Below, in pieces: positions 1-64,000 of a stretch of 64,000 bases of DNA; within the stretch, counting starts at the first letter, position 1, and the number at the start of each line of letters is the position of its first letter. Made by a program: the position numbers and the translations under genes. The DNA comes from Bacteroidota bacterium (GTDB lineage: Bacteria > Bacteroidota > Bacteroidia > Chitinophagales > Saprospiraceae). Below the pieces are notes generated by a model. The model worked only from the letters and a program-made list of their open reading frames with translations, searched no databases and had not been told where the DNA came from. Location of the stretch: positions 1 through 64,000 of the forward strand of contig PZPC01000018.1 of the NCBI GenBank assembly GCA_003045895.1, read 5' to 3'.

Positions 1-30
1 AGGTGTAAAAGTGTAAGGGGGTAAAGAGGG
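1..30. repeat. G-rich degenerate GTGTAA-type microsatellite at window edge
   Basis: A purine-rich stretch made of loosely repeated (A)GGTGTAAA / GTGTAAGGG / GTAAAGAGGG units lies directly before the inverted repeat at 31-140. It resembles the GGTGGAAA repeat at 22620-22660. It probably continues beyond the window, so its size is unknown. Confidence 0.35.
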
Positions 31-140
31 GGACAATAATAAATTTACATTCTCAAATTATTAGCGAAGGAATAAGCGATTGATAATGAGCGGTTTCGAG
101 CTAATCATTTGAGTCAAAAAATGTAAATTTATTATTGTCC
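31..140. repeat. Long imperfect inverted repeat downstream of the GSCFA gene
   Basis: Positions 31-51 and 120-140 are a perfect 21-bp inverted repeat beginning GGACAATAAT. Pairing resumes inward (52-65 with 100-113) after a 6-nt bulge, leaving a loop of about 34 nt. The arms are AT-rich and there is no T-run placed as in a classic terminator, so a small non-autonomous element (MITE-like) or a 3' processing hairpin for the minus-strand gene ending at 156 are both possible. No clear target-site duplication is visible. Confidence 0.55.
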
Positions 141-155
141 AAATACTTAAAGTAG

Positions 156-1130
156 TCATCCCTTTATTTTCTGGCTTTCGTGGGCGAAGGAAAGAAACGG
201 ATAAGCTGTTTGCAGTTCCTGCACTTGTTCGCGCAGCTGTTGCTGAAAGGCTTGGTGGCTGTCGCTTCCGGGGTGTAGGGGACGGTGTTGCAGGCTTTGC
301 ACCACCTTGTGGATGCGACTGCTCAACTGCCGGGTTTCGTCCGTCCAAAACGCGTCGGTAAAAGCCTCCCAAATGTAATCGATGGCCAGCTCGTTGGGGT
401 GGAGCATATCACGGGCGTAGAAGCGGTAATCCCGCAGTTCATCCAGCAGGATTTCGTAGGCAGGAAAATAGTGTACGAAAGGCAATTCCTGGGTCAGTCC
501 TTCGACCGCCAACAGGAGAATGGCTTTGCTGCGTTGATTTTCCAAAAAACCATCGCGCTGGTAGCGCACGGGGCTGACCGTCAGGATGACCTGGAGCTTG
601 GGAGAACGCGTTTGCAAATCGATAAAAACATCCCGCAGCATCCCGACCGTTTCGGCCACGGTAGCCCGCTGTTTGACGAATAAGTCGGCATCTTGCTGGT
701 GGCAATTATTGACCCACTCACCGTTGCTTTTCCTGGCAAACCCGTAGGCGGTGCCTAAGGTTAAAAGCAGATAATCCAACTGTGGAAGCAGGGCGACTGC
801 TCTTTGCTGTTGTTGGCGCATGATCAGCAGGGCATCGGTTGGTTCAGGTTGCGCGTAGCGGCTGTGAAAATCGTAGTGTCGCCAGAGCCCCTGCTCCTGG
901 AAAAGTTCCGCTTCGCGCGGGGGCTCCTCCCGGAGCAATTTCCGCAATAACCGGGCGAGCACCAGCGGGTTGTACACAATGCCGTAGGGATTGAGCTGCT
1001 GCTGAAACTTGAGCCCCGAAAGCCGCCGACCGATGTGCTCAGCAAAGCAAGAACCCATACTAAGGAGGGTATGTTGGTGATGGATACGGCAGGGATATGC
1101 TGGCACCGGAACCGACGTACGGAAGTACAT
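156..1130 (-). CDS. GSCFA domain-containing protein
   Basis: 324-residue protein of the GSCFA family, which is common in Bacteroidota and alphaproteobacteria and related to SGNH-type hydrolases. The name-giving motif GSCFAEHIG is at residues 26-34. An LTLGTAYGF block and a later NNCHQ block follow, and MLHPNELAIDYIWEAF near residue 246 carries the conserved late His. No signal peptide is seen. The substrate is unknown; a role in envelope or polysaccharide acyl-group handling would be a guess. The frame opens at a TTG (1136), but the ATG at 1130 is the better start because the conserved N-terminus (FRTSVPVP) follows at once. It is the last gene of a minus-strand run after cdsA and psd. Confidence 0.85.
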   Translation of the reverse strand: MYFRTSVPVPAYPCRIHHQHTLLSMGSCFAEHIGRRLSGLKFQQQLNPYGIVYNPLVLARLLRKLLREEPPREAELFQEQGLWRHYDFHSRYAQPEPTDALLIMRQQQQRAVALLPQLDYLLLTLGTAYGFARKSNGEWVNNCHQQDADLFVKQRATVAETVGMLRDVFIDLQTRSPKLQVILTVSPVRYQRDGFLENQRSKAILLLAVEGLTQELPFVHYFPAYEILLDELRDYRFYARDMLHPNELAIDYIWEAFTDAFWTDETRQLSSRIHKVVQSLQHRPLHPGSDSHQAFQQQLREQVQELQTAYPFLSFAHESQKIKG

Positions 1131-1201
1131 AAGCAATTAGTTTTTGGGAAGAACAAGACCCGCCTGCGGGCGGAAGATTATTCCGTAGAAATCAGTTTGT
1201 T

Positions 1202-1849
1202 TTACAACACCGCGAGCACATCCTGATTCCCTTTTACGGCAGCACCGATGGCTACTTTTATTTCGGCATCCAGGGGCAAGAAAATATCCACGCGGGAGCC
1301 AAAAGTGATAAACCCGAAATCTTCGCCCTGCTGTACTTTTTGTCCGACCCGTACATAGGTTCTGATCCGGCGTGCGACAGCGCCAGCAATTTGCCGGAGC
1401 AATACTTCGCCGTGTTCATTGGCGAGCACAACCGTAGCCCGTTCGTTTTCCGTACTCGACTTGGGGTGCCAGGCCACCAGGTATTTTCCGGGATGGTACT
1501 GGTAATAGTTCACTGTTCCTCCCAGGGAAGAGCGGTTGACGTGTACGTTCAACGGCGACATAAAAATACTCACCTGAATCCGCTGGTCCTTAAAATATTC
1601 CGGCTCAAAAACTGTTTCGATAACGACCACTTTGCCATCGGCAGGCGCGTATACCAGGTGGGAATCGACAACTGGCAGGGGCCGGGTAGGGTTGCGAAAA
1701 AATTGCAGCATAAGTGCGAACAGAAACAGGCTGGCAATTCCCATTACCAGGCTGATGGCCTTGGGGAAAAATAAGTAAGCAGGAATATTGACCAACAACA
1801 GGAACAATATAGCCAGCGATAAAATTTTCCTTCCTTCCTTATGTATCAT
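1202..1849 (-). CDS. psd: Phosphatidylserine decarboxylase family protein (short, archaetidylserine-decarboxylase-like form)
   Basis: 215 residues. It converts phosphatidylserine to phosphatidylethanolamine at the inner membrane using a pyruvoyl group made by self-cleavage. The self-cleavage site is the Gly-Ser of FGSRVDIFLP (G184-S185). The supporting Asp of APADG is near residue 71 and the MSPLNVHVNR block with its conserved His is at 98-106. Two hydrophobic segments at about 9-28 and 32-49 anchor it. The length fits the short bacterial/archaeal class rather than the roughly 320-residue E. coli enzyme, whose motif is LGST. It starts 34 bp after the cdsA stop, so the two are probably co-transcribed. 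No pssA gene is present here. Confidence 0.9.
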   Translation of the reverse strand: MIHKEGRKILSLAILFLLLVNIPAYLFFPKAISLVMGIASLFLFALMLQFFRNPTRPLPVVDSHLVYAPADGKVVVIETVFEPEYFKDQRIQVSIFMSPLNVHVNRSSLGGTVNYYQYHPGKYLVAWHPKSSTENERATVVLANEHGEVLLRQIAGAVARRIRTYVRVGQKVQQGEDFGFITFGSRVDIFLPLDAEIKVAIGAAVKGNQDVLAVL

Positions 1850-1883
1850 GATACGACTGACTTTTTCCTTCTAAATTTTGGCT

Positions 1884-2768
1884 TTATCTGATCCAGAGCA
1901 AATAAGCCGCTGCAAAGGGCAGACAAAAAATAAATCCATCAAAGCGATCCAACAGGCCACCGTGCCCCGGTAGCAGGGTACCACTGTCTTTAATTTGTTG
2001 ACTGCGCTTGAGCATACTTTCGACCAAATCTCCCAGCGAGGCAAAGACGGCCACAATAGCCGCCAGTACGAGCCAGTCAATAATGGATAATTCATTAAGC
2101 GTTAAATACAATATGATGGCAGTAATAAAGGTAATTACCCCCCCACCAAGCGATCCTTCCCAGGTTTTCTTCGGGGATATCCGGGGCAGAAGCGGGGTCT
2201 TCCCCCAAATGGAGCCCACCATATAAGCACCCGTATCGTTGAGCCAGGTGAGCAGTAGTAAACCAAATACCGTTTTGGCGTGGAAATACTCCCCGTCGAA
2301 AGCGATAAAATCCAGCAAGGCAAAGGGTACACCAATGTAGATAATCCCCAATATGATGTAGGCAATATTGGCAAAAGGCTGGTCCGACCCCGTGAACATT
2401 TCGAAAATAAAAGCCGAAAAAATAAAAGGAGAAAACAACAAGGAAGTAATAAGCACAAAAGTAGTCGGGTCGTTTACAACGCCCAGCTGTACCAAGGCAC
2501 TAAGCACCATGGGCAAAATGCCCATAATTAAGCCAACCACTTTTCGTATCCGGTCCCGTTGCTTATCTTTGACCAGTACCATACCCAGGTATTCCCAGAG
2601 GCAGATGCCCGTAATAATGCTAAAAAGGAGCACGAAACTATAAGGCCCACCAAATAAGCCAGCCATCATGATTAAGACAAAAATAGCCGCCGTTGCCGCT
2701 CTCCTCAACAATCCCTGCATAGATGAAGTATTGGGCTGAAATTTATGCGTTAGGTATACCATTGGCAT
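1884..2768 (-). CDS. cdsA: Phosphatidate cytidylyltransferase (CDP-diglyceride synthase)
   Basis: 294 residues, polytopic membrane enzyme making CDP-diacylglycerol from phosphatidic acid and CTP. The signature region is clear: SPKKTWEGSLGG near residue 195, then GDLVESMLKR and, near 268, LPGHGGLLDRFDG, which holds the metal-binding acidic residues of the family. About seven or eight hydrophobic segments cover the rest. Start uncertain: the ATG at 2768 gives a hydrophilic leader, and in-frame ATGs at 2762 and near 2720 (MQGLLRRA) are also possible. Together with psd immediately downstream it forms a phospholipid-synthesis cluster. Confidence 0.92.
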   Translation of the reverse strand: MPMVYLTHKFQPNTSSMQGLLRRAATAAIFVLIMMAGLFGGPYSFVLLFSIITGICLWEYLGMVLVKDKQRDRIRKVVGLIMGILPMVLSALVQLGVVNDPTTFVLITSLLFSPFIFSAFIFEMFTGSDQPFANIAYIILGIIYIGVPFALLDFIAFDGEYFHAKTVFGLLLLTWLNDTGAYMVGSIWGKTPLLPRISPKKTWEGSLGGGVITFITAIILYLTLNELSIIDWLVLAAIVAVFASLGDLVESMLKRSQQIKDSGTLLPGHGGLLDRFDGFIFCLPFAAAYLLWIR

Positions 2769-2852
2769 TTTTTACGCCAACAATGGTTAAATGAGGGGCA
2801 AAAATACACAATATGTTTATCAAGGGTGATTTAAACCCTGGAATAGTTCGCT

Positions 2853-3770
2853 CTATGCTATTGTTGGCGGAGTCGCGGATTGCGCCATCCGCCGCAAAAC
2901 CAGCAATAAACCGATAAGCGCTAAGCTACCAATAAATAGATTCGGCATGGTGGATGATTCCTCGCCAGCCATTTTAAATTGATCAGGAGCCAAATAAGTA
3001 CCCACAATTTGAAACCCGTTAAAAAACAGGTGAAGAATGATCGGTAACCACAGCGAGCCGCTCCACCAAAACAGGTAACCCAGGAAAGCCCCCAACAACA
3101 TCCTTGGAATAAATCCAACGAATTGCATGTGGATAGCAGAAAAAACGATGGCCGTCAGCCAGATTCCCCAGTGGGGATTGCGCACCAATTGCTGAAAGAA
3201 AGGCTGAAGAACGCCCCTGAAAAGCAACTCTTCACCAAGGGCAGGCGCAACTGCTGCGACCATAAAAGCAAGCAAAAATTCACTGCCGCTATCCATTCGC
3301 AACACCTCTGCTACCAGCCAATTCTGGTTGTCTTCCATTTGGGTCATCCATTCCGGCAAGGGCAGCAATTGGTTGATCCAACTGCTTAATCCGATAACGG
3401 GCAAACCCACCACCAACGCAACCACCGACCAGGCCAGTAAATTGCGGGTCGGCCAGGTCGTCAAATGAAAGAAGGCCCCAATTTGCTGGCGGCCACTCAC
3501 CAATAGACCGATCAGTAATGCCGTAACCGTAAACCCGCACAGGTGAGCCACCAAATTGTACCACCGCAAGGCTTGCCGTTCACCTATTACCAGCGGCCGG
3601 TTTCCGCCACTGCTCATCACTTCGTTGACATCCACACCTAATAAATGACTGACCTGACCACCCAAAAAAGCGCCCAGGCCCAGCAAGAAAAAAAAGGCCA
3701 GAAAGGTCATCAAAAGCAAAAAGGCCGGCTGCTGCCCGGTAAGTATCGATTTTTTAGACTCCTGCTCCAT
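2853..3770 (-). CDS. CPBP family intramembrane glutamic endopeptidase
   Basis: 305 residues with about eight hydrophobic segments. The three catalytic motifs of the CAAX protease/bacteriocin-processing (CPBP, Abi) family are intact: EELLFRG (E180, E181, R185), FSAIH (F210, H214) and HLFFN (H247, N251). The family cleaves membrane proteins or peptides within or near the bilayer. Some members confer bacteriocin self-immunity; the substrate here cannot be told. It lies 84 bp upstream of cdsA in the same direction. No strong TAnnTTTG promoter was found in the 293-bp divergent gap 3771-4063, only a one-mismatch candidate. Confidence 0.88.
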   Translation of the reverse strand: MEQESKKSILTGQQPAFLLLMTFLAFFFLLGLGAFLGGQVSHLLGVDVNEVMSSGGNRPLVIGERQALRWYNLVAHLCGFTVTALLIGLLVSGRQQIGAFFHLTTWPTRNLLAWSVVALVVGLPVIGLSSWINQLLPLPEWMTQMEDNQNWLVAEVLRMDSGSEFLLAFMVAAVAPALGEELLFRGVLQPFFQQLVRNPHWGIWLTAIVFSAIHMQFVGFIPRMLLGAFLGYLFWWSGSLWLPIILHLFFNGFQIVGTYLAPDQFKMAGEESSTMPNLFIGSLALIGLLLVLRRMAQSATPPTIA

Positions 3771-4063
3771 TTGGTGTGGTTTAATAATAGGTTAGAATCG
3801 CAAATATCAGCCTTATCCACTGGAAAATTGCCAAAACACCCTATCTTGTTGCCACCCAGCAAAAAATAATTTACTGGCATTTACTTTTAATCAACGATTA
3901 AGAACGCACCGAAAAAATTGCTCCCCGCCGATTTATCCGCTTACACCTAATACTCAAAAACTTGTCAGTCAAGCTTATACCTGTATAAAATTACCAGGCA
4001 TAAGCAAAACTCCTGCGGGACATTAAGTGGGATTTCACCCCGGACGTTCTCAAAAATGTAGCC

Positions 4064-7000
4064 ATGCGTATATCTGTTACCCTGCTCCTTTTTCTCTCCT
4101 GTCAGGTAGCTTTGTGGGCGCAGCCCATCAATGACGACTGCTCTACCGCAACCGTGCTCAACCTGACCACTGCCCCCAGCTGCCCCAATACGACGTCCGT
4201 TGTCAATAATTTCACCGCCACCAATATTGACGCTACGGCCATTAGTCCTTATCCTATTTTTGGCTCCTGCCCTTCAGGATCAACCACAGGCCCGGCCGCC
4301 GAAGTTTGGTTTACCTTCACAGCCACCGCCAATCAAACCACCATTCGGGTGACGGGCTTGGCCCAACCCAACATCGTTATTTACCAGGGTAGCGATTGCA
4401 TCTCGCTGATTGCCATCAACTGCAGCAGCGGTAACGGCAACGTGAACATGACTACCACTACCCTCATTGGCGAACAATATTACATCTTGGTTTCCGGTGG
4501 GGATATCGCGGACCAGGCCAATTTCAACCTCTCCATCACCAGCAACAACCTCTGTGGCAGTTGTGCACCACCCGGCGCCATTGAAATTGTGCCCAACCCA
4601 CCACCGATCAACGGTACTTATTCTTCCGGGTCCACCGTACAAATTTGTGTCAATGTGAATACCTGGCTGGGAAACGCCGCCGGATCCATGGAATGGATCC
4701 ACGCGGTAACCTTCGAGTTTGGTGATGCCTGGGACGACTCCGCCATCATACCCAATCCACCAGCCTCTTGTGGTGGCGACGGCTCCTGGGATTGGTACGA
4801 CAGCTGGACGGGCTGCAACACCGGCCAGACTTATGGACCCGGGTTCGCCTATGATTCTTCCAGCGGACTGGCAGGTTGTGGCGGCTCACCCAATGACGGC
4901 AACCCCGGCAACAACTGGGGCGATGGAAATGGAACATGCGACAATGTGCCCGCAGAATCGCCAGGGCCTTTTAGGTTCTGCTTCAACATCAACGTAGGCG
5001 ATTGCCCCCCAAGTTTTACTGGCGACGACCTGGGCATCAGCGTCGAGGTATGGTCAGACGGTGACAGCGGGAGTTGGACCGAAACCGGTTGTAACAGTGG
5101 CCAGGAATTGGAAATCGTATCTTCGGTGGTTTGCTGTAATGACGACGATCCGCTGGTAACGGTTTTTGATGCCAGTTGTGCCGGAATCGCCGATGGTTCC
5201 ATCGAAATGGCTGGTAACGGTGGCTTCGACCCCAGTGAAGTTTTTAATTTCTACGTGTTCAATGCCAGTAACAACATCGTATTCGAGTGCATCAACTGCA
5301 CCGATGTCGTAACCACCCTGGCCAATTTACCCGCTGGCTTCTACACCGTCTCCGCAGTGAACGTAGCCACAGATTGTGCCCGCTCTACGTCGCCTTTCCA
5401 GATTGGGGAACCCGATCAGCCCCAGGCCACGGCCGTGGTCCTCAACATGCCCTGCCCCGGCAGTGATGCCATGCTGGAAGGTAGCGTAGATCCGCCTGGT
5501 GGTAGCGAAGACTACACCTGGGTGGGGCCTGGTGGTGTCACCTACAATGGCCAATCCGTCGATGTACCTACCGCAGGAATTTATACCCTTACGGTGGACG
5601 TAGACGGTTGCCCTTCCACCAGTGCAACGGTCAGTGTGGAATTTGTTGACTTCGATGTCTTCATTCTTGGTGAAAACGAAGTTTGTTATGATACCCCCTT
5701 CGACCTGGAGGCGTCGGACGGCAGCAGCTGGGTTTGGGTAGACACCAATACCGGAGCAACCCTGGGCACCGATCAGGTACTGAACATTGCCCTTACTTCC
5801 AGCACGACCATCGAATTAACCGCTACCGACGACAATGGCTGCGATGCCGTCTCCACCATCGCCATCAATGTCAACGACTTACCGGTCATTGACATTGAAG
5901 TAAACGGTACCGGCTGTAGCAATACCGAAACCATCCTTACCGCATCGGGTGCCGGCCCCGGCGCCGATTATGAATGGACCGATTCACCCGGCGAGGAGAA
6001 CCCCCGTTTCCTCAACAATTTGTCGCCAGGGTTTTACACCTTCGAAGTCACCGGCACCGACGTCTTTGGTTGTGTAGGGACGGCAGAAATCGATATCGAA
6101 ATTATCCCGGCACCCGACGTCATCCTCCAGGTAAGCAGCAATCCGGTCTGTGCGGGATCCATGGTCACGGTGACGGCGGTTTCCAGCGAGCCCATCGCCG
6201 CCATCAACTGGAACGGGGCTGGCCCCAACAACCAGAATCCCATTACGGTAACCGTCAACAACACGACGACCATCGTCGCCGACGTAACCAGTACGGATGG
6301 TTGTACCACCGAAGATGTAACCACCACGATCAACGTCCAGCAGCCGCCGGCACCACCCGTGATCAGCTGTGGCACCAGCACGGCTACCAGCGTAGCGTTC
6401 AGCTGGACAGCCGTCCCGGGGGCTACCCAGTACCAAATCACCATCAACGGCGGCAGCCCCATCACGGTTGCTTCACCGGGTTATACCGCCACTGGCTTTG
6501 TCTCCAATACCGCCGTTACCATTACGGTGCAGGCTACCGGTGCCGGGCTTTGCCCAACGGCTCCCGCCAGCTTCACTTGTAACACCCTGGCCTGCCCCCC
6601 CATCACCCTGGCCATTGACCCCGTGGCACCGATTTGCCTGACCGGCAGCAGCCCCAGCACCAACCTGACCTACACCAATAGCAGCCCGGGCGGCACCGTC
6701 GCCTGGTCGGGCAATGGCATCACCAATACCAGCACCGGCGTCTTCAGCCCGACCGTTGCTGGCCCAGGCAGCCACACCATTACCCTGACGTACACCCAGG
6801 GGCCATGTGTGTATACCGACACCGAGACCCTCATCGTCAGCCCGACGCCGACCGCCAACTTCACCATTAGCAACACCGGGCCGGTTTGTACCAACAGCCC
6901 GGTAACCGTTACCTATACCGGAACGGCAACTTCGGGAGCTACCTACAATTGGAATTTTGGCGGCGGCACCGCCAATCCCGGTGGTACCAGTGTGGGGCCA

Positions 7001-10000
7001 CATACCGTCAGCTGGCCAACGGGTGGCACCAAAACGGTCACCCTTACGGTAACGGAAAACGGTTGCAGCGCTACCCTGGCGACCCAGAGCGTGAGCGTGG
7101 TAGGCCCCATTGCCACGCCCATGGTGAGTTGTGGCCCCGCTACGACTTCATCCGTGGTCTTCAACTGGGCAGCCGTCACTGGCGCTACCTCGTACACCGT
7201 AAATGTGAGTACCGGCCAGACCGGCGTGCTTGCGGGTGAGACGTATACCGTAACCGGACTAATGCCCGGCGAAACCGTAACCCTTACCGTGACGGCAAAT
7301 ACCAATAACGTCTGTGGTGCCACCACCTCGGCACCCGTGACCTGCACGGCCGCCAATTGCCCGAATTTCAATATTACCATTACCCCCCTTGCGGCGGTTT
7401 GCCTCAACGGAAGCAACGCTCCCACTACCCTCGTCGCAGCGGTTACTGGCGGCAATGGCAGTGGAGCGCTTACCTGGAGCGGCCCTGGGGTGACGGGCAA
7501 CCAATTTGACCCTACCGCTGCCGGAGCGGGTATGCACACCATCACGGCTACCTACACCGAGGGCGCCTGTAGCAATATGGCTACGACCACGGTTAATGTT
7601 TTCAATACCCCAACGGCAGACTTCACCATCGCACCGGCACCTGTTTGCATCGACCAGAACACCACCCTGACCTACACGGGTACGGGCAGCCCGGCGGCCA
7701 CCTACACCTGGAATTTCAATGGCGGGGTGGCAGTTCCGGGTACCGGCCCGGGGCCCCATACCGTCAGCTGGCCAACGGGCGGAACCAAGACCGTGACCCT
7801 GCGGGTAACCGAAAACATGTGTTCCAGTGCGGTAGTTTCGCAAAATATCACCGTAGCACCCCCGCAGGCAGCACCCGTGATCAACTGCAGCCCAACTACC
7901 ACTACCATTGTGTTCAGTTGGAATGCGGTAGCTGGCGCGAGTGGCTACCTGGTCAATATCCTGAGCGCACCCGCTGGCGCAATGGGTACCCTGGACGAAG
8001 CTGCCCGCACTTTTACAGTTACCGGGCTCAACGCCACGGAAAACGTGGAGATCGAGGTGATCGCCCTCAACAGTGGCCCCTGTGGCAACAGCAGCAATAC
8101 CTTTACCTGTCAGGCCCAGGATTGCCCGCCGATCATGGTGACGGCGACCGACTTACCTCCCCTGTGCCTGACCCCCAATTCGCCAGAGATCAACCTGGCG
8201 GTGGCTATTGTAGGCGATAACGGCACCGGGACAATCACCTGGTCGGGTGACGGCATTATCGATCCCGCTATGGGAACATTCTCCCCTATCATGGCTGGCG
8301 CTGGCGCCGCTGTGGTTACCGTCCGTTACCGGGAAGGGGCCTGTGAATACATCGATGACCTTACCATTGAGATCAACCCCGTACCCACGGCTGACTTTAC
8401 GGCAGATTCCCCCAGCTGCCTGACGGCGGCAACTACCGTGAGTTATACCGGATCGGCTGCTCCCAATGCCACCTACAACTGGGATTTTGGTGGTGGCACC
8501 GCCAATCCCGGCACCGGAGCCGGCCCCCATACGGTGACCTGGCCAACGGCAGGTGACCAAACCATCAGCCTGGTCGTTACGGAAGCTGGCTGTGCCAGTG
8601 CCTCCTTTACCCAAACCGTAACGGTAAATCTGGCATTGGTAGCCCCCATCATCAGCTGTGAAGTACGAACCGATTCGATCAGCTTTACCTGGCCGGAAGT
8701 AGTGGGCAGCACGGGGTACCTGGTCAGCATTGTCGATGCCCCCGCCAATGCCTTCCCTACGGGTGGCGATCCGGATCGAACGTTCACCCTGGCGGGCTTC
8801 ACCCCGGGACAGACCGCCACCATTGCGGTGCAGGCGCTCAGCGGAACGGCTTGCCCCGACATTACCTTTGAGGGCACCTGCGCGTTGGAAAATTGCCCGG
8901 ATGTGACGATCGCCATCACCGATGTTTTGCCCATCTGCCTGGACGCCAACGCGGCACCTTTCGGCCTGACGGCAGTCCTGACGGGAAACACCGGCAATAC
9001 CCTCGTTTGGAGTGGGCCAGGCATTATCGATCCGGTCGCCGGAACGTTTGATCCCAACGCCAGCGGCGCTGGAACTTTCACCATTAGCGTGGTTTACGAA
9101 GAAATGGGCTGCACCTATACCGACGATACAGCGATTACCGTGAACCCCCAACCCAATGCCAGTTTCACGGCCAGCGGGCCCATCTGTGCGGGGGAAAACA
9201 GCACCATCACCTATACGGGGGGCGCCGACCCTGGGGCTACCTACGCCTGGGATTTTGCCGGAGGGACCGTTGTCAGTGGCAGTGGCGCGGGCCCTTACGA
9301 AGTCAGTTGGGCAACGGGGGGCAACCCGACCATTAGCCTGGTCGTTACCGAGAACAATTGTGCAGCGGATCCCTTTTCCGTCTCGGTAGAAGTGGCCAGT
9401 CCGCTGTCACTTCCAAATATCAGTTGTACGAATGACAACACTTCGGTTACCTTCAGCTGGAATGCCGTGGTCGACGCCACCGGGTATACCGTTACGGTAA
9501 TCGATGTGCCTGCCGGAGCCGTTGCTACACCCGACCTGGCTAACCGGCAGTATCGCTTTACTAATCTGGCCCCCGGCGACCATGTCACGATCCAGGTTAA
9601 TGTGCTGACCAACAATGTTTGTGGCGGCGTTAGTGCTACCCAAACGTGTACAGCGCAAGCGTGTTCCGCGCGATCCTTCGGCGCGGCGGGCTACGGTCCT
9701 TTCTGTGTGGATGCGGGTTTACAGACCTTGAGCCCCATCATTACCGGGGGAAATATAACGGGCACGATCACCTGGTCGGGACCGGGTCTGCAAAATCCCG
9801 CCACCGGAACGTTCGATCCGGCCGCGGCCAGCCTGGGCAATAACCTCATCAACCTGGCTTACGCCGAAAATGGCTGTTTCTACGACACCACCTATACCAT
9901 TGTAGTGAATCCCTTGCCGGTTGCAGCCTTAACGGTTACGTCGCCCATTTGCCTGACCGAAACCAGTACGATCACTTTCACGGGCACCGCAGGGGTGGAC

Positions 10001-11995
10001 GCTACCTACAACTGGGCCTTTGGCAGTGGCACCGTGCAAAGTGGTACCGCCGCAGGCCCTTATGCGATCAGCTGGAACCAGGCTGGTAGTCAAACGGTAA
10101 GTCTGACGGTAACCGAAAATGGTTGTAGCAGCGAACCCGCCACTGCCACGGTAGTGGTGGAAGACCCGCTACCTCCGGTGGTGGTCACTTGCCAGTCGAG
10201 CACCACCAGCAGCATTACTTTTGCCTGGGTACCCGTCGCGGGTGCGACCAGTTATTCCGTAGCGGTGTTGCAGGGACCGGCCGGCGTGCAAACCGGTAAC
10301 ACCTACCTGGTCGATGGCCTCGCCGCTGGTGAAGAAGTTATCATTGAAGTAACCGCTAATGGGACTTCGGCTTGTGGAAGCAGTACGGCTAGCGGCAGCT
10401 GCCTGGCCCTGGAATGCCAGCCGCTGACGGCTACCTTGAGTGGGCCCGACGTGGTATGTAGCGGTGAAGACGCGAGCCTCGTCCTCACCACTACCGGCGG
10501 CAATGGCGCGCCGTTTACCGTAGCCTATACGGTTAATGGCGCGGCGGCCCAATTGACGGGTGTACAAAATACGGCTACCATCAACCTGACCAACATCAAT
10601 TTAGCCACCACGGTAGTCATCACCCAAATTACCGACGAGCTAAACACCAACTGTGTCTACCTGCCCGTAGCCGAGTGGACCGTAGCCGTGGATATGCCCG
10701 TAAGTGCCGGATCAGACCTGGTGCTCGATCCGGTGTGTGCCAGTGTGGCTACCCTTATCAACCTGGGAGACGAACTCAACGGCGAAGCTACTGGCGGCAG
10801 CTGGGCAGAAACGTCCAGCCCCACCAGTACCGGAAATGCTTTCCAGGCGGCTACGGGTACCTTCAATGCAGCCGGGCAAGCCCCCGGCACCTATACCTTT
10901 GTGTATACGGTAATGGGAGGAACTTGTCCGACCGGTACCGCCGAGGTTAGCCTCACCATCCTGGCCGATCCCATTGCGGATGCCGGTCTGGATCAAACCC
11001 TGACCTGTAACATGGGCGCCGTGACGCTTGGTGGCAGCCTGACCACCGGTACCGCTTTTGCGTGGTCCAGCACCAACCCGGATGCCATGATCAGCGATCC
11101 GACCGCCGCACTGGTCGACGTCAGTGCACCGGGTACCTATACCCTGGCGGTTACCAACGCCGACGGGTGTACGGCCAGCGACGTGGTGGTGGTCAGTAGC
11201 TTGCAGGATGTACCAGTGGGCAACGTGAGCATCAGCGAGATCAGCTGTTTCCAGGCCAACGACGGTGCCATTGCCGTCAATAGCGTTGCGGGTGGTACGC
11301 CTCCCTACACCTACCAGCTCAACAACGGGACCCCCACCACCAGTCCGCTGTTCACCAACCTCGGCGGCGCCGAATACAGCCTCACCATTACCGATGCCAA
11401 CGGCTGCTTTACCGAAGCGACTTTCATGCTCCTGCAACCCAACGAAGTAGCCGTGACCCTGATTACCAGTTTGGAAAACAACGGCAACGTGATCAACCTG
11501 GGAGAGTCGATCACGCTGCAAGCCTTGTATGATCCTACGCTGGTGATCGACACCATCATCTGGCGCCCCGATTCCATCGCTGTAGGTAACCAGCAAGCCG
11601 TGACGGTGAGCCCATCGGAATCCACCACCTATACGGTGACCATTACCGACATCAATGGCTGCTCGGATAGCGATAACCTGAACGTTATTGTGCAGAAGCT
11701 GCGGCCGATTTACCTGCCTACCGCCTTTGCGCCCGGTGGCAACTCGGGCAATCAGTTCTTCTATCCACAAGGGGGGAGTGAGATCCAAACGATCAAAACC
11801 TTCCAGGTCTTCAACCGCTGGGGAGAAACCGTATTCGAGAACAGCAACTTCTTCCCCAACAACCCTACAGCAGGTTGGGACGGAACCTTCCGGGGTCAAT
11901 CGTTGAATGCTGCCGTGTTCGTTTATTTTGTGGAAGTCGTATTCATTGACGGAGAGACTGTCCTCTTTAAAGGTGATGTGATGCTGATGCGTTAA
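4064..11995 (+). CDS. Giant modular secreted protein with type B T9SS sorting domain
   Basis: 2643 residues. Residues 1-20 are a Sec signal peptide ending LWAQ. Residues 21-165 form an NDDC-type jelly-roll domain (AAEVWFTFTA, YYILVSGG). A Trp/Gly/Cys-rich domain runs to about 360, then Ig-like repeats to about 760. From residue 766 a three-domain module of about 255 residues is repeated: an FN3-like domain (VISC...FSWTAV), an Ig-like domain (CPPITLAI...WSG.GI...YTDT) and a PKD-like domain (YNWNFGGGTANPG...TVTLTVTENGC). Five full modules and a sixth FN3 are present. A SprB-like repeat lies near 2388-2460. From residue 2551, LPTAFAPGG...FQVFNRWGE...GWDGTFRG...DVMLMR is the gliding-motility-associated (type B) C-terminal signal. 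Expected role: a surface-anchored adhesin or gliding-type filament; no enzyme domain is seen. Confidence 0.93.
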   Translation: MRISVTLLLFLSCQVALWAQPINDDCSTATVLNLTTAPSCPNTTSVVNNFTATNIDATAISPYPIFGSCPSGSTTGPAAEVWFTFTATANQTTIRVTGLAQPNIVIYQGSDCISLIAINCSSGNGNVNMTTTTLIGEQYYILVSGGDIADQANFNLSITSNNLCGSCAPPGAIEIVPNPPPINGTYSSGSTVQICVNVNTWLGNAAGSMEWIHAVTFEFGDAWDDSAIIPNPPASCGGDGSWDWYDSWTGCNTGQTYGPGFAYDSSSGLAGCGGSPNDGNPGNNWGDGNGTCDNVPAESPGPFRFCFNINVGDCPPSFTGDDLGISVEVWSDGDSGSWTETGCNSGQELEIVSSVVCCNDDDPLVTVFDASCAGIADGSIEMAGNGGFDPSEVFNFYVFNASNNIVFECINCTDVVTTLANLPAGFYTVSAVNVATDCARSTSPFQIGEPDQPQATAVVLNMPCPGSDAMLEGSVDPPGGSEDYTWVGPGGVTYNGQSVDVPTAGIYTLTVDVDGCPSTSATVSVEFVDFDVFILGENEVCYDTPFDLEASDGSSWVWVDTNTGATLGTDQVLNIALTSSTTIELTATDDNGCDAVSTIAINVNDLPVIDIEVNGTGCSNTETILTASGAGPGADYEWTDSPGEENPRFLNNLSPGFYTFEVTGTDVFGCVGTAEIDIEIIPAPDVILQVSSNPVCAGSMVTVTAVSSEPIAAINWNGAGPNNQNPITVTVNNTTTIVADVTSTDGCTTEDVTTTINVQQPPAPPVISCGTSTATSVAFSWTAVPGATQYQITINGGSPITVASPGYTATGFVSNTAVTITVQATGAGLCPTAPASFTCNTLACPPITLAIDPVAPICLTGSSPSTNLTYTNSSPGGTVAWSGNGITNTSTGVFSPTVAGPGSHTITLTYTQGPCVYTDTETLIVSPTPTANFTISNTGPVCTNSPVTVTYTGTATSGATYNWNFGGGTANPGGTSVGPHTVSWPTGGTKTVTLTVTENGCSATLATQSVSVVGPIATPMVSCGPATTSSVVFNWAAVTGATSYTVNVSTGQTGVLAGETYTVTGLMPGETVTLTVTANTNNVCGATTSAPVTCTAANCPNFNITITPLAAVCLNGSNAPTTLVAAVTGGNGSGALTWSGPGVTGNQFDPTAAGAGMHTITATYTEGACSNMATTTVNVFNTPTADFTIAPAPVCIDQNTTLTYTGTGSPAATYTWNFNGGVAVPGTGPGPHTVSWPTGGTKTVTLRVTENMCSSAVVSQNITVAPPQAAPVINCSPTTTTIVFSWNAVAGASGYLVNILSAPAGAMGTLDEAARTFTVTGLNATENVEIEVIALNSGPCGNSSNTFTCQAQDCPPIMVTATDLPPLCLTPNSPEINLAVAIVGDNGTGTITWSGDGIIDPAMGTFSPIMAGAGAAVVTVRYREGACEYIDDLTIEINPVPTADFTADSPSCLTAATTVSYTGSAAPNATYNWDFGGGTANPGTGAGPHTVTWPTAGDQTISLVVTEAGCASASFTQTVTVNLALVAPIISCEVRTDSISFTWPEVVGSTGYLVSIVDAPANAFPTGGDPDRTFTLAGFTPGQTATIAVQALSGTACPDITFEGTCALENCPDVTIAITDVLPICLDANAAPFGLTAVLTGNTGNTLVWSGPGIIDPVAGTFDPNASGAGTFTISVVYEEMGCTYTDDTAITVNPQPNASFTASGPICAGENSTITYTGGADPGATYAWDFAGGTVVSGSGAGPYEVSWATGGNPTISLVVTENNCAADPFSVSVEVASPLSLPNISCTNDNTSVTFSWNAVVDATGYTVTVIDVPAGAVATPDLANRQYRFTNLAPGDHVTIQVNVLTNNVCGGVSATQTCTAQACSARSFGAAGYGPFCVDAGLQTLSPIITGGNITGTITWSGPGLQNPATGTFDPAAASLGNNLINLAYAENGCFYDTTYTIVVNPLPVAALTVTSPICLTETSTITFTGTAGVDATYNWAFGSGTVQSGTAAGPYAISWNQAGSQTVSLTVTENGCSSEPATATVVVEDPLPPVVVTCQSSTTSSITFAWVPVAGATSYSVAVLQGPAGVQTGNTYLVDGLAAGEEVIIEVTANGTSACGSSTASGSCLALECQPLTATLSGPDVVCSGEDASLVLTTTGGNGAPFTVAYTVNGAAAQLTGVQNTATINLTNINLATTVVITQITDELNTNCVYLPVAEWTVAVDMPVSAGSDLVLDPVCASVATLINLGDELNGEATGGSWAETSSPTSTGNAFQAATGTFNAAGQAPGTYTFVYTVMGGTCPTGTAEVSLTILADPIADAGLDQTLTCNMGAVTLGGSLTTGTAFAWSSTNPDAMISDPTAALVDVSAPGTYTLAVTNADGCTASDVVVVSSLQDVPVGNVSISEISCFQANDGAIAVNSVAGGTPPYTYQLNNGTPTTSPLFTNLGGAEYSLTITDANGCFTEATFMLLQPNEVAVTLITSLENNGNVINLGESITLQALYDPTLVIDTIIWRPDSIAVGNQQAVTVSPSESTTYTVTITDINGCSDSDNLNVIVQKLRPIYLPTAFAPGGNSGNQFFYPQGGSEIQTIKTFQVFNRWGETVFENSNFFPNNPTAGWDGTFRGQSLNAAVFVYFVEVVFIDGETVLFKGDVMLMR
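6358..10420 (+). repeat. Tandem ~765-bp modules inside the giant type B T9SS gene
   Basis: The FN3-like module start (VISC/MVSC/VINC/IISC/NISC/VVTC, always followed by a FSW or FAW strand) recurs at about 6358, 7121, 7877, 8648, 9416 and 10181, a spacing of 756-771 bp (252-257 residues). Five repeats carry the complete FN3-Ig-PKD triad; the sixth FN3 leads into different Ig-like domains. The divergence between copies argues for old duplications rather than recent slippage. Confidence 0.8.
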
Positions 11996-12042
11996 TTTTA
12001 GAGGGGTCGGCCAACTTGAAATTGGCCGACCCCTCTAAAATT
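11994..12042. terminator. Bidirectional hairpin terminator between convergent genes
   Basis: A perfect 21-bp inverted repeat (11994-12014 with 12022-12042) encloses a 7-nt loop. The core is GAGGGGTCGGCCAA and both outer ends are A/T tracts (AATTTTA and TAAAATT), so it can end transcription in both directions. It overlaps the stop codon of the plus gene (11993-11995) and touches the stop of the minus gene (12041-12043). Confidence 0.85.
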
Positions 12043-13018
12043 ATTCCATTACAATAACCACCTTGCCACTCACCTTGCGGGCCATGATTTCCTCGAGGGC
12101 GCGGGGTGCCTCAGCCAGCGGGTAGGTACCGTGGATGTGTGGTTCTAGCTTTTGCTCGGCAAACCACTGCACCAGTTGCAGCATATCCTGCCGGTTTCGG
12201 GTAGGAGCCATCTGGGCATGGGCACCCCAGAAAACCCCCACAATGGAACAACCTTTGAGCAAGGCCAGGTTGAGTGGTATTTTAGGTATTTCTCCGGTGG
12301 CAAAGCCGACGACCAGGTAACGACCTTCCCAGGCGATAGCACGCAAAGCTTGTTCGGAATAGAATCCGCCAACGGGGTCGTAAATGACATCCACCCCCCG
12401 GCCAGCGGTGAGTTCCTTGATGCGGTCTTTAAGATTTTCGGTATTGTAATTGATCAGGTCAGTGGCACCATACTGCTGGCACAACGCCAGCTTTTCCGCC
12501 GTGGAAGCCGCGGCAATGACCCGGGCTCCCATCAAGGCGCCCAGTTCTACTGCCGTCAGCCCTACGCCACCGGAGGCACCAAGCACCAGTAGCGTTTCGC
12601 CAGCTTTCAGTTGGGCCCGATCTTGCAATGCGTGGTAAGACGTACCGTAGGCCATGAGAAATGCAGCGGCCTGCACCATGCTCATCTCCGGCGGCTTCGG
12701 AAAGCAAACCTGCTCATTGACCGCAATTTTTTCCGCAAACCCGCCGTAGGGCACCATGGCGATGACCTGGTCGCCAGGGCGAATATTTTTCACTTTTTCT
12801 CCCACCGCTTCCACCACGCCGGCTACATCACTGCCCGGCGAAAAAGGGAAAGCAGGTTTATATTGGTACAAACCCTGAATGATCAGTGTATCCGGAAAGT
12901 TGACACTGCAGGCCTGCACCCGTAGTAGTACTTCGTGGGCCCCGGCAATGGGGTCGGCTATTTCTTCAAAGACTAAATCAGCCGGAGGGCCGAAGGCATG
13001 GCAGGTAATGGCTTTCAT
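12041..13018 (-). CDS. NADPH:quinone oxidoreductase family protein (medium-chain dehydrogenase)
   Basis: 325 residues, the usual length for quinone oxidoreductases of the medium-chain dehydrogenase/reductase superfamily. The N-terminal GroES-like domain contains PGSDVAGVVEAVGE near residue 59. The Rossmann nucleotide-binding motif GASGGVGLTAVELG is near 147-160. There is no cysteine-rich structural zinc loop, which separates it from the zinc alcohol dehydrogenases. The expected reaction is NADPH-dependent reduction of quinones or of an enone/acyl-CoA; the substrate cannot be read from sequence. It is a single gene, convergent with the giant gene upstream. Confidence 0.88.
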   Translation of the reverse strand: MKAITCHAFGPPADLVFEEIADPIAGAHEVLLRVQACSVNFPDTLIIQGLYQYKPAFPFSPGSDVAGVVEAVGEKVKNIRPGDQVIAMVPYGGFAEKIAVNEQVCFPKPPEMSMVQAAAFLMAYGTSYHALQDRAQLKAGETLLVLGASGGVGLTAVELGALMGARVIAAASTAEKLALCQQYGATDLINYNTENLKDRIKELTAGRGVDVIYDPVGGFYSEQALRAIAWEGRYLVVGFATGEIPKIPLNLALLKGCSIVGVFWGAHAQMAPTRNRQDMLQLVQWFAEQKLEPHIHGTYPLAEAPRALEEIMARKVSGKVVIVME

Positions 13019-13059
13019 GGTAAGTTATGGTTTATGGACAAAGTTAACAAACGCCCGCC

Positions 13060-15699
13060 TTACCGAACCAGCATAATATCCCCTCCCCTGGTCCTGATTT
13101 CGCCATTCGTTAGCCGAAAAGTAATCCAGTAGACGTAGACGCCCGGATCCAGCGGCTGCCCGCGGGCAGTGCCATCCCAACCATGACGCTCACTGTTGAT
13201 GGGCCAGTCGGTAGCAGAAAAAAGGGCATTGCCCCAGCGGTCGAAGATCTGGAGTTGTTCGATGCGCGCTATCTGGGCAGCATTGCCGTAGATGTGCCAG
13301 ACATCATTGTGGTCATCGCCATTAGGGGAAAAAGCAGTGGGCAGAAAAACCGCCAGGTCATCCGATACGCGAAGTTGCAGCGATTGTTCCTCCCGGCAGC
13401 CAAAGACATCGGTGAGTTCCAGGGTCAGCACCCCGGACTGAAGACCGGTAATTGCTGGAAACAGGCAATCCGCGCACGACAACTGGGTAGCCGGTTGCCA
13501 GTTGATAAAAGCCAGCAGATCAGGCGACAGGTTATACGTAACATCAATCGGAGCAGCAATGCCCAGAAGCACTTCCTGCGTACCCGACAAATTGGCCATC
13601 CCCTGAGGATAAGCTACGGGCTGTTGCCAGGAGAAAGTGGCTAAACAATCCTGGGCGTCCCGGATTTGCAAAGTATACGCCACGCCGCCTTCCAACGCTG
13701 GCAGCCATTCGTCGCCCGTCCACCATTGCTGATTGTCGATGCTGTAGCGATAAGGTGGCGTTCCCCCCAGGGTAGTGGTCATCACCTGCCCGGCCAACAA
13801 CGCGGCACAATCGACCTGCGGCCGTTGCAAGGGTGCCGGATCTGCCAGCAACCAGGAAAAAAGTTGTTGACACCCCAGGGTATCCGTAACTACTACCTCG
13901 TAATTACCGGCCGGTAGACTATCCAGAGAGGAAGAGTCACTACCGTTGTGGAGCCAGAAAAACTGGTAAGCAGACGCGGGCTGTTCCACCTCAACGGAAA
14001 TGGATCCGTCCTGGCCGCCAGCGCAACGAATAAGTTGCAGTGTTCCCCGTGCGCTGATTTCCGAAACCCGAACCTGACCCATCCCACTGGCCAGGCCTGC
14101 GCAGGCGGCATCTTTCACCGCTAGCAGTTCGTACTGGCCCGTTCGCCACGCCGGAAAAGCAAGGGTATCGGCCAACATCAGTTCCTCCACATCTCCTTCG
14201 TTTATTCGGTAGGACAGCTGAAAGGGCGGAATACCCGTCAGTACCAAAGGTAGCCAGGCCGTATCAGCGGCACAAACCTCGGCTTCGCCGCTCAATACCG
14301 CCATTGGGGGCGTACTCAATTGCACCGTTTCGGTAGCAGTAGCCTCCTGGCCACAGGCGTCGGTAACCGTGAGGGTATGCCATTCGTCGGGCCGGGCAAT
14401 TACGACCTGATTAACTTGCTGACCGCCGTCGGACCAGGTGAACCCATATGGCGGAACGCCACCGCTGGGCAACGCCCGGAGGTTGGCCGTGGCACCAGGA
14501 CAGGCAAAAACATCAACTATTTCTACCTCCAGGGCGGGAGCAGGCACCAAGACGAGATCGGCAGAATCTGCGTAACAGGCGCAGGGAATATCCAATACCA
14601 GGCGAATCAATTCCGCTTCTTCCACCAACGTATCTGGCCAACTATGAACGGGAAGATCCACGTAGGTGGCGCCAGCAGGAATGGTAACCTGGTCGGGGAA
14701 CACCTCAAAATCAACACCGGCAGTAGCTGTAGAAGCAGAACTGAGGTAGTAGTTCACCGTCAGCGGATGATCGAGCGGGCTGTCGGTCGTGCGGGAAAAC
14801 CGAAAAAACGCATCTTCACAACCTTCGAACAGCTGCCCTGGCCCAGCGGTATTACCCAAGGCCTCCACACTGATCTTTCCACCCAGGTTAAAACTACCAG
14901 CTTCCAGAAAAACAGCCGAATCAAAGAACGCATCAGCAACATCTCCGACCACCAGGCGAATGTGGTAGGTCTGGCAGGGTTCTAATTTGAGTTCGGCCGT
15001 TAGCACGGTCGTAAAGCCATCGTACTCCAACTGCTGTAAGTGCGGGGTATTGATGCTGGTAAGACCGCAGTGTTCCTGGTCCTGGCTGCGTTCGTTATGG
15101 ATGTAGTAAGCAGGGTTTCGATCAAAATTAACGGAATTGATCGCCACGAAATCGGTGGTGCCAGGAATAAGCGCTACATTTTCGGCCTGATTGGGGAAAG
15201 GGCCGGCAATACCCGGACCACTGACAAAGAAACCAAAGACATCATTGTATTCGCTGCCCACAAATTCACAGTATTCCTCCGAAGCAAAAACATAGCGAAA
15301 ACGAACAAAGGAATCCAAAGGAATAAAATCAAATTCAAGCCCCACCGCATCCAAAACTTGCCCACTGGCCAGGCGGGCAAGATTGGAATCACCGCCGCCA
15401 CCAGGCAAATCACCACTGGTATCCGTCGCATTATTCGGGCCAGCAGCATGCCAGGTAGGGCCCGTTGCCAGGATGATCCCTTTGTCCAAACCAATAGCTG
15501 AAGTGCCATTTTCAAAATATCCCAGCCCGTCGGGGTGACCAATCGGCGCGATTAAATCGATATTATCGCAGGCTCCACTCGCAAAAATGTCTTTAACGAG
15601 GGTTTGAGCTGTAAATGCATTGTGCGTAACAATCCCATCCTGACCTTGCAGGTAAAGCGTTACGCTCCCTAAAAGAAGAATGGTGCACCAATATTTCAT
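13060..15699 (-). CDS. Choice-of-anchor L / Calx-beta protein with type B T9SS sorting domain
   Basis: About 879 residues. The ATG at 15699 (MKYWCTILLLG) is a better start than the upstream in-frame GTG at 15708 because the signal peptide follows directly, ending near LYLQGQ. A choice-of-anchor L domain follows (TAQTLVKDIFASG, then ...VFASEEYCEFVGSEYNDVFGFFVSGPG). A Calx-beta-like segment (about residues 280-370, FFRFSRTTD...TAGVDFEVFPDQVTIPAGA) comes next, then several Ig/SprB-like repeats with paired cysteines, and a type B C-terminal signal beginning LPTAFSPNGDDHND and ending GGDIMLVR. It is expected to be exported by T9SS and displayed at the cell surface. No catalytic domain was recognised. 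Confidence 0.9.
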   Translation of the reverse strand: MKYWCTILLLGSVTLYLQGQDGIVTHNAFTAQTLVKDIFASGACDNIDLIAPIGHPDGLGYFENGTSAIGLDKGIILATGPTWHAAGPNNATDTSGDLPGGGGDSNLARLASGQVLDAVGLEFDFIPLDSFVRFRYVFASEEYCEFVGSEYNDVFGFFVSGPGIAGPFPNQAENVALIPGTTDFVAINSVNFDRNPAYYIHNERSQDQEHCGLTSINTPHLQQLEYDGFTTVLTAELKLEPCQTYHIRLVVGDVADAFFDSAVFLEAGSFNLGGKISVEALGNTAGPGQLFEGCEDAFFRFSRTTDSPLDHPLTVNYYLSSASTATAGVDFEVFPDQVTIPAGATYVDLPVHSWPDTLVEEAELIRLVLDIPCACYADSADLVLVPAPALEVEIVDVFACPGATANLRALPSGGVPPYGFTWSDGGQQVNQVVIARPDEWHTLTVTDACGQEATATETVQLSTPPMAVLSGEAEVCAADTAWLPLVLTGIPPFQLSYRINEGDVEELMLADTLAFPAWRTGQYELLAVKDAACAGLASGMGQVRVSEISARGTLQLIRCAGGQDGSISVEVEQPASAYQFFWLHNGSDSSSLDSLPAGNYEVVVTDTLGCQQLFSWLLADPAPLQRPQVDCAALLAGQVMTTTLGGTPPYRYSIDNQQWWTGDEWLPALEGGVAYTLQIRDAQDCLATFSWQQPVAYPQGMANLSGTQEVLLGIAAPIDVTYNLSPDLLAFINWQPATQLSCADCLFPAITGLQSGVLTLELTDVFGCREEQSLQLRVSDDLAVFLPTAFSPNGDDHNDVWHIYGNAAQIARIEQLQIFDRWGNALFSATDWPINSERHGWDGTARGQPLDPGVYVYWITFRLTNGEIRTRGGDIMLVR

Positions 15700-16091
15700 C
15701 TCTTCCACCGAATGAAGTTAGCCAGGATATTAAATGGTTTTTAAAACGATAGCAGATATAAGGCTTTTAGCCCTTGCGCTTACTTTTACCTTAAGAATAA
15801 AGATACTAGGAAATGACTGACCATTCGGAAATTTTAACACTATTCCCTTATTATTAAAAAAAAAGCGGCTGTTGAACAAAATTATTGCCCCAAAGGAGTA
15901 ACATAAATTACAATAACTCAGTATACGTAATAAGAAAATAAGGTCTTGTTTTATTTATATTTCTACCCATAACCGGAAAGAAACGACCATTGCAAAAATG
16001 ATCGCGAAAAAACTTCACATATATACAAAGCCTTAATATCTTACACGAAAATATTTCTTATTTTGGGGATTAAATCTGAAACTATCCGCTT
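15700..16091. other. AT-rich divergent intergenic region between two T9SS cargo genes
   Basis: About 390 bp of AT-rich sequence with no plausible gene. It must hold the promoters for the minus gene starting at 15699 and the plus gene at 16092. The best plus-strand candidate for a Bacteroidota -7 element is TATTTTGG at 16059-16066, one base off TAnnTTTG, with no convincing -33 partner, so no promoter is claimed. Confidence 0.4.
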
Positions 16092-19000
16092 ATGATTATG
16101 AATATCCTAAAAACATGCTTTATGCTCTGCTTACTGCTTTTGGGCAGTCAGGTGCAGGGTCAGTCTTTTCACACCTGTGTGGAAACGACTATCTCCGTCG
16201 TTGGCTCTCCCGAAACGGTATTGTGCCGGGGGGATGGCGAAAATGACCAAATTCGGTTCCGAACACGGCCATTGGCAACCCCCAATGCGTACATTGTGGT
16301 AGATCTAAATGACATCATTGTCCACATCGGGACCAGCAGTACCATTGATTTCGAAAGCTTACCCGAAGGAACACTACGCGTGTTTTCCGTTTCCTTTATT
16401 GGGCTGGTCATCGGGGAAGTAGGTGACAACTACCGGGAAACCCTGCTGGGCAGTTATTGCTCCCGTCCCAGCAGCAATTTCATTACCATCTCCAACCTGA
16501 CACCGGCGGCCGGACAAGTTACGACTGCTGCTGGCGAAGCGGAGATCACCATTTGTATCAACGAAGGAGTAAACAATGTCGTAGACTTCATCACCGACAG
16601 CAACTTTGAGCCCTACCTCTTTGTCATTACGGACGAAGAAAACTTCATTTTAGGCACCTCAGCTGATGGCACCGTCGACTTTACCAATGCCGGTATTGGC
16701 ATTTGCCGCGTATGGGGCCTGGCCTACCTGGGCAACTATACGGGGCAAGTGGGGGACAACATTATGGAAGGTAACCTAAGCGATGCCTGTTATGATCTGT
16801 CTGCTGGCTACGTAGAAGTTACCCGCCTGTTTCCCGAAGCCGGCACCCTGGCTTTTGACGACGGTTCAGACACTTTTGTGTCTTGTAGTGTACTGGAACC
16901 TACAGGAGAGGTGAATGTCCTCCTGAGTGGCAACAACCCCGGTACCGCCAGCACTTACCTGTTGGTGGATAATGCAACCCAGACAGTAGCGGCCGTTTTT
17001 ACTGATCCGACCCTCGACCTGGCTACGCTGGCTACCGGTTCTTACACCATTTACCACCTCGCCTATACCGGGAACCTCAGCTTCGGCGTAGGTTCCGCTT
17101 TCGATGCGGATGCTTTAAGTGACGAGTGCGCTGATCTTTCGAACGCCCTCACCCTCATTAAGCGGGTACAAAATGCGGATGACGTGCGCCTGGCTGATGG
17201 CAGTAGCGACGTGACCATCTGTGTCGGTGATGGTATTCCTGATCCCCTCACTTTTACCTCTACCTACACGGGCAACGATTCATTCACCTACCTGATTACC
17301 GACGAAAGCAACTTCCTGCTGGGCATTTCCGCCACGGCAACCATCGATTTCGAGGGTGCAGGTGTAGGCGTTTGCCGGGTTTGGGGCCTGGCCTACAGTG
17401 GCAACCTCAGTGTTACCATCGGAGAAAATATCGGTGCACCTACCCTGCTGTCGGATGAATGTTTCGACCTGTCGGACGGTTTCGTGCGCGTCAATCGCAA
17501 CGGCCCCGACGGCGGTAGCATTCGCTTCAACGACGGCAGTACGAGCTTCGTTTCCTGTACGGCACTGCCTCCCACCGGAAGCATCACGGCAGCAGTTACC
17601 GGCAATGACCCGAATTCACCTTTTGCCTTCATCGTCGTCAACGACGCCGATAATACCGTCGCGGCAATTTTAGCCGACGGCACCGTAGACCTGGCCAACG
17701 TAGCCAATGGCACCTACACCATCTACGGCGTTTCTTACACCCTGGGGCTGCAAGTTGCTGTCGGCAGCGCCTTTGATCCTACCGCCGTAGGCACCAGCTG
17801 TTTCGACCTTTCAGCCAATACGCTTCAGCTCATCAAACGCATCCAGAATGCGGACGATGTCTCTCTCGCAGACGGCACCCGGGAAATAACCATCTGCGTA
17901 GGCGACGGAATACCCGACGAACTGACTTTCACGAGTACCTACGTGGGCGATGACAACTTCATTTACGTCATCACCAACCCTGGCAATTTTGTGCTGGGCA
18001 CCTCCACCACTGGTATAATCGACTTCGAAGGTGCCGACGCCGGTATCTGCCGGGTCTGGGGCCTGGTGTACAGCGGCAACCTGACCTTCGCGGAGGGCGA
18101 CAACCTGAATGATGGCCAGGACCTGGCCGACGAGTGCTACGACCTCTCTGACAACTTCGTCATCGTCAACCGCAACGGGCCCAATGCAGGCAACATCAGT
18201 CTGGAAGGCGGGGCCACCAGCTACACCGAATGCCTGGGCGGCGCTAATACCGTTTTGGCTTTTACGGCCACCGGTGCCGTTGCCAACCTGGCCTATACGT
18301 ACCTGGTTGTCAATACTTCAACTGATGAAATTGTAGCTATTCTTACTGAACCCAGCCTCGACTTGAGCACCTTACCGCTAGGTACCTACGACGTGTATGG
18401 GCTTTCTTACCTAAACAACCTCAGTGTAGCAGTAGGTGATAATTTTAGTGGCGCTCAACTGGCGGACGTTTGTTTCGACCTGTCGGACAACAGCATTCGC
18501 CTGGTCAACCGGAACGTGGCGGTGAACGAAATTACGTTTACCGACGGCAGTACCCTGGCCGCTATTTGTCCTGACGCTAGCGTCGGTAACATCCTCAACT
18601 TTACGACCGATTACACCGGAAGTGAAAATGTCGCCTACCTGGTGACCACCACCGATAATACCATCATCCAGATTCTTGCTGGCACCAGCACCGACTTCTC
18701 AGCCTATTCCGGTGATTTCGTGCGGGTGTGGGCAGTAGCCTTCAGTGGCAACTTCCTCTTGCAAACAGGTGAGACGATTGTAGCCGGCACGCAAATTTCG
18801 GACGAGTGTTTTGACCTGTCAGACAACTTTCTGCTGGTCGATTTGCGCGGCCCGGACGGCGGCACCTTGAGTTTGGCTGACGGCAGTACCGAAACGGGTG
18901 TCTGTGTAAGTGATGGCGTAGCCGACCTGGTGAACGTGCAAACGACCAGCGCTGGTGGCACCGCATACATCTACGTGATTACTGATGAAAACAACATCAT

Positions 19001-22000
19001 CCTCAACACCAGCAGCAGTGCGGAAATCGATTTTGAAACGGCGCCAGCCGGTACCTGCCGCATTTGGGGCCTTGCTTACCGCGGAACCCTCCAGGCGGTT
19101 GTGGGTGACGATGCAGCAGCCACCGAACTGGCCAGTGAGTGCTTTGACCTATCAGACAATTTCATCGTGGTGGTACGCACCTTTGTAGATGGAGGTACCG
19201 TGAGCCTGGAAGACGGCACAACGGCTAGCTTTGCCTGTAGTGGGGATGGCATTCCCGACTTCTTTACCTTTATTACGACTTCCACCGCTGCGGCTATTTC
19301 CTATGGCTACATCGTCACAGACGCTCAAAACAATATCCTGGGTGTCCTGGCGGGTAACAGTGTAGATCTTGACCAGGCGGCAGCCGGCCAAAGCCGTGTT
19401 TGGGGATTCTCCTACACGGGCAACATTACCGCCGAAACCGGCGACAATGCGGCTACGGTTGCGCTAACGGATGGCTGTTACGAACTGTCAACCAATTTCG
19501 TAACGATCCAGCGCGACCGGGTCGTGGGTGGTACCGTCAGCCTCGCCGATGGCAATTCCATTATCAATATCTGTCCGAACGATGGCAACCCCGACGAGTT
19601 GAGCTTTATCAACACCGGCATGACCACGGGTAACTACACCTACATTCTGACGGACGTCAACAACAACGTACTGAGTGCTTTTGCAGCCGGAACGCTCGAT
19701 TTTGACGACATCATTGCACCGGCTGAAGTACGGGTTTGGGGACTGGCTTATTCCGGCCTCGCATCCATCTCCGCGGGTAACATCAATGTCTCGGCGGTGA
19801 GTAACCGCTGTTACGACCTGTCTACCAATTTCGTGACCATTATTCGCGAAGCACCCGCAGGTGGAACGGTGGCCACCACCGCCGGACAGACGAGCCTGTA
19901 TCTCTGTACCGACGATGGCCTGGACGATATTTACAGCTTCGCAGCCAGCGGCGCCAGTAATACGGACTATGTTTTCGTCATTACCGATGACAACAACAAC
20001 ATCCTCGATCTGCTGACCAATACCAATACCACCAATTTTGAAGGTGCACCCAACGGCACCTGCCGGGTTTGGGGTCTCGCCTTTACGGGTACCTTGCTGG
20101 CGCAAGTTGGCGACAATGCGGCTACCGCTACCTTGTCTGACGACTGTTACAACCTGACCAGCAACTACGTCACCGTCGTACGGGGCGAGCTGAATGCCGG
20201 CACCGTAAGTACGGTCCTGGGCACGGGCGATCGCTTTACCTGTCCGGGTGATGGCATGCCCGATGTCATTCGTTTCGATAGCCTCGGCGTAGGTTCCGGT
20301 ACTTATGCCTACGTGCTGACCGATGATCAAAATAGCATTGTGGCGTTCCCCGCTACCGATGCCGTGGATTTTGAGACACTACCGCAAGGCATCTACCGTT
20401 TGTGGGGCTTTGTCTTTACCGGCGATTTACTAGCCACCATCGGCACCGATGCCGGTACGGAGACCCTGGCGACGGATTGCTACGATTTATCGGATAATTT
20501 CATCACGGTAATCAACGTCGCACCAGTTGCCGGTACCATTACCACCAGCGATGGCGCCGAAGCCGTGGCCATTTGTATTGGTGATGGCATTGCCGATCCT
20601 TTCAGCGTAGTAGTTACGGGTGCCAGCGCGGCGGCCTACACTTACCTGATTGTGGAGGAAGACAGCACCCTGGTGGGTACCCTCAACGACCCAACCTTCA
20701 ACTTTGAAGCTGCGGCACCCGGCGACTGGCGGATTTACGGCCTCTCCTACACCGGATCGCTGAGCGTCTTACCCGGTGCCAATATTTTTACGGATCAACT
20801 GGCGAGCGGTTGTTACAACCTGACGAGCAACTACGTTTTCGTTGATAAAACAGAAGTAGACGGTGGTGAAATTTTCACCGACGATGGCCGCCAGGTCGTT
20901 TATACCTGTATGGACGGCGTTCCTGATATCATCAACTTCGTAAACAGCAGCGCCTCAACGGAAGCAACCTACCGCTACGTACTGACGAACCAGGGCAATA
21001 TTGTCCTGCAGGTATTGACGGGTAATTCCATCGACTTCGAAGCCGCGGCGGGACTCAGTGCCCTGCGCATTTGGGGGGTATCTTTCACCGGAAACCTGAC
21101 GCTGTCAATCGGCAACAATATTACGCAGGTAGCATTGTCAACCGGCTGTAATGTCCTCTCGGAGAACTACGTGGATGTCTTCCTGGGTCAACCCGACGGG
21201 GGTACGCTGAGCCTGGACAATGGCGACGATAGCCTGCGCCTGTGTCACAGCAACTTTATGCCCGGTGTCCACGTCAATACGACGAGTACCTCGAACCTGG
21301 GCTACGCCTACCTGCTCACCGACACGGCCAATGTGGTGTTGGAAGTAAGTGAGCCTGCTGATGATGTCGTTAGTTTCGACAACGTAGTGCCTGGCACTTA
21401 CCGCGTCTGGGCGGTTTCTTACGCTGGCAACCTGCTGGTAGAAGCTGGTGACACCGCCAGCGTGGTGGCCCTGGCCAGTAGCTGTTTCGAATTGTCGGAC
21501 AACTTCCTGACCATTGAGCGGACGGAGAGCCTGGATGCCGGACAAATTGCCACGATGCGCGAACTGGATGTCATCTACGTCTGCATTGGTGACAACGTAC
21601 CCGACATCGTCATCCTGTCGACCACCAGCGACGATGATAACTATCGCTACATCATCACCGACGACCAAAACCGGATCCTGTTCGGCGACATTGAGTCCAA
21701 TATCATTGACTTCGACGTGGCTACGCCCGGTATTTGCCGCATTTACGGCGTATCCTATACCGGTGAATTCATGGCGCCCTTTATGTTTGATGCCACCACG
21801 GCGGCTTTATCCAGCGATTGCTGGGCCCTGTCGGACAACTACATTACCCTGATTCGCCAAAATCCGGTGGGCGGAACCGTGAGTACTTCTACCGGTGAAA
21901 CCACCCTGGACATTACCGTTGGTGATGGCTTGCCCGACGTGGTGACCATGACGCGCAGTACGACGGCTCCGCTGACCCCATACGTGTACGTTATCACCAA

Positions 22001-22514
22001 TACCGATAACGTCATCCTGGGTATTTCGGCAGACGGAATCATCGACTTTGAAGGAGCAGGCGAAGGCGTATGCCGCGTATGGGGCTTGTCCTATACGGGC
22101 AACATCACCGCCAACATTGGCGATGATGCCGACGAAGTCGCCCTCACCGATGATTGCTACGACCTGTCGGGCAACTTCGTGACCGTGAACCGAACCAGCG
22201 ATGGCAACCTGGTACCAGGCAATGGCAATGGCAGCCTGCTGGGAACAGCACCTGTAGTGACGTTGACCCTGTACCCGAATCCAGCGATCGATCAGTTGCA
22301 GGTGCAGCTACAAATGCCCGAAGCAGCGCTGACCAACCAGCAAATGGTGGAGGTCTTCAACCTGAACGGCATGAGCGTGCTGCAGCGCAACCTGACCCCC
22401 GTAGCGGGCGTAGGTACCATGCAGCTGGACATCAGCCAACTGCAAACGGGTATGTACCTCCTCCGCTGGTCGGACGGTGCGCAGGTCATCCTGACCCGGT
22501 TTATTAAGCAGTAA
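16092..22514 (+). CDS. Giant tandem-repeat secreted protein with type A T9SS sorting domain
   Basis: 2140 residues. The signal peptide spans about 1-24 (MLCLLLLGSQVQGQ). The body is 18 tandem repeats of about 112 residues. A typical copy reads G-G-T/S-x-S-L-A-D-G-S, then ICVGDGIPD, then YVITDENN.ILG, then DFE.A..G.CRVWGLAYTGN, then GDN, and closes with DECYDLSDNFVTV. Most copies have one Cys in the ICVGDG strand, one in CRVWGL and one in ECYDLS. From about residue 2055, LTLYPNPAIDQLQVQ...QTGMYLLRW...TRFIKQ is a type A (Por secretion) C-terminal signal. No enzymatic domain is visible. A long stalk or adhesive fibre at the surface is inferred from the repeat architecture. The repeat family was not recognised as a named domain. 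Confidence 0.92.
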   Translation: MIMNILKTCFMLCLLLLGSQVQGQSFHTCVETTISVVGSPETVLCRGDGENDQIRFRTRPLATPNAYIVVDLNDIIVHIGTSSTIDFESLPEGTLRVFSVSFIGLVIGEVGDNYRETLLGSYCSRPSSNFITISNLTPAAGQVTTAAGEAEITICINEGVNNVVDFITDSNFEPYLFVITDEENFILGTSADGTVDFTNAGIGICRVWGLAYLGNYTGQVGDNIMEGNLSDACYDLSAGYVEVTRLFPEAGTLAFDDGSDTFVSCSVLEPTGEVNVLLSGNNPGTASTYLLVDNATQTVAAVFTDPTLDLATLATGSYTIYHLAYTGNLSFGVGSAFDADALSDECADLSNALTLIKRVQNADDVRLADGSSDVTICVGDGIPDPLTFTSTYTGNDSFTYLITDESNFLLGISATATIDFEGAGVGVCRVWGLAYSGNLSVTIGENIGAPTLLSDECFDLSDGFVRVNRNGPDGGSIRFNDGSTSFVSCTALPPTGSITAAVTGNDPNSPFAFIVVNDADNTVAAILADGTVDLANVANGTYTIYGVSYTLGLQVAVGSAFDPTAVGTSCFDLSANTLQLIKRIQNADDVSLADGTREITICVGDGIPDELTFTSTYVGDDNFIYVITNPGNFVLGTSTTGIIDFEGADAGICRVWGLVYSGNLTFAEGDNLNDGQDLADECYDLSDNFVIVNRNGPNAGNISLEGGATSYTECLGGANTVLAFTATGAVANLAYTYLVVNTSTDEIVAILTEPSLDLSTLPLGTYDVYGLSYLNNLSVAVGDNFSGAQLADVCFDLSDNSIRLVNRNVAVNEITFTDGSTLAAICPDASVGNILNFTTDYTGSENVAYLVTTTDNTIIQILAGTSTDFSAYSGDFVRVWAVAFSGNFLLQTGETIVAGTQISDECFDLSDNFLLVDLRGPDGGTLSLADGSTETGVCVSDGVADLVNVQTTSAGGTAYIYVITDENNIILNTSSSAEIDFETAPAGTCRIWGLAYRGTLQAVVGDDAAATELASECFDLSDNFIVVVRTFVDGGTVSLEDGTTASFACSGDGIPDFFTFITTSTAAAISYGYIVTDAQNNILGVLAGNSVDLDQAAAGQSRVWGFSYTGNITAETGDNAATVALTDGCYELSTNFVTIQRDRVVGGTVSLADGNSIINICPNDGNPDELSFINTGMTTGNYTYILTDVNNNVLSAFAAGTLDFDDIIAPAEVRVWGLAYSGLASISAGNINVSAVSNRCYDLSTNFVTIIREAPAGGTVATTAGQTSLYLCTDDGLDDIYSFAASGASNTDYVFVITDDNNNILDLLTNTNTTNFEGAPNGTCRVWGLAFTGTLLAQVGDNAATATLSDDCYNLTSNYVTVVRGELNAGTVSTVLGTGDRFTCPGDGMPDVIRFDSLGVGSGTYAYVLTDDQNSIVAFPATDAVDFETLPQGIYRLWGFVFTGDLLATIGTDAGTETLATDCYDLSDNFITVINVAPVAGTITTSDGAEAVAICIGDGIADPFSVVVTGASAAAYTYLIVEEDSTLVGTLNDPTFNFEAAAPGDWRIYGLSYTGSLSVLPGANIFTDQLASGCYNLTSNYVFVDKTEVDGGEIFTDDGRQVVYTCMDGVPDIINFVNSSASTEATYRYVLTNQGNIVLQVLTGNSIDFEAAAGLSALRIWGVSFTGNLTLSIGNNITQVALSTGCNVLSENYVDVFLGQPDGGTLSLDNGDDSLRLCHSNFMPGVHVNTTSTSNLGYAYLLTDTANVVLEVSEPADDVVSFDNVVPGTYRVWAVSYAGNLLVEAGDTASVVALASSCFELSDNFLTIERTESLDAGQIATMRELDVIYVCIGDNVPDIVILSTTSDDDNYRYIITDDQNRILFGDIESNIIDFDVATPGICRIYGVSYTGEFMAPFMFDATTAALSSDCWALSDNYITLIRQNPVGGTVSTSTGETTLDITVGDGLPDVVTMTRSTTAPLTPYVYVITNTDNVILGISADGIIDFEGAGEGVCRVWGLSYTGNITANIGDDADEVALTDDCYDLSGNFVTVNRTSDGNLVPGNGNGSLLGTAPVVTLTLYPNPAIDQLQVQLQMPEAALTNQQMVEVFNLNGMSVLQRNLTPVAGVGTMQLDISQLQTGMYLLRWSDGAQVILTRFIKQ
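16150..22200 (+). repeat. 18 tandem ~336-bp coding repeats
   Basis: Counting the closing motif (C-Y/F-D/E-L-S/T or a variant) gives 18 copies. The Cys codon of copy 2 is at 16788 and that of copy 18 at 22155, so 16 intervals average 335 bp (111.8 residues). Some copies alternate between two subtypes early in the array (RNGPDGG versus RIQNADD openings), which suggests duplication of a two-repeat unit. Confidence 0.85.
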
Positions 22515-22568
22515 CCTACAGCAGCACCGGGTAGACAGCCCCGATAGCTGGAGAACTTAGAAAATCGC

Positions 22569-22618
22569 AAAAGCAGCCGAACCGCACGAAGATGTGTGGT
22601 TTGGCTGCTTTTTTTTTT
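22569..22618 (+). terminator. Rho-independent terminator of the 18-repeat gene
   Basis: A 19-bp stem (22569-22587 with 22594-22612, two G-U pairs) with a 6-nt loop is followed by a run of ten T residues (22609-22618). It lies about 55 bp after the stop codon at 22514. Confidence 0.88.
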
Positions 22619-22619
22619 G

Positions 22620-22660
22620 AGGTGGAAAGGTGGAAAGGTGGAACGTGGAAAGGTGGAAAC
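22620..22660. repeat. GGTGGAAA microsatellite
   Basis: Five near-identical units of 8-9 bp (GGTGGAAA, one changed to GGTGGAAC and one to CGTGGAAA) in tandem. No gene crosses it. Strand bias is complete, with G on the plus strand only. Confidence 0.7.
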
Positions 22661-22691
22661 GTTAGGCAAGTGTAAAAGTTAGGCCACCCCC

Positions 22692-22869
22692 GCGCCATGA
22701 ATGACTGCGGTTGGGACACATCTCTGTATTCACGTAAATTGGCCATGTTGCTTTCATTTACCCAGACCTCAGAGAGGTCTAAGTACGTGTGTGCAATTCG
22801 CAGCAGTATGATTACCCGACCCCAGCGGGGGTTGGAAAGATGTGTCCCAACCGCAGTCATTTATGGCGC
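22692..22869. mobile_element. 178-bp MITE-like palindromic element
   Basis: The ends form a 32-bp terminal inverted repeat (22692-22723 with 22838-22869) with one mismatch; the outer end begins GCGCCAT and the inner end is GGGACACATCT. The 114-bp centre holds two smaller hairpins (GACCTC/GAGGTC near 22767, and CCCC-AGCG-GGGG near 22818). It has no transposase and no convincing coding frame, so a non-autonomous element or other dispersed palindromic repeat is inferred. Copies elsewhere in the genome would confirm this. Confidence 0.6.
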
Positions 22870-23255
22870 TATTTTTTTGCTCGGCTAACTAAAAAGATTC
22901 TCCCCACGCTGAAGCATGGTGAACCTAGCGCAGACGGTCAAAAGTCCATTCTTTAACAACATCAATAGAAAACAAATAAAAACCTGACAATCAATACCTT
23001 AAACGCATCCACCTGAAATAAAAATGCGAATACGTTTTGTCCCACTGCTTGAGGTAAAAAAGCCAATTCCGGACGATCTGCCGCGCCAGGGATGGTAGTG
23101 GGCAGCCGCAGGCTGCGCCCTGCCAGCAGGCAGGGCCGACCGGTAGGGAGCCACGGACAGCCCGCCGCCGGGTGCGGTGTGGGGGTGAGGGCCTGCGATT
23201 GGGAAAAGGATGGAGACCGCACCCGGCGGGGCGCCCAAATAGCGGAACACCACCC
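22870..23255. other. GC-rich structured intergenic block, no convincing gene
   Basis: 386 bp between the MITE-like element and the DASS transporter gene. The part at about 23080-23245 is strongly GC-rich and holds adjacent hairpins at 23102-23116 (GCAGCC-GCA-GGCTGC) and 23117-23136 (GCCCTGCC-AGCA-GGCAGGGC). An 86-codon minus frame (22962-23222) crosses it but is low-complexity and has no signal or domain. A dispersed repeat or a structured RNA is possible. Confidence 0.4.
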
Positions 23256-24701
23256 CTAACCCAGCACCCAAGGCAGCACCCACTGGGCGAGGATGCCGAT
23301 GAGGATGATGGCGACGAGGTTGAGCCAGATGCCCGCCCGGGCCATGTCGGTAATCTGCAGTTTGCCGCTGGCGAAGACAATGGCGTTGGGGGGCGTGCTC
23401 ATGGGCAACATGAAAGCGCAACTGGCAGCTAGTGTGACGGGAATGCAAAGCAGAATGGGGTCGAGGCCCATACCAACGGCTACGGCGCCCACGACGGGCA
23501 GGAAGACGGTGACCAGGGCCACGTTGGACATGACTTCGGTGAGGAAGAGGCTGACGGTGGTGAGGCCGATGATGACCCAGAAACCCGTGGTGTCGAGCCC
23601 GGTGAACTGGTTGCCGATGAGGTCGATGAGGCCAACGGCTTTGAGGGCATCGGCCAGGCTGAGGCCGCCGCCGAAGAGCAACAGGATGCCCCAGGGCAGC
23701 CGGCTGGTATCGGACCAGCTGAGGAGGAAGTCGCCTTGCTGCCAGTTGCTGGGCAGAAGGAAGAGTGCAACGGTAGCAAAGATGGCGATCATCTCGTCGG
23801 ACAGCTGAATGGCTTCCCCCGTAAGACCGAGCAGGCCGTTGAGGGGAGAGCGGAAGATCCAGGCCAGGGCCGTGAGGGCAAACACCACCAGGGTGCGCTG
23901 CTCGGAAAACGTGATGGGGCCCAACTGCTGTAGCTCCTCCTCGATGAGGGCTGTGCCGCCACTGAAACGTCCCAGCCCGTTGGGGAAGAGGAAGCGCGTG
24001 AGCAGCAGGTAGGTGATGAGCAAGAGCGCAAGGGCGAAAGGAAAGGCAAAAGACAGCCAGGTAGCAAAGCTGACTTCGATGCCGTAAGTGTTCTTGATGA
24101 AGCCACTGAAGACGACGTTGGGTGGGGTACCTACCAGGGTAGCGGTGCCCCCGATGTTGGCGGCGTAGGCGATGCCGAGCATGATGCTGATGCCGAAGGC
24201 GCGCACGCCGGGCGTGAGGGGCTCATCCGTCTGGCGGGGACTGAGCAGATCGACCACCGAGACGGCAATGGGCAGCATCATGACGGCCGTAGCGGTATTG
24301 CTGATCCACATGCTGAGGAAGCCGGTGGCGAGCATGAAACCCAGGATGATGCCGTTGGCGTTGGTGCCCGTGAGCCGCACGATAGTGAGGGCGATGCGGC
24401 GGTGAAGGTTCCACTTCTCCATGGCCAGCGCCAGCATAAAGCCCCCCATGAAGAGGAAGACAATGGGGCTGGCGTAGGGAGCAGCGGCGGTTTTCATGTC
24501 GTAGACCTGCAAAGCAGGCAGCAATACCATGGGCAACAGCGCAGTGACGGGAATAGGAACAGCCTCGCTAACCCACCAGACGAGCATGACGGCAGCAATG
24601 GCGAGCACCCGCCAGGCTTCGACAGACAATCCGCCCAGCGGCGGTAAGAGCAACAGGACTGCAAAAATGGATAATCCGAGAAAAAGGCCAATTTTTTTCA
24701 T
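23256..24701 (-). CDS. DASS (SLC13) family sodium-coupled dicarboxylate/anion transporter
   Basis: About 481 residues with 11-12 hydrophobic segments. The family hallmarks are two Ser-Asn/Thr-type substrate and Na+ sites: SMWISNTATAVMM in the first half (near residue 130) and MSTPPNAIVFASG in the second (near 430). EAVPIPVTALLPMVLLP in the N-terminal scaffold is also typical. It likely imports succinate, malate or a related di/tricarboxylate, or sulfate, with sodium; the substrate is not resolved by sequence. The frame can start at a GTG (24716), but the ATG at 24701 (MKKIGLFLG) is preferred. It is transcribed alone. Confidence 0.9.
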   Translation of the reverse strand: MKKIGLFLGLSIFAVLLLLPPLGGLSVEAWRVLAIAAVMLVWWVSEAVPIPVTALLPMVLLPALQVYDMKTAAAPYASPIVFLFMGGFMLALAMEKWNLHRRIALTIVRLTGTNANGIILGFMLATGFLSMWISNTATAVMMLPIAVSVVDLLSPRQTDEPLTPGVRAFGISIMLGIAYAANIGGTATLVGTPPNVVFSGFIKNTYGIEVSFATWLSFAFPFALALLLITYLLLTRFLFPNGLGRFSGGTALIEEELQQLGPITFSEQRTLVVFALTALAWIFRSPLNGLLGLTGEAIQLSDEMIAIFATVALFLLPSNWQQGDFLLSWSDTSRLPWGILLLFGGGLSLADALKAVGLIDLIGNQFTGLDTTGFWVIIGLTTVSLFLTEVMSNVALVTVFLPVVGAVAVGMGLDPILLCIPVTLAASCAFMLPMSTPPNAIVFASGKLQITDMARAGIWLNLVAIILIGILAQWVLPWVLG

Positions 24702-24795
24702 AGTTGACAGGTTCACCAGGTAGGGTGAAGCGGGGGTGAAATTAACCTAACTCCAGGAAAATTAGTGCATGAATGCGCAGCGCTTTTTTTCGAAA

Positions 24796-24825
24796 TTGGT
24801 TTTCAGCAGTGGCTTGTTATCTTTG
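24796..24825 (+). promoter_or_regulatory. Bacteroidota sigma-A-type promoter
   Basis: TTG at 24796-24798 and TATCTTTG at 24818-24825 are separated by 19 bp, matching the Bacteroidota consensus TTTG-N19-TAnnTTTG. Transcription should begin near 24832, about 60 bp before the start codon at 24893. Confidence 0.75.
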
Positions 24826-24892
24826 CTCACTTTAACCGTACTCCGTAATTTGACGGAAGTTGTTTTTTTTTCGCCACTAACCAAAAACCACC

Positions 24893-26092
24893 ATGAAAAT
24901 AGGAATCATTCGCGAAGGCAAAGTGCCCCCTGATACGCGGGTGGCGCTCGATCCACAACAATGTGCCTACCTGCGCTCAGAATTTGGCCTGGACGTAGTG
25001 GTGCAACCTTCCCCTATCCGGATTTTCAAAGACGAAGAATACGCTGCGCTCGGCGTACCCCTGGAGGAATACCTGGGCGACTGCGACCTGCTGCTGGGCG
25101 TCAAAGAAGTGCCTAAGGATCAACTGATTCCCGGCAAGACGTACAGCTTCTTTTCGCACACCCACAAACAGCAGGTCTACAACCGCGACCTGCTGCAGCA
25201 TATCCTGAAAAAACACGTGCACCTGATCGATTACGAAGTACTGACCGATAACCTCGGCCGGCGGGTGATCGCCTTTGGCTACTTTGCCGGCGTGGTGGGC
25301 GCCCACAATGCCTTCTGGACTTACGCCCAGCGGACCGGCGCCTTTGCCCTGCCCCGCATGAAGGACCTCTACGACTACGCCGCGGCCAAGGAGATTTACC
25401 GCCAACTGCAACTGCCGCCCCTCAAGATCGTACTTACCGGCACCGGGCGGGTAGCTACCGGTGCGGATCAGGTACTGGAAGACCTGGGCATTCGCGAAGT
25501 GTCGCCGGGTGATTTTCTGCGGGAAACCTACAACGAACCGGTCTACACCCAACTGTTCAGCAGGGACTATTTGCGCCACAAAGAGGGACAGTCCTTCGAC
25601 AAGCTCCACTTTTACCAGCATCCGGAAGACTACGAATCGACCTTCATGCGCTTTGCCAAGACGGCGGACATCATGATCAACGGCATCTTCTGGGACAACC
25701 GGGCGCCGGCTTTCTTTACGGTGGAAGAAATGGCTGATCCGGATTTCAAGATCCAGGTCATTGCGGACATCACCTGCGATATTGCGCCACTTTCGTCCAT
25801 TCCGTCCACGGTGAGAGCCTCGACGATTGCCGATCCGGTCTTTGGATTTGACCCGCACACGGGGCAGGAAACAGCGCCTTACCAGGCAGGCGTCATCGAC
25901 ATGATGACGATCGACAACCTACCCAGCGAACTGCCCCGCGACGCGTCGACGGCCTTCGGCAAGATGTACATCGAACAGGTGCTGCCCCACATGCTGGCAC
26001 CCAACAGCGCCATGGTGGAGCGGGCGACGATCGCACGCCAAGGCCGCCTGGGGCAACAGTTTGGCTATTTATACGATTTTGTGAACGGGTAG
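24893..26092 (+). CDS. NAD(P)-dependent oxidoreductase, saccharopine/alanine dehydrogenase-like
   Basis: 399 residues. The N-terminus MKIGIIREGKVPPDTRVAL is the alanine dehydrogenase/pyridine nucleotide transhydrogenase N-terminal domain. The nucleotide-binding domain has LTGTGRVATGADQVLEDLG near residue 182-200. The spacing and the YFAGVVGAHNAFW segment fit the yeast Lys1-like saccharopine dehydrogenases (L-lysine-forming) found in many Bacteroidota better than true alanine dehydrogenase. It probably interconverts an amino acid or saccharopine with its keto product using NAD(H), in the cytoplasm. It has its own promoter and is convergent with purC (stop codons 1 bp apart). Confidence 0.8.
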   Translation: MKIGIIREGKVPPDTRVALDPQQCAYLRSEFGLDVVVQPSPIRIFKDEEYAALGVPLEEYLGDCDLLLGVKEVPKDQLIPGKTYSFFSHTHKQQVYNRDLLQHILKKHVHLIDYEVLTDNLGRRVIAFGYFAGVVGAHNAFWTYAQRTGAFALPRMKDLYDYAAAKEIYRQLQLPPLKIVLTGTGRVATGADQVLEDLGIREVSPGDFLRETYNEPVYTQLFSRDYLRHKEGQSFDKLHFYQHPEDYESTFMRFAKTADIMINGIFWDNRAPAFFTVEEMADPDFKIQVIADITCDIAPLSSIPSTVRASTIADPVFGFDPHTGQETAPYQAGVIDMMTIDNLPSELPRDASTAFGKMYIEQVLPHMLAPNSAMVERATIARQGRLGQQFGYLYDFVNG

Positions 26093-26093
26093 C

Positions 26094-27032
26094 CTAGAGC
26101 GCCGCCAGGATGTTTTTTTCTACCCGATCGAGGACGTTGTCGGTAGCTGCTTTGTGAAATTCCTGACCGGTGATCTGCTCGAACAACTCGATGTAGCGGT
26201 TGCTGATTTCGGCAACAAAAGCATCGGGCATAACGGGCATGGTCTGGCCGGGAAGGCCCTGAAAACCGTTGGCAATGAGCCACTCGCGGACAAACTCCTT
26301 GGACAGGTGTTTCTGCTTTTCGCCGCGGGCCAGGCGTTCGGCATAGCCATCGGCGTAGAAGTAGCGGGAGCTGTCGGGGGTATGGATTTCGTCGATGAGG
26401 TAAATTTCGCCAGCTTTCTTTCCGAATTCGTACTTGGTGTCGACCAGGATAAGGCCCCGCTGGGCAGCCAGGTCAGTGCCGCGCTGAAAGAGCGCCCGGG
26501 TGTATTGTTCCAACACGGCGTAGTCGGCAGCGGAAACAATACCCTGGGCGATGATGTCGGCGCGGCTGATGTCTTCGTCGTGGCCTTCTTCCGCTTTGGT
26601 AGCAGGCGTGATGATGGGCGTAGGGAAAGCCTGGTTTTCCTGCATGCCATCGGGCAGGGGAACGCCACACAGCAGGCGCTTACCCGCCTGGTACTCGCGC
26701 CAGGCGTGGCCAACCAGGTAGCCGCGGATGACCATCTCTACCGGAAACGGCTGGCAGGCAATACCGATGGCAACGTTGGGATCGGGGGAAGCCAGCAACC
26801 AGTTGGGGCAGATATCGCGGGTGGCCGTCAAAAAGTGTATCGCCACCTGATTGAGTACCTGCCCTTTGTAGGGAATGGCGCGGGGCAGGATGAAATCGAA
26901 GGCAGAAATACGATCGGTAGCGATCATGACCAGCCGGTCGCCGAGGGTGTATACATCACGAACTTTTCCCCGGTAGAAAGCCGTTTGGCCGGGCAGGTGG
27001 AAGTCGGTGCCGGAAATCGCTTGCGCAGACAT
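26094..27032 (-). CDS. purC: Phosphoribosylaminoimidazole-succinocarboxamide synthase (SAICAR synthetase)
   Basis: About 312 residues. It joins CAIR and aspartate with ATP in purine synthesis. [25 protein letters not shown] (cut here to its key parts GKVRDVY and DRISAFDF) is the N-terminal ATP-binding block, and LVDTKYEFG and [10 protein letters not shown] are the later active-site signatures. The frame extends to a GTG at 27080, but the ATG at 27032 (MSAQAISG) fits the family length; the longer start would add about 16 non-conserved residues. A weak TACCTTCG element (27056-27063, minus strand) may be its promoter. It is divergent from the lipoprotein gene at 27154. Confidence 0.95.
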
Positions 27033-27153
27033 AAGCCGTTGGTTTGGTTCGGGCGCGAAGGTAAGGGTTTTTGTGCGCACTTTGGTGGCAGCGGGGAGCC
27101 GTGCTTTTCTGAAGTTTGAAATAATTCCTACCTTTCAAAGAAAAACGGAAGGT

Positions 27154-28047
27154 ATGCGTATTTTATTGGTTTTGTTGGGAATATCCATTGCTGCTTTTGC
27201 CTGTCAACCCCGCCCCGCGGTGGAAGCAGATTCGCCGGTAGCGGCCGCCGCCGATACGGCAGCCGTGGCAAATCAGCTAGCCGTAGCGGCTGGTGACAGC
27301 CTGCCCCTGACAGCAGCGACGGTAGCTTATGCGCAGAGCAGGTCGGCCGACTTTCCGGCCGGCGAGTGGGTCGAATTCACTCCCGCCGTGCTGGGGGATT
27401 TGTGCAGCAACAAATACGGCTGCCTACAGGACAAGCTCTATCCCCTGGGGTGGTCGGAGGATGGCCGGTTTGCCTACCTCATTGAGCGGGCCAATGAGGC
27501 CGTAACCAACTTTACGCTCCACTTAATAATCCAGAATACGAATACCGACCAGCTGGTGGTGGAGAAAATTTTCAAGGCCAGCGACCAGAAAGGCTATACC
27601 GAAGATAATGACCAGTGGACCGTCAGCAGCGTGTGGAAGGCCAACCGATCTGCCTACCAGCAACTGCTGGACGAGCACGGGATCCACCTGGGCAATGGCA
27701 CCCAGTTCTACCCCCTACCCTACCAGGTGGGCGAAACGACCTACCGTTTTAGCAGCGCCAACGAAAAGGTGATGAATGACTATTCGGGCAAGGAAGTCGT
27801 GAGCAAGCACCGACTGGTGGCGCAGGCCGCTGGGCAAGGGCAAGGACAACGGCAAAAAAACATCCTTACCCACACCTTCGGCAAGTACGACCTGGCCCTG
27901 GCGACCCGTGCCCTGGGCGTCTTTAAGAGCCCCTACGAAAACCGGGTAGCGGTAGTCGATGCCTGGGAAAAACGCGGCTACGAAGGACCACCCAACGTAC
28001 TGAAACTATTGGTGGTGGGGTGTATCCTGGAAGACGGGTTTAAGTAA
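27154..28047 (+). CDS. Putative lipoprotein of unknown function
   Basis: 297 residues from the ATG at 27154 (MRILLVLLGISIAAFAC); the frame is open 49 codons further upstream, but that part overlaps purC and lacks the signal sequence. Residues 1-16 are a hydrophobic signal and C17 is a likely lipidation site, although Phe at position -2 is atypical. An Ala-rich linker (about 20-60) precedes a globular domain with a CSNKYGC pair (two Cys, about residues 85-91), WSEDGRFAYLIERANEA and a Tyr/Asn-rich second half. I do not recognise the family. Its position next to purC and rimO gives no clear functional hint. Confidence 0.75.
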   Translation: MRILLVLLGISIAAFACQPRPAVEADSPVAAAADTAAVANQLAVAAGDSLPLTAATVAYAQSRSADFPAGEWVEFTPAVLGDLCSNKYGCLQDKLYPLGWSEDGRFAYLIERANEAVTNFTLHLIIQNTNTDQLVVEKIFKASDQKGYTEDNDQWTVSSVWKANRSAYQQLLDEHGIHLGNGTQFYPLPYQVGETTYRFSSANEKVMNDYSGKEVVSKHRLVAQAAGQGQGQRQKNILTHTFGKYDLALATRALGVFKSPYENRVAVVDAWEKRGYEGPPNVLKLLVVGCILEDGFK

Positions 28048-28063
28048 CGGAACCGGTAAACGG

Positions 28064-29377
28064 CTAAACCACCACTTCCCCGTACAAGTCGTAATCCGTG
28101 GCATCGGTGATGCGAACCTGCGCGAAATCGCCCAGGCGGACGTATTGGTCCTGGGCAGCGACGAGTACTTCGTTGTCGACCTCCGGGGAGTCCCACTCGG
28201 TTCGCCCGACAAAGTATTCGCCCTCTTTGCGGTCGAACAGGACGCGGCACACCTGCCCGATCTTGGCTTCGTTGTAGGCCAGAGAGATGCTCTGCTGCAC
28301 TTCCATCAGGCGGCTGGCGCGGGCGGCTTTCACCTCGGCTGGCACGTCGTCGGCGAGGTCGTAGGCGCGGGTATCTTCTTCGTGGCTGTACTGGAACACC
28401 CCGAGGCGGTCGAAGCGCATGTCGCGCACGAAATCGCAGAGTTGCTCGAATTCTTCCTCGGTCTCACCGGGGAAGCCAACCAGCATGGTGGTGCGGATGG
28501 CGATGCCGGGCACGCGCTCGCGGGCGTAGGCGATGAGTTCGCGGGTCTCGGCCTGGGTAATCTGGCGGCGCATGCGTTCCAGTACGGCGTCGTTGGCGTG
28601 TTGCAGGGGCATGTCCAGGTAGTTGCATACCTGGGGAAGTTCGGCCATGGCGTCGAAAATGTCACGGGGAAATTTGCTGGGGTACGCGTAGTGGAGGCGG
28701 ATCCATTCGATCCCTTCCACCGCCGCCAGGGCCCGCAGCAGGCGGGGCAGTTCGCGTTCCTTGTAGATATCGAGCCCGTAATAGGTCAGTTCCTGGGCGA
28801 TGAGCATGAGTTCCTTGACGCCCATGCGGGCCAGGTTCTGGGCTTCCTTCACCAGGGCTTCGATGGTTTTGCTCACGTGCTTGCCCCGCATCAGGGGGAT
28901 GGCACAGAAGGAGCAGGTGCGGTTGCACCCTTCGCTGATCTTGAGGTAGGCAAAATGCTGGGGCGTGGTGAGCACCCGCTCGCCGATGAGTTCGTGCTTG
29001 TAGTCGGCGTTCAGCTTGGCCAGCAGGCCGGGCAGTTCCAGGGTACCGAAGTAGGCATCCACTTCGGGAATTTCCTTCTCCAGGTCGTCCTTGTAGCGCT
29101 GGGACAAGCAACCCGTGACGTAGAGCTTGTCGATATCGCCAGCCGCCTTGATCTCGGCGTACTGCAGGATCGTGTTGACCGACTCTTCCTTCGCCAGGTC
29201 GATGAAGCCACAGGTATTGATGATCACGATATTGGCATCCTGCTCTTCACTATCGTGGACGACAGCAAAGTCGTTGGCCGTCAGTTGGGTGATGAGGTCT
29301 TCGGAATCTACGAGATTCTTCGAACAGCCGAGGGTGATTACATTGACCTTATCGCGCTTCAGTGTCTTGGTCTTCAT
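28064..29377 (-). CDS. rimO: Ribosomal protein S12 methylthiotransferase RimO
   Basis: About 437 residues from the ATG at 29377 (MKTKTLKRDKVNVITLGC); the frame opens at a TTG at 29422. This radical SAM enzyme adds a methylthio group to Asp89 of ribosomal protein S12. The N-terminal UPF0004 domain carries the auxiliary-cluster cysteines (TLGCSKNLVDSE, IINTCGFI, VTGCLSQRY). The radical SAM motif is CNRTCSFCAIP, and a C-terminal TRAM domain (VRLGDFAQVRITDATDYDLYG) closes the protein. LGCSKN and the S12-type spacing separate RimO from MiaB. Confidence 0.95.
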   Translation of the reverse strand: MKTKTLKRDKVNVITLGCSKNLVDSEDLITQLTANDFAVVHDSEEQDANIVIINTCGFIDLAKEESVNTILQYAEIKAAGDIDKLYVTGCLSQRYKDDLEKEIPEVDAYFGTLELPGLLAKLNADYKHELIGERVLTTPQHFAYLKISEGCNRTCSFCAIPLMRGKHVSKTIEALVKEAQNLARMGVKELMLIAQELTYYGLDIYKERELPRLLRALAAVEGIEWIRLHYAYPSKFPRDIFDAMAELPQVCNYLDMPLQHANDAVLERMRRQITQAETRELIAYARERVPGIAIRTTMLVGFPGETEEEFEQLCDFVRDMRFDRLGVFQYSHEEDTRAYDLADDVPAEVKAARASRLMEVQQSISLAYNEAKIGQVCRVLFDRKEGEYFVGRTEWDSPEVDNEVLVAAQDQYVRLGDFAQVRITDATDYDLYGEVVV

Positions 29378-29400
29378 GGTTTGCCTGGTATTTTGCGGCG

Positions 29401-29408
29401 CAAAGATA
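29401..29408 (-). promoter_or_regulatory. Possible -7 element for rimO
   Basis: On the minus strand the sequence reads TATCTTTG, a perfect TAnnTTTG, 24 bp before the rimO ATG and just after the stop of the upstream gene. No TTG is found at the expected 19-bp distance, so this is a half-supported promoter. Confidence 0.45.
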
Positions 29409-29429
29409 GGTATTTTGGCCAAATTACCC

Positions 29430-31310
29430 TTACTCCTGAACGAGTACTAATTTGCTGCCATCCAGCCGGGCTACCTCGAGCAGAAATTCGCGAAAGGCAG
29501 CGTATTCGGTGGGCGGGCAGGTCGCGTCGGACAGCTGAAATCGCCGGGCGATGGTTACTTTTTTGGGGGTGCTGCTGACGGTCAGGAGGTACTTGCCGTA
29601 GGGCGTTTCCAGGTCGGTGTCTGACGGGAGGCTTTCGGCCCGAAACCCGGCGGGGAGGATATACTCGAACGTCGCTTCCTGGCTGTAGCCATAGGGAATG
29701 ACTACTGGCAGGTGGCGTTCGGCTACGGGCTCCGGCACCTCGGTAAACGGGGAGACGAGGTTGATGGGCACAAAAAGGCGTTTCCCCGCACGGGTGGCGT
29801 AGCGCGCGGCGGCGGCCGTGAAGGTGAGGGTACTGGTGGGAGCCGCGGGGGCATTGTCGATGGCTACCGTCGCCAGTTGCAGGTTGGGAAGCTTGCCCTT
29901 TTGGCGCACCTTGTTTTCGATCTCTTGCGGGGTGTGGTAAAACGAATAGTCGCGCCACTCTTCAGACAAGATCCCGTGCAGTTCACCCTTGTAGTCGAGT
30001 GTGGCGCTGCCGTCGGGCGCAATGGTCAGGAGCACTGTTTCCAGGGCCTGATTTTCGGCTATCCCCAGCCGGGGGGTACGTGCCAGTTGGCCGCCTTCCG
30101 GTGTCACCAGCAGGACTCTGCGGTCGTTGCAGAATCGTCCGAGGTAACCGGCGGGGTTGTTCTTGCTGGTGCATTCCAACCACAGTTCTTCCTGGGGCAC
30201 GTAGAGGAGGGCGTGGTTGAAATCGGGGTCCACGAAGTCGTCTTCTACTTCGTATGGGTGGTCCGAACCCGCACTGAGGATGACGGGGTAGCTTTCGATC
30301 CCCTGGGCGTGGAGGATCGCCTTCAGGTAATTGCTCAGGGCTTTGCAATCGCCGTAGCCCCGTTCTTCCACGTAGTTGACGTCGTAGGGTTGCCAGCCGC
30401 CAATGCCGAGCTGGACACTCACGTAGCGCTTGTTTTCCTGGAGGAAGTGGTAGAGGCGGTCAATTTTTTCGCGGTCGCTTCCGGCGTCGGCAACGAGCTG
30501 ATTGAGCCGCTCTTGCAGGGCTGCGGGAACGGCATCGCGGCCGCGCCAAAGGCGGTAGAGAAAATCGCCGTAGGCCTGCCAACTCGCCATGCTGCCGGGA
30601 TAGTTGTCGATTTTGAACCGACGGGGGGTAATGCGCAGCAGCGGCAGTACCTGGTGCAGGGGCGGGTGCAGGGGTTCGTATTTGATGGCCGGCAGGTCCT
30701 TCACCGTCCAGGTGTAGGTTGTGGAGGTACCTGCGGTTTGGATGGTAGGCTCGAGGTCGATATTGTACGTCTGGTACTGGATGTCCATATTTTGGGGCAC
30801 CACTATGGTAAAGGTAGAAGTCTGGACAGCGGTGCTCCCACGGCTTTGAAAATACCAGTTGGGGAAGGCTGCAAAGGCAATACCTTTAAGTCGTTGGGTG
30901 TAGGTAAACTCCAGGATATAGGGATAGGTGGCGTGGTTGAGTTCCAGGTAGCGAACGCGGCTATCGTCGTACATGGTGCCTCCGCTGACGGCCGACGCAT
31001 CCCTGATCTCTGACTTGCGGACTTTGCGGATGGCGGTACCGGATAAGTCGTAGATGTCGGCGTCGAATTGTTCGATCTTGTTATCCGAGTCGTAACCGAT
31101 GCCGAAGCTGTTGGCTTGGCTTTTCTCGTGGAGGATGGTGATGCGGCGGCGTTCGAAATATCGGGCTTCCGTCTCGTTGAGAATTTCCAGGCGCCCTTCG
31201 GTTTCGGCAATTTCGTAGGCGTCGGCCAGGAAAGACTGGTCGGCAAGTTGCGCGGGCAGTACCAGCGGCAGCGCCAGAAAGCATCCTATCAATCCTAAAA
31301 TAGCACGCAT
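29430..31310 (-). CDS. DUF3857 and transglutaminase-like domain protein
   Basis: 626 residues. The signal peptide is about 1-20 (MRAILGLIGCFLALPLVLPAQ). The DUF3857 domain (about 40-220) includes YDLSGTAIRKVRKSEI and the aromatic strand FAAFPNWYFQSRG. A transglutaminase-like core follows with Cys322 in GYGDCKALSNYL, His366 in FNHALLYV and an acidic residue in LWLECTS, so a papain-like triad appears intact. The C-terminal third is a beta-rich DUF2569/3858-like region. Such proteins are envelope-located in Bacteroidota; the substrate is unknown. It follows the second DUF3857 gene by only 4 bp, so the two form an operon. Confidence 0.85.
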   Translation of the reverse strand: MRAILGLIGCFLALPLVLPAQLADQSFLADAYEIAETEGRLEILNETEARYFERRRITILHEKSQANSFGIGYDSDNKIEQFDADIYDLSGTAIRKVRKSEIRDASAVSGGTMYDDSRVRYLELNHATYPYILEFTYTQRLKGIAFAAFPNWYFQSRGSTAVQTSTFTIVVPQNMDIQYQTYNIDLEPTIQTAGTSTTYTWTVKDLPAIKYEPLHPPLHQVLPLLRITPRRFKIDNYPGSMASWQAYGDFLYRLWRGRDAVPAALQERLNQLVADAGSDREKIDRLYHFLQENKRYVSVQLGIGGWQPYDVNYVEERGYGDCKALSNYLKAILHAQGIESYPVILSAGSDHPYEVEDDFVDPDFNHALLYVPQEELWLECTSKNNPAGYLGRFCNDRRVLLVTPEGGQLARTPRLGIAENQALETVLLTIAPDGSATLDYKGELHGILSEEWRDYSFYHTPQEIENKVRQKGKLPNLQLATVAIDNAPAAPTSTLTFTAAAARYATRAGKRLFVPINLVSPFTEVPEPVAERHLPVVIPYGYSQEATFEYILPAGFRAESLPSDTDLETPYGKYLLTVSSTPKKVTIARRFQLSDATCPPTEYAAFREFLLEVARLDGSKLVLVQE

Positions 31311-31314
31311 AGGT

Positions 31315-33327
31315 TTAATTTATTTTTTTGAGGACAATTTGATCCTGCATCTTCTGGGCGGCGGTTTCGAAGAGGGTGCGCAGGGCTTCGTACTGCAGGG
31401 GTGTATACTTGGTAGCTTTCACTTTCAGCACCATGATGATGGTAATCTTACCCAGTTTTTCCTGGGCCAGGTAGCTGAAACTGGCGTCGCCATTGGGCAG
31501 GGTCATGCTTTTATTTTCCGGCAAGGCGTCGACTTGGTAGCCCGCGGGCAAGTCGTAGCGGTAGATGGATTTTTCTTCGAAGGGATAGGGAAAATCGATG
31601 GGATAGCTACGGGTTTCGCGCACGAAGGGGTTCTCGCGGAAGTTGGAGTAGACGAGCGGGGAAACGTAGAGAAAGTCTTCGTTGGCGAAGCCCGCATCGG
31701 GGATGTGGTACTGGCCGTTGACGATCAGGTCTTCGCGCACCGCTTTTTCGTGTTCGGCGGTCAGGTCGGTAAGTTCGCTACCGGCTGGCAGGCGCCCGCG
31801 CCAGATGTCCAGGAGCGATTTTTCCTCCAGGAGGGCACGGTCGTTACTGGCGCTGTAGGCGCGTAGGACACACTTGAGGGTACCCGTCAGGGAACCATCG
31901 GCAGCAATCTGGCCCTGGCAGGTGAGCAGGTCCTGAAAAACGGGTACGTCCAGCATAATCCAGCCCGGTGTATCCTCGTGGAGCAGATAGCCGACTCCGT
32001 TGAGGGCGCGCATGCGGATGGTTCCCGGCTTCAGGAGGGGCGAACTGAGGTCGACAAGTACGGGACGCCCGTCGATCTGCGCCAGGATGATGACGTAGTT
32101 GAATTGGTCCAGGAAGGGATATTCGGTGATCATGCTGCCGTGGTCGCGGGTGGACAGCAACACTGGGTTGGCGTCGATGCCGTAGTGTCGCAACAAGGCC
32201 AGCCCGGCGTACTGCACCTCGGGCAGATCGGCTTCGTGCTTGCTAAAAGCATCATCGAGCGACTGGTCGGTGTAGATGCCCACCCGACCGGACCATTTAA
32301 TCTGTTGGGTGACAAAGTCCTGGATTTGGTCCAACAATTCTTCCTGGGTACCGGTAGGGTCAATGACGCTTTCGCTGGCTACCAGCAAGTTTTTAAACGT
32401 GCGTCCTTTTTGGAAAGTAGCGCCCAGGTGGTCATCGTCCAGTAGCTTTTTGTTAGTTTCTTCCCAGCTTCCGTGCACCGAAGAAGAGGTGCCGTCGAGG
32501 CGAAAGAATTCGCTGGCCTGGAAGCGGATTTTGAGCTGGTAGTCGGCCACGGTGGTCAGATAAGGCTCCTCCACCACGGCCGCCCCATTTTGCATCCAAA
32601 ACTCGGTCCCATCGACCCGTATCGACATATCGCCCTGGGTGATTTGTTGCACGTTCCCTGGCAGCTGGGTGGTGGGCATGTACTCGGCTCCCCGCAGGAG
32701 GTAGCTGTAACTGATGGGCGCACTATTGGTAAAATGAAAGAAGGAGGAACGCACGGGGATCGCCCGGCGAAAGACCCACTCGTCGGGCGCGAGGACCCGT
32801 TCGCTGAAGTGCAGGTAGCGGTATTCCAGGGCGCTACCCACTGCTACATTGGAAAAACCGAAGGTAAGTTTGGTCCAGTATTCGTTGATTTTTTCGCGAA
32901 ACATCTCCTTTTCGGCCACCTCGGTGATGCTGCCATCGGGCGCGACGGTCTGGGCCTTGACCTGGCGCAATTGATCCGACCCATTATGGTGGTAGTAGTA
33001 GATTTCCACGTTGCCGTACTCATTGATCGCTGCTTCTTGCAGGATCTTGACCCGCTGGTGGTAGTTCAGTTCCCATTCAAAACCACCATCGGTGGCCCGA
33101 CTAACGTGCAGGTAGCCCTCTTCGCCAAGCACCACGGCCTGGGCGCTGCTGTCGGGAGCGTACACCTGAAGGGCCCGGTCGGCGTAGGGCACCTGGCCCC
33201 ATTCCAGGGGTTCGAAGGCCTGGCCCGACAGCGAGGTGGTAATACGACTGAAGAGTAACAGCAGTAAAATGAACCGTGTTTTAAAAAGGACGGCCGAATC
33301 GCCGTGGGTGGATAGTAGGGTGTACAT
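31315..33327 (-). CDS. DUF3857 domain protein with degenerate transglutaminase domain
   Basis: 670 residues. A hydrophobic segment at about 18-32 (FILLLLLFSRITTSLSGQ) is a signal peptide. DUF3857 occupies about 55-260 (QVKAQTVAPDGSITEVAEKEMF). In the transglutaminase-like region the expected GDCK is replaced by a Cys-free stretch (HEADLPEVQYAGLALLRHYG), and the expected N-H pair by FNYVIIL. So the catalytic Cys and His seen in the neighbour at 29430 are missing, and this paralogue is probably non-catalytic. It is the first gene of a two-gene operon and has a good promoter at 33350-33378. Confidence 0.83.
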   Translation of the reverse strand: MYTLLSTHGDSAVLFKTRFILLLLLFSRITTSLSGQAFEPLEWGQVPYADRALQVYAPDSSAQAVVLGEEGYLHVSRATDGGFEWELNYHQRVKILQEAAINEYGNVEIYYYHHNGSDQLRQVKAQTVAPDGSITEVAEKEMFREKINEYWTKLTFGFSNVAVGSALEYRYLHFSERVLAPDEWVFRRAIPVRSSFFHFTNSAPISYSYLLRGAEYMPTTQLPGNVQQITQGDMSIRVDGTEFWMQNGAAVVEEPYLTTVADYQLKIRFQASEFFRLDGTSSSVHGSWEETNKKLLDDDHLGATFQKGRTFKNLLVASESVIDPTGTQEELLDQIQDFVTQQIKWSGRVGIYTDQSLDDAFSKHEADLPEVQYAGLALLRHYGIDANPVLLSTRDHGSMITEYPFLDQFNYVIILAQIDGRPVLVDLSSPLLKPGTIRMRALNGVGYLLHEDTPGWIMLDVPVFQDLLTCQGQIAADGSLTGTLKCVLRAYSASNDRALLEEKSLLDIWRGRLPAGSELTDLTAEHEKAVREDLIVNGQYHIPDAGFANEDFLYVSPLVYSNFRENPFVRETRSYPIDFPYPFEEKSIYRYDLPAGYQVDALPENKSMTLPNGDASFSYLAQEKLGKITIIMVLKVKATKYTPLQYEALRTLFETAAQKMQDQIVLKKIN

Positions 33328-33349
33328 GAGCGCGTATTAGGTAATTGGA

Positions 33350-33378
33350 CAAAAATACTATAAACTTTTCCACCCCAA
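33350..33378 (-). promoter_or_regulatory. Bacteroidota sigma-A-type promoter for the DUF3857 operon
   Basis: On the minus strand TTG (33378-33376) precedes TATTTTTG (33357-33350) with an 18-bp spacer, close to the 19-bp ideal. The start codon at 33327 is 22 bp downstream, so the 5' leader is short. Confidence 0.6.
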
Positions 33379-33427
33379 CCCAACCCATACTGATATATTT
33401 ACCACCAACTAATCCTTTCTTCCTGCT

Positions 33428-34465
33428 ATGCAAGCTATCCTCTACCACCGCTTCCAGGCTCCGCTGACCCTGGAGCGCGTTCCCGATCCCAGCCCTACGC
33501 CGCAGGGCGTGGTGGTGGAAGTCAAAGCCACCGGGCTGTGCCGCAGCGACTGGCACGGCTGGATGGGCCACGATGCCGACATTACCCTGCCCCACGTGCC
33601 GGGCCACGAACTGGCGGGTGTGGTGGTAGCCGTGGGTAGTGGGGTGCAACAGTGGAAGATGGGAGACCGCGTAACGGTTCCCTTCGTGGGCGGCTGTGGC
33701 CACTGTGCGGAATGCCGGGCGGGCGACCAGCAGGTGTGCCCCAACCAATTCCAGCCGGGCTTCACGCACTGGGGTTCCTTTGCCGATTACGTCGCCATCG
33801 ATTATGCCGACACCAACCTGGTTCGCCTGCCCGCCGCTATCGACGACGTGACCGCCGCCAGCCTCGGCTGCCGCTTTGCCACCTCTTTCCGGGCCGTGGT
33901 GGATCAGGGGCGCGTGCGCGGCGGCGAGTGGGTGGCGGTGCACGGCTGTGGTGGCGTGGGGCTGTCGGCCATCATGATCGCCAAAGCCTGCGGAGCGCAG
34001 GTCATTGCCATCGACATCAAGGCGGAGGCCTTGGCGCTGGCCCGCCAGGTGGGTGCTGATTTCGTCGTCAATGCTGCCGCGACGCCGGTGGTCGAAGCGA
34101 TTCGGGAGCTTACCCAGGGCGGGGTGCACCTGTCGCTGGATGCGCTGGGCCACCCCACTACCCTCTTCCATTCTATTACGTGCCTGCGGCGCCGCGGACG
34201 CCACGTGCAGGTAGGCCTGCTGGCCCCGGAGCAAATTCCAGCCCCCTTCCCGGTGGATCGGGTCATCGCCTACGAACTGGAGATCCTGGGCAGCCACGGC
34301 ATGCAGGCCCACCGGTATCCCGCCATGCTGGAGATGATCCTCCAGGGGCGCCTGCAGCCCCAATTGCTGGTGAGCCGCACCATTGACCTGGCAGCTATTC
34401 TAACGGAATTACCCCGCATGGATGAATTTGGCCAGGCAGGGATGCTGGTGGTGAAGACACCTTAA
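33428..34465 (+). CDS. Zinc-dependent alcohol dehydrogenase family protein
   Basis: 345 residues, medium-chain dehydrogenase. The catalytic zinc site is formed by the Cys of [11 protein letters not shown] and by [15 protein letters not shown]. The structural zinc loop is complete as [15 protein letters not shown] (C-x2-C-x2-C-x7-C). The coenzyme domain has [14 protein letters not shown], and the acidic residue of IDIKAEALA suggests NAD(H) preference. It probably oxidises a primary or secondary alcohol; the substrate is unknown. Its stop codon overlaps the stop of the convergent radical SAM gene by 4 bp (34462-34465). Confidence 0.9.
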
Positions 34466-35727
34466 AGGCTACTTGGTGCAAACCCCAAACAGGCCTGTTG
34501 CCCCAGCAAACGGATTATGTCCTCGGCCGGAAAGGCCAGTGCGCTGGCTACCTTGTGTGCACAAAACGGACAGCGGTGGGCATCGCCGTCGGTGTCGATG
34601 TAGAAGAAGCGGTCGCCAGACCCAAAACAGCCCACTTTCCGTTGGTGATACCCCAGGTAGTTGATAATGGGATAATCCTGGTAAGCCTTGGAGGTGTTGT
34701 ATGCCAAATACGCTTTTTCCAATAAAGCGATAGCGGTGGCGTCCAATTCCACCAGTTTACCGGCGTACCGGCCCGTGGCGCGGGGCTCTACGATCTGCAC
34801 AAAAGACACGCCTAAGGTCTTGGCCAGCTCCAGGTAAGCCGCCAGATTTTCGGGGGTCGTGAAAGCTTGGGTAGCGCAAAGCGACAGGGTGGTAACCAAG
34901 CCAGCTGCCTGAGCGTTTAGCACGGCCTGAATTGCCGCGTCGTAAGCGCCGGCAAAGCCCCGAAACTGGTCGTGCTGGCGGGCCTCATAATGGTCGAGGC
35001 TAACCATTGCGCCCGTTAAGCCCGCTGCTTTCAATCGCTGGGCTCGTTCCCGGTTCAATCCCAGGCCGGAGGTGATGATCCAAAAATCGGTACCCAGCCG
35101 GGCTGCTTTCAGTACCTCATAAAGGTCATTGACCCTCAGCATCGGTTCGCCACCGCTGAACATCATTTGGGTGGTGCCAAAATCCTGGTACTTATGGACG
35201 AGCTGGATGAGGTCGGCAACCGGGAGGTCTCCTTGCTGGTTGAGGTGATCCCATTCAAAACAATGTTCGCAATTCATGGGGCACTTCTTGGTGATCGCAA
35301 ACAGCAGGCTCCGCAACCCGGTGCGTGCTTGCCCGGGCAGCAGGCGACTGGCTTCGTGTTCGTGCATCTTGACGGATGCCACGGATGGAAACCCAGGGGC
35401 TGCCAACCGCCAGAAATATCGTCCATCTACTTTAGCCACTTTCGTGAGCAGGGGTTCGCCGAAAGTCGTCTCGTATTTCTCCCGGATCTGCCGGATCAGG
35501 TTGAAGGTGGTAACCAGGTTACCCGTTTTGCGGTACAATACGCCAAACAGCTGGCGGACCACCTTCAGCTTGAGCCACCTTTTCTCTCCTTGCCTCCTGA
35601 CAATGGTCGTGGGCTGTGGTGTAATATTTTCGCGCTGAAGTGCAGTTGACGCAGGTGTAATCATGGACTTCGTTTTTGGCGGTTTGTGGCGCCTGGTGAC
35701 AATGGGTAATTTAAGCAGATTGGTCAT
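34462..35727 (-). CDS. Radical SAM / SPASM-type protein
   Basis: 421 residues. The [4Fe-4S] motif is [10 protein letters not shown] (C149, C153, C156), followed by the GGEPMLR block near 193 that binds the SAM amino group. A C-terminal cysteine cluster ([17 protein letters not shown], then RCPFCAHK) resembles a SPASM auxiliary-cluster domain. Start uncertain: ATG 35727 or the internal ATG 35664 ([10 protein letters not shown]). SPASM enzymes often modify peptides or proteins, but no small precursor peptide is recognised next to it. It follows the lipoprotein gene by 18 bp and is probably co-transcribed with it. Confidence 0.85.
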
Positions 35728-35745
35728 GCCCGATTTGCCAGATAG

Positions 35746-37374
35746 CTATTGAACCTTAGCCAGACGTTCCTCTTGGTCGAGTACCCGCAAGTAGCTGGCC
35801 CGGGAAAAATCTGAAAAATAGCCAGGGGTTTTAAATTTATTCAATTCGGCAATTTTGGGTAAGCCCGAAAATTCGCGAATGAGTTCATAATAGCCACGGG
35901 TGTGCAGGAACACCGTTTGCACTTGCCCCGCAGGTACCGGGGGAACAGGAAAGACCAACTCCGTCACTTCACCCACCTGTTCCTGGGCCATGTATTGCTC
36001 GTCCGTTGCGGCCAGAGCGGTGGTCCAATCTTGCTGGCCCGTCCCAAAGGCCCGGAGGGGTTGCCAATGGGTAACTTCCAGGGCCTGGTTATCCGTAAAA
36101 TCCAGGGCAGCGTAATCCAATTCCCAAAACATAAATCCCGTTTCTATTTTAATGGCCACGGTTTCACCCGCGATACTGGACAAGTCCAGGGGAATGACCA
36201 ATTCCCGGTCGGCCAGGGGGCCCACCGTCATCACCTCATCAGCCAGCTGCCATTCGCCAGCTTGTTGGATGTAGATCGAGAGGGGGAAATCATTTTCGCG
36301 CACCTTTTGCAGGCGTTCAGCGCTGGGAATCCGGCTTTGCTTGTCCATGAAATGCGCGTAGGAAGTGCCAAATTTGCCAAGAAATTCACCGAACAAATAA
36401 TCAAACCAGAGGGTATTTTTCCCCTTCAGCACCAGTTTGCCGCTGGTGGCAGCGGCGGGTTTGTCAAACACCAGGTTGATCCCGTTTTTGGAATAGCCCT
36501 CGTCGTTGAAGAGAAAAACGGCCTTATCCTTCCCGGCCAGGGTGGGCAATAAGTCGTCGCCCTGGTAGGAATTGGCCCGAACCGGGAGTTGCGAATTTTT
36601 CAGGAGTTGCACCTCGCCGTATTTGTCCAAAAGGACGGTTTGCGTGGGCGCATGATTGACCACTACGAGTTCGGCCAGGTCGGTGTACTGCCGTTCCTTC
36701 AATTCATTGCTGATGCGCAATTGGTAAGTACCCCGCACGGGCTGAATAGCTGGTAGGGGCAGGTAATCATCCCGGGACAGGTTGGGGGCAATAGCCCCGC
36801 CAAAAGTTTCCCCGGCGAAGAGAAAGGCATCGCCCGTATTGACGTACACGTAAGGACAGGAACTTTTGGTTAAGGCCACAATAATTAAAAGAATGGCAAA
36901 AACACCCGTAATGATACCAAAAGTAGAAAACACATAGGAAGCGATGGTGGCCCCTGAATCCAGTTCAATGATCCGCAGTTCTTTAAGATCAGTTAAAGGG
37001 ATTGCTACGGGGCCCGTTTGCAACGCGGCAGCATCGTTTTTGAGGTAAATATGAACCTCCTGCAGGATGTCTTTTTCTTCTTTTTTAAACCGCCGTCGCC
37101 GGTCTGGGGTGTAGTATACGGTACGGGTAGTGTCTGCCAGGTTGCCCGACAGGCTGGTCGAGTCGGCGGTAATCTCGGTCAGCTGGTACAAGGTTTCTCC
37201 CTCGTGTACGATGAAGTACTTATGAATTTTCCCGATGTGGTTGATGCTTGGCGCAAAATCGCTGGCGACTTCCCGGTATTTAAAATAGCGACAACTGGTG
37301 GTCTGGAAGAGCAGTAAGGTGGAGAGGAAATAAACCAGGACTTTTCTCAGGGGGGAGGTGGGTGGTGTGCTCAT
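35746..37374 (-). CDS. Putative surface lipoprotein with internal membrane segment
   Basis: 542 residues from the ATG at 37374 (MSTPPTSPLRKV); the frame is open to 37443, but that part lacks sense as a leader. The signal ends in a lipobox FQTTSC. A second hydrophobic segment near 165-190 (FGIITGVFAILLIIVAL) is followed by KSSCPYVYV and GETFGGAIAPNLSRDDYLPLP, a block I associate with a Bacteroidota family of uncharacterised lipoproteins (from memory, not checked). The rest is beta-rich. It shares a 443-bp divergent upstream region with the sigma-54 operon starting at 37818. Confidence 0.75.
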   Translation of the reverse strand: MSTPPTSPLRKVLVYFLSTLLLFQTTSCRYFKYREVASDFAPSINHIGKIHKYFIVHEGETLYQLTEITADSTSLSGNLADTTRTVYYTPDRRRRFKKEEKDILQEVHIYLKNDAAALQTGPVAIPLTDLKELRIIELDSGATIASYVFSTFGIITGVFAILLIIVALTKSSCPYVYVNTGDAFLFAGETFGGAIAPNLSRDDYLPLPAIQPVRGTYQLRISNELKERQYTDLAELVVVNHAPTQTVLLDKYGEVQLLKNSQLPVRANSYQGDDLLPTLAGKDKAVFLFNDEGYSKNGINLVFDKPAAATSGKLVLKGKNTLWFDYLFGEFLGKFGTSYAHFMDKQSRIPSAERLQKVRENDFPLSIYIQQAGEWQLADEVMTVGPLADRELVIPLDLSSIAGETVAIKIETGFMFWELDYAALDFTDNQALEVTHWQPLRAFGTGQQDWTTALAATDEQYMAQEQVGEVTELVFPVPPVPAGQVQTVFLHTRGYYELIREFSGLPKIAELNKFKTPGYFSDFSRASYLRVLDQEERLAKVQ

Positions 37375-37548
37375 GTTTTTAAAGTTAGGGTTTTGCGAAA
37401 TCATTGGTCGATTCAAGCATCTCCTACGCCGGCAGTTCAACAAAAGAAAGGGTCTCCCCCCTTGTTTTTACCTGGAAATACCGAATAGCTGAATCATAAA
37501 GTTCGTTGAGAAAGGACCGGATGCTTCTGATTTTGATCATGGGGCCAA

Positions 37549-37610
37549 GGTGATTTCTATTCGGTGGTATATAGTTAAATCACCACTATACTTTTAGATC
37601 AATATCACCA
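37549..37610. promoter_or_regulatory. Candidate enhancer-binding-protein sites for the sigma-54 operon
   Basis: Half-sites related to TGGTGA/TCACCA: GGTGAT at 37549-37554, GGTGGT at 37564-37569, ATCACCA at 37579-37585 and TATCACCA at 37603-37610. They lie about 120-180 bp upstream of the -24/-12 element, the usual place for activator sites. The same box forms a perfect palindrome upstream of the activator gene at 47436-47453. Confidence 0.55.
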
Positions 37611-37728
37611 GACTGGCAAAAAACAATTTCCCTCACAATGCCGAATTTTTTTTCGGCGATCAGTCCCTCAATGGTACTTAGCTGAAAAAAAATTCGCAAA
37701 AACAGCTAAAAAGCCTTGTTTTTCCATT

Positions 37729-37743
37729 TGGCACACATCTTGC
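37729..37743 (+). promoter_or_regulatory. Sigma-54 (-24/-12) promoter
   Basis: TGGCAC at 37729-37734, five bases, then TTGC at 37740-37743. The 15-nt layout is exactly that of the consensus TGGCACG-N4-TTGC, with the invariant GG and GC in register. Transcription should start near 37755, about 60 bp before the ATG at 37818. The sigma-54 activator at the far end of the operon supports the call. Confidence 0.85.
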
Positions 37744-37817
37744 CTTTTGCTAGCCATAGCAAATCCTGCCGGGCAGGAAAATTGAATCTAATTATTCAAA
37801 ATTTAAATCCTTTCATT

Positions 37818-38558
37818 ATGCACGATCTGGATAGAACCATGCGGGAACGCGGCTATGACTACGACCGCGAATTCGATTACGAAGAAGAATACAGTGACAA
37901 TGGTGAATTCGACTACGAAAACGAATACGATGACGAATACACCACAGACTACGAAGCCGATGAATACGGCACGGACTACGAACTGGATGACGAATACGAT
38001 ACGGAAATGGGCAGTCCTTTTTCCGAAGAGATGGAATCCGAACTGGCGTTTGAATTGCTTTCGGTGAACAGCGACGAAGAATTGGAGGAATTCCTGGGCA
38101 AATGGCTTAAAAAAGCCTGGCGAGGCATTAAAAAAGTGGCACCTGGCGTGGGCCGATTTCTGAAAAAAGGACTCAAGGGGTTGGCAAAAGTTGCCCTTCC
38201 AGCGGTGGGGACCTTTTTTGGTGGTCCGGTAGGCGGCATGGTAGGCGGAAAACTGGCCAATGCCGCCTCCAACCTTTTTGAAATTGAGCTGGAAGGGCTC
38301 AGCCCGGAAGACCAGGAATTCGAAGTAGCCAAACGCGTCATTCGTTACGGCAACCAGGCCATGCAAAATGCGGCCAACCTGTCCCAGCGTATGCCCCCTG
38401 CACAAGCAGCAAATCTGGCACTCAAACAAGCCGCTGCCACCCACGCGCCGGGGATGCTGAAACCACGCCAAAGTACCCGTTCAGGAGAGGGCACCTGGCG
38501 GCGCGTAGGCAGCCGTATTGTGCTATCCGGGGTCTACGGCCGGCGCTGGCGTCCTTGA
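37818..38558 (+). CDS. Protein with acidic N-terminus and cationic amphipathic Gly-rich core (function unknown)
   Basis: 246 residues from the ATG at 37818. Residues 11-62 are almost only Asp, Glu, Tyr and polar residues. Residues 95-125 are basic and amphipathic (KWLKKAWRGIKKVAPGVGRF, then LKKGLKGLAKV), followed by a Gly-zipper-like hydrophobic stretch at 126-150 (ALPAVGTFFGGPVGGMVGG). A helical Ala/Gln-rich region leads to a basic C-terminus (TWRRVGSRIVLSGVYGRR). There is no signal peptide. Proteins with this acidic-then-amphipathic plan occur in cyanobacteria and myxobacteria as far as I recall, without assigned function. The core looks like a membrane-active peptide and the acidic part could mask it; both are inference. 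First gene of the sigma-54 operon, 24 bp before the next gene. Confidence 0.75.
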   Translation: MHDLDRTMRERGYDYDREFDYEEEYSDNGEFDYENEYDDEYTTDYEADEYGTDYELDDEYDTEMGSPFSEEMESELAFELLSVNSDEELEEFLGKWLKKAWRGIKKVAPGVGRFLKKGLKGLAKVALPAVGTFFGGPVGGMVGGKLANAASNLFEIELEGLSPEDQEFEVAKRVIRYGNQAMQNAANLSQRMPPAQAANLALKQAAATHAPGMLKPRQSTRSGEGTWRRVGSRIVLSGVYGRRWRP

Positions 38559-38582
38559 TCACCAACAGTAAATACAAGTGCT

Positions 38583-39926
38583 ATGCGTACGGACAATGGG
38601 TTACACATTGGAAACGGGCTGCCGGTTCGGCAACGGCAGGGTAGCAGCAACCGCCAGTACCGCCCAAAGCAAGAAGGACATCTGGAGGATTACCGCCTAT
38701 TCCTGGTCAATGAATCCAGGGCTTTGCTCACCCGTTTGCGGCAAGTAAAACCATTTCTGCTGAGTATGCCAATGGTTGTTGCGGCTAACATTTCACCGGC
38801 AGCTCAGCAGGGTATTCATCAGCTATTGGGGGATAACTACCAAGAGTTGAAGGTAAAAATTCAGTTGCTCATGGCTGCGCTGAAAAAGGGAGTGGTCCAG
38901 TCAGCGGAAGATGCCCAGGGATCTTTTGCCTTTATCAAATTGCAGTTCAACTGGCTCCTCGACAGCCAGGACATCTTTGCCGATGTGTTGTCCCAACGCA
39001 GTGAGCACGAAACGGGAACCTGGTTGGCAGGATTGGATGCGCTGGCCGAAGATGCCTTGCGGATAAAGGGCAATCTGTTCGCTCCCCCTCCACTGATTAC
39101 CTACCTGGACCGGGGGCATGGCGCGGCTATTCGTCGGGCCCGCACCCGGCTACCGAGCGGAAAGTCGAACCCGGTGGCGGTCATCCGGGTGCCACGAGAG
39201 CGAATGATCTCCAATGGTATCGCCTCCTCCTTGATCCACGAAGTAGGACACCAGGGAGCGACCTCCTTGCACCTGGTTCGTTCTTTAAAGGTTCAGCTGC
39301 AACAAAAAACCAGAACCGACCGCCCCAACCAGGACCTTTGGCAATGGTACGAACGCTGGATTTCAGAAATACTCTCAGATCTGTGGTCGGTGGCTCACCT
39401 GGGCATCGGAGCTACTACCGGATTGATAAACGTCGTGAGTGTACCCAGCTACTTTGTTTTCCGGCTCAACACCGACGATCCCCATCCACCGCCATGGATC
39501 AGAGTAAAACTCAGCCTTGCTTTTGGCGAAGCCTTGTTTCCCGACCCGCAGTGGAAGCAACTGAGCAGCCTCTGGGATAGGCTCTATCCCCTAAGTTTGA
39601 TCAGTGATGCCAGAAGAAAGACCTACGAAAGGTTAGCCGCATTGTTGCCTGAGTTTAGCAGGCTCATCCTGCAGCATCATTCGGAGGCCTTGCAGGAACA
39701 CCCCCTGCAGGAGATTTTCCCCTACCGCGCCCGGCAACCAGGAAGGCTGCGAAAACTTTTTCAATCGTGGAGAAACGACCCGCTGCGGATGAAATCATTT
39801 CGCCCGGCACTGGTTTTCGCCGCCATTGGCCAGGCCCGAGCTGACAACCTATTGACCCCGGAAAAGGAAAATGAAATCCTGGGCAAGGTACTCGTTTCCT
39901 GGGCACTGCGCCGGTCTATTTCTTAA
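38583..39926 (+). CDS. HExxH (gluzincin-like) metallopeptidase-like protein
   Basis: 447 residues, no signal peptide. SLIHEVGHQG places a zinc-peptidase HExxH motif at residues 219-223. Forty residues on, WISEILSDLWS offers Glu262 as a third ligand and Asp266 in a pattern (ExxxD) seen in gluzincins. The N-terminal 200 residues are mainly helical, with Gln/Arg-rich ends. The family is not known to me by name. It sits between the acidic/amphipathic protein and the 665-aa protein with 18-24 bp gaps, so it is clearly in the operon. Processing of the first gene's product is an obvious but untested possibility. Confidence 0.75.
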   Translation: MRTDNGLHIGNGLPVRQRQGSSNRQYRPKQEGHLEDYRLFLVNESRALLTRLRQVKPFLLSMPMVVAANISPAAQQGIHQLLGDNYQELKVKIQLLMAALKKGVVQSAEDAQGSFAFIKLQFNWLLDSQDIFADVLSQRSEHETGTWLAGLDALAEDALRIKGNLFAPPPLITYLDRGHGAAIRRARTRLPSGKSNPVAVIRVPRERMISNGIASSLIHEVGHQGATSLHLVRSLKVQLQQKTRTDRPNQDLWQWYERWISEILSDLWSVAHLGIGATTGLINVVSVPSYFVFRLNTDDPHPPPWIRVKLSLAFGEALFPDPQWKQLSSLWDRLYPLSLISDARRKTYERLAALLPEFSRLILQHHSEALQEHPLQEIFPYRARQPGRLRKLFQSWRNDPLRMKSFRPALVFAAIGQARADNLLTPEKENEILGKVLVSWALRRSIS

Positions 39927-39944
39927 CTTTTAAATTCAACCATC

Positions 39945-41942
39945 ATGGCAACCAGGAGAAAAAAACCAACCAACCCCGTTACGCCAAACAAACCCGTTAC
40001 ACCAGTAAACCCTGTAGTGACGCCAGTCAAAACAATTAAACCCAATATCCTCAGCAAGGAAATAATTTCAAATTTCAACCAACTCAGGACGGACAAAACC
40101 AACCTGATAAGCATGAAACTTGACTTTGACCGGCCGCTGAGCGACAATGAGCTCGAGGAATACCGCCAGAAGTTAGCACTCATCATTACCGACGAAAGTA
40201 ATACGTTAGCCCCAATTTCTCCCACCAAGCGAAAAGGAACAGAATTCTTTTTCCAAATCCCCAAGGGCGCTTTAACGCCATTCCTGGATTCGGCAATAGT
40301 GGACTTAGACTTTCAAGTCGACAACAAAACCATTGTCCAGGATCAACGGGTAATTGCAGAGAATGCAACGGAAGCACTGGCATTTGGAGTGAAAAACATC
40401 GCCGATAAATCCGAATTGGACATAAATGTCCAGCAGCCTGCTTTCCCGCGCAGTCCGCTGTTGGTGCTCTTCAAGTCCATTGTGGATAGCAGTGACCGAA
40501 TATCCTTCAACAGCTACAAAAGCTTTATGGACAAGTTTTTCTGTGAAGGACCGGGGAACAACAAAAACGATGCAGATAATGGACTTTTCCGAAGAAGGTT
40601 TCTCCCCTTTAATGACACCGATAGCTACCGTATCCTCAAAGTGGCTACCGAAACCTTTTTGATGACCAATGTGGGCGTTCATTTGGATTTAAAAAACATT
40701 TCAGACCAGGATCTGGATAATTTTTTCATCAATGAGAAAGGGTTAAGCTTTTTTGCCAGCAACAAGCAAGGCTTCAACCAACTGTGGAGCAAGTACTTAA
40801 ATGTACCACAGCACAAGTTGGTTGGTGGAGACAGCAATGTAGCTATCCTACCCTTTCTTTACACGATCCGGCGGAAGTTCAGCGAAATGGGGATCAAGAA
40901 AAACTGGCTGGACAATGTGATTGAAAGTGAGCTTTCGGACAAGTCCTTGCCGGTGAATACCGACGAACAATGCATCGGCCTCATTCACCAACGACTTAGC
41001 TGTCCTATTCTGATCGAGCTGATCTGGTCTTACTGGCACGAGGAAGCCATGTTGGTGCAAGCGCTTAATGCGATCTTGCTGCGTTTTCAGAACATGCGGA
41101 CCAATAGCAGCCGGGATCCCCTGGCGGAAATGGAAATATCCCATTTGCTCCCCTTGAACAACCTGCTGTGGGGCCTGACCCAGGACCAACAACATTTGCT
41201 AAGTGTGGTGCGTCGCAACCATGAGTACGACCATCACTATGGCATTTCCTTAAAAGGTAAGGCTGTCGCGGAGTTGCGAAGTGCCGATAGTCGCACCCGA
41301 TTTCTTGATGCGTTCCACGGTGTCCTCTATCTGGCGGCGAAATACTATGCGGATTCCTCCAACAAGCTGGTAGAACCCGATGCTTTCCCGATGCTGAATG
41401 CACTGCGGGAAATACATTTCATCATTGCCGAAGGCATGCACAACCAGTACGGTGACCTGCCCACTACCGCCCGCATCGAAATGTTGATGCAGCAGTGGAT
41501 TCTGGCACGCCCTGAATTGCGCGAATTCCTGCCGGGCCGGGCTGCCGTGCCTTACACCGAACCCTGGATGGATCGGATTGCTTCCATGAATAAGCTGCAG
41601 GGATGGACGGATACCTCTCCCATGCACTTCAACAACCTCGCCGTATTTGGCGAACAGATTCTACTGTCTATCCGCTTTGGCGACTGGAGTGAGCAGACCC
41701 GCACGCAAGATGACGCTGCCCAGTGGGCACTTTTCTTCCGCGCCCAGATCCAGGGCTATATCCACTCCTACAAAGCAGCCACGGGCGTCGATCTGACGGC
41801 TACGGTGGTAGGAAACAAGGTGGACAGCATTCCACCTTCACAACACTTGCTGCGCAGGCTGCAGGAACAACTGAATGGCAACAGGGTAAAGCAAAACGGG
41901 CAGGTCACACCACGGAAACAATCCAAAAGTGAACTTTACTGA
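39945..41942 (+). CDS. 665-aa protein of unknown function in the sigma-54 operon
   Basis: 665 residues. The start MATRRKKPTNP leads into a Pro/Val/Thr-rich basic leader (residues 1-33), then a beta-rich N-terminal domain to about 150 and a large helical C-terminal part. The region from about 405 is the most family-like: LLPLNNLLWGLTQDQQ, YDHHYGISLKGKAV (near 430), RSADSRTRFLDAFH, EGMHNQYGDLPTTARIEML, LQGWTDTSPMHFNNLAVFGE and QIQGYIHSYKAATGVDL. I recall similar blocks in actinobacterial and cyanobacterial proteins, but no function. The His/Tyr/Asp-rich YDHHYG and EGMHNQYGD blocks could bind metal or a cofactor. No signal peptide or transmembrane segment is seen. The next gene overlaps it by 14 bp. 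Confidence 0.8.
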   Translation: MATRRKKPTNPVTPNKPVTPVNPVVTPVKTIKPNILSKEIISNFNQLRTDKTNLISMKLDFDRPLSDNELEEYRQKLALIITDESNTLAPISPTKRKGTEFFFQIPKGALTPFLDSAIVDLDFQVDNKTIVQDQRVIAENATEALAFGVKNIADKSELDINVQQPAFPRSPLLVLFKSIVDSSDRISFNSYKSFMDKFFCEGPGNNKNDADNGLFRRRFLPFNDTDSYRILKVATETFLMTNVGVHLDLKNISDQDLDNFFINEKGLSFFASNKQGFNQLWSKYLNVPQHKLVGGDSNVAILPFLYTIRRKFSEMGIKKNWLDNVIESELSDKSLPVNTDEQCIGLIHQRLSCPILIELIWSYWHEEAMLVQALNAILLRFQNMRTNSSRDPLAEMEISHLLPLNNLLWGLTQDQQHLLSVVRRNHEYDHHYGISLKGKAVAELRSADSRTRFLDAFHGVLYLAAKYYADSSNKLVEPDAFPMLNALREIHFIIAEGMHNQYGDLPTTARIEMLMQQWILARPELREFLPGRAAVPYTEPWMDRIASMNKLQGWTDTSPMHFNNLAVFGEQILLSIRFGDWSEQTRTQDDAAQWALFFRAQIQGYIHSYKAATGVDLTATVVGNKVDSIPPSQHLLRRLQEQLNGNRVKQNGQVTPRKQSKSELY

Positions 41943-43065
41943 TGGCGGGCACCCGCGACTGGATTTTACCTCCGCCCTGTACTTAGGTTTTCGGCACAAT
42001 AGCCAAAGCCTTTTGCCCTGGGACAGCTTGACTACCGGTGCGCCCGCAGCCTTGCAGGAACCAGGCATGGCGCACCGGATACCCCGACAACTGGCCAGGA
42101 TGATGGGATTAGAAGAGGGTCTGGCTTTTCCTTCTACCCTTCATCTTTTCCGAGACTTGTTTGATCACCTGGTAGCACAGGATTCGCTTTTCTTCTTCGA
42201 CGACCAGGCGTATCCGATCAGTACCTGGGGGTTGGAGGCGACCCTCCAAAACAGGTCGAATGTCTTCCGCTTTCCACACGGAAATATTCGGATGCTGGCC
42301 CAGCTGCTGAAAACGAACTTGCGGGCAGGTCAACGGCCCGTAATGGTCACCGATGGATGGTGCCCCCAGTGTGGCGGGCCATTACCCTTACGAGCCTACC
42401 AGTCGTTGCTCTTGCTGGCCAATGGATTGCTGGTACTGGATGATACCCAGGCACTGGGTGTACTCGGTAAAAATCCTACCCGGCAGATGCCCTATGGTTT
42501 TGGTGGTGGAGGTATGTTGCCCTGGCTGGGCTTGCGCCACCCGGATATTGTTGTCGGGAGTTCTTTGGCAAAAGGGTTTGGTGTGCCAATGGCAGTACTG
42601 GCTGGCAGCCACACTTTGGTCAGGAAAATCCAAAGCAAAAGTCTTACCCGGGTGCATTGCAGCCCGCCGTCAAAGGCAGATTTCCGGGCCACTCAACATG
42701 CCCTGGCCAGCAATGCCAGGCGAGGCGACGAACTTCGGCACCGCTTATACGCCAATGTGCGCTTGTTCAAACAGGCACTACAGGCACAGGGCATTGCGAC
42801 GTCCGGCAATTTTTTTCCGGTGCAATTGCTCAAAGGTCTGGACCAGGAAGAAGCGGTCTGCCTGGTCGATCGCCTGGCGGAAAGCGCAGTCAAGGCGATC
42901 GTGGTAAATAATCATTACCGTGAGCCAGCAGCGTGTTTTATCCTGCGGGCCGACCACAGCAGCGATGATATCCGTTGGGCAACGCATTTGCTCGGAAAAT
43001 TACTGAAACCCATTCGCAAAAAACGATCACAAACCCCAGGCGATGACAGACTTTGCACCTACTAA
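41929..43065 (+). CDS. PLP-dependent fold-type I enzyme, alpha-oxoamine synthase-like
   Basis: 378 residues from a GTG that overlaps the previous stop by 14 bp, which suggests translational coupling. The PLP-binding Lys is K215 in SSLAKGFGVP. The Asp that contacts the pyridine nitrogen is in VLDDTQALGVLG (D171/D172), where 7-keto-8-aminopelargonate synthases have DEAHGIGVLG. The residue that stacks on PLP in that family (His) appears to be replaced in DDQAYPISTWG. WCPQCGG (C145, C148) and TRVHCSPPS are further marks. It could be a synthase condensing an acyl donor with an amino acid, or an aminotransferase; the substrate is unknown. A biosynthetic enzyme inside a protease operon is unexpected. 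Confidence 0.8.
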   Translation: MNFTDGGHPRLDFTSALYLGFRHNSQSLLPWDSLTTGAPAALQEPGMAHRIPRQLARMMGLEEGLAFPSTLHLFRDLFDHLVAQDSLFFFDDQAYPISTWGLEATLQNRSNVFRFPHGNIRMLAQLLKTNLRAGQRPVMVTDGWCPQCGGPLPLRAYQSLLLLANGLLVLDDTQALGVLGKNPTRQMPYGFGGGGMLPWLGLRHPDIVVGSSLAKGFGVPMAVLAGSHTLVRKIQSKSLTRVHCSPPSKADFRATQHALASNARRGDELRHRLYANVRLFKQALQAQGIATSGNFFPVQLLKGLDQEEAVCLVDRLAESAVKAIVVNNHYREPAACFILRADHSSDDIRWATHLLGKLLKPIRKKRSQTPGDDRLCTY

Positions 43066-43993
43066 AACAACCGGCCCTGACCACGAAATTGTCTTAGGTA
43101 CAGACGAGCGAAGAAGGGTGAATACGACCCAAAAGCCGCCTTTTCGCTGGATCTGCTCCCTGGAAGTAGAATTCCCCGAACCGGTTATCAACGCCCTTGG
43201 CGTGCTGGAGCACCGTGACAAAAGATGGGAGGAACTGCCAACTGGCGATAAAGGCTGCGGGAGTGGACTGCTCATTTCTTCTAAAAAGGTACTGACGGCC
43301 AGCCATGTGCTAATGGGATTTAAAATTGTGCCTGGAAGAAAGTCCGGCGAACAAATGCTTCAACCCGTATTGGCAAGTCGGGTACGGGTGATTCCGGGCA
43401 GAAATGACCACCACCATGCCGCCCCACCTCCTTTTGGCGTTTGGACAGCCCATAAGGTACACGTAAATCCGATTTTCAAAAAACGACTCAGCGGTAGTCC
43501 TGAGGCGATCACGAAAAACAGCGTGCTGGCAGCTTTACCCTTTGATGTGGGTATGGTCGAACTGAAGGCCAAGATCACCAGGCATTCAAATCGACGTCTT
43601 CAGCTGGGTGACAAAATCGGCTGGTGGGGCAAGGATCCGGCATTCCGGATCCTCCCCGTTTCGGCACAACGACAAAAAACACTTACCCGGTATCTCGCCC
43701 ATATTGGAGGCTTTCCAGGAGACAAAGGCCCGTTACCCTGCAGCGTGCCCTATACCTCCCGCGGCGCCATCCTGACCGCTGCCCCTACAATTAGCGGGCG
43801 CAGGCTTGATCTGCTGTTGTACCAGGCCGATACCAGTGCCGGGATGAGTGGCAGTCCGGTGTGGATAGAAAACCAGCAAGGCCATAAGTACCTGGTAGGC
43901 GTACACAGTAGTTTTTCAACTTATCAGGCGGATCAACAAGTTAATATTGGTGCATTGCTTACGCCCCCCCTGATGCAAAGCAAGTGGTGGTAA
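43043..43993 (+). CDS. Trypsin-like (S1/V8 family) serine protease 1
   Basis: 316 residues; the start overlaps the previous gene by 23 bp. The catalytic triad is intact: His88 in LTASHVLMG, Asp168 in PFDVGMVEL and Ser269 in GMSGSPVW. GCGSGLLIS before the His and YLVGVHSS after the Ser are typical of chymotrypsin-fold proteases. There is no signal peptide and no propeptide with a recognisable cleavage site, so it may act in the cytoplasm or leave by a non-Sec route. It lies directly before a second protease of the same fold; the two are diverged (different lengths and insertions), so they are old paralogues. Confidence 0.85.
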   Translation: MTDFAPTKTTGPDHEIVLGTDERRRVNTTQKPPFRWICSLEVEFPEPVINALGVLEHRDKRWEELPTGDKGCGSGLLISSKKVLTASHVLMGFKIVPGRKSGEQMLQPVLASRVRVIPGRNDHHHAAPPPFGVWTAHKVHVNPIFKKRLSGSPEAITKNSVLAALPFDVGMVELKAKITRHSNRRLQLGDKIGWWGKDPAFRILPVSAQRQKTLTRYLAHIGGFPGDKGPLPCSVPYTSRGAILTAAPTISGRRLDLLLYQADTSAGMSGSPVWIENQQGHKYLVGVHSSFSTYQADQQVNIGALLTPPLMQSKWW

Positions 43994-44088
43994 GCCGACA
44001 GCACAGCCCCCCGTTTAATTGCACCTGGACCAAACCAAATTCTTTTACTTCCCGGACGCCAAAGCCCCGGGAGCAAAAATTATTTACC

Positions 44089-44868
44089 ATGAGAGATCTC
44101 ATTGATGAAATATTGGAAATGGATGACTATGAATATTCGGCCCTGGAAGACCGGGAAGTAGTCCTCGACGTGGATGATCGAAAACCGGTCACCTATTTTG
44201 CCCCCTGGCGGTATATCTGCCAGATAAACGTCATTGGGGTCGGTCATGGAACGGGCACTTTGATTGGGCCAAAAACAGTCCTGACCGCTGCACACGTAGC
44301 CTGGGATATCAAAACCAAAACGTCCCATCCAAGAATCAACGTACTACAGGGCAAAAACGGACCCGATCAACTCCAGCAATCTGAAGTAGAAAAGGTTGTT
44401 TTCCCCAGTGGATTGATAGACCCCGTAAAAGGCTGGGATTATAATAATGATAAAAGTAAGTGGCATTTGGATTATGCCATTCTTCATCTCAAAGACCGGA
44501 TCGGTGTAAAATACGGTTATTGGAGTTTCGCGCACAAAATCTGGAAAGACGATCCAATTGGTACGAGTATGTGGTCATCTGCGTATGCCCTTTCCAAAAT
44601 CAATGTAAACGTGGCCGGATATCCCGGAGACAAAGGGAATAATTTTGCCTATTGGGATTTTGACAAAGTAATCAGGAATGACGGAAAAATCCTCTTTTAT
44701 CAAAATGATACCGCGGCGGGCCAAAGTGGCGCGCCTGTTTTTTACCGAAAAGGAACCCGCAGAAGGGTCCTAATAGGAATTCATAGTGGAGGAGGAGGCG
44801 CTGGAAAAAACAGAGCTGTTTTTTTGAATAAAAGCGTCCAGGCTTTTATTCAAAAATATACGAAGTAA
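44089..44868 (+). CDS. Trypsin-like (S1/V8 family) serine protease 2
   Basis: 259 residues from the ATG at 44089; the frame is open back to 43984 but that part overlaps the previous gene and is not protein-like. The triad is His69 (LTAAHVAWD), Asp128 (HLDYAILHL) and Ser213 (GQSGAPVF). The N-terminus MRDLIDEILEMDDYEY is acidic, and its LIDEIL echoes the LLDEIL near the C-terminus of the OmpA-like protein two genes on. AGYPGDKG-type loops are shared with protease 1 (GGFPGDKG). No signal peptide. Expected to cleave proteins or peptides; specificity unknown. Confidence 0.85.
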   Translation: MRDLIDEILEMDDYEYSALEDREVVLDVDDRKPVTYFAPWRYICQINVIGVGHGTGTLIGPKTVLTAAHVAWDIKTKTSHPRINVLQGKNGPDQLQQSEVEKVVFPSGLIDPVKGWDYNNDKSKWHLDYAILHLKDRIGVKYGYWSFAHKIWKDDPIGTSMWSSAYALSKINVNVAGYPGDKGNNFAYWDFDKVIRNDGKILFYQNDTAAGQSGAPVFYRKGTRRRVLIGIHSGGGGAGKNRAVFLNKSVQAFIQKYTK

Positions 44869-44912
44869 TTCGGTTCTCTAACCATTCTTAATCCTTAAAA
44901 TTCAATAACATC

Positions 44913-45491
44913 ATGAACGAGTATTCAATTTCTCCAGCTTCTTCCACCTCTCCTCGGGCGCGCGTCCAGACAGGGGTTCCACAGCAATTTGTGCTTGACC
45001 ATTTCAGCTACAACAGGTCAGAGCTATCCGGCAACCACAAGCGGGCGCTCGACAATCTGGCCAAGTTAATTGCTGACACCCACCAGACGGCTCAACCCGT
45101 TTTGGAAATTGTACTGGTAGGGCATGCGGATAAAGCCGGGTCGGTGACCTACAACCACTTATTAGGCCTTAAACGAGCTTGTTCAGCAGCCATTTACCTC
45201 TTGAACTTACTGCACCGCAAGTATCGCAGTCAGCTGAAATTCCCCGTTCCCGTAACCCTCAATTCAGAAGGAGAACTCACGCCAATTTCTAACGTGGACG
45301 CAAAAAATCGGCGGGTTGAAATTTGGCTGAAGGCCGAAGCGCCCCGACGCCAGCAAAGGCCTGTGCCTCCCCTGCCGCCCGTTTACCGCCCCCGCCGCAA
45401 ACGCCCCGGACGCCCTCATCCTTCCAGAAGACCAGGGGGGCCTATTAAGCGGGAAACTTTACTTGACGAAATTTTGAGCTACCAGGAATAG
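44913..45491 (+). CDS. OmpA-C-like domain protein without signal peptide
   Basis: 192 residues. Residues 28-140 resemble the OmpA C-terminal (peptidoglycan-binding) domain: FSYNRSEL, LEIVLVGHADKAGSVTYN, LKRACSAAIYLL and NRRVEIWL follow the usual order. Unlike true OmpA proteins there is no signal peptide, no beta-barrel and no lipobox. The tail (about 145-180) is Pro/Arg-rich and basic, and the last residues carry LLDEILSYQE, a motif shared with the start of protease 2. Last gene of the operon; it could target a complex to the cell wall if exported, or the domain may be used for another interaction. Confidence 0.75.
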   Translation: MNEYSISPASSTSPRARVQTGVPQQFVLDHFSYNRSELSGNHKRALDNLAKLIADTHQTAQPVLEIVLVGHADKAGSVTYNHLLGLKRACSAAIYLLNLLHRKYRSQLKFPVPVTLNSEGELTPISNVDAKNRRVEIWLKAEAPRRQQRPVPPLPPVYRPRRKRPGRPHPSRRPGGPIKRETLLDEILSYQE

Positions 45492-45579
45492 CCCGAAAAG
45501 CCAATGAAGCAGAAAATCTGCGCAGCCTATTTCTGTAGCCAAGCTAAAGCAAAAATTGGTTGCAATGGATAAGAAACCC

Positions 45580-46965
45580 TCATTTGCCACTGCGCCTGGT
45601 GGCCTGATGCAGTTGTACCGTCCGGTCGGAAACATCCAGGTATTTGGCTACGGCCTGGATGTTTCCACTGTTTTCTTCCAGCGCAATATCCAAAGCCGTT
45701 TCTGCTGTTATACGCTTGATCTCTTTTAAACTAATCCCATTAGCCAGCGCCAACCGAATGGCTTCTTGTAGGCCTTTTTCCTGCCAGACTGCTGGGTTTT
45801 CGAGCAACTCCCGATCAGCGAATGGCAGGCAACCCAACGTAACGACACCCGCTCCTGGGTAACGGCTGGAAATCCGGTGGATCAGTTGACGCAATTCCCG
45901 AATGTTGCCGGGGTAGGCATATAACGCAAGGAAATTGCGCAGCACATTGTCCAGTGTAGGTGCGTAATCGAGCCGGAGTACTTCCTGCAAAAAATATTCC
46001 GTTAATTCCGGAATGTCCTCCCGCCGATCGCGCAGTGCCGGAAGCGTACAAGTGCTGGTAGAGATGCGATAGTATAAATCTTGCCGAAACCTTCCCGCTG
46101 CTACTTCCTGTTTCAGATCCCGGTTAGTTGCGCAGATCAGGCGAAAATCAGTCTGAAGCCATTGGTTGCTCCCAACGCGTTTGTAGGCACCTTCCTGAAT
46201 AACGCGCAACAATTCGGCTTGTAGGGCCAAAGGTAATTCCCCGATTTCATCCAGAAACAAAGTTCCGCCATCTGCCAGTGAAAATACACCTTCCCGAATG
46301 GAAACAGCATCGGTGTAGGCTCCTTTTTCGTGGCCAAAAAATTCACTCCCGGAAAGGGAAGGCACTACTGTCGTACAATCCAACAGCATCAAATTCCCTT
46401 TTTCAGGCCTTTGATCCAAGTCGTGGATCAAGCGAGCGATTAACTCTTTACCGATACCGGTTTCGCCCAGTAGCAATACACTATTTTGTGAAAAACAAGC
46501 GGTATCAATCACTTGACGCAACAAGTCGATCCAGACTTTACTGCTACCGATTGCCGCTTTTTTAATCCGATCCGATTGGATTATATTTTCTACTGTTAAC
46601 CAACGTTCTACCCGCAGCACAATTAGTTCTGCAAGCCTTGGTTTGGGATCCTCAAATAAAATGTCTTCTACGCCGCAATTAAGCAATTCCCAGGACCTGT
46701 AAAATGGCAGCTTTTCACTACCCAAATACAACAATAAAATCCTTCTACCCGCTTGTGACTCCTCAATGACCAAATCCAAAATAAGCTGATGACATGATTT
46801 TTCATCGAAGGCCAACAACAAACTGGTGCTCTTTTGTCCAGACTCATAACACGTAACCCCACCTTGCTCCAGCACGTCGAGCAGCAGTGGAAATTTTTTG
46901 TTTTGCGCCAGACAAAAATTTCGAATCTCTAGCGTGCAAATGGTTTTTTGAGCGGTGTTCTTCAT
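45580..46965 (-). CDS. Sigma-54-dependent transcriptional activator (enhancer-binding protein)
   Basis: 461 residues. The N-terminal part (1-130) looks like a degenerate receiver-type domain with no clear phospho-acceptor Asp. The AAA+ sigma-54 interaction domain has Walker A GETGIGKE (167-174), a GAFTGA-loop variant GAYTDA (215-220), Walker B GGTLFLDE (233-240) and CATNRDLK (278-285). The C-terminal Fis-type helix-turn-helix is at about 425-455 (GNIQAVAKYLDVSDRTVQ). It should activate a -24/-12 promoter, and the only strong one found in the window drives the adjacent operon. It is convergent with that operon, with an 88-bp gap. A perfect TGGTGA-N6-TCACCA box lies about 470 bp upstream of its start. 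Confidence 0.92.
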   Translation of the reverse strand: MKNTAQKTICTLEIRNFCLAQNKKFPLLLDVLEQGGVTCYESGQKSTSLLLAFDEKSCHQLILDLVIEESQAGRRILLLYLGSEKLPFYRSWELLNCGVEDILFEDPKPRLAELIVLRVERWLTVENIIQSDRIKKAAIGSSKVWIDLLRQVIDTACFSQNSVLLLGETGIGKELIARLIHDLDQRPEKGNLMLLDCTTVVPSLSGSEFFGHEKGAYTDAVSIREGVFSLADGGTLFLDEIGELPLALQAELLRVIQEGAYKRVGSNQWLQTDFRLICATNRDLKQEVAAGRFRQDLYYRISTSTCTLPALRDRREDIPELTEYFLQEVLRLDYAPTLDNVLRNFLALYAYPGNIRELRQLIHRISSRYPGAGVVTLGCLPFADRELLENPAVWQEKGLQEAIRLALANGISLKEIKRITAETALDIALEENSGNIQAVAKYLDVSDRTVQLHQATRRSGK

Positions 46966-47612
46966 CGTCGGCTAACCTGTAAAAGAAGTTGAATGGTAGG
47001 ATTCCCTCCGTGGTACCTGTGAGCGTATATTATTCCTGGCAAAAGGGATCATCGTCATCAAAGCCGAGAGATGAATTGCTCCATTTTGTAGCATTCCGTT
47101 ACGCTAAAAGCGTCAAAACAGGTTCTAATTATCAGATTCCTGTAGACACTTTGATGGTACAGAATTTAGGCCAACAACAGAAAATGTAGTCATTTTTGAT
47201 CGCGAATGACAGTCCCCCCTTTGTGTGTGTGTGTGTATGTATGGGACGGCATCTTTAGTCGGCTAAGAGCCTGTTTTAACCAGAGCAGTTACCGCCCAAC
47301 TAATTCCTCATTAAGTATATTAATAAAACATATAGCCAAACAGCCAACTATCCCTTTAAATATCAAAAGAGATAATTTGTAAATTTAATTTTCAAAATAA
47401 TACAAATTAAATTAACGGTTTTCAACTTAAAGAATTGGTGATTTTTATCACCATTGTAATACTAAAAGCAGAACTGATCTAGCATAATCCAGCTGCTGTT
47501 CAGCCCGGGAAATTGACCAAAACCCTGCACCAGGACCAGCCCCATCCACCAACCTCCAATACCGACAATTCACTTTAAATGACTACCTTTATGGCAACCA
47601 AAAGCAAAGACC
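46966..47612. other. Intergenic region upstream of the activator gene
   Basis: 647 bp with no convincing gene. It contains a TG dinucleotide run at about 47222-47234, a strongly AT-rich part (47330-47470) and the palindromic box at 47436-47453. A 66-codon plus frame (46989-47189) starts at a non-ATG codon, has no homologous look and is not called. The region separates the sigma-54 system from the 52-aa gene at 47613. Confidence 0.5.
47436..47453. promoter_or_regulatory. Palindromic operator candidate TGGTGA-N6-TCACCA
   Basis: TGGTGA (47436-47441) and TCACCA (47448-47453) form a perfect 6+6 palindrome with a TTTTTA spacer. Related half-sites occur upstream of the sigma-54 promoter (37549-37610). 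Binding of the activator at both places is inferred. Confidence 0.55.
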
Positions 47613-47771
47613 ATGAGTCAAGATCGCGGAAGTAAAAACATCAAAAAGAAGAAAGCCGAAAAAGTGCCCGGCACCGGTAAGAAACAGTCGTCCTACAAAT
47701 CGGAAGGCAAGAACGGTGAGCAGGCCATTGTGGTCAAAACGGACCCAAAGGTCACGGGTGGCAAGTCGTAG
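47613..47771 (+). CDS. Small Lys-rich protein (52 aa), unknown function
   Basis: 52 residues from ATG 47613 to TAG 47769-47771. It is very rich in Lys and Gly (KNIKKKKAEKVPGTGKK, then VKTDPKVTGGKS), lacks hydrophobic segments and should be basic and disordered. Support for a real gene: an ATG start, a protein-like composition, and a strong terminator 48 bp after the stop. TACCTTTA at about 47584-47591, one base off TAnnTTTG, may be its -7 element. I do not recognise the family; a nucleic-acid-associated role is possible from the composition only. Confidence 0.65.
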   Translation: MSQDRGSKNIKKKKAEKVPGTGKKQSSYKSEGKNGEQAIVVKTDPKVTGGKS

Positions 47772-47818
47772 CACGATTCAGGCGCTGCCAATTTTTTATG
47801 TTAGGCCCATAAATAGCC

Positions 47819-47868
47819 AGGGCGTTGTCGTTTAGGTGAATTCCTGAAAACGACAACGCCCTTTTTTT
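47819..47868 (+). terminator. Rho-independent terminator of the 52-aa gene
   Basis: A perfect 15-bp stem (47819-47833 with 47848-47862, AGGGCGTTGTCGTTT) with a 14-nt loop is followed by seven T residues (47862-47868). The minus strand lacks a T-run, so it serves plus-strand transcripts. Confidence 0.85.
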
Positions 47869-47902
47869 ATGTCAATTTAGACCCCCAGGCCGTAGCGCCA
47901 GG

Positions 47903-49513
47903 CTACTCATCGCCCGCCAGGAAGCGGGGTGCCCGGCGGAATTTGGTCGCGTTTTCGTAGCCGTAGGCTATTTCCAGCAGCAGGGGTTCGCTCCAGGCCC
48001 GGCCAAAGAAAGAGATGCCCACGGGCAACTCGTCTACGTAACCCATCGGGACGGTAATATTGGGATAGCCGGCGTGAGCCGCAAACGAAGAGCTACCGAG
48101 TTGGTAGCTGTCACCGTTAACCAAGTCGGTGAGCCAGGCCGGGCCACCGGTAGGTGCAATGATAGCGTCCAGGCGGTTGGCGTTCATCACTTTGTCAATC
48201 CCTTCGGCCCGACTCCCCTGTAGCATCTTGGCCAGCGCCTCCTGGTATTCCGGGGTCGTCAGGTCTCCCTTCTCCTGGGCCATCTTCAGGTACTGCTGGT
48301 TGAAATACTGCAACTCGAGGGTATCCTGCTCGTTGAAAGCGATCAGCTCGGCGAGGCTCTTGATCGGCGCATCGGGGCCCAGCGACTGGAAGTATTTATT
48401 CAGTCCGTCCTTGTATTCGTACAACATGACGTTGAAGGAATAGCCGCCGACCTGCCCCTCTTCAATTTTATCCAGCTCCACGATTGTTGCGCCCTGGCTT
48501 TTCAGCAGGGCAACGGCCTGCCGCATGAGGGTGTCGACCTTATAGTGGGTACCAAAGGGCGCCGTGTACAAGCCAATGCGCTTGCCGCGCAGGCCATCGG
48601 CTTTGAGAAATTGGGTGTAATCCGTGTAAAAATGTCCGAGGCTGGCCAGCGTCTTCGTGTCGGCCGAATCGACTCCTACCAAACCACCCAGACCGATGGC
48701 GGCGTCCCTAACGGTGCGGGCCATGGGGCCAGGGGTGTCCTGGGTGAAGGAGATGGGAATGACGCCCGAGCGACTGACCAGGCCCACGGTGGGTTTGATG
48801 CCTACGATGCCGTTGCTGTGCGACGGGCAAACAATGGAGCCGTTGGTCTCCGTACCGATGGCGAGCACCGTCAGGTTAGCGGCCACCGCCGCCGCCGAAC
48901 CAGAGCTGGAACCACAGGGATTCCGGCTCAGCACGTAGGGGTTGTGGGTTTGGCCCCCTACCCCACTCCAGCCACTGGTCGACAACTCGCCCCGGAAGTT
49001 GGCCCATTCACTGAGGTTGGCCTTCCCGAGGATGATGGCGCCAGCAGCCCGCAATTTTTCGGCCAGGTAGCTGTCTTGTAGCGGGTGGGAGTTCAGCAGG
49101 GCCCGCGATCCGGCCGTGGTGGCCATCTGGTCGTGGGTCTCGATGTTGTCTTTGAGTACCACGGGGATGCCGTGCAAGGGGCCCCGAACGTTGCCGGCAG
49201 CCCGCTCCTGATCCAGCGCAGCGGCAATCTGCAGCGCCTCGGGATTGACCTGGATGATGGCATTCAGCATGGGCCCACTGTCATCAATTGTCGCAATGCG
49301 GTCCAGGTAAGCCTGCACCAGTTCCACGCTGGTGTACGTGCCGGCGGCGTAGTCCTTTTGAATTTGGGTAATGTCTGTTTCTTCCAGGTCGATGCTGCCG
49401 GAGGTGGCAGCCACAAGAGGTGGCGGCGTAGCAGTGGGCTGGCAAGCCGTTGCGAACAACAAGGCCAGGCTGGTGCATAAATTGAATAAAAGCGGAAAGT
49501 TTACTTGGCTCAT
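47903..49513 (-). CDS. Amidase (amidase signature family), probable lipoprotein
   Basis: 536 residues. A lipoprotein signal ends in LLFATACQP. The Ser-cisSer-Lys triad of amidase-signature enzymes is present: Lys in GIPVVLKDNIET (near 118), the Gly/Ser-rich loop CGSSSGSAAAVAANL (near 195) and the nucleophile in GTETNGSIVCPSHSNG. GIKPTVGLVSRSGVIPIS is also typical. It hydrolyses a carboxamide in the periplasm or outer membrane. Similarity to GatA is a family feature, but the signal sequence argues against tRNA amidation. Transcribed alone, followed upstream by the SOUL gene in the same direction. Confidence 0.9.
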   Translation of the reverse strand: MSQVNFPLLFNLCTSLALLFATACQPTATPPPLVAATSGSIDLEETDITQIQKDYAAGTYTSVELVQAYLDRIATIDDSGPMLNAIIQVNPEALQIAAALDQERAAGNVRGPLHGIPVVLKDNIETHDQMATTAGSRALLNSHPLQDSYLAEKLRAAGAIILGKANLSEWANFRGELSTSGWSGVGGQTHNPYVLSRNPCGSSSGSAAAVAANLTVLAIGTETNGSIVCPSHSNGIVGIKPTVGLVSRSGVIPISFTQDTPGPMARTVRDAAIGLGGLVGVDSADTKTLASLGHFYTDYTQFLKADGLRGKRIGLYTAPFGTHYKVDTLMRQAVALLKSQGATIVELDKIEEGQVGGYSFNVMLYEYKDGLNKYFQSLGPDAPIKSLAELIAFNEQDTLELQYFNQQYLKMAQEKGDLTTPEYQEALAKMLQGSRAEGIDKVMNANRLDAIIAPTGGPAWLTDLVNGDSYQLGSSSFAAHAGYPNITVPMGYVDELPVGISFFGRAWSEPLLLEIAYGYENATKFRRAPRFLAGDE

Positions 49514-49584
49514 TTTAATCTGTTTTTAGTGGTATGGTTATGCAAGATCAAAATAAGCGGATATTGCTGATTTACGGGCATTTT

Positions 49585-50181
49585 TTAGGCTTTAAGTGCT
49601 ACCTGCACGATGATTTCATTCCTGCGGCCAAACAACTGGTAGGGCGGATTGTAGGCCAGCAAGCGAAAGTTGCCGGTGTAAGGAATGCCCCTGGCCTGGA
49701 GCAGTTGCCGCAGTTTTTCGGTCTGTGCCGCCACCTTCGCATCGGTAGCAAAACCGCCGAAAGTCAGGGCGGCCACGTATTCCGCCGGTGCGGTCTCAAT
49801 TTTCACGTCGGCATCGTTGGGACGGGGCAGGTTGTCCGGATCAAAAGCGGCTGGCATCACGAAAGCCATCGACGCCGTCGTATCGGTAATGGCCATGTGT
49901 ACCGGCGCCGTCATCGCAATCTTTTGCTGGTCGGCATTGCCGCCAAAAATATAGCCCGCCAGTTTGCGGAATCCGGAAGAACCGAGGGTCTTGTAGGAGG
50001 TCGCGGCGGAAGTAATCACGGCCAGCGTAGCCGCCGGATAGTGGCGGATTTCGAACCCTTCTTCGGTACGCACCACCTCGTAGGGCTGCGTTTCGGTTTG
50101 GTTGGTAGCCATGCTCAGGTAAATTTGAAAGATGAGAAAAACCCCGGCGAGGATGGCCAGGACAATAAGGGCAGTTTTCAT
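49585..50181 (-). CDS. SOUL family heme-binding protein
   Basis: 198 residues with one N-terminal membrane anchor (about 4-24, LIVLAILAGVFLIFQIYLSM). The SOUL/HBP fold is marked by YEVVRTEEGFEIRHYPAATLA (here cut), GFRKLAGYIFGGNADQQKIAMTAPV and the C-terminal NEIIVQVAL strand. The family binds heme or other tetrapyrroles; the exact ligand and role in bacteria are not settled. It lies 71 bp upstream of the amidase gene in the same direction. Confidence 0.88.
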   Translation of the reverse strand: MKTALIVLAILAGVFLIFQIYLSMATNQTETQPYEVVRTEEGFEIRHYPAATLAVITSAATSYKTLGSSGFRKLAGYIFGGNADQQKIAMTAPVHMAITDTTASMAFVMPAAFDPDNLPRPNDADVKIETAPAEYVAALTFGGFATDAKVAAQTEKLRQLLQARGIPYTGNFRLLAYNPPYQLFGRRNEIIVQVALKA

Positions 50182-50303
50182 GACGAAGCTTTTATAAAAA
50201 AAACAAAAAAACTACCCTGATGTTCTCACGCTTAGCCGGCTACGGTAAAAATTGGACGGAAGTGGGCTGTTTCCGCTTTCGTAGAAAAACGGAATAACAA
50301 GAT

Positions 50304-50347
50304 AAAATAAAAAATGCCCAGGGGTACTTTCGGGTACCCCTGGGCAT
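50304..50347 (-). terminator. Terminator of the T9SS cargo gene at 50390
   Basis: A perfect 14-bp stem ATGCCCAGGGGTAC (50314-50327 with 50334-50347) with a 6-nt loop is flanked on its minus-strand 3' side by a T-run (A-run on plus, 50309-50314). It is about 40 bp after the stop codon. Confidence 0.85.
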
Positions 50348-50389
50348 ATCACCAGGCGCTAATTCAGTTTCCTGAATAAGGGATGGCTG

Positions 50390-51181
50390 TTAGTTTTTCA
50401 CAAACTTGCTCACGACAACCTGACCATTGATACTGGCTTTGGTAAGGTACATGCCTCGTGGCCACAGCGACACATCCACGGTGGCGCCGTATCCAGGGCG
50501 TGCCTGGTTCCACAGCAAAGCACCGGCAGCGCTGTAGATAGCTAAAGATTCCAAAGGTTGATCCGCCTGCAGGGTGAGTTCTTCCTTGACCGGGTTAGGG
50601 AACATTTTGAGCGCCGAAGGAGCTACTTCCGCTACGCTACTGACAACACCCCCAAAGATGTTGTCAAAATAAATGATCCGATCCGCGGCCCGGGAGGTGA
50701 AGTCGGGAAAGACCACGATCTGGTCGTATACATTCCCCAGATGCGCCGAGAAGTCGAACGTCAGTTCTTCCCATTGGTTGACCATCGTATTGGCTACTTT
50801 AATTTCACCCAACGACCAGTTGTCCGCGCGTACCAGTTTGATTCCTACGTCACTGATGACGGATTTCCACACCATGATCTTGATGATCTTGTTGTTGTCA
50901 TTGATAGTAAACATACCAATGTCAGCGCCGTGCATGGTTTCGCAACCGGCGTACGGCTGCCCCCCCTGGAGGGCTGTAAATTTAGCCACCGTCGCCGAGG
51001 TGTTGATCCCGGTAGGGTCGGGATTCGCAATAATCTCCACTGCAGGGTTCGTTGCATTTTCGAAGACCGTCCAGGTCCAGGTTGCACCGAAGCCTCCGGG
51101 CTCAAAATCTACTGGAACATTTTGGCCCGTAGCGAAGAGCGTGAGCAAGGCAGAAAAGGAAAAGAGTAATGATTTTTTCAT
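50390..51181 (-). CDS. Small secreted protein with beta-sandwich domain and type A T9SS signal
   Basis: 263 residues. The signal peptide is about 1-19 (MKKSLLFSFSALLTLFATG). Residues 22-175 form one domain: VDFEPGGFGATWTWTVFEN, then IIKIMVWKSVISDVGIKL, NQWEELTFDFSAH and IIYFDNIFGG. This plan is like the carbohydrate-binding-type jelly rolls that often accompany T9SS glycoside hydrolases (family recognised by pattern only). From about 190, LKMFPNPVKEELTLQ...RGMYLTKA...SKFVKN is a type A T9SS C-terminal signal. It is expected on the surface or secreted, possibly glycan-binding. Confidence 0.88.
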   Translation of the reverse strand: MKKSLLFSFSALLTLFATGQNVPVDFEPGGFGATWTWTVFENATNPAVEIIANPDPTGINTSATVAKFTALQGGQPYAGCETMHGADIGMFTINDNNKIIKIMVWKSVISDVGIKLVRADNWSLGEIKVANTMVNQWEELTFDFSAHLGNVYDQIVVFPDFTSRAADRIIYFDNIFGGVVSSVAEVAPSALKMFPNPVKEELTLQADQPLESLAIYSAAGALLWNQARPGYGATVDVSLWPRGMYLTKASINGQVVVSKFVKN

Positions 51182-51366
51182 AAAAGTCTATTTTTTTGAA
51201 AAATACAACATTTTTAGCGTATAAAAATTGAAAAAGCTAACCCTTTGTCTTTTTGCTGGCTTATTCTACGAAACCTAAGCATTTCTTGTTGCGTAGTCGC
51301 ACGAAAAAATCCCAGCCAATAATTCAGTAAAAACAACGTTTTACCACACGTACAATCCTTCCTCCT

Positions 51367-52065
51367 ATGCTCCGATTTTTCCTTGGTTCAATTTTTGTCT
51401 TTGGTTTGTTTATTGCCCAGGCGCAGGTAGGCCTTTCCGGTCACTATCTCAGTGGCCAGGCAGAGCAGTGGCAGTATACCGCTGGTAGCAGTAGTCAGGC
51501 ATCCATCGACCTGCCGGGAACCGGCTGGCGAGCAGGTATCGACTACTGGTTCCGACTCAAGAATGCCCGCATCGAGTTCCTGCCTACCCTTGCCTACAGC
51601 CGCCAGGAGCAAACCATTACGCCAGACCGCTTAGCGCTGGACACGCGCACGCAGGGTTACCATTTCTTTTTCACGACCCACATCTACTTTCTGGACCTCG
51701 CCGGCGACTGCGATTGCCCCACCTGGTCCAAAGAAGGGCCAACGCTTCAGAAGGGCATTTTCCTCCAAATTTCTCCCGGGGTAAGCTACTTCGATTATGC
51801 CATCACCGACCGTGCCACCGATACGAAAACCACTTTTACGGCCAATGACACCGCCTTCAGTCTGGGTCTGGGCCTGGGCTTTGACCTCGGCCTTTCCGAT
51901 TTCCTGACCCTTACGCCCCAGCTCGGGATACGCTATTATCCGACGGCAAAATGGGCCAGCCTGAGCGGCGAACCCGGCCTAACTTTCCCTCTGGGTGTGG
52001 AGGCGAAAAGTCAACTCCTGCAGTACAACCTGGGTCTCCGGCTTGGCTTTCGAATTGACCGCTAA
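51367..52065 (+). CDS. Outer membrane beta-barrel protein
   Basis: 232 residues. A signal peptide ends near FGLFIAQAQ (residues 1-21). The rest alternates hydrophobic and polar residues with many aromatic strand ends (YSRQEQTI, YHFFFTTHIYFLDLAG), and the C-terminal strand YNLGLRLGFRI ends with the membrane-facing pattern of barrels. A CDCPTW segment with two Cys is in a loop. The number of strands (about 8) suggests a small OmpW/OprF-like porin or receptor. Divergent from the T9SS cargo gene. DUF4407 follows. Confidence 0.78.
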   Translation: MLRFFLGSIFVFGLFIAQAQVGLSGHYLSGQAEQWQYTAGSSSQASIDLPGTGWRAGIDYWFRLKNARIEFLPTLAYSRQEQTITPDRLALDTRTQGYHFFFTTHIYFLDLAGDCDCPTWSKEGPTLQKGIFLQISPGVSYFDYAITDRATDTKTTFTANDTAFSLGLGLGFDLGLSDFLTLTPQLGIRYYPTAKWASLSGEPGLTFPLGVEAKSQLLQYNLGLRLGFRIDR

Positions 52066-52183
52066 AGGTTTGGACTCTTTTTGCAACTATTCGTCTCTTT
52101 TTTTCGCACATTGATCTTTTTTTTGTTGTTTACCAGGGAAAAAATTACGCTATTTGTCCTGGTTTTCAAATATCCGACAAGTT

Positions 52184-53293
52184 ATGAGTAGCATGAAGCG
52201 TTTTTTTCTTTTTTGTTCCGGAATCGATCAAAGCATTCTCCAGCAGTGCCCTACCGATGACAACAAGTACCTCGGTATTGGCGGGACAATCTTCTTCACG
52301 GGCGTGCTGGCTTTCTTTTCTTCGGCCTATGCCTTGTACACCGTCTTCGACAACTGGGTAGCCGCCGCTACTTTTGGTCTCGTCTGGGGACTGATGATCT
52401 TCAACCTCGACCGTTACATTGTATCCAGCATGAAAAGCAAGGGCGGCTTTTTTGGCAACTTCTTTATGGCCCTGCCCCGCATTGTGCTGGCCGTGATGCT
52501 GGCGCTCGTCATTTCCAAGCCCCTGGAGCTCAAGATCTTTGAAAAAGAAATCAACGCCGAAGTGCTCGTCATGGAGCAAGAAAAGTTCAAGGAGCAGGAA
52601 GACCTGATCAAGGAGCGCTACGCCGTTCAACTCGCCAGCTACCAACAGACCCTGGAGCAGTTGCAAACCGAAATCACCCAAAGAACGGCTACCCGCGATG
52701 GCAATGCCCGGGCTGCTCTACAGGAAGCCGATGGCAGCGGCGGATCCAATATCCGCAACATGGGTCCCATCTACCGGGCCAAGCAAGCGGCTGCCGACCA
52801 GGCCCAACTGGAACTGGACGCCACCCTGGCCCGCAACCTGCCCCTCATCACCGAAACCAGCCAAACTATTAAAGCACTCGACGAACAGGTCAAAACCGAC
52901 ATTACCACCATGGGGCGGACTGCTTTTGGTGGACTGGCAGCGCGCGCCGAAGCCTTGTCTCGCTTAGCTGTCGGTAGCAAAGCCATCAAATGGGCCAGCT
53001 TGTTCGTCATGCTCCTCTTCGTCATGGTCGAAACCTCACCCATCCTGGTGAAGCTCATCTCGCCGCGCAGCCCCTACGATCACCTGCTGGCCGAACTGGA
53101 GCAACAGTTTGAACTGACGGCCAAAGAAAAAATGGACCTCCGCAGCCACGAAGTTCTCAGCCGCCTGCGCGAACACACCGAAGTAGGGTTGCATCAGACC
53201 AGAGCCGACATCAAAATCAAGAAGGCCGAAATCGATGCCGACCTCCAGCGTCGCCTCGATGCCCTGCGCAAAAGTGGGTATTTGGTGGAGTAA
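52184..53293 (+). CDS. DUF4407 domain-containing membrane protein
   Basis: 369 residues from the ATG at 52184 (MSSMKRFFLF); a TTG further up (52154) is less likely. Four transmembrane segments: GIGGTIFFTGVLAFFSSAYA, WVAAATFGLVWGLMIFNL, IVLAVMLALVI and ASLFVMLLFVMVE. Between the third and fourth is a long coiled coil (about 125-225: EQEKFKEQEDLIKERY, LEQLQTEI). The end (EKMDLRSHEVLSRLREH and onward) is again helical. The family is widespread in Bacteroidota, cyanobacteria and actinobacteria; function unknown. Confidence 0.88.
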   Translation: MSSMKRFFLFCSGIDQSILQQCPTDDNKYLGIGGTIFFTGVLAFFSSAYALYTVFDNWVAAATFGLVWGLMIFNLDRYIVSSMKSKGGFFGNFFMALPRIVLAVMLALVISKPLELKIFEKEINAEVLVMEQEKFKEQEDLIKERYAVQLASYQQTLEQLQTEITQRTATRDGNARAALQEADGSGGSNIRNMGPIYRAKQAAADQAQLELDATLARNLPLITETSQTIKALDEQVKTDITTMGRTAFGGLAARAEALSRLAVGSKAIKWASLFVMLLFVMVETSPILVKLISPRSPYDHLLAELEQQFELTAKEKMDLRSHEVLSRLREHTEVGLHQTRADIKIKKAEIDADLQRRLDALRKSGYLVE

Positions 53294-53311
53294 TCAATAG
53301 ACTTGTTTGCT

Positions 53312-53365
53312 GACTAAAAAAGGGGACTGATTACGTTAAACCGTAATCAGTCCCCTTTTTTAGTC
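53312..53365. terminator. Bidirectional terminator, perfect 24-bp stem
   Basis: 53312-53335 and 53342-53365 are perfectly complementary over 24 bp with a 6-nt loop. The stem contains AAAAAAGGGGACTGATTACG on one side and the matching T-run on the other, so it ends transcripts of both the DUF4407 gene (plus) and the metallopeptidase gene (minus). Confidence 0.88.
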
Positions 53366-53399
53366 GATCCCGATCGACTCCGTCGACCAGCGAATGAAC

Positions 53400-54281
53400 T
53401 TAAAGCGGATTGGCCCCAAAGGTATCCCCTTGCGACACATCTCCGGTCTTTAGCCCCTTGACGAACCAGCGCACGCGCTGCTCCGAAGTGCCGTGCGTAA
53501 ACGACTCGGGTACCACGTAGCCCTGCGCCTGCTGCTGGATGCGGTCATCACCTACGGCAGCAGCGGCCCCCATGGCTTCCTCGATATCACCTTCCTCCAG
53601 GATATTTTTGGCTTTCTGGGCGTGGTTGGCCCAAACGCCGGCAAAAAAATCGGCCATCAATTCCAGGCGCACCGACTTGTCGTTGTATTCCGCCTTAGAA
53701 ACCCGGCCACGCAACTGGTCGACCTGGCTGGTGATACCCAACAAGTACTGGACGTGGTGCCCCACCTCGTGGGCCAACACGTAGGCCATCGCAAAATCTC
53801 CGGGCGCCTTGAAGCGCGTCTTGAGCTCGCGATAGAACGCGAGGTCAATGTAGAGCTTTTGGTCGGCCGGACAATAGAAAGGTCCGGTAGCCGAATTGGC
53901 CATACCACAACCTGACCGCGTCTGCCCCGAGAAGAGCACCAACGTAGGCTTGCGGTAGGCCTTGCCAAATGCTTTCGGAAAGAGATCGGTCCATACATCT
54001 TCGGTATCCTGTAGCACAACCGACACAAACGCGGCCAGTTCGTCTTCCGCCGCGTTACCCGTCGTGATGGGTCCGCGGGTATCTTCGGTAGGTACCGAAG
54101 CAGCACCACCTCCACCACCGAATAGTTGCAACAAATCAGCGGGGTTCTTGCCCATAATCAGGGCAAAGATTACAATGAGGATGGTGCCAATACCAAAACT
54201 TCCACCTACTTTTCCCGCCGTAGAACCACCACCGCGGCGATCTTCTACGTTCGAACTTTTTTGTCTGCCTTGCCAACGCAT
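53400..54281 (-). CDS. Neutral zinc metallopeptidase (YpfJ-type)
   Basis: 293 residues from the ATG at 54281 (MRWQGRQKSSNVEDRRGGG); upstream in-frame sequence is less credible. A single transmembrane segment at about 25-42 (FGIGTILIVIFALIMG) follows the RRGGG block typical of the family. HEVGHHVQYLLG is the zinc-binding site. ARPKL-like FSGQTRSGCGMANSATGPFYCPAD and YIDLAFY precede it. Pfam names such proteins putative neutral zinc metallopeptidases; physiological substrates are unknown. A Gly/Ala-rich linker links the anchor to the catalytic domain. Confidence 0.9.
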   Translation of the reverse strand: MRWQGRQKSSNVEDRRGGGSTAGKVGGSFGIGTILIVIFALIMGKNPADLLQLFGGGGGAASVPTEDTRGPITTGNAAEDELAAFVSVVLQDTEDVWTDLFPKAFGKAYRKPTLVLFSGQTRSGCGMANSATGPFYCPADQKLYIDLAFYRELKTRFKAPGDFAMAYVLAHEVGHHVQYLLGITSQVDQLRGRVSKAEYNDKSVRLELMADFFAGVWANHAQKAKNILEEGDIEEAMGAAAAVGDDRIQQQAQGYVVPESFTHGTSEQRVRWFVKGLKTGDVSQGDTFGANPL

Positions 54282-54656
54282 AGTTTTTGTTTTTTGCTCA
54301 AAGAATAAATGGTGTGTACCACCGTGTTGACGGGTTGGGCTGGTAAGCCTTACCATTTTGCCGACCTGAACCAACGCTGGTTCAAAATTAATAAATTCCG
54401 GCTTAGCAGGATCAAAAAGACGTTCTTACCGACATCCGACGGCTTTTTTGCTTCACCAAAAAAGCCTTTAGCACTGTAAGTTAAAGCCACACAAGCTACT
54501 AAAAAACAATGATTTACGTAGATTTAATACCTTTTACTACATCGTAGCAGTTCGCTTTATTCATTCGTTGGTGCGCTGCAGAGCGATTAATTTTATCGGA
54601 TTGATTAAAATACAACCTTTCTCTAGCAATTAAATGATTATAGAACTACCACAACC
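54282..54656. other. Intergenic leader region of the ilv operon
   Basis: 375 bp between the metallopeptidase gene and ilvD. It contains an AT hairpin near 54441-54468 (GGCTTTTTT paired with AAAAAAGCC) and a 12-codon ORF at 54509-54547 (MIYVDLIPFTTS) with four branched-chain residues, which could be a leader peptide. There is no obvious terminator/antiterminator pair after it, so attenuation is only a possibility. Confidence 0.35.
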
Positions 54657-56375
54657 ATGAAAGAACTCAATAAATACAGCAAGGTCATCACGCAGGATGT
54701 CACCCAGCCAGCCGCCCAGGCGATGTTGCACGGCATTGGCCTGACCAAAGAGGATATGACCAAAGCCCAGATCGGCATTGTCAGTACCGGCTGGGAAGGC
54801 AACACCTGTAATATGCACCTCAATGACCTGGCCAAAGTAGTCAAGCAAGGGGTTCAATCGGCTAATCTCATTGGCCTCATTTTTCACACCATTGGGGTAT
54901 CCGACGGTATCAGTATGGGTACCGATGGCATGCGTTACAGCCTGCCCAGCCGGGATTTGATTACCGATAGCATCGAAACGGTGGTGGGGGCCCAGTGGTA
55001 CGATGGTGTGGCAGCCGTGGTGGGTTGCGATAAAAACATGCCTGGCGCCATGATGGCCCTGGCGCGCCTCAACCGGCCGGCTATCCTGGTCTACGGTGGC
55101 ACCATCAGCCCGGGTTGTTACGCGGGCAAAAAACTCGATATTGTCTCGGCCTTCGAAGCGCTCGGACAACGCCTGGCTGGCAACATGGACGAAGCCACCT
55201 ACGCCGGTGTCGTCCAGAACGCTTGCCCGGGTGCCGGTGCTTGCGGCGGCATGTACACGGCCAACACCATGGCTTCGGCCATCGAAGCGATGGGCATGAG
55301 TCTGCCCTTCAACTCCAGTTACCCTGCCAACGTAGCGGAAAAACAGGACGACTGCCTGCGCGTAGGCGCTGCCCTGCGTCACCTGCTCGAGCAAGACATC
55401 AAACCTCGTGACATCATGACCCGCGAGGCCTTCGAAAATGCGATCACTGTCATCACCGTGCTGGGTGGATCCACCAATGCGGTGCTCCACCTGATCGCCA
55501 TGGCCAAGGCAGCCGACGTGGAACTTTGTATTGACGATTTTCAACACATCGCAGACAAGACCCCCTTCCTCGCCGACCTCAAGCCCAGTGGCAAGTACGT
55601 CATGGAAGACCTCTACCACGTCGGTGGGGTACCCGCCGTGATGAAAATGCTCCTGGCAGCGGGCATGTTACACGGCGACTGCCTGACCGTCACCGGAAAA
55701 ACCATCGCCGAAAACCTGGCGGAAGTACCGGAACTGAAAGCCGGACAGGACATCATCCACCCCTTCGATCAACCCATCAAGACCAGCGGCCACATCCGCA
55801 TCCTTTACGGCAACCTCGCCGAAGCCGGAGCAGTCGCCAAAATAACCGGTAAAGAAGGTGAAAAATTCATAGGCCCGGCACGGGTATACGATGGCGAAGC
55901 GGCTACCAATGCCGCTATCGGCAACAAGGAGATCAAAGCGGGTGACGTCATCGTTATTCGCTATTGCGGCCCCAAAGGCGGACCAGGGATGCCCGAAATG
56001 CTTAAGCCCACCAGCGCCATCATGGGCGAAGGCCTGGGGCAGGAAGTAGCCCTCATCACCGATGGCCGCTTTTCGGGAGGTACCCACGGCTTCGTGGTAG
56101 GGCACATCACGCCCGAAGCACAGGTTGGCGGCTTATTGGCCTTGGTGGAAAATGGCGATATCATTACCATCGATGCCGTCAGCAACGTCCTGCACGTAGC
56201 AATAAGTGAAGCAGAGATTGCCCGTCGCCGGGCCAACTGGACCCCGCGTCCGCTGGCGGCTACCACTGGCACGTTGCGCAAATACGCCCAGCTGGTCAGT
56301 AGCGCCAGTGAAGGATGCGTAACGGATGAATACGAACAGGTTTCCACACCAGCAAGCGCAAAACAATTGTCATGA
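54657..56375 (+). CDS. ilvD: Dihydroxy-acid dehydratase
   Basis: 572 residues. It dehydrates 2,3-dihydroxy-isovalerate and -methylvalerate to the 2-keto acids in valine/isoleucine synthesis. The Fe-S cluster cysteines are in [10 protein letters not shown] (C51), [11 protein letters not shown] and [33 protein letters not shown] near 470 is a C-terminal signature. Shorter than the E. coli enzyme (616), as in many bacteria. The stop overlaps the start of ilvB (ATGA), giving translational coupling. Confidence 0.96.
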
Positions 56376-58135
56376 AGCAACCTACAGAAGCAGTCATCAC
56401 TGCTACTCCCGAACCTGCACCAAGCAGGCAAAAAATGAACGGCGCTGAAGCAGTGCTGTGTTGTCTGCTGGCCGAAGGCGTAGATACCATTTTCGGATAC
56501 CCCGGAGGAGCCATCATGCCCGTGTATGATGCCCTTTACGACTACCAGGATAAACTCCGCCACATCCTGCCCCGCCACGAACAAGGAGCTATTCATGCCG
56601 CCGAAGGTTATGCCAGGGTCACCCGACGGACCGGTGTCTGTATGGCGACTTCTGGCCCCGGAGCCATGAACCTCGTCACCGGACTGGCCGACGCCATGCT
56701 TGATTCTACACCATTGGTATGCATTACCGGACAGGTAGCCAGCCATTTACTGGGAAGCGACGCCTTTCAGGAAACGGACGTTGTGAATTGTACCATCCCC
56801 CTTACCAAGTGGAATTACCAGATCACCAAGGCGGAGGAAATCCCCTACGTGTTTGCCAAAGCCTTTTACATTGCCAACTCCGGGCGCCCAGGCCCCGTGG
56901 TCATTGATATCACCAAAGATGCCCAGTTGAGCCAACTGGACTTTTCCTACCACAAGCAGCCCTACATTCGGTCCTACCATCCTTTACCCAAGGTAGACAC
57001 CGCTGCCATCGAAGCGGCTGCTGCGGTCATCAACAGCGCTAAAAAGCCCATGATTCTGGCCGGACACGGCATCCAGATTGCGGGTGCACAGGAAGTATTC
57101 CTGGCTTTTGTAGAAAAAACGGGTATCCCCCTGGCTTGCACCATCCACGGTTTGTCGAGTATTTCTTCCGAACATCCGCTCCACATGGGGATGCTCGGGA
57201 TGCACGGCAATTACGGCCCCAACATGAAGCAGAACGAATGCGATGTGCTCATTGCCATCGGGATGCGCTTCGACGACCGGGTGACCGGCCGACTAAGTGG
57301 TTACGCCCGCCAGGCCAAAGTCGTGCACATTGAGATCGACCCCTCAGAGATCAACAAGAACGTCAAAGTCGCTTATCCTGTACTCGCCGACGCCAAACAG
57401 GCCCTCGATGCACTCCTGCCCCTGATGGATAAGAAATCCTATCCGGAATGGGCCGATTCCTTCCGTGCTTGTTACGCCATCGAAGAAGAAAAGGTCATTC
57501 GCAAGGCCATGCTGCCCACCGAGAACAACGAAATCCGCATGGGTATGGTGGTAAAAAAAGTCAGTGACCAAACCAACGGCCAGGCCATCGTAGCCACCGA
57601 TGTGGGCCAACACCAGATGATGGCCGCCCGGTATTATTCCTACCAAAGCACCAACCAGTGGGTATCGTCCGGTGGTGCGGGCACCATGGGTTTCGGCTTG
57701 CCGGCAGCCTTCGGCGCCAAGCTGGCCCAACCCGAACGCGAAGTGGTTGCCTTCATCGGCGACGGCGGCTTCCAGATGACCATTCAAGAACTCGGCATGT
57801 GCGCCCAGTGGAACGTAGGGGTGAAGATCGTGCTGCTGGACAACAACTTCCTGGGTATGGTTCGCCAGTGGCAACAACTCTTCAACGACCGTCGCTACTC
57901 GGTGGTGGAACTTCAAAATCCCGATTTTGTCAAGATCGCTGATGGATTCGGCGTGGCGGGCAAGATGATTGAGGATCCTGCCGACCTGGACGCGGCTATT
58001 GCCGAGATGCTGGCTTACCCCGGTCCGTTTTTATTGCACGTGAAAGTAGCCAAAGAAGACAATGTCTTTCCCATGGTCCCTTCCGGAGCAGCCGTCGACG
58101 AAATTATTCTTACACCCGAAGAGATTAAGCAATAG
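56372..58135 (+). CDS. ilvB: Acetolactate synthase large subunit
   Basis: 587 residues. ThDP-dependent enzyme for the first common step of branched-chain amino acid synthesis. The N-terminal ThDP-binding domain has [14 protein letters not shown] and the catalytic Glu in [15 protein letters not shown] middle FAD-binding domain is followed by the C-terminal diphosphate-binding motif [13 protein letters not shown]...[15 protein letters not shown]. The first 24 residues are a Thr/Pro/Glu-rich extension beyond the conserved start. It works with the small subunit 2 bp downstream. Confidence 0.96.
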
Positions 58136-58137
58136 TT

Positions 58138-58689
58138 ATGGAAACCAAGGATTATACCATCACGGTTTTTTCAGAACACCGAACCGGCATTTTGTCGCGG
58201 GTAGTCTCTATTTTTACCCGCCGCCACGTCAACGTGGAAAGCCTCACCACCAGCCAATCCTCCATCGAAGGTATCCACCGCTTTACTATTGTGGTATTGG
58301 TGACCGAAGACATGGTCCAGAAACTGGTCGCCCAGCTGGACAAACAGGTAGATATACTCAAGGCTTTTTACTATGATTCGGCAGAAATTGTCTACCAGGA
58401 AATTGCGCTGTACAAGGTTCCTTTTTCCATGTTTTCCGACGGCACTTCGGTAGAACGCATGTTGCGTACCCACAATGCCCGGATTCTGGTCATCGAACCG
58501 GAATACGTCGTGATTGAAAAATCAGGTCACGAGCGCGAAACGGAAGCCCTCCTCCAGGAACTCAAAGCGCTCGGTGATCTGTACGGCTTTGTCCGGTCGG
58601 GCCGGGTGGCGATCGTAAAACCCATGGAGCGCCTGAACCGCTACCTGGAATCTATCGAAAAAGAAAATACCGTAGAAGAAACCAGTTAA
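58138..58689 (+). CDS. ilvN: Acetolactate synthase small (regulatory) subunit
   Basis: 183 residues, the long form. An N-terminal ACT domain (about 4-80) has YTITVFSEHRTGILSRVVSIF and the Gly/Arg contacts of the Val-binding site, followed by a second ACT-like C-terminal domain (KSGHERETEALLQELKALG, LYGFVRSGRVAI). It stabilises IlvB and confers valine feedback inhibition. It starts 2 bp after the ilvB stop and closes the ilvDBN operon. ilvC is not present in the window. Confidence 0.94.
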   Translation: METKDYTITVFSEHRTGILSRVVSIFTRRHVNVESLTTSQSSIEGIHRFTIVVLVTEDMVQKLVAQLDKQVDILKAFYYDSAEIVYQEIALYKVPFSMFSDGTSVERMLRTHNARILVIEPEYVVIEKSGHERETEALLQELKALGDLYGFVRSGRVAIVKPMERLNRYLESIEKENTVEETS

Positions 58690-58732
58690 CCCCTGGTTGG
58701 CCAGCATTAGGCGAGCGGAGCGGCAGCCATTC

Positions 58733-59599
58733 TCAGCTCACCACCTGACGCAGGTTTTGGCGAAATTCGCGGGGGCTAACTCCGGTAATTTGCCGAAACT
58801 GTTTATTGAAATGGGACAGGTTGTTGAAGCCACTCTCAAAGCTGATGGCTGAAATACTCAAGTGGTCATTGCGCAGTAAACGCGAAGCGTAGACAATGCG
58901 AAACTCGTTCACCAATTGGGTGAAGGTGCGGCTCGTCAGCTTTTTAAAGTAGCGGCAGAAGGCGGGCACCGTCATACTGACCAGGCTGGCAATCTCTTCC
59001 AGGGGAATGGTTCGTTGAAAATGTTCCTCGACGAAAGCGTAGATTTCCTCCATGCGTTTTTGGTCCTGCGGATTCACCTCCACGGCAAAACCATTCGCCT
59101 GTAGCGATTGGAATTCTTCGGTGGTCGCCATGGCCTGGAGGATGTCCAACAACGTTAATAATCGATCGAATGGTTCTCGTTCCGTCATGGCCAACAACTG
59201 GTCCCCAATGGCATGTTTTGCGGTTCCCAAAAACACAATGCCCTTTTTAGCCCGTTCAAACAGGTGCTTAATCGCTTGAAATTCAGGAATATCCAAAAAA
59301 GCAGGTCCGAGGAAGTCTTCCTTCATTTGCAAAACGACTTCCACGTACTTCTGGGAATAACTGAGATGCGGCAGGTTGGGACCCAAAAAAATAAGCTCCC
59401 CTCCCTGGTACCTGCCAATGTGATCGCCAACGTGGCGCTTGCCACTGCCCTGGGGAATATAAACGATCTCATATTCCGGGTGGAAGTGCCATTGAGGTTT
59501 TTCGTGCCAGGATTCGTGTTCGAATTTGCGCAAGAAAAAAGAACTACCAAAACCCGGCGCTATTTTTTCAAAAGTTGGTTTATTGAGATTATCCGTCAT
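58733..59599 (-). CDS. AraC family transcriptional regulator
   Basis: 288 residues. The N-terminal half is a cupin-type sensor domain (HPEYEIVYIPQGSGKRHVGD near 40-60). The C-terminal 100 residues carry two helix-turn-helix units: IPLEEIASLVSMTVPAFCRYFK near 195-216 and LSISAISFESGFNNLSHFNKQFR near 245-267, the classic AraC/XylS signature. The ligand is unknown. It is divergent from the SDR gene at 59737 with a 137-bp gap, so that gene is the likeliest target. Confidence 0.92.
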   Translation of the reverse strand: MTDNLNKPTFEKIAPGFGSSFFLRKFEHESWHEKPQWHFHPEYEIVYIPQGSGKRHVGDHIGRYQGGELIFLGPNLPHLSYSQKYVEVVLQMKEDFLGPAFLDIPEFQAIKHLFERAKKGIVFLGTAKHAIGDQLLAMTEREPFDRLLTLLDILQAMATTEEFQSLQANGFAVEVNPQDQKRMEEIYAFVEEHFQRTIPLEEIASLVSMTVPAFCRYFKKLTSRTFTQLVNEFRIVYASRLLRNDHLSISAISFESGFNNLSHFNKQFRQITGVSPREFRQNLRQVVS

Positions 59600-59674
59600 A
59601 AGTCAAAACTTACTATTTTAGTAGCTTGTTATACAAGGTAACCCAGGAAATGGTTCGCTTCCACTCCTTTTTGA

Positions 59675-59682
59675 TAAATTTG
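59675..59682 (+). promoter_or_regulatory. -7 element for the SDR gene
   Basis: TAAATTTG at 59675-59682 fits TAnnTTTG. No clear -33 TTG is found 19 bp upstream, which would suit a promoter that needs an activator such as the divergent AraC protein. The start codon lies 54 bp downstream. Confidence 0.5.
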
Positions 59683-59736
59683 TGTGATAAAAAACGATGT
59701 TATTACATCTTCTAATTACCCTTAGCGAATCCCTCT

Positions 59737-60549
59737 ATGCTTAGCAACTCTCCCTGTGCTTTAATCACCGGTGCTTCTTCAGGTATTGGTTATGCGACTG
59801 CTGCTTTTTTTTTGACAAAAGGCTGGCGCGTTTACGGCCTTTCCCGAAGCGGCAAAGTACCCGCGGGTGTTCTTCCGTTGGTAGTTGACATTACGGATGA
59901 ATCTTCGCTGGCTCAAGCGGTAAAAGAATTGGTAAAAGAAACGGGCCGCCTGGACGCCGTCATCAATGCTGCCGGCATTGGTGGTGCCGGGGTGCTGGAA
60001 ACCTTTCCGGTGGCGGAAGCCAGAAAAATTATGGAAACCAACTTCTTCGGCACCCTGCTGGTGCTGCAGGCCACGCTGCCCTTGATGCGCGAAAACGGGC
60101 GGGGTACTTTTGTCGCCATCAGTTCTATTGCCGGGCTACTCGGGGTTCCTTTTCATGGCCTTTACAGCGCCAGTAAATTCGCCGTAGAAGGGCTGATCGA
60201 AAGCCTGAGGTTAGAATTGACCGGCACGGGTGTCCGGGCGGTGAGCATTTGCCCCGGAGATACCGCAACCCCCATCATGGGCAACCAGTACCGTGCCCAA
60301 ACGGACGAACTCCCTATTTTTTACCAAAAAAACTACACCAAAGCCGATCTGGCTATGCGCGACAATGTCGACCAAGGCATTCCACCAGAACAGGTGGCCG
60401 CAGCGATATTTCGGACGGTCCTGCAGGAACACCCTAATATTCGCTACCCCGTAGGGAGTTGGTTGCAAATAATATCGCCTTTGGTTAAGCGCTTCTTGCC
60501 GGGTAGGCTCTTCGAACGCATGATGGCCGGTTACTATGGTCTTCAGTAG
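59737..60549 (+). CDS. SDR family oxidoreductase
   Basis: 270 residues. Classical short-chain dehydrogenase: cofactor motif TGASSGIGYATA (about 12-23), NAAGIGGAG near 76-84, catalytic Ser in ISSIAG and the YSASK Tyr/Lys pair in LYSASKFAVEG near 149. The Arg/Ser after the second strand (GLSRSGK) suggests NADP(H). The substrate is unknown (hydroxysteroid-, retinol- or fatty-alcohol-like members are similar). Control by the divergent AraC regulator is inferred. Confidence 0.9.
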   Translation: MLSNSPCALITGASSGIGYATAAFFLTKGWRVYGLSRSGKVPAGVLPLVVDITDESSLAQAVKELVKETGRLDAVINAAGIGGAGVLETFPVAEARKIMETNFFGTLLVLQATLPLMRENGRGTFVAISSIAGLLGVPFHGLYSASKFAVEGLIESLRLELTGTGVRAVSICPGDTATPIMGNQYRAQTDELPIFYQKNYTKADLAMRDNVDQGIPPEQVAAAIFRTVLQEHPNIRYPVGSWLQIISPLVKRFLPGRLFERMMAGYYGLQ

Positions 60550-60561
60550 CGGGAAGGGAGG

Positions 60562-61449
60562 TTAGGGTTTGGCACCAGAAGATCGGATATTGACGAATTT
60601 GCGCAACAAATCAAACCAAAACGGCGCGCCCAGCGAAATGGCCAGGGCGGTAACCAGGTAACCCAATGCTTTGGCCAACCAATCGTAAACCCCGTACCCG
60701 CTGAAATCCATATTCGACCACCCCAGGCCCAGTGGTGACTTGACGGTATTGATCTGGTTATTGACGAGCACCTGCAAGGATTCCAACGACTGCTCAAAGG
60801 ACGGATCAACGGCCCGCACCAGGGTGTTTTCCTGGGTCTGGGTAAAGTCTTCCGCCAGGGCAACAACTTGCTGCAACGTCTGCGGATCACTTTCCAGCCG
60901 CTGGTAAATGGCGAAGGTGTCGGCGTTGAAGACCAGCGCAATGGCAATTCCAACTCCCAGCAAAATTTTCTGGATATAGCGCTTGTACCAGCCCGAAGCC
61001 CGGTCCATGACATCATTGTACCACTTTTCGATCTTCTCTTTGAAGTGATCCAACTCATTGTCCGCATCGCGCAACAACTGATTGAGTACATTTTTCAAAT
61101 CCTCATCTGGCAAAGTATCAATTTTATCCTTCAGCTGATCAATGCCCTCTCCTTTAAGAATAATATCAAAAAGAATACTCTGAAAGGTCGCCGAATCGAT
61201 ATAGGAAGGGGGGCCCTGCGTGCCCTTGCTGTACTGCTGAGAAAGGTGTCGGTAGAGGGAGTTGCTTTTAAATTCGGTCAGTAATACGGCCGATTTATCC
61301 GAACTGGCCAGCATATTATGAAGGGCAGTGGTCAGGTTGCGGCCGCGTAAATGAAAAAGCGAAGCTATTAACTCCATAATGGTAGTAGCCAACAGGCTGA
61401 GCAACAACAAGACAAAGATGATCCCAATTACAACCGTAAGTATAGCCAT
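60562..61449 (-). CDS. Membrane protein of unknown function with two to four transmembrane segments
   Basis: About 295 residues from the ATG at 61449 (MAILTVVIGIIFVLLLLSLLA); the frame opens at a GTG at 61491. One strong N-terminal transmembrane segment (3-24), a charged helical region with an acidic stretch (about 90-160, DKIDTLPDEDLKN), a second membrane segment near 160-178 (ILLGVGIAIALVFN) and a third near 255-285 (ALGYLVTALAISLGAPFWFDLL). The latter resembles a region found in several uncharacterised bacterial membrane proteins. Function unknown. Confidence 0.75.
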   Translation of the reverse strand: MAILTVVIGIIFVLLLLSLLATTIMELIASLFHLRGRNLTTALHNMLASSDKSAVLLTEFKSNSLYRHLSQQYSKGTQGPPSYIDSATFQSILFDIILKGEGIDQLKDKIDTLPDEDLKNVLNQLLRDADNELDHFKEKIEKWYNDVMDRASGWYKRYIQKILLGVGIAIALVFNADTFAIYQRLESDPQTLQQVVALAEDFTQTQENTLVRAVDPSFEQSLESLQVLVNNQINTVKSPLGLGWSNMDFSGYGVYDWLAKALGYLVTALAISLGAPFWFDLLRKFVNIRSSGAKP

Positions 61450-61829
61450 AAAACATTTATTTTGGTTCTTGGCCCATTTTTGTTCCACCACAAAAATGGG
61501 CCGAGAAGATTTTATTTTTTTAGTGGAGTAAGATAGGTAATTTTTAAAAATCAGTAGAAAATAGCAGGAGCTACCAGCAAAAGTTTATTGAAAATATTTG
61601 ATCGGTTCAAAGAAAAAATAGTTTAGGCTCCTATTTTTTCGGAACTTTGTTATTTTTGCTAACGCCGTGTCTACTTCAATAATCGACTTCCCTTGTTTCC
61701 TGGTGACTTATTGGCATTCTCCCGTCTTACCACTAATAAGTCAGGAAAGCGGTTTTCAATAAGATTTATCGAGTACCCACCGTCCAGCAACTGTCCTAAG
61801 AAAAATAAGTATCTAAAATCAATTTGATT
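61450..61829. other. Intergenic region upstream of the OmpA/TSP3 gene
   Basis: About 380 bp, AT-rich, with no credible gene. TATTTTTG at 61651-61658 matches the Bacteroidota -7 element on the plus strand, but lacks a -33 TTG at the right spacing. Transcription would then begin near 61665, giving a 165-nt leader before the start at 61830. Confidence 0.45.
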
Positions 61830-62483
61830 ATGAAATCATTGTACCTTCTGCTTACCCTTCTCATCCTGGTGGGTTCGCTTACTCCAACTAGTGCCCAGGA
61901 AGAAAAATGGGATGGAGGCTTTTTTATCGGTGCGGCCAACACCATGGGAGACGTGGTCAAAACAGACCTTTTCACCCTCGACGAGACCAACCTTGCCTTC
62001 GGCTTCTTACTGAAGCGCAACATCAGCCAACAGTTTGGTCTGCGGCTGGGCCTTACGACCGGAAAAATTTCCGGGGACGATAACAATTTCGACGATCAAC
62101 AACGCAAGGCAAGGGGATTTTCCTTTGAAAATCGCGTCTCGGAATTGTCCCTTCTGGGGCAATGGGAGCCATTCGGCAACCGCCGCTACCGGGGCAGTTC
62201 CTTTCAAAAGATCCTCTCTCCTTACCTGTTTGCCGGCGTAGGACTTGCTTTTAGCAATCCCACCCCCGATTTCAACGGCCGCAACAATGCTGGCGTGCAG
62301 GCGGACCAAGCCGAAGATGTGCAAAAAATACTGTTCACCTCGCCCGTAGGTATTGGTTTACGCTATGACTTGAACCGCAAATGGAACCTGGGCCTGGAAA
62401 TGGGCCTGCGCCCGGTTTACAGGACGGTATCAGCCAGTCAGGTGATCCCGACAACAACGATTGGTACGTATTTGGTGGCTTAA
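61830..62483 (+). CDS. OmpA-type porin, N-terminal (beta-barrel) part, cut by a frameshift
   Basis: From ATG 61830 (MKSLYLLLTLLILVG; a TTG at 61824 is in frame). Signal peptide to about SAQ (residue 23), then a small beta-barrel (DGGFFIGAANTMGDVV, YLFAGVGLAFSNP, VGIGLRYDLNRKWNLGLEMG). Near 62420 the coding frame shifts: after LRPVY this frame continues with unrelated VSASQVIP and stops at 62483, while the sequence expected next (DGISQSGDPDNNDWYVFGG) is in the frame of the downstream CDS. About 218 residues as read here. Whether this is a sequencing error or a real mutation cannot be told. Confidence 0.75.
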   Translation: MKSLYLLLTLLILVGSLTPTSAQEEKWDGGFFIGAANTMGDVVKTDLFTLDETNLAFGFLLKRNISQQFGLRLGLTTGKISGDDNNFDDQQRKARGFSFENRVSELSLLGQWEPFGNRRYRGSSFQKILSPYLFAGVGLAFSNPTPDFNGRNNAGVQADQAEDVQKILFTSPVGIGLRYDLNRKWNLGLEMGLRPVYRTVSASQVIPTTTIGTYLVA

Positions 62484-63451
62484 CCCTCACAACCCGCTTT
62501 GGTGCCAAAGATACCGACGGCGACGGCATCACCGACGAAAACGATGACTGCCCCACCGTGGCTGGCCTGACCGCAACGGGTGGCTGCCCCGATACGGACC
62601 TCGACGGTATTGCCGACGCCAAAGATGCCTGCCCGGAAGTGGCCGGTGATGCCAAATTCAATGGCTGCCCCGATACCGATGGCGATGGTGTGGCCGATAA
62701 CCAGGATAATTGCCCGGATGTAGCCGGTGTTCGCCGTTTCCGTGGCTGCCCCGACACCGACGGCGACGGCGTGGCTGACCCCGTGGATCTTTGCCCGACA
62801 GTAGCTGGCGTGGTTGCCCTCGATGGCTGCCCCGATGCCGATGGCGATGGTATCACGGATGCCGACGATGCCTGCCCCGAACTCGCCGGAATAGCGTCAG
62901 CCAATGGCTGCCCCGATGGCGACGGCGACGGCATCATTGATCCCAATGACAAATGTCCGCTCGTGGCTGGTTTAGAAAAATACAGTGGCTGCCCGGATAC
63001 GGATGGCGACGGTATCGGCGATGGAGACGACAAATGCCCATCCAATGCAGGACCCGCCGAAAACGGTGGCTGCCCCATCGTTTTGGAAGAAGATTTGGCT
63101 ACCCTCGAACTCGCTATGCAAAATGTTCGTTTCCGTACCAACAGCGACCAATTGCTCGCCCAATCCAGCACCATCCTCAATGAGATAGCCGAAATTTTAT
63201 CCCGCTACCCCAACTACGACCTCAAAATCAGTGGCTTCACCGATGACGTGGGCAACGATTCGGCGAACCAGTCCCTATCCGAGCGCCGCGCCCTGGCTTG
63301 TTTCCAGTACTTGTTGATCAAGAATGTGGACCGCAAGCGCATGAGCCACGCCGGCTACGGTGAAACCAATCCCATTGCGCCCAACGATACCGAAGCCGGT
63401 CGTGCCCGCAACCGACGGGTAGAATTCGAACTCGTTCTGCGCAAAAAATAA
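62381..63451 (+). CDS. OmpA-type porin, C-terminal part (TSP3 repeats and OmpA domain), frameshifted
   Basis: 356 codons in the frame shifted from the beta-barrel part; the ATG at 62381 is probably not a natural start. After a short joint (DPDNNDWYVFGGLTLTTRFG) come seven thrombospondin type 3-like repeats, each near DTDGDGI.D..D.CP..AG...GCP, which bind calcium in related proteins. From about residue 245 the OmpA C-terminal domain follows: VRFRTNSDQL, LKISGFTDDVGNDSANQSLSERRA and GYGETNPIAPN...NRRVEFEL, binding peptidoglycan. Together with 61830-62420 it would make an OmpA-family envelope protein of about 540 residues. The joint is best repaired near 62420. Confidence 0.85.
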   Translation: MEPGPGNGPAPGLQDGISQSGDPDNNDWYVFGGLTLTTRFGAKDTDGDGITDENDDCPTVAGLTATGGCPDTDLDGIADAKDACPEVAGDAKFNGCPDTDGDGVADNQDNCPDVAGVRRFRGCPDTDGDGVADPVDLCPTVAGVVALDGCPDADGDGITDADDACPELAGIASANGCPDGDGDGIIDPNDKCPLVAGLEKYSGCPDTDGDGIGDGDDKCPSNAGPAENGGCPIVLEEDLATLELAMQNVRFRTNSDQLLAQSSTILNEIAEILSRYPNYDLKISGFTDDVGNDSANQSLSERRALACFQYLLIKNVDRKRMSHAGYGETNPIAPNDTEAGRARNRRVEFELVLRKK

Positions 63452-63491
63452 GTACCCCTGGGTTTGTAAACCCCATGGCAAACGTTTAAGC

Positions 63492-63527
63492 AACGGAACC
63501 ATTCCTGTCGGGATGGTTCCGTTTTTC
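63492..63527 (+). terminator. Terminator of the OmpA/TSP3 gene
   Basis: An 11-bp stem AACGGAACCAT (63492-63502 with 63513-63523) and a 10-nt loop are followed by a T-run (63522-63526). It lies 40 bp after the stop codon at 63451. Confidence 0.78.
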
Positions 63528-63610
63528 GTTTTCCCGATCCGCTTTATCGGGTATCTTCGAATTCTTCCTTATTTTGGGGAGCAAATTTTTCCACTGGATT
63601 TCTAACCTTC

Positions 63611-64000
63611 ATGACTACGCCTTTGCGTCAACACTTTTTGTCGGTAATCATTTTGTTTGGGGCCTGTTTCTGGCTACTCCCCAACTTGCACGCCACCCAC
63701 ATTGTCGGCGGCGAAATGGGCTATACCTGCCTGGGCAACAACCAGTACGAGATTCGGCTGACCATCTACCGCGACTGTTTTTTTGGCAATCCCGATGCCT
63801 ATTTCGATGATCCGGCTTCCATTGGGATTTTCGACAACAATAATTTCCTGCTCCAGGATATCCGCATCAACCTCATGGGCGACGATACCTTGTCCCCGGT
63901 ACTGACGGACGAATGCCTGGTGATCCCCCCGACGGTCTGTGTTCATACCACCACCTACCGCACCGTCGTAGAACTGTTGCCCCGCCCCGGTGGCTACCAG
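63611..64000 (+). CDS. Secreted protein, start only (probable large T9SS/gliding-type cargo)
   Basis: 130 codons from ATG 63611 to the window end, with no stop. A signal peptide spans about 1-28 (FLSVIILFGACFWLLPNLHA). The mature start THIVGGEMGYTCLGNNQYEI, followed by RLTIYRDCFFG, is typical of the N-terminal domain of large Bacteroidota proteins that end in a gliding-motility-associated C-terminal domain; I recognise this by pattern and the C-terminus is not in view. Not linked to the previous gene, which ends in a terminator. Confidence 0.8.
   Translation, partial: MTTPLRQHFLSVIILFGACFWLLPNLHATHIVGGEMGYTCLGNNQYEIRLTIYRDCFFGNPDAYFDDPASIGIFDNNNFLLQDIRINLMGDDTLSPVLTDECLVIPPTVCVHTTTYRTVVELLPRPGGYQ

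What the first reader, a model, noticed from the sequence alone, without database searches (positions are those of the whole stretch)
37818..38558. Acidic D/E/Y-rich N-terminus followed by a cationic amphipathic and Gly-zipper segment
Residues 11-62 are extremely acidic, while 95-125 alternate Lys/Arg with Trp, Leu, Ile and Val like antimicrobial or pore-forming peptides, followed by GGPVGGMVGG. An acidic mask removed by a protease of the same operon would fit. It is made without a signal peptide, so the site of action is open.
Basis: partly seen in the sequence, partly recalled or inferred. Interest (0 to 1): 0.75.

Follow-up and report, generated by a model that had tools for sequence, protein, structure and literature searches.

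The report
Acidic-tailed glycine-zipper protein heading cargo cassette
The odd protein is the first gene of a gene set without a name that is scattered across many bacterial phyla and probably helps move wall-cutting and toxin-like enzymes across a membrane, with its acidic tail acting more like a docking tag than a mask.

Summary
ORF 37818-38558 encodes 246 residues: a disordered acid tail (25 D/E in residues 11-62), amphipathic cationic helices (94-126), a GxxxG zipper (128-154), more helices and a C-terminal hairpin. No Pfam, NCBIfam or PHROG family matches it. It is not an orphan: 79 further loci, seven phyla by record title, carry it. By tblastn, 77 of the 80 loci also hold B (HExxH...ExxxD) and 75 hold C, both unclassified; then follow a BioF-like PLP enzyme (63), a variable slot, an amidohydrolase (60, not in the window) and a sigma-54 activator. 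Slot proteins include murein hydrolases, trypsins, GIY-YIG domains and APOBEC-like deaminases; the murein types checked lack signal peptides. A sigma-54 site precedes the first gene (37729-37744). Acid tail and basic part are both kept in 40 of 41 aligned members. Unmasking by the two S1 proteases is poorly supported: S1 genes are in 9 of 80 loci, no Lys/Arg lies between residues 17 and 95, and six copies keep the basic part with little acid tail. In seven loci the module is fused behind other domains. I judge it a carrier or translocation module of a new effector cassette (0.4); a protease-unmasked pore is the main rival.

The parts
37729..37744 (+). sigma-54 type -24/-12 site TGGCACACATCTTGCC, about 74 bp before the ATG
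   Evidence: 10 of 11 consensus positions; the same score or better before the first A gene in 37 of 74 loci (window included) against 27 of 1480 random windows of the same loci; sequence read
37818..38558 (+). gene A: acidic-tailed, cationic, glycine-zipper protein, 246 aa
37848..38003 (+). acidic D/E/Y-rich disordered tail, residues 11-62
   Evidence: 25 D/E of 52; pLDDT 41-47 in blocks 11-60
38097..38195 (+). cationic amphipathic helices, residues 94-126
   Evidence: moments 0.72 and 0.77; helices 86-103 and 111-126
38199..38279 (+). glycine-zipper helix, residues 128-154
   Evidence: GxxxG at least twice in all 41 aligned members; helix 128-154 with low confidence at 130-132
38490..38531 (+). 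C-terminal hairpin motif GxWxRxGxxIxLxG, residues 225-238
   Evidence: strands 226-230 and 233-237; G225, W227, R229, G231 nearly invariant; a pattern of it in 85 of 115 A ORFs, 1 of 998 non-core ORFs and 0 of 315 other core ORFs
38583..39926 (+). gene B: unclassified putative zinc metallopeptidase, HExxH then ExxxD
   Evidence: H219, E220, H223, E262, D266 invariant in 40 of 40; in 77 of 80 loci by tblastn
39945..41942 (+). gene C: unclassified, mostly helical C-terminal domain
   Evidence: 75 of 80 loci by tblastn; no PDB profile match; model
41929..43065 (+). BioF-like PLP enzyme with conserved lysine K215
   Evidence: TIGR00858 E 1.3e-17, far below its cut-off; K215 in 27 of 27; 63 of 80 loci by tblastn
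43043..43993 (+). cargo slot: S1 trypsin-like protease 1
   Evidence: Pfam Trypsin above its cut-off, Trypsin_2 just below
44089..44868 (+). cargo slot: S1 trypsin-like protease 2, probable start at 44089 with N-terminal MRDLIDEIL tag
   Evidence: Pfam Trypsin; tag shared with slot ORFs of L011, L032, L055; only match of the tag pattern in the own genome
44913..45491 (+). cargo slot: OmpA-like domain, ends in ETLLDEILSYQE
   Evidence: Pfam OmpA E 7.5e-9; sequence
45580..46965 (-). sigma-54 activator, convergent
   Evidence: Sigma54_activat E 4.3e-56; in 63 of 80 loci among called ORFs

Best explanation
Gene A is the first component of a sigma-54-controlled effector cassette. Shown by sequence: A heads a conserved gene order A(A')-B-C-PLP-[variable cargo]-amidohydrolase-sigma-54 activator (the window lacks the amidohydrolase); the slot proteins with a known domain are mostly envelope-, protein- or nucleic-acid-directed enzymes, and the murein-type ones examined have no signal peptide. 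Inferred: A is a carrier or translocation module. Its glycine-zipper and cationic amphipathic helices insert into or permeabilise a membrane so that cargo, in trans or fused in cis, can cross; its acidic tail is a docking or sorting segment (acidic and CxCxxC tags also sit on part of the cargo), which B may trim. The energy source, a possible partner machine, the direction (out of the producer, into a rival, or both) and the roles of C, the PLP enzyme and the amidohydrolase are unknown.
For: Conserved cassette: by tblastn B in 77 of 80 loci, C in 75, PLP 63, amidohydrolase 60; among called ORFs the activator in 63 of 80; order. The three loci without B (L037, L051, L070) hold an A copy of the kind that follows the PLP gene, near a contig end. 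Phylum sample: A in 4 of 345 genomes, B in 5 of 345, all four A genomes included; the fifth has a diverged A-like gene just before B. sigma-54 site before A in 37 of 74 loci against 27 of 1480 random windows. Slot proteins by Pfam, members of 70: PG_binding_1 14, M74 8, M20 8, Trypsin_2 7, GIY-YIG 6, APOBEC-type 4, M23 2, single GH25, YkuD and Amidase_2. 14 murein-type slot proteins or fusions have a best N-terminal 11-residue hydropathy of 1.29 or less against 2.57 and 2.77 in two controls. Tags: CxCxxC in the first 100 aa of 7 of 85 slot ORFs and 0 of 726 other ORFs of the same loci, and in 6 of 115 A ORFs; an acidic 30-mer in 16 of 85 against 32 of 726. A module behind other domains in L036, L050, L066, L081, L085 and L060, L078, with a peptidoglycan-binding domain in L036 and L050. 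Cargo turnover: at 60-70% B identity 24 of 133 locus pairs share a similar slot protein, though most pairs above 80% do (32 of 37). Precedent: a glycine zipper of the T6SS DNase effector Tde1 is needed for permeabilisation and for translocation into prey (PMC10240207, abstract and passages).
Against: No experiment. No single secretion machine is found in all carriers: T6SS Hcp in 13 of 42, phage-type sheath in 24 of 42 cassette genomes (21 over the family cut-off). The sheath may nevertheless be linked: in the own order 33 of 198 sampled genomes have it (15 over the cut-off), against 5 of the 9 cassette genomes that I place in that order by title (p 0.012), so delivery by a contractile injection system is open. 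The best 19-residue hydropathy of A is 1.34, and 1 of 41 members reaches 1.6, so it is no classical transmembrane protein. Most slot ORFs show no tag: 23 of 85 have a tag or an acidic stretch against 44 of 726 others, and the patterns were chosen after looking at these sequences. The seven fusions come from two genera by title (Nitrosomonas, Duganella). The control windows for the sigma-54 site were drawn at random, coding parts included, and related loci count repeatedly. Immunity genes were not sought.
Confidence: 0.4

Rival explanations
1. One reading: A is a pore-former or antimicrobial protein kept inactive by its acidic tail and released by cleavage, most likely by gene B rather than by the S1 proteases.
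For: Tail acidic in 40 of 41 and basic segment cationic in 41 of 41; high amphipathic moments; B has an invariant HExxH...ExxxD site and is in 77 of 80 loci.
Against: Six CxCxxC-type copies have a basic part with a tail of charge 0 to -6; weak charge correlation; helices predicted for the basic part; fusions behind other domains. No cleavage site is known.
Confidence: 0.25
2. A programmed lysis or suicide cassette: sigma-54-induced A acts like a holin, and murein hydrolases, proteases, nucleases and deaminases of the slot destroy or open the producer, as defence or to release goods.
For: Murein hydrolases without signal peptides beside a membrane-active-looking protein; the S1 proteases match LmuA of PADLOC (E 3e-7 and 1.5e-8).
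Against: No PADLOC match for B or C and only a marginal one for A (DpdH, E 0.008); A lacks holin-like transmembrane segments; one to a few slot genes of variable chemistry look more like weapons than lysis (inference).
Confidence: 0.15
3. A is a scaffold, chaperone or peptide precursor (for example a precursor modified by the PLP enzyme and amidohydrolase), and the membrane-like features are incidental to a soluble helical domain.
For: Helical domain predicted with good confidence and a conserved C-terminal hairpin; enzymes with conserved active-site residues in the cassette.
Against: GxxxG repeats far above shuffled expectation in all 41 aligned members; the window's radical SAM gene is not in any listed neighbour cluster shared with other loci.
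Confidence: 0.15

Closest known systems
Tde1 glycine-zipper N-terminus (T6SS DNase effector, Agrobacterium; PMC10240207, abstract and passages seen)
   Same: GxxxG repeats on an effector-associated segment, proposed to bring a toxin enzyme over a membrane
   Different: Here the zipper is mostly a separate protein with an acidic tail and cationic helices; Hcp was not found in 29 of 42 cassette genomes
Cdz glycine-zipper bacteriocins (Caulobacter; PMC5380434, abstract and outline seen)
   Same: Glycine-zipper proteins in bacterial antagonism
   Different: [quoted passage not shown] I did not search the cassettes for either. A carries an acid tail and heads a different gene set
PVC/eCIS polymorphic toxins with PVC-metallopeptidase (PMC3482391, passages seen)
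   Same: HExxH peptidase linked to diverse toxins, including an OmpA type; broad phyletic spread
   Different: That signature is HExxHxxQ; B has A, S or V at the last position in 40 of 40; a sheath gene in 24 of 42 cassette genomes
Classical polymorphic toxin systems (PMC3482391, passages seen)
   Same: Fixed delivery part with exchangeable effector chemistry
   Different: Effectors are mostly separate genes in a slot, and the fixed part (A, B, C) matches no family in the libraries searched

Membership tests
PVC-metallopeptidase of eCIS toxins | HExxHxxQ-E signature | tested here: not met
   HExxH invariant but position 226 is A 26, S 9, V 5 of 40; signature read in PMC3482391
PVC/eCIS-delivered system | contractile sheath gene in the same genome | tested here: inconclusive
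   24 of 42 cassette genomes have PF04984 at E 1e-3 or better, 21 over the cut-off; own-order sample 33 of 198 and 15 of 198; own-order carriers by title 5 of 9, p 0.012; several genomes are drafts or MAGs
T6SS effector | T6SS (Hcp) present in carriers | tested here: not met
   13 of 42; own genome none; only Hcp was searched
Polymorphic toxin system | one polypeptide with conserved N-terminal delivery part and variable C-terminal toxin | tested here: not met
   effectors are mainly separate genes; seven fusions, with the A module behind the other domains
Polymorphic toxin system | neighbouring immunity gene | not tested
   no search made
Glycine-zipper translocator (works like Tde1) | repeated GxxxG motifs | tested here: met
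   at least two in 41 of 41
Glycine-zipper translocator (works like Tde1) | membrane permeabilisation that depends on the glycines | not testable with these tools
   needs an experiment
Gluzincin-type zinc peptidase (gene B) | HExxH plus downstream ExxxD | tested here: met
   40 of 40; the comparison with thermolysin-type enzymes is recalled; no Pfam or PDB sequence match supports the fold
Anti-phage defence system in PADLOC | core proteins match PADLOC models | tested here: not met
   B, C, PLP enzyme and one amidohydrolase none; A only DpdH E 0.008 over 57 residues; S1 proteases LmuA 3e-7 and 1.5e-8; OmpA-like ORF ZorB 2.2e-8; activator RtcR-type 5e-82 through its AAA+ part

The most novel reading that the evidence does not exclude
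A new, machine-light route for effector delivery: a sigma-54-driven cassette in at least seven phyla in which the glycine-zipper protein A itself carries tagged, signal-peptide-free enzymes over the envelope, with B, C and two metabolic-type enzymes preparing or anchoring the carrier.
Probability: 0.25. Interest if true: 0.92.

Novelty: categorically new. Interest (0 to 1): 0.74.

Why it matters
A widespread, tightly conserved gene set for which I found no name, with a variable slot for murein hydrolases, proteases, nuclease-type domains and APOBEC-like deaminases, points to an undescribed antagonism or envelope-remodelling system. It gives concrete handles (sigma-54 promoter, B protease site, glycine zipper, tags) to test how cytoplasmic enzymes without signal peptides leave or enter cells.

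Tried and rejected
Library searches of A, B and C gave no family that I trust: Pfam and NCBIfam (for A none and E 0.054 at best), PHROGs (A at best 0.02), PDB sequences. One PDB row for A reached E 8.3e-4 for the whole sequence (8ugc_A, named FD15; no stretch passed alone); the family profile did not return it, so I discounted it. Foldseek against the PDB gave no match at E 0.001 or better for A or C. The second look by VIA-align gave at best Z 5.4 for A (histone chains, rmsd 5.3, 120 aligned) and Z 3.8 for C, within the range that the tool calls a common arrangement, so I read nothing into it. S1 proteases as mask removers: rejected as the general mechanism. Dependence on T6SS: not met; on a contractile sheath: undecided. 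The radical SAM gene at 34462-35727 is in none of the listed neighbour clusters of three or more loci, so a radical SAM peptide route was dropped. Phage origin of B: no match in the phage collection. A against plasmids: no match. B of L077 against plasmids: 5 records; the two opened have no annotation there. Eight paper searches gave no listing that I recognised as this cassette; the library is open-access only and most listed papers were not opened, so it may be described elsewhere. Papers seen in part: PMC10240207 (abstract, passages), PMC5380434 (abstract, outline), PMC3482391 and PMC7159879 (passages); others only in listings.

Limits and dropped rows. ORF calling in the loci was a simple script, so slot contents include false ORFs; it missed B in L043, L057 and L064, which tblastn found. 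42 cassette genomes (own included) of 80 were given; 70 of 82 slot ORFs, which shows 25 of 40 families; 41, 40, 30, 27 and 19 sequences went into the alignments of A, B, C, PLP and amidohydrolase. Of 10 rows flagged as fusions I dropped three (L060:3708-4916, L012, L057) as over-long ORF calls, judged by eye. The 14 proteins of the signal-peptide test were picked by me; for L075 and L088 I moved the start to an inner codon, and L037:5809-6984 had no Pfam scan shown singly. The order of the nine own-order carriers rests on titles and recalled taxonomy.

Full report
What is there. The ORF 37818-38558 encodes a 246-residue protein exactly as described. A longer ORF from a TTG at 37716 exists, but homologues share the start MHDLDRT at 37818. 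Residues 11-62 contain 25 acidic residues, 11 Tyr and 2 Lys/Arg; residues 94-111 and 111-126 are strongly amphipathic and cationic by moment and shuffle test; the best 19-residue hydropathy is only 1.34. AlphaFold2 with 41 sequences gives an unstructured tail (residues 16-63 below pLDDT 50), helices between residues 70 and 214 (ten-residue means 76-95 for blocks 71-210, but 59 for 131-140), and a C-terminal beta hairpin at 226-237.

Family. The own-order sample gave 5 of 298 genomes with a homologue, the own genome included; two other members of the same genus have none, so the distribution is patchy. In the aligned set of 41, window included, the tail is acidic in 40 and the basic segment cationic in all, and GxxxG is present at least twice in all. 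Result against a strict acid mask: copies in L030, L042, L070, L037, L073 and L087 have tails of charge 0 to -6 and basic segments of +7 to +11; all six carry a CxCxxC motif near the start.

Neighbourhood. By tblastn with three queries each, of 80 loci (window included) B is found in 77, C in 75, the PLP enzyme in 63 and the amidohydrolase in 60, which the window lacks. Among called ORFs, the sigma-54 activator is in 63 of 80 and S1 proteases in 9 of 80. The order is A, often a second A, then B, C, PLP, a variable slot, the amidohydrolase and a usually convergent activator; 35 of 73 loci with called A ORFs have two or more. The three loci without B (L037, L051, L070) hold an A copy of the kind that lies after the PLP gene, close to a contig end. 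In 345 genomes of the phylum, A occurs in 4 and B in 5, and all four A genomes have B. The fifth, G539, has before its B a gene that the A profile misses, yet with the same order: an acid tail, a lysine/arginine-rich segment, a glycine-containing stretch and a C-terminal RKGQKIVIRSI. The design is thus kept where sequence similarity is no longer detected.

Control. A sigma-54 site with at least 10 of 11 consensus positions lies before the first A gene in 37 of 74 loci, against 27 of 1480 random windows of the same loci (the control windows include coding parts, and related loci count repeatedly). In the window it is TGGCACACATCTTGCC at 37729-37744. The cassette also encodes a sigma-54 activator. 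I take sigma-54 control as well supported, though untested.

Enzymes. B keeps H219, E220, H223, E262 and D266 in 40 of 40 sequences; the PLP enzyme keeps K215 in 27 of 27; the amidohydrolase keeps D4, H6, H8, H102, H150 and D204 in 19 of 19. That HExxH plus ExxxD is the thermolysin-type arrangement is recalled knowledge, not a tool result. B does not show the HExxHxxQ signature of PVC metallopeptidases (signature from PMC3482391). C gave a partly confident helical model without a convincing relative.

Cargo. Of 82 slot ORFs of at least 100 aa, 70 were scanned: PG_binding_1 in 14, M74 in 8, M20 in 8, Trypsin_2 in 7, GIY-YIG in 6, APOBEC-type deaminase in 4, M23 in 2, OmpA in 2, and single GH25, YkuD, Amidase_2 and others (single proteins). 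Two GIY-YIG matches looked at singly were weak (2.7e-4 and 1.1e-3, below the curated cut-off). Fourteen murein-type slot proteins or fusions have no signal-peptide-like segment by a crude hydropathy test; two controls of the window do. Some slot proteins share short tags with A: CxCxxC within the first 100 residues in 7 of 85 slot ORFs (three window ORFs added) against 0 of 726 other ORFs, and an acidic stretch in 16 of 85 against 32 of 726. A LIDEIL-type N-terminus recurs in this lineage (3 of 85 against 1 of 726); in the own genome the pattern, as written, occurs once, in the second S1 protease. The patterns were set after seeing the sequences, and most slot ORFs have none (23 of 85 with any tag or acid stretch, against 44 of 726), so this is suggestive only. 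In seven loci of two genera the A module is fused behind other domains (three further flagged rows dropped as over-long ORF calls), with a peptidoglycan-binding domain in L036 and L050; L060 gave no Pfam domain and its GIY-YIG likeness is my reading of the motif. One slot protein, L082, ends in the A-type C-terminal motif. Related backbones often differ in cargo: 24 of 133 pairs at 60-70% B identity share a similar one, 32 of 37 above 80%.

Mechanism. The most economical reading is that A is the membrane-active carrier of a cassette that moves signal-peptide-free enzymes across an envelope; the acid tail serves docking, solubility or sorting and may be trimmed by B. The glycine-zipper part has a tested precedent in Tde1, where the motif is needed for permeabilisation and delivery but not for secretion (PMC10240207). 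What is shown here is the gene set, its conservation, its promoter-like site and the domains of the cargo; carriage, direction and processing are inferred. The acid-mask pore activated by B is the strongest rival, a lysis cassette the next, and a soluble scaffold or modified precursor the third.

Known systems. Neither T6SS Hcp (13 of 42 cassette genomes) nor a contractile sheath (24 of 42, 21 over the cut-off) was found in all carriers examined, so neither looks obligatory, though incomplete genomes blur this. The sheath is commoner than in an own-order sample (33 of 198, 15 over the cut-off); of nine carriers that I place in that order by title five have it (p 0.012). The own genome has a sheath match and no Hcp. 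Help from a contractile injection system is therefore open and is the first thing to test. The cassette meets no tested defining feature that would file it under a catalogued delivery system. I rate it as categorically new, with the caution that the delivery function itself is unproven and that the literature search covered an open-access library only.

Noticed in passing
L022, L034, L040, L089 (slot ORFs, for example L089:15239-16366 and L034:15228-16322): Slot proteins with APOBEC/NAD1/SNAD4-type deaminase matches (4 of 70; E down to 6e-10; L034 and L089 scanned singly, the other two inferred from likeness): bacterial relatives of AID/APOBEC deaminases in an effector slot.
   Followed up: partly
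L102:6098-8206 (genome G539): A very divergent version of the cassette in the same phylum, with an A-like gene that shares architecture and little sequence, and B with HEAGHE instead of HEVGHQ.
   Followed up: partly
G000:C50:50954-51217: A phage-type contractile sheath match in the own genome, on another contig; not examined for links to the cassette.
   Followed up: no
window 34462-35727 and 35746-37443 (minus strand): A radical SAM gene and a 565-aa gene without a trusted Pfam family lie just upstream on the other strand; the radical SAM gene is in none of the listed neighbour clusters.
   Followed up: no
L009:9860-10510 and 10637-11413: Tandem A paralogues; 35 of 73 loci with called A ORFs have two or more, which suggests a two-component carrier.
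   Followed up: partly
slot region of L034, L037, L040, L073, L074, L080: M20-type peptidase genes recur between slot and amidohydrolase or near the PLP gene (8 of 70 members; these loci named from my reading of the sequences) and may be a further optional core part.
   Followed up: no
L031:11474-12052: An ORF made of HHPSLA-type repeats close to the cassette in Massilia; called in another frame in L071, so possibly not a gene.
   Followed up: no
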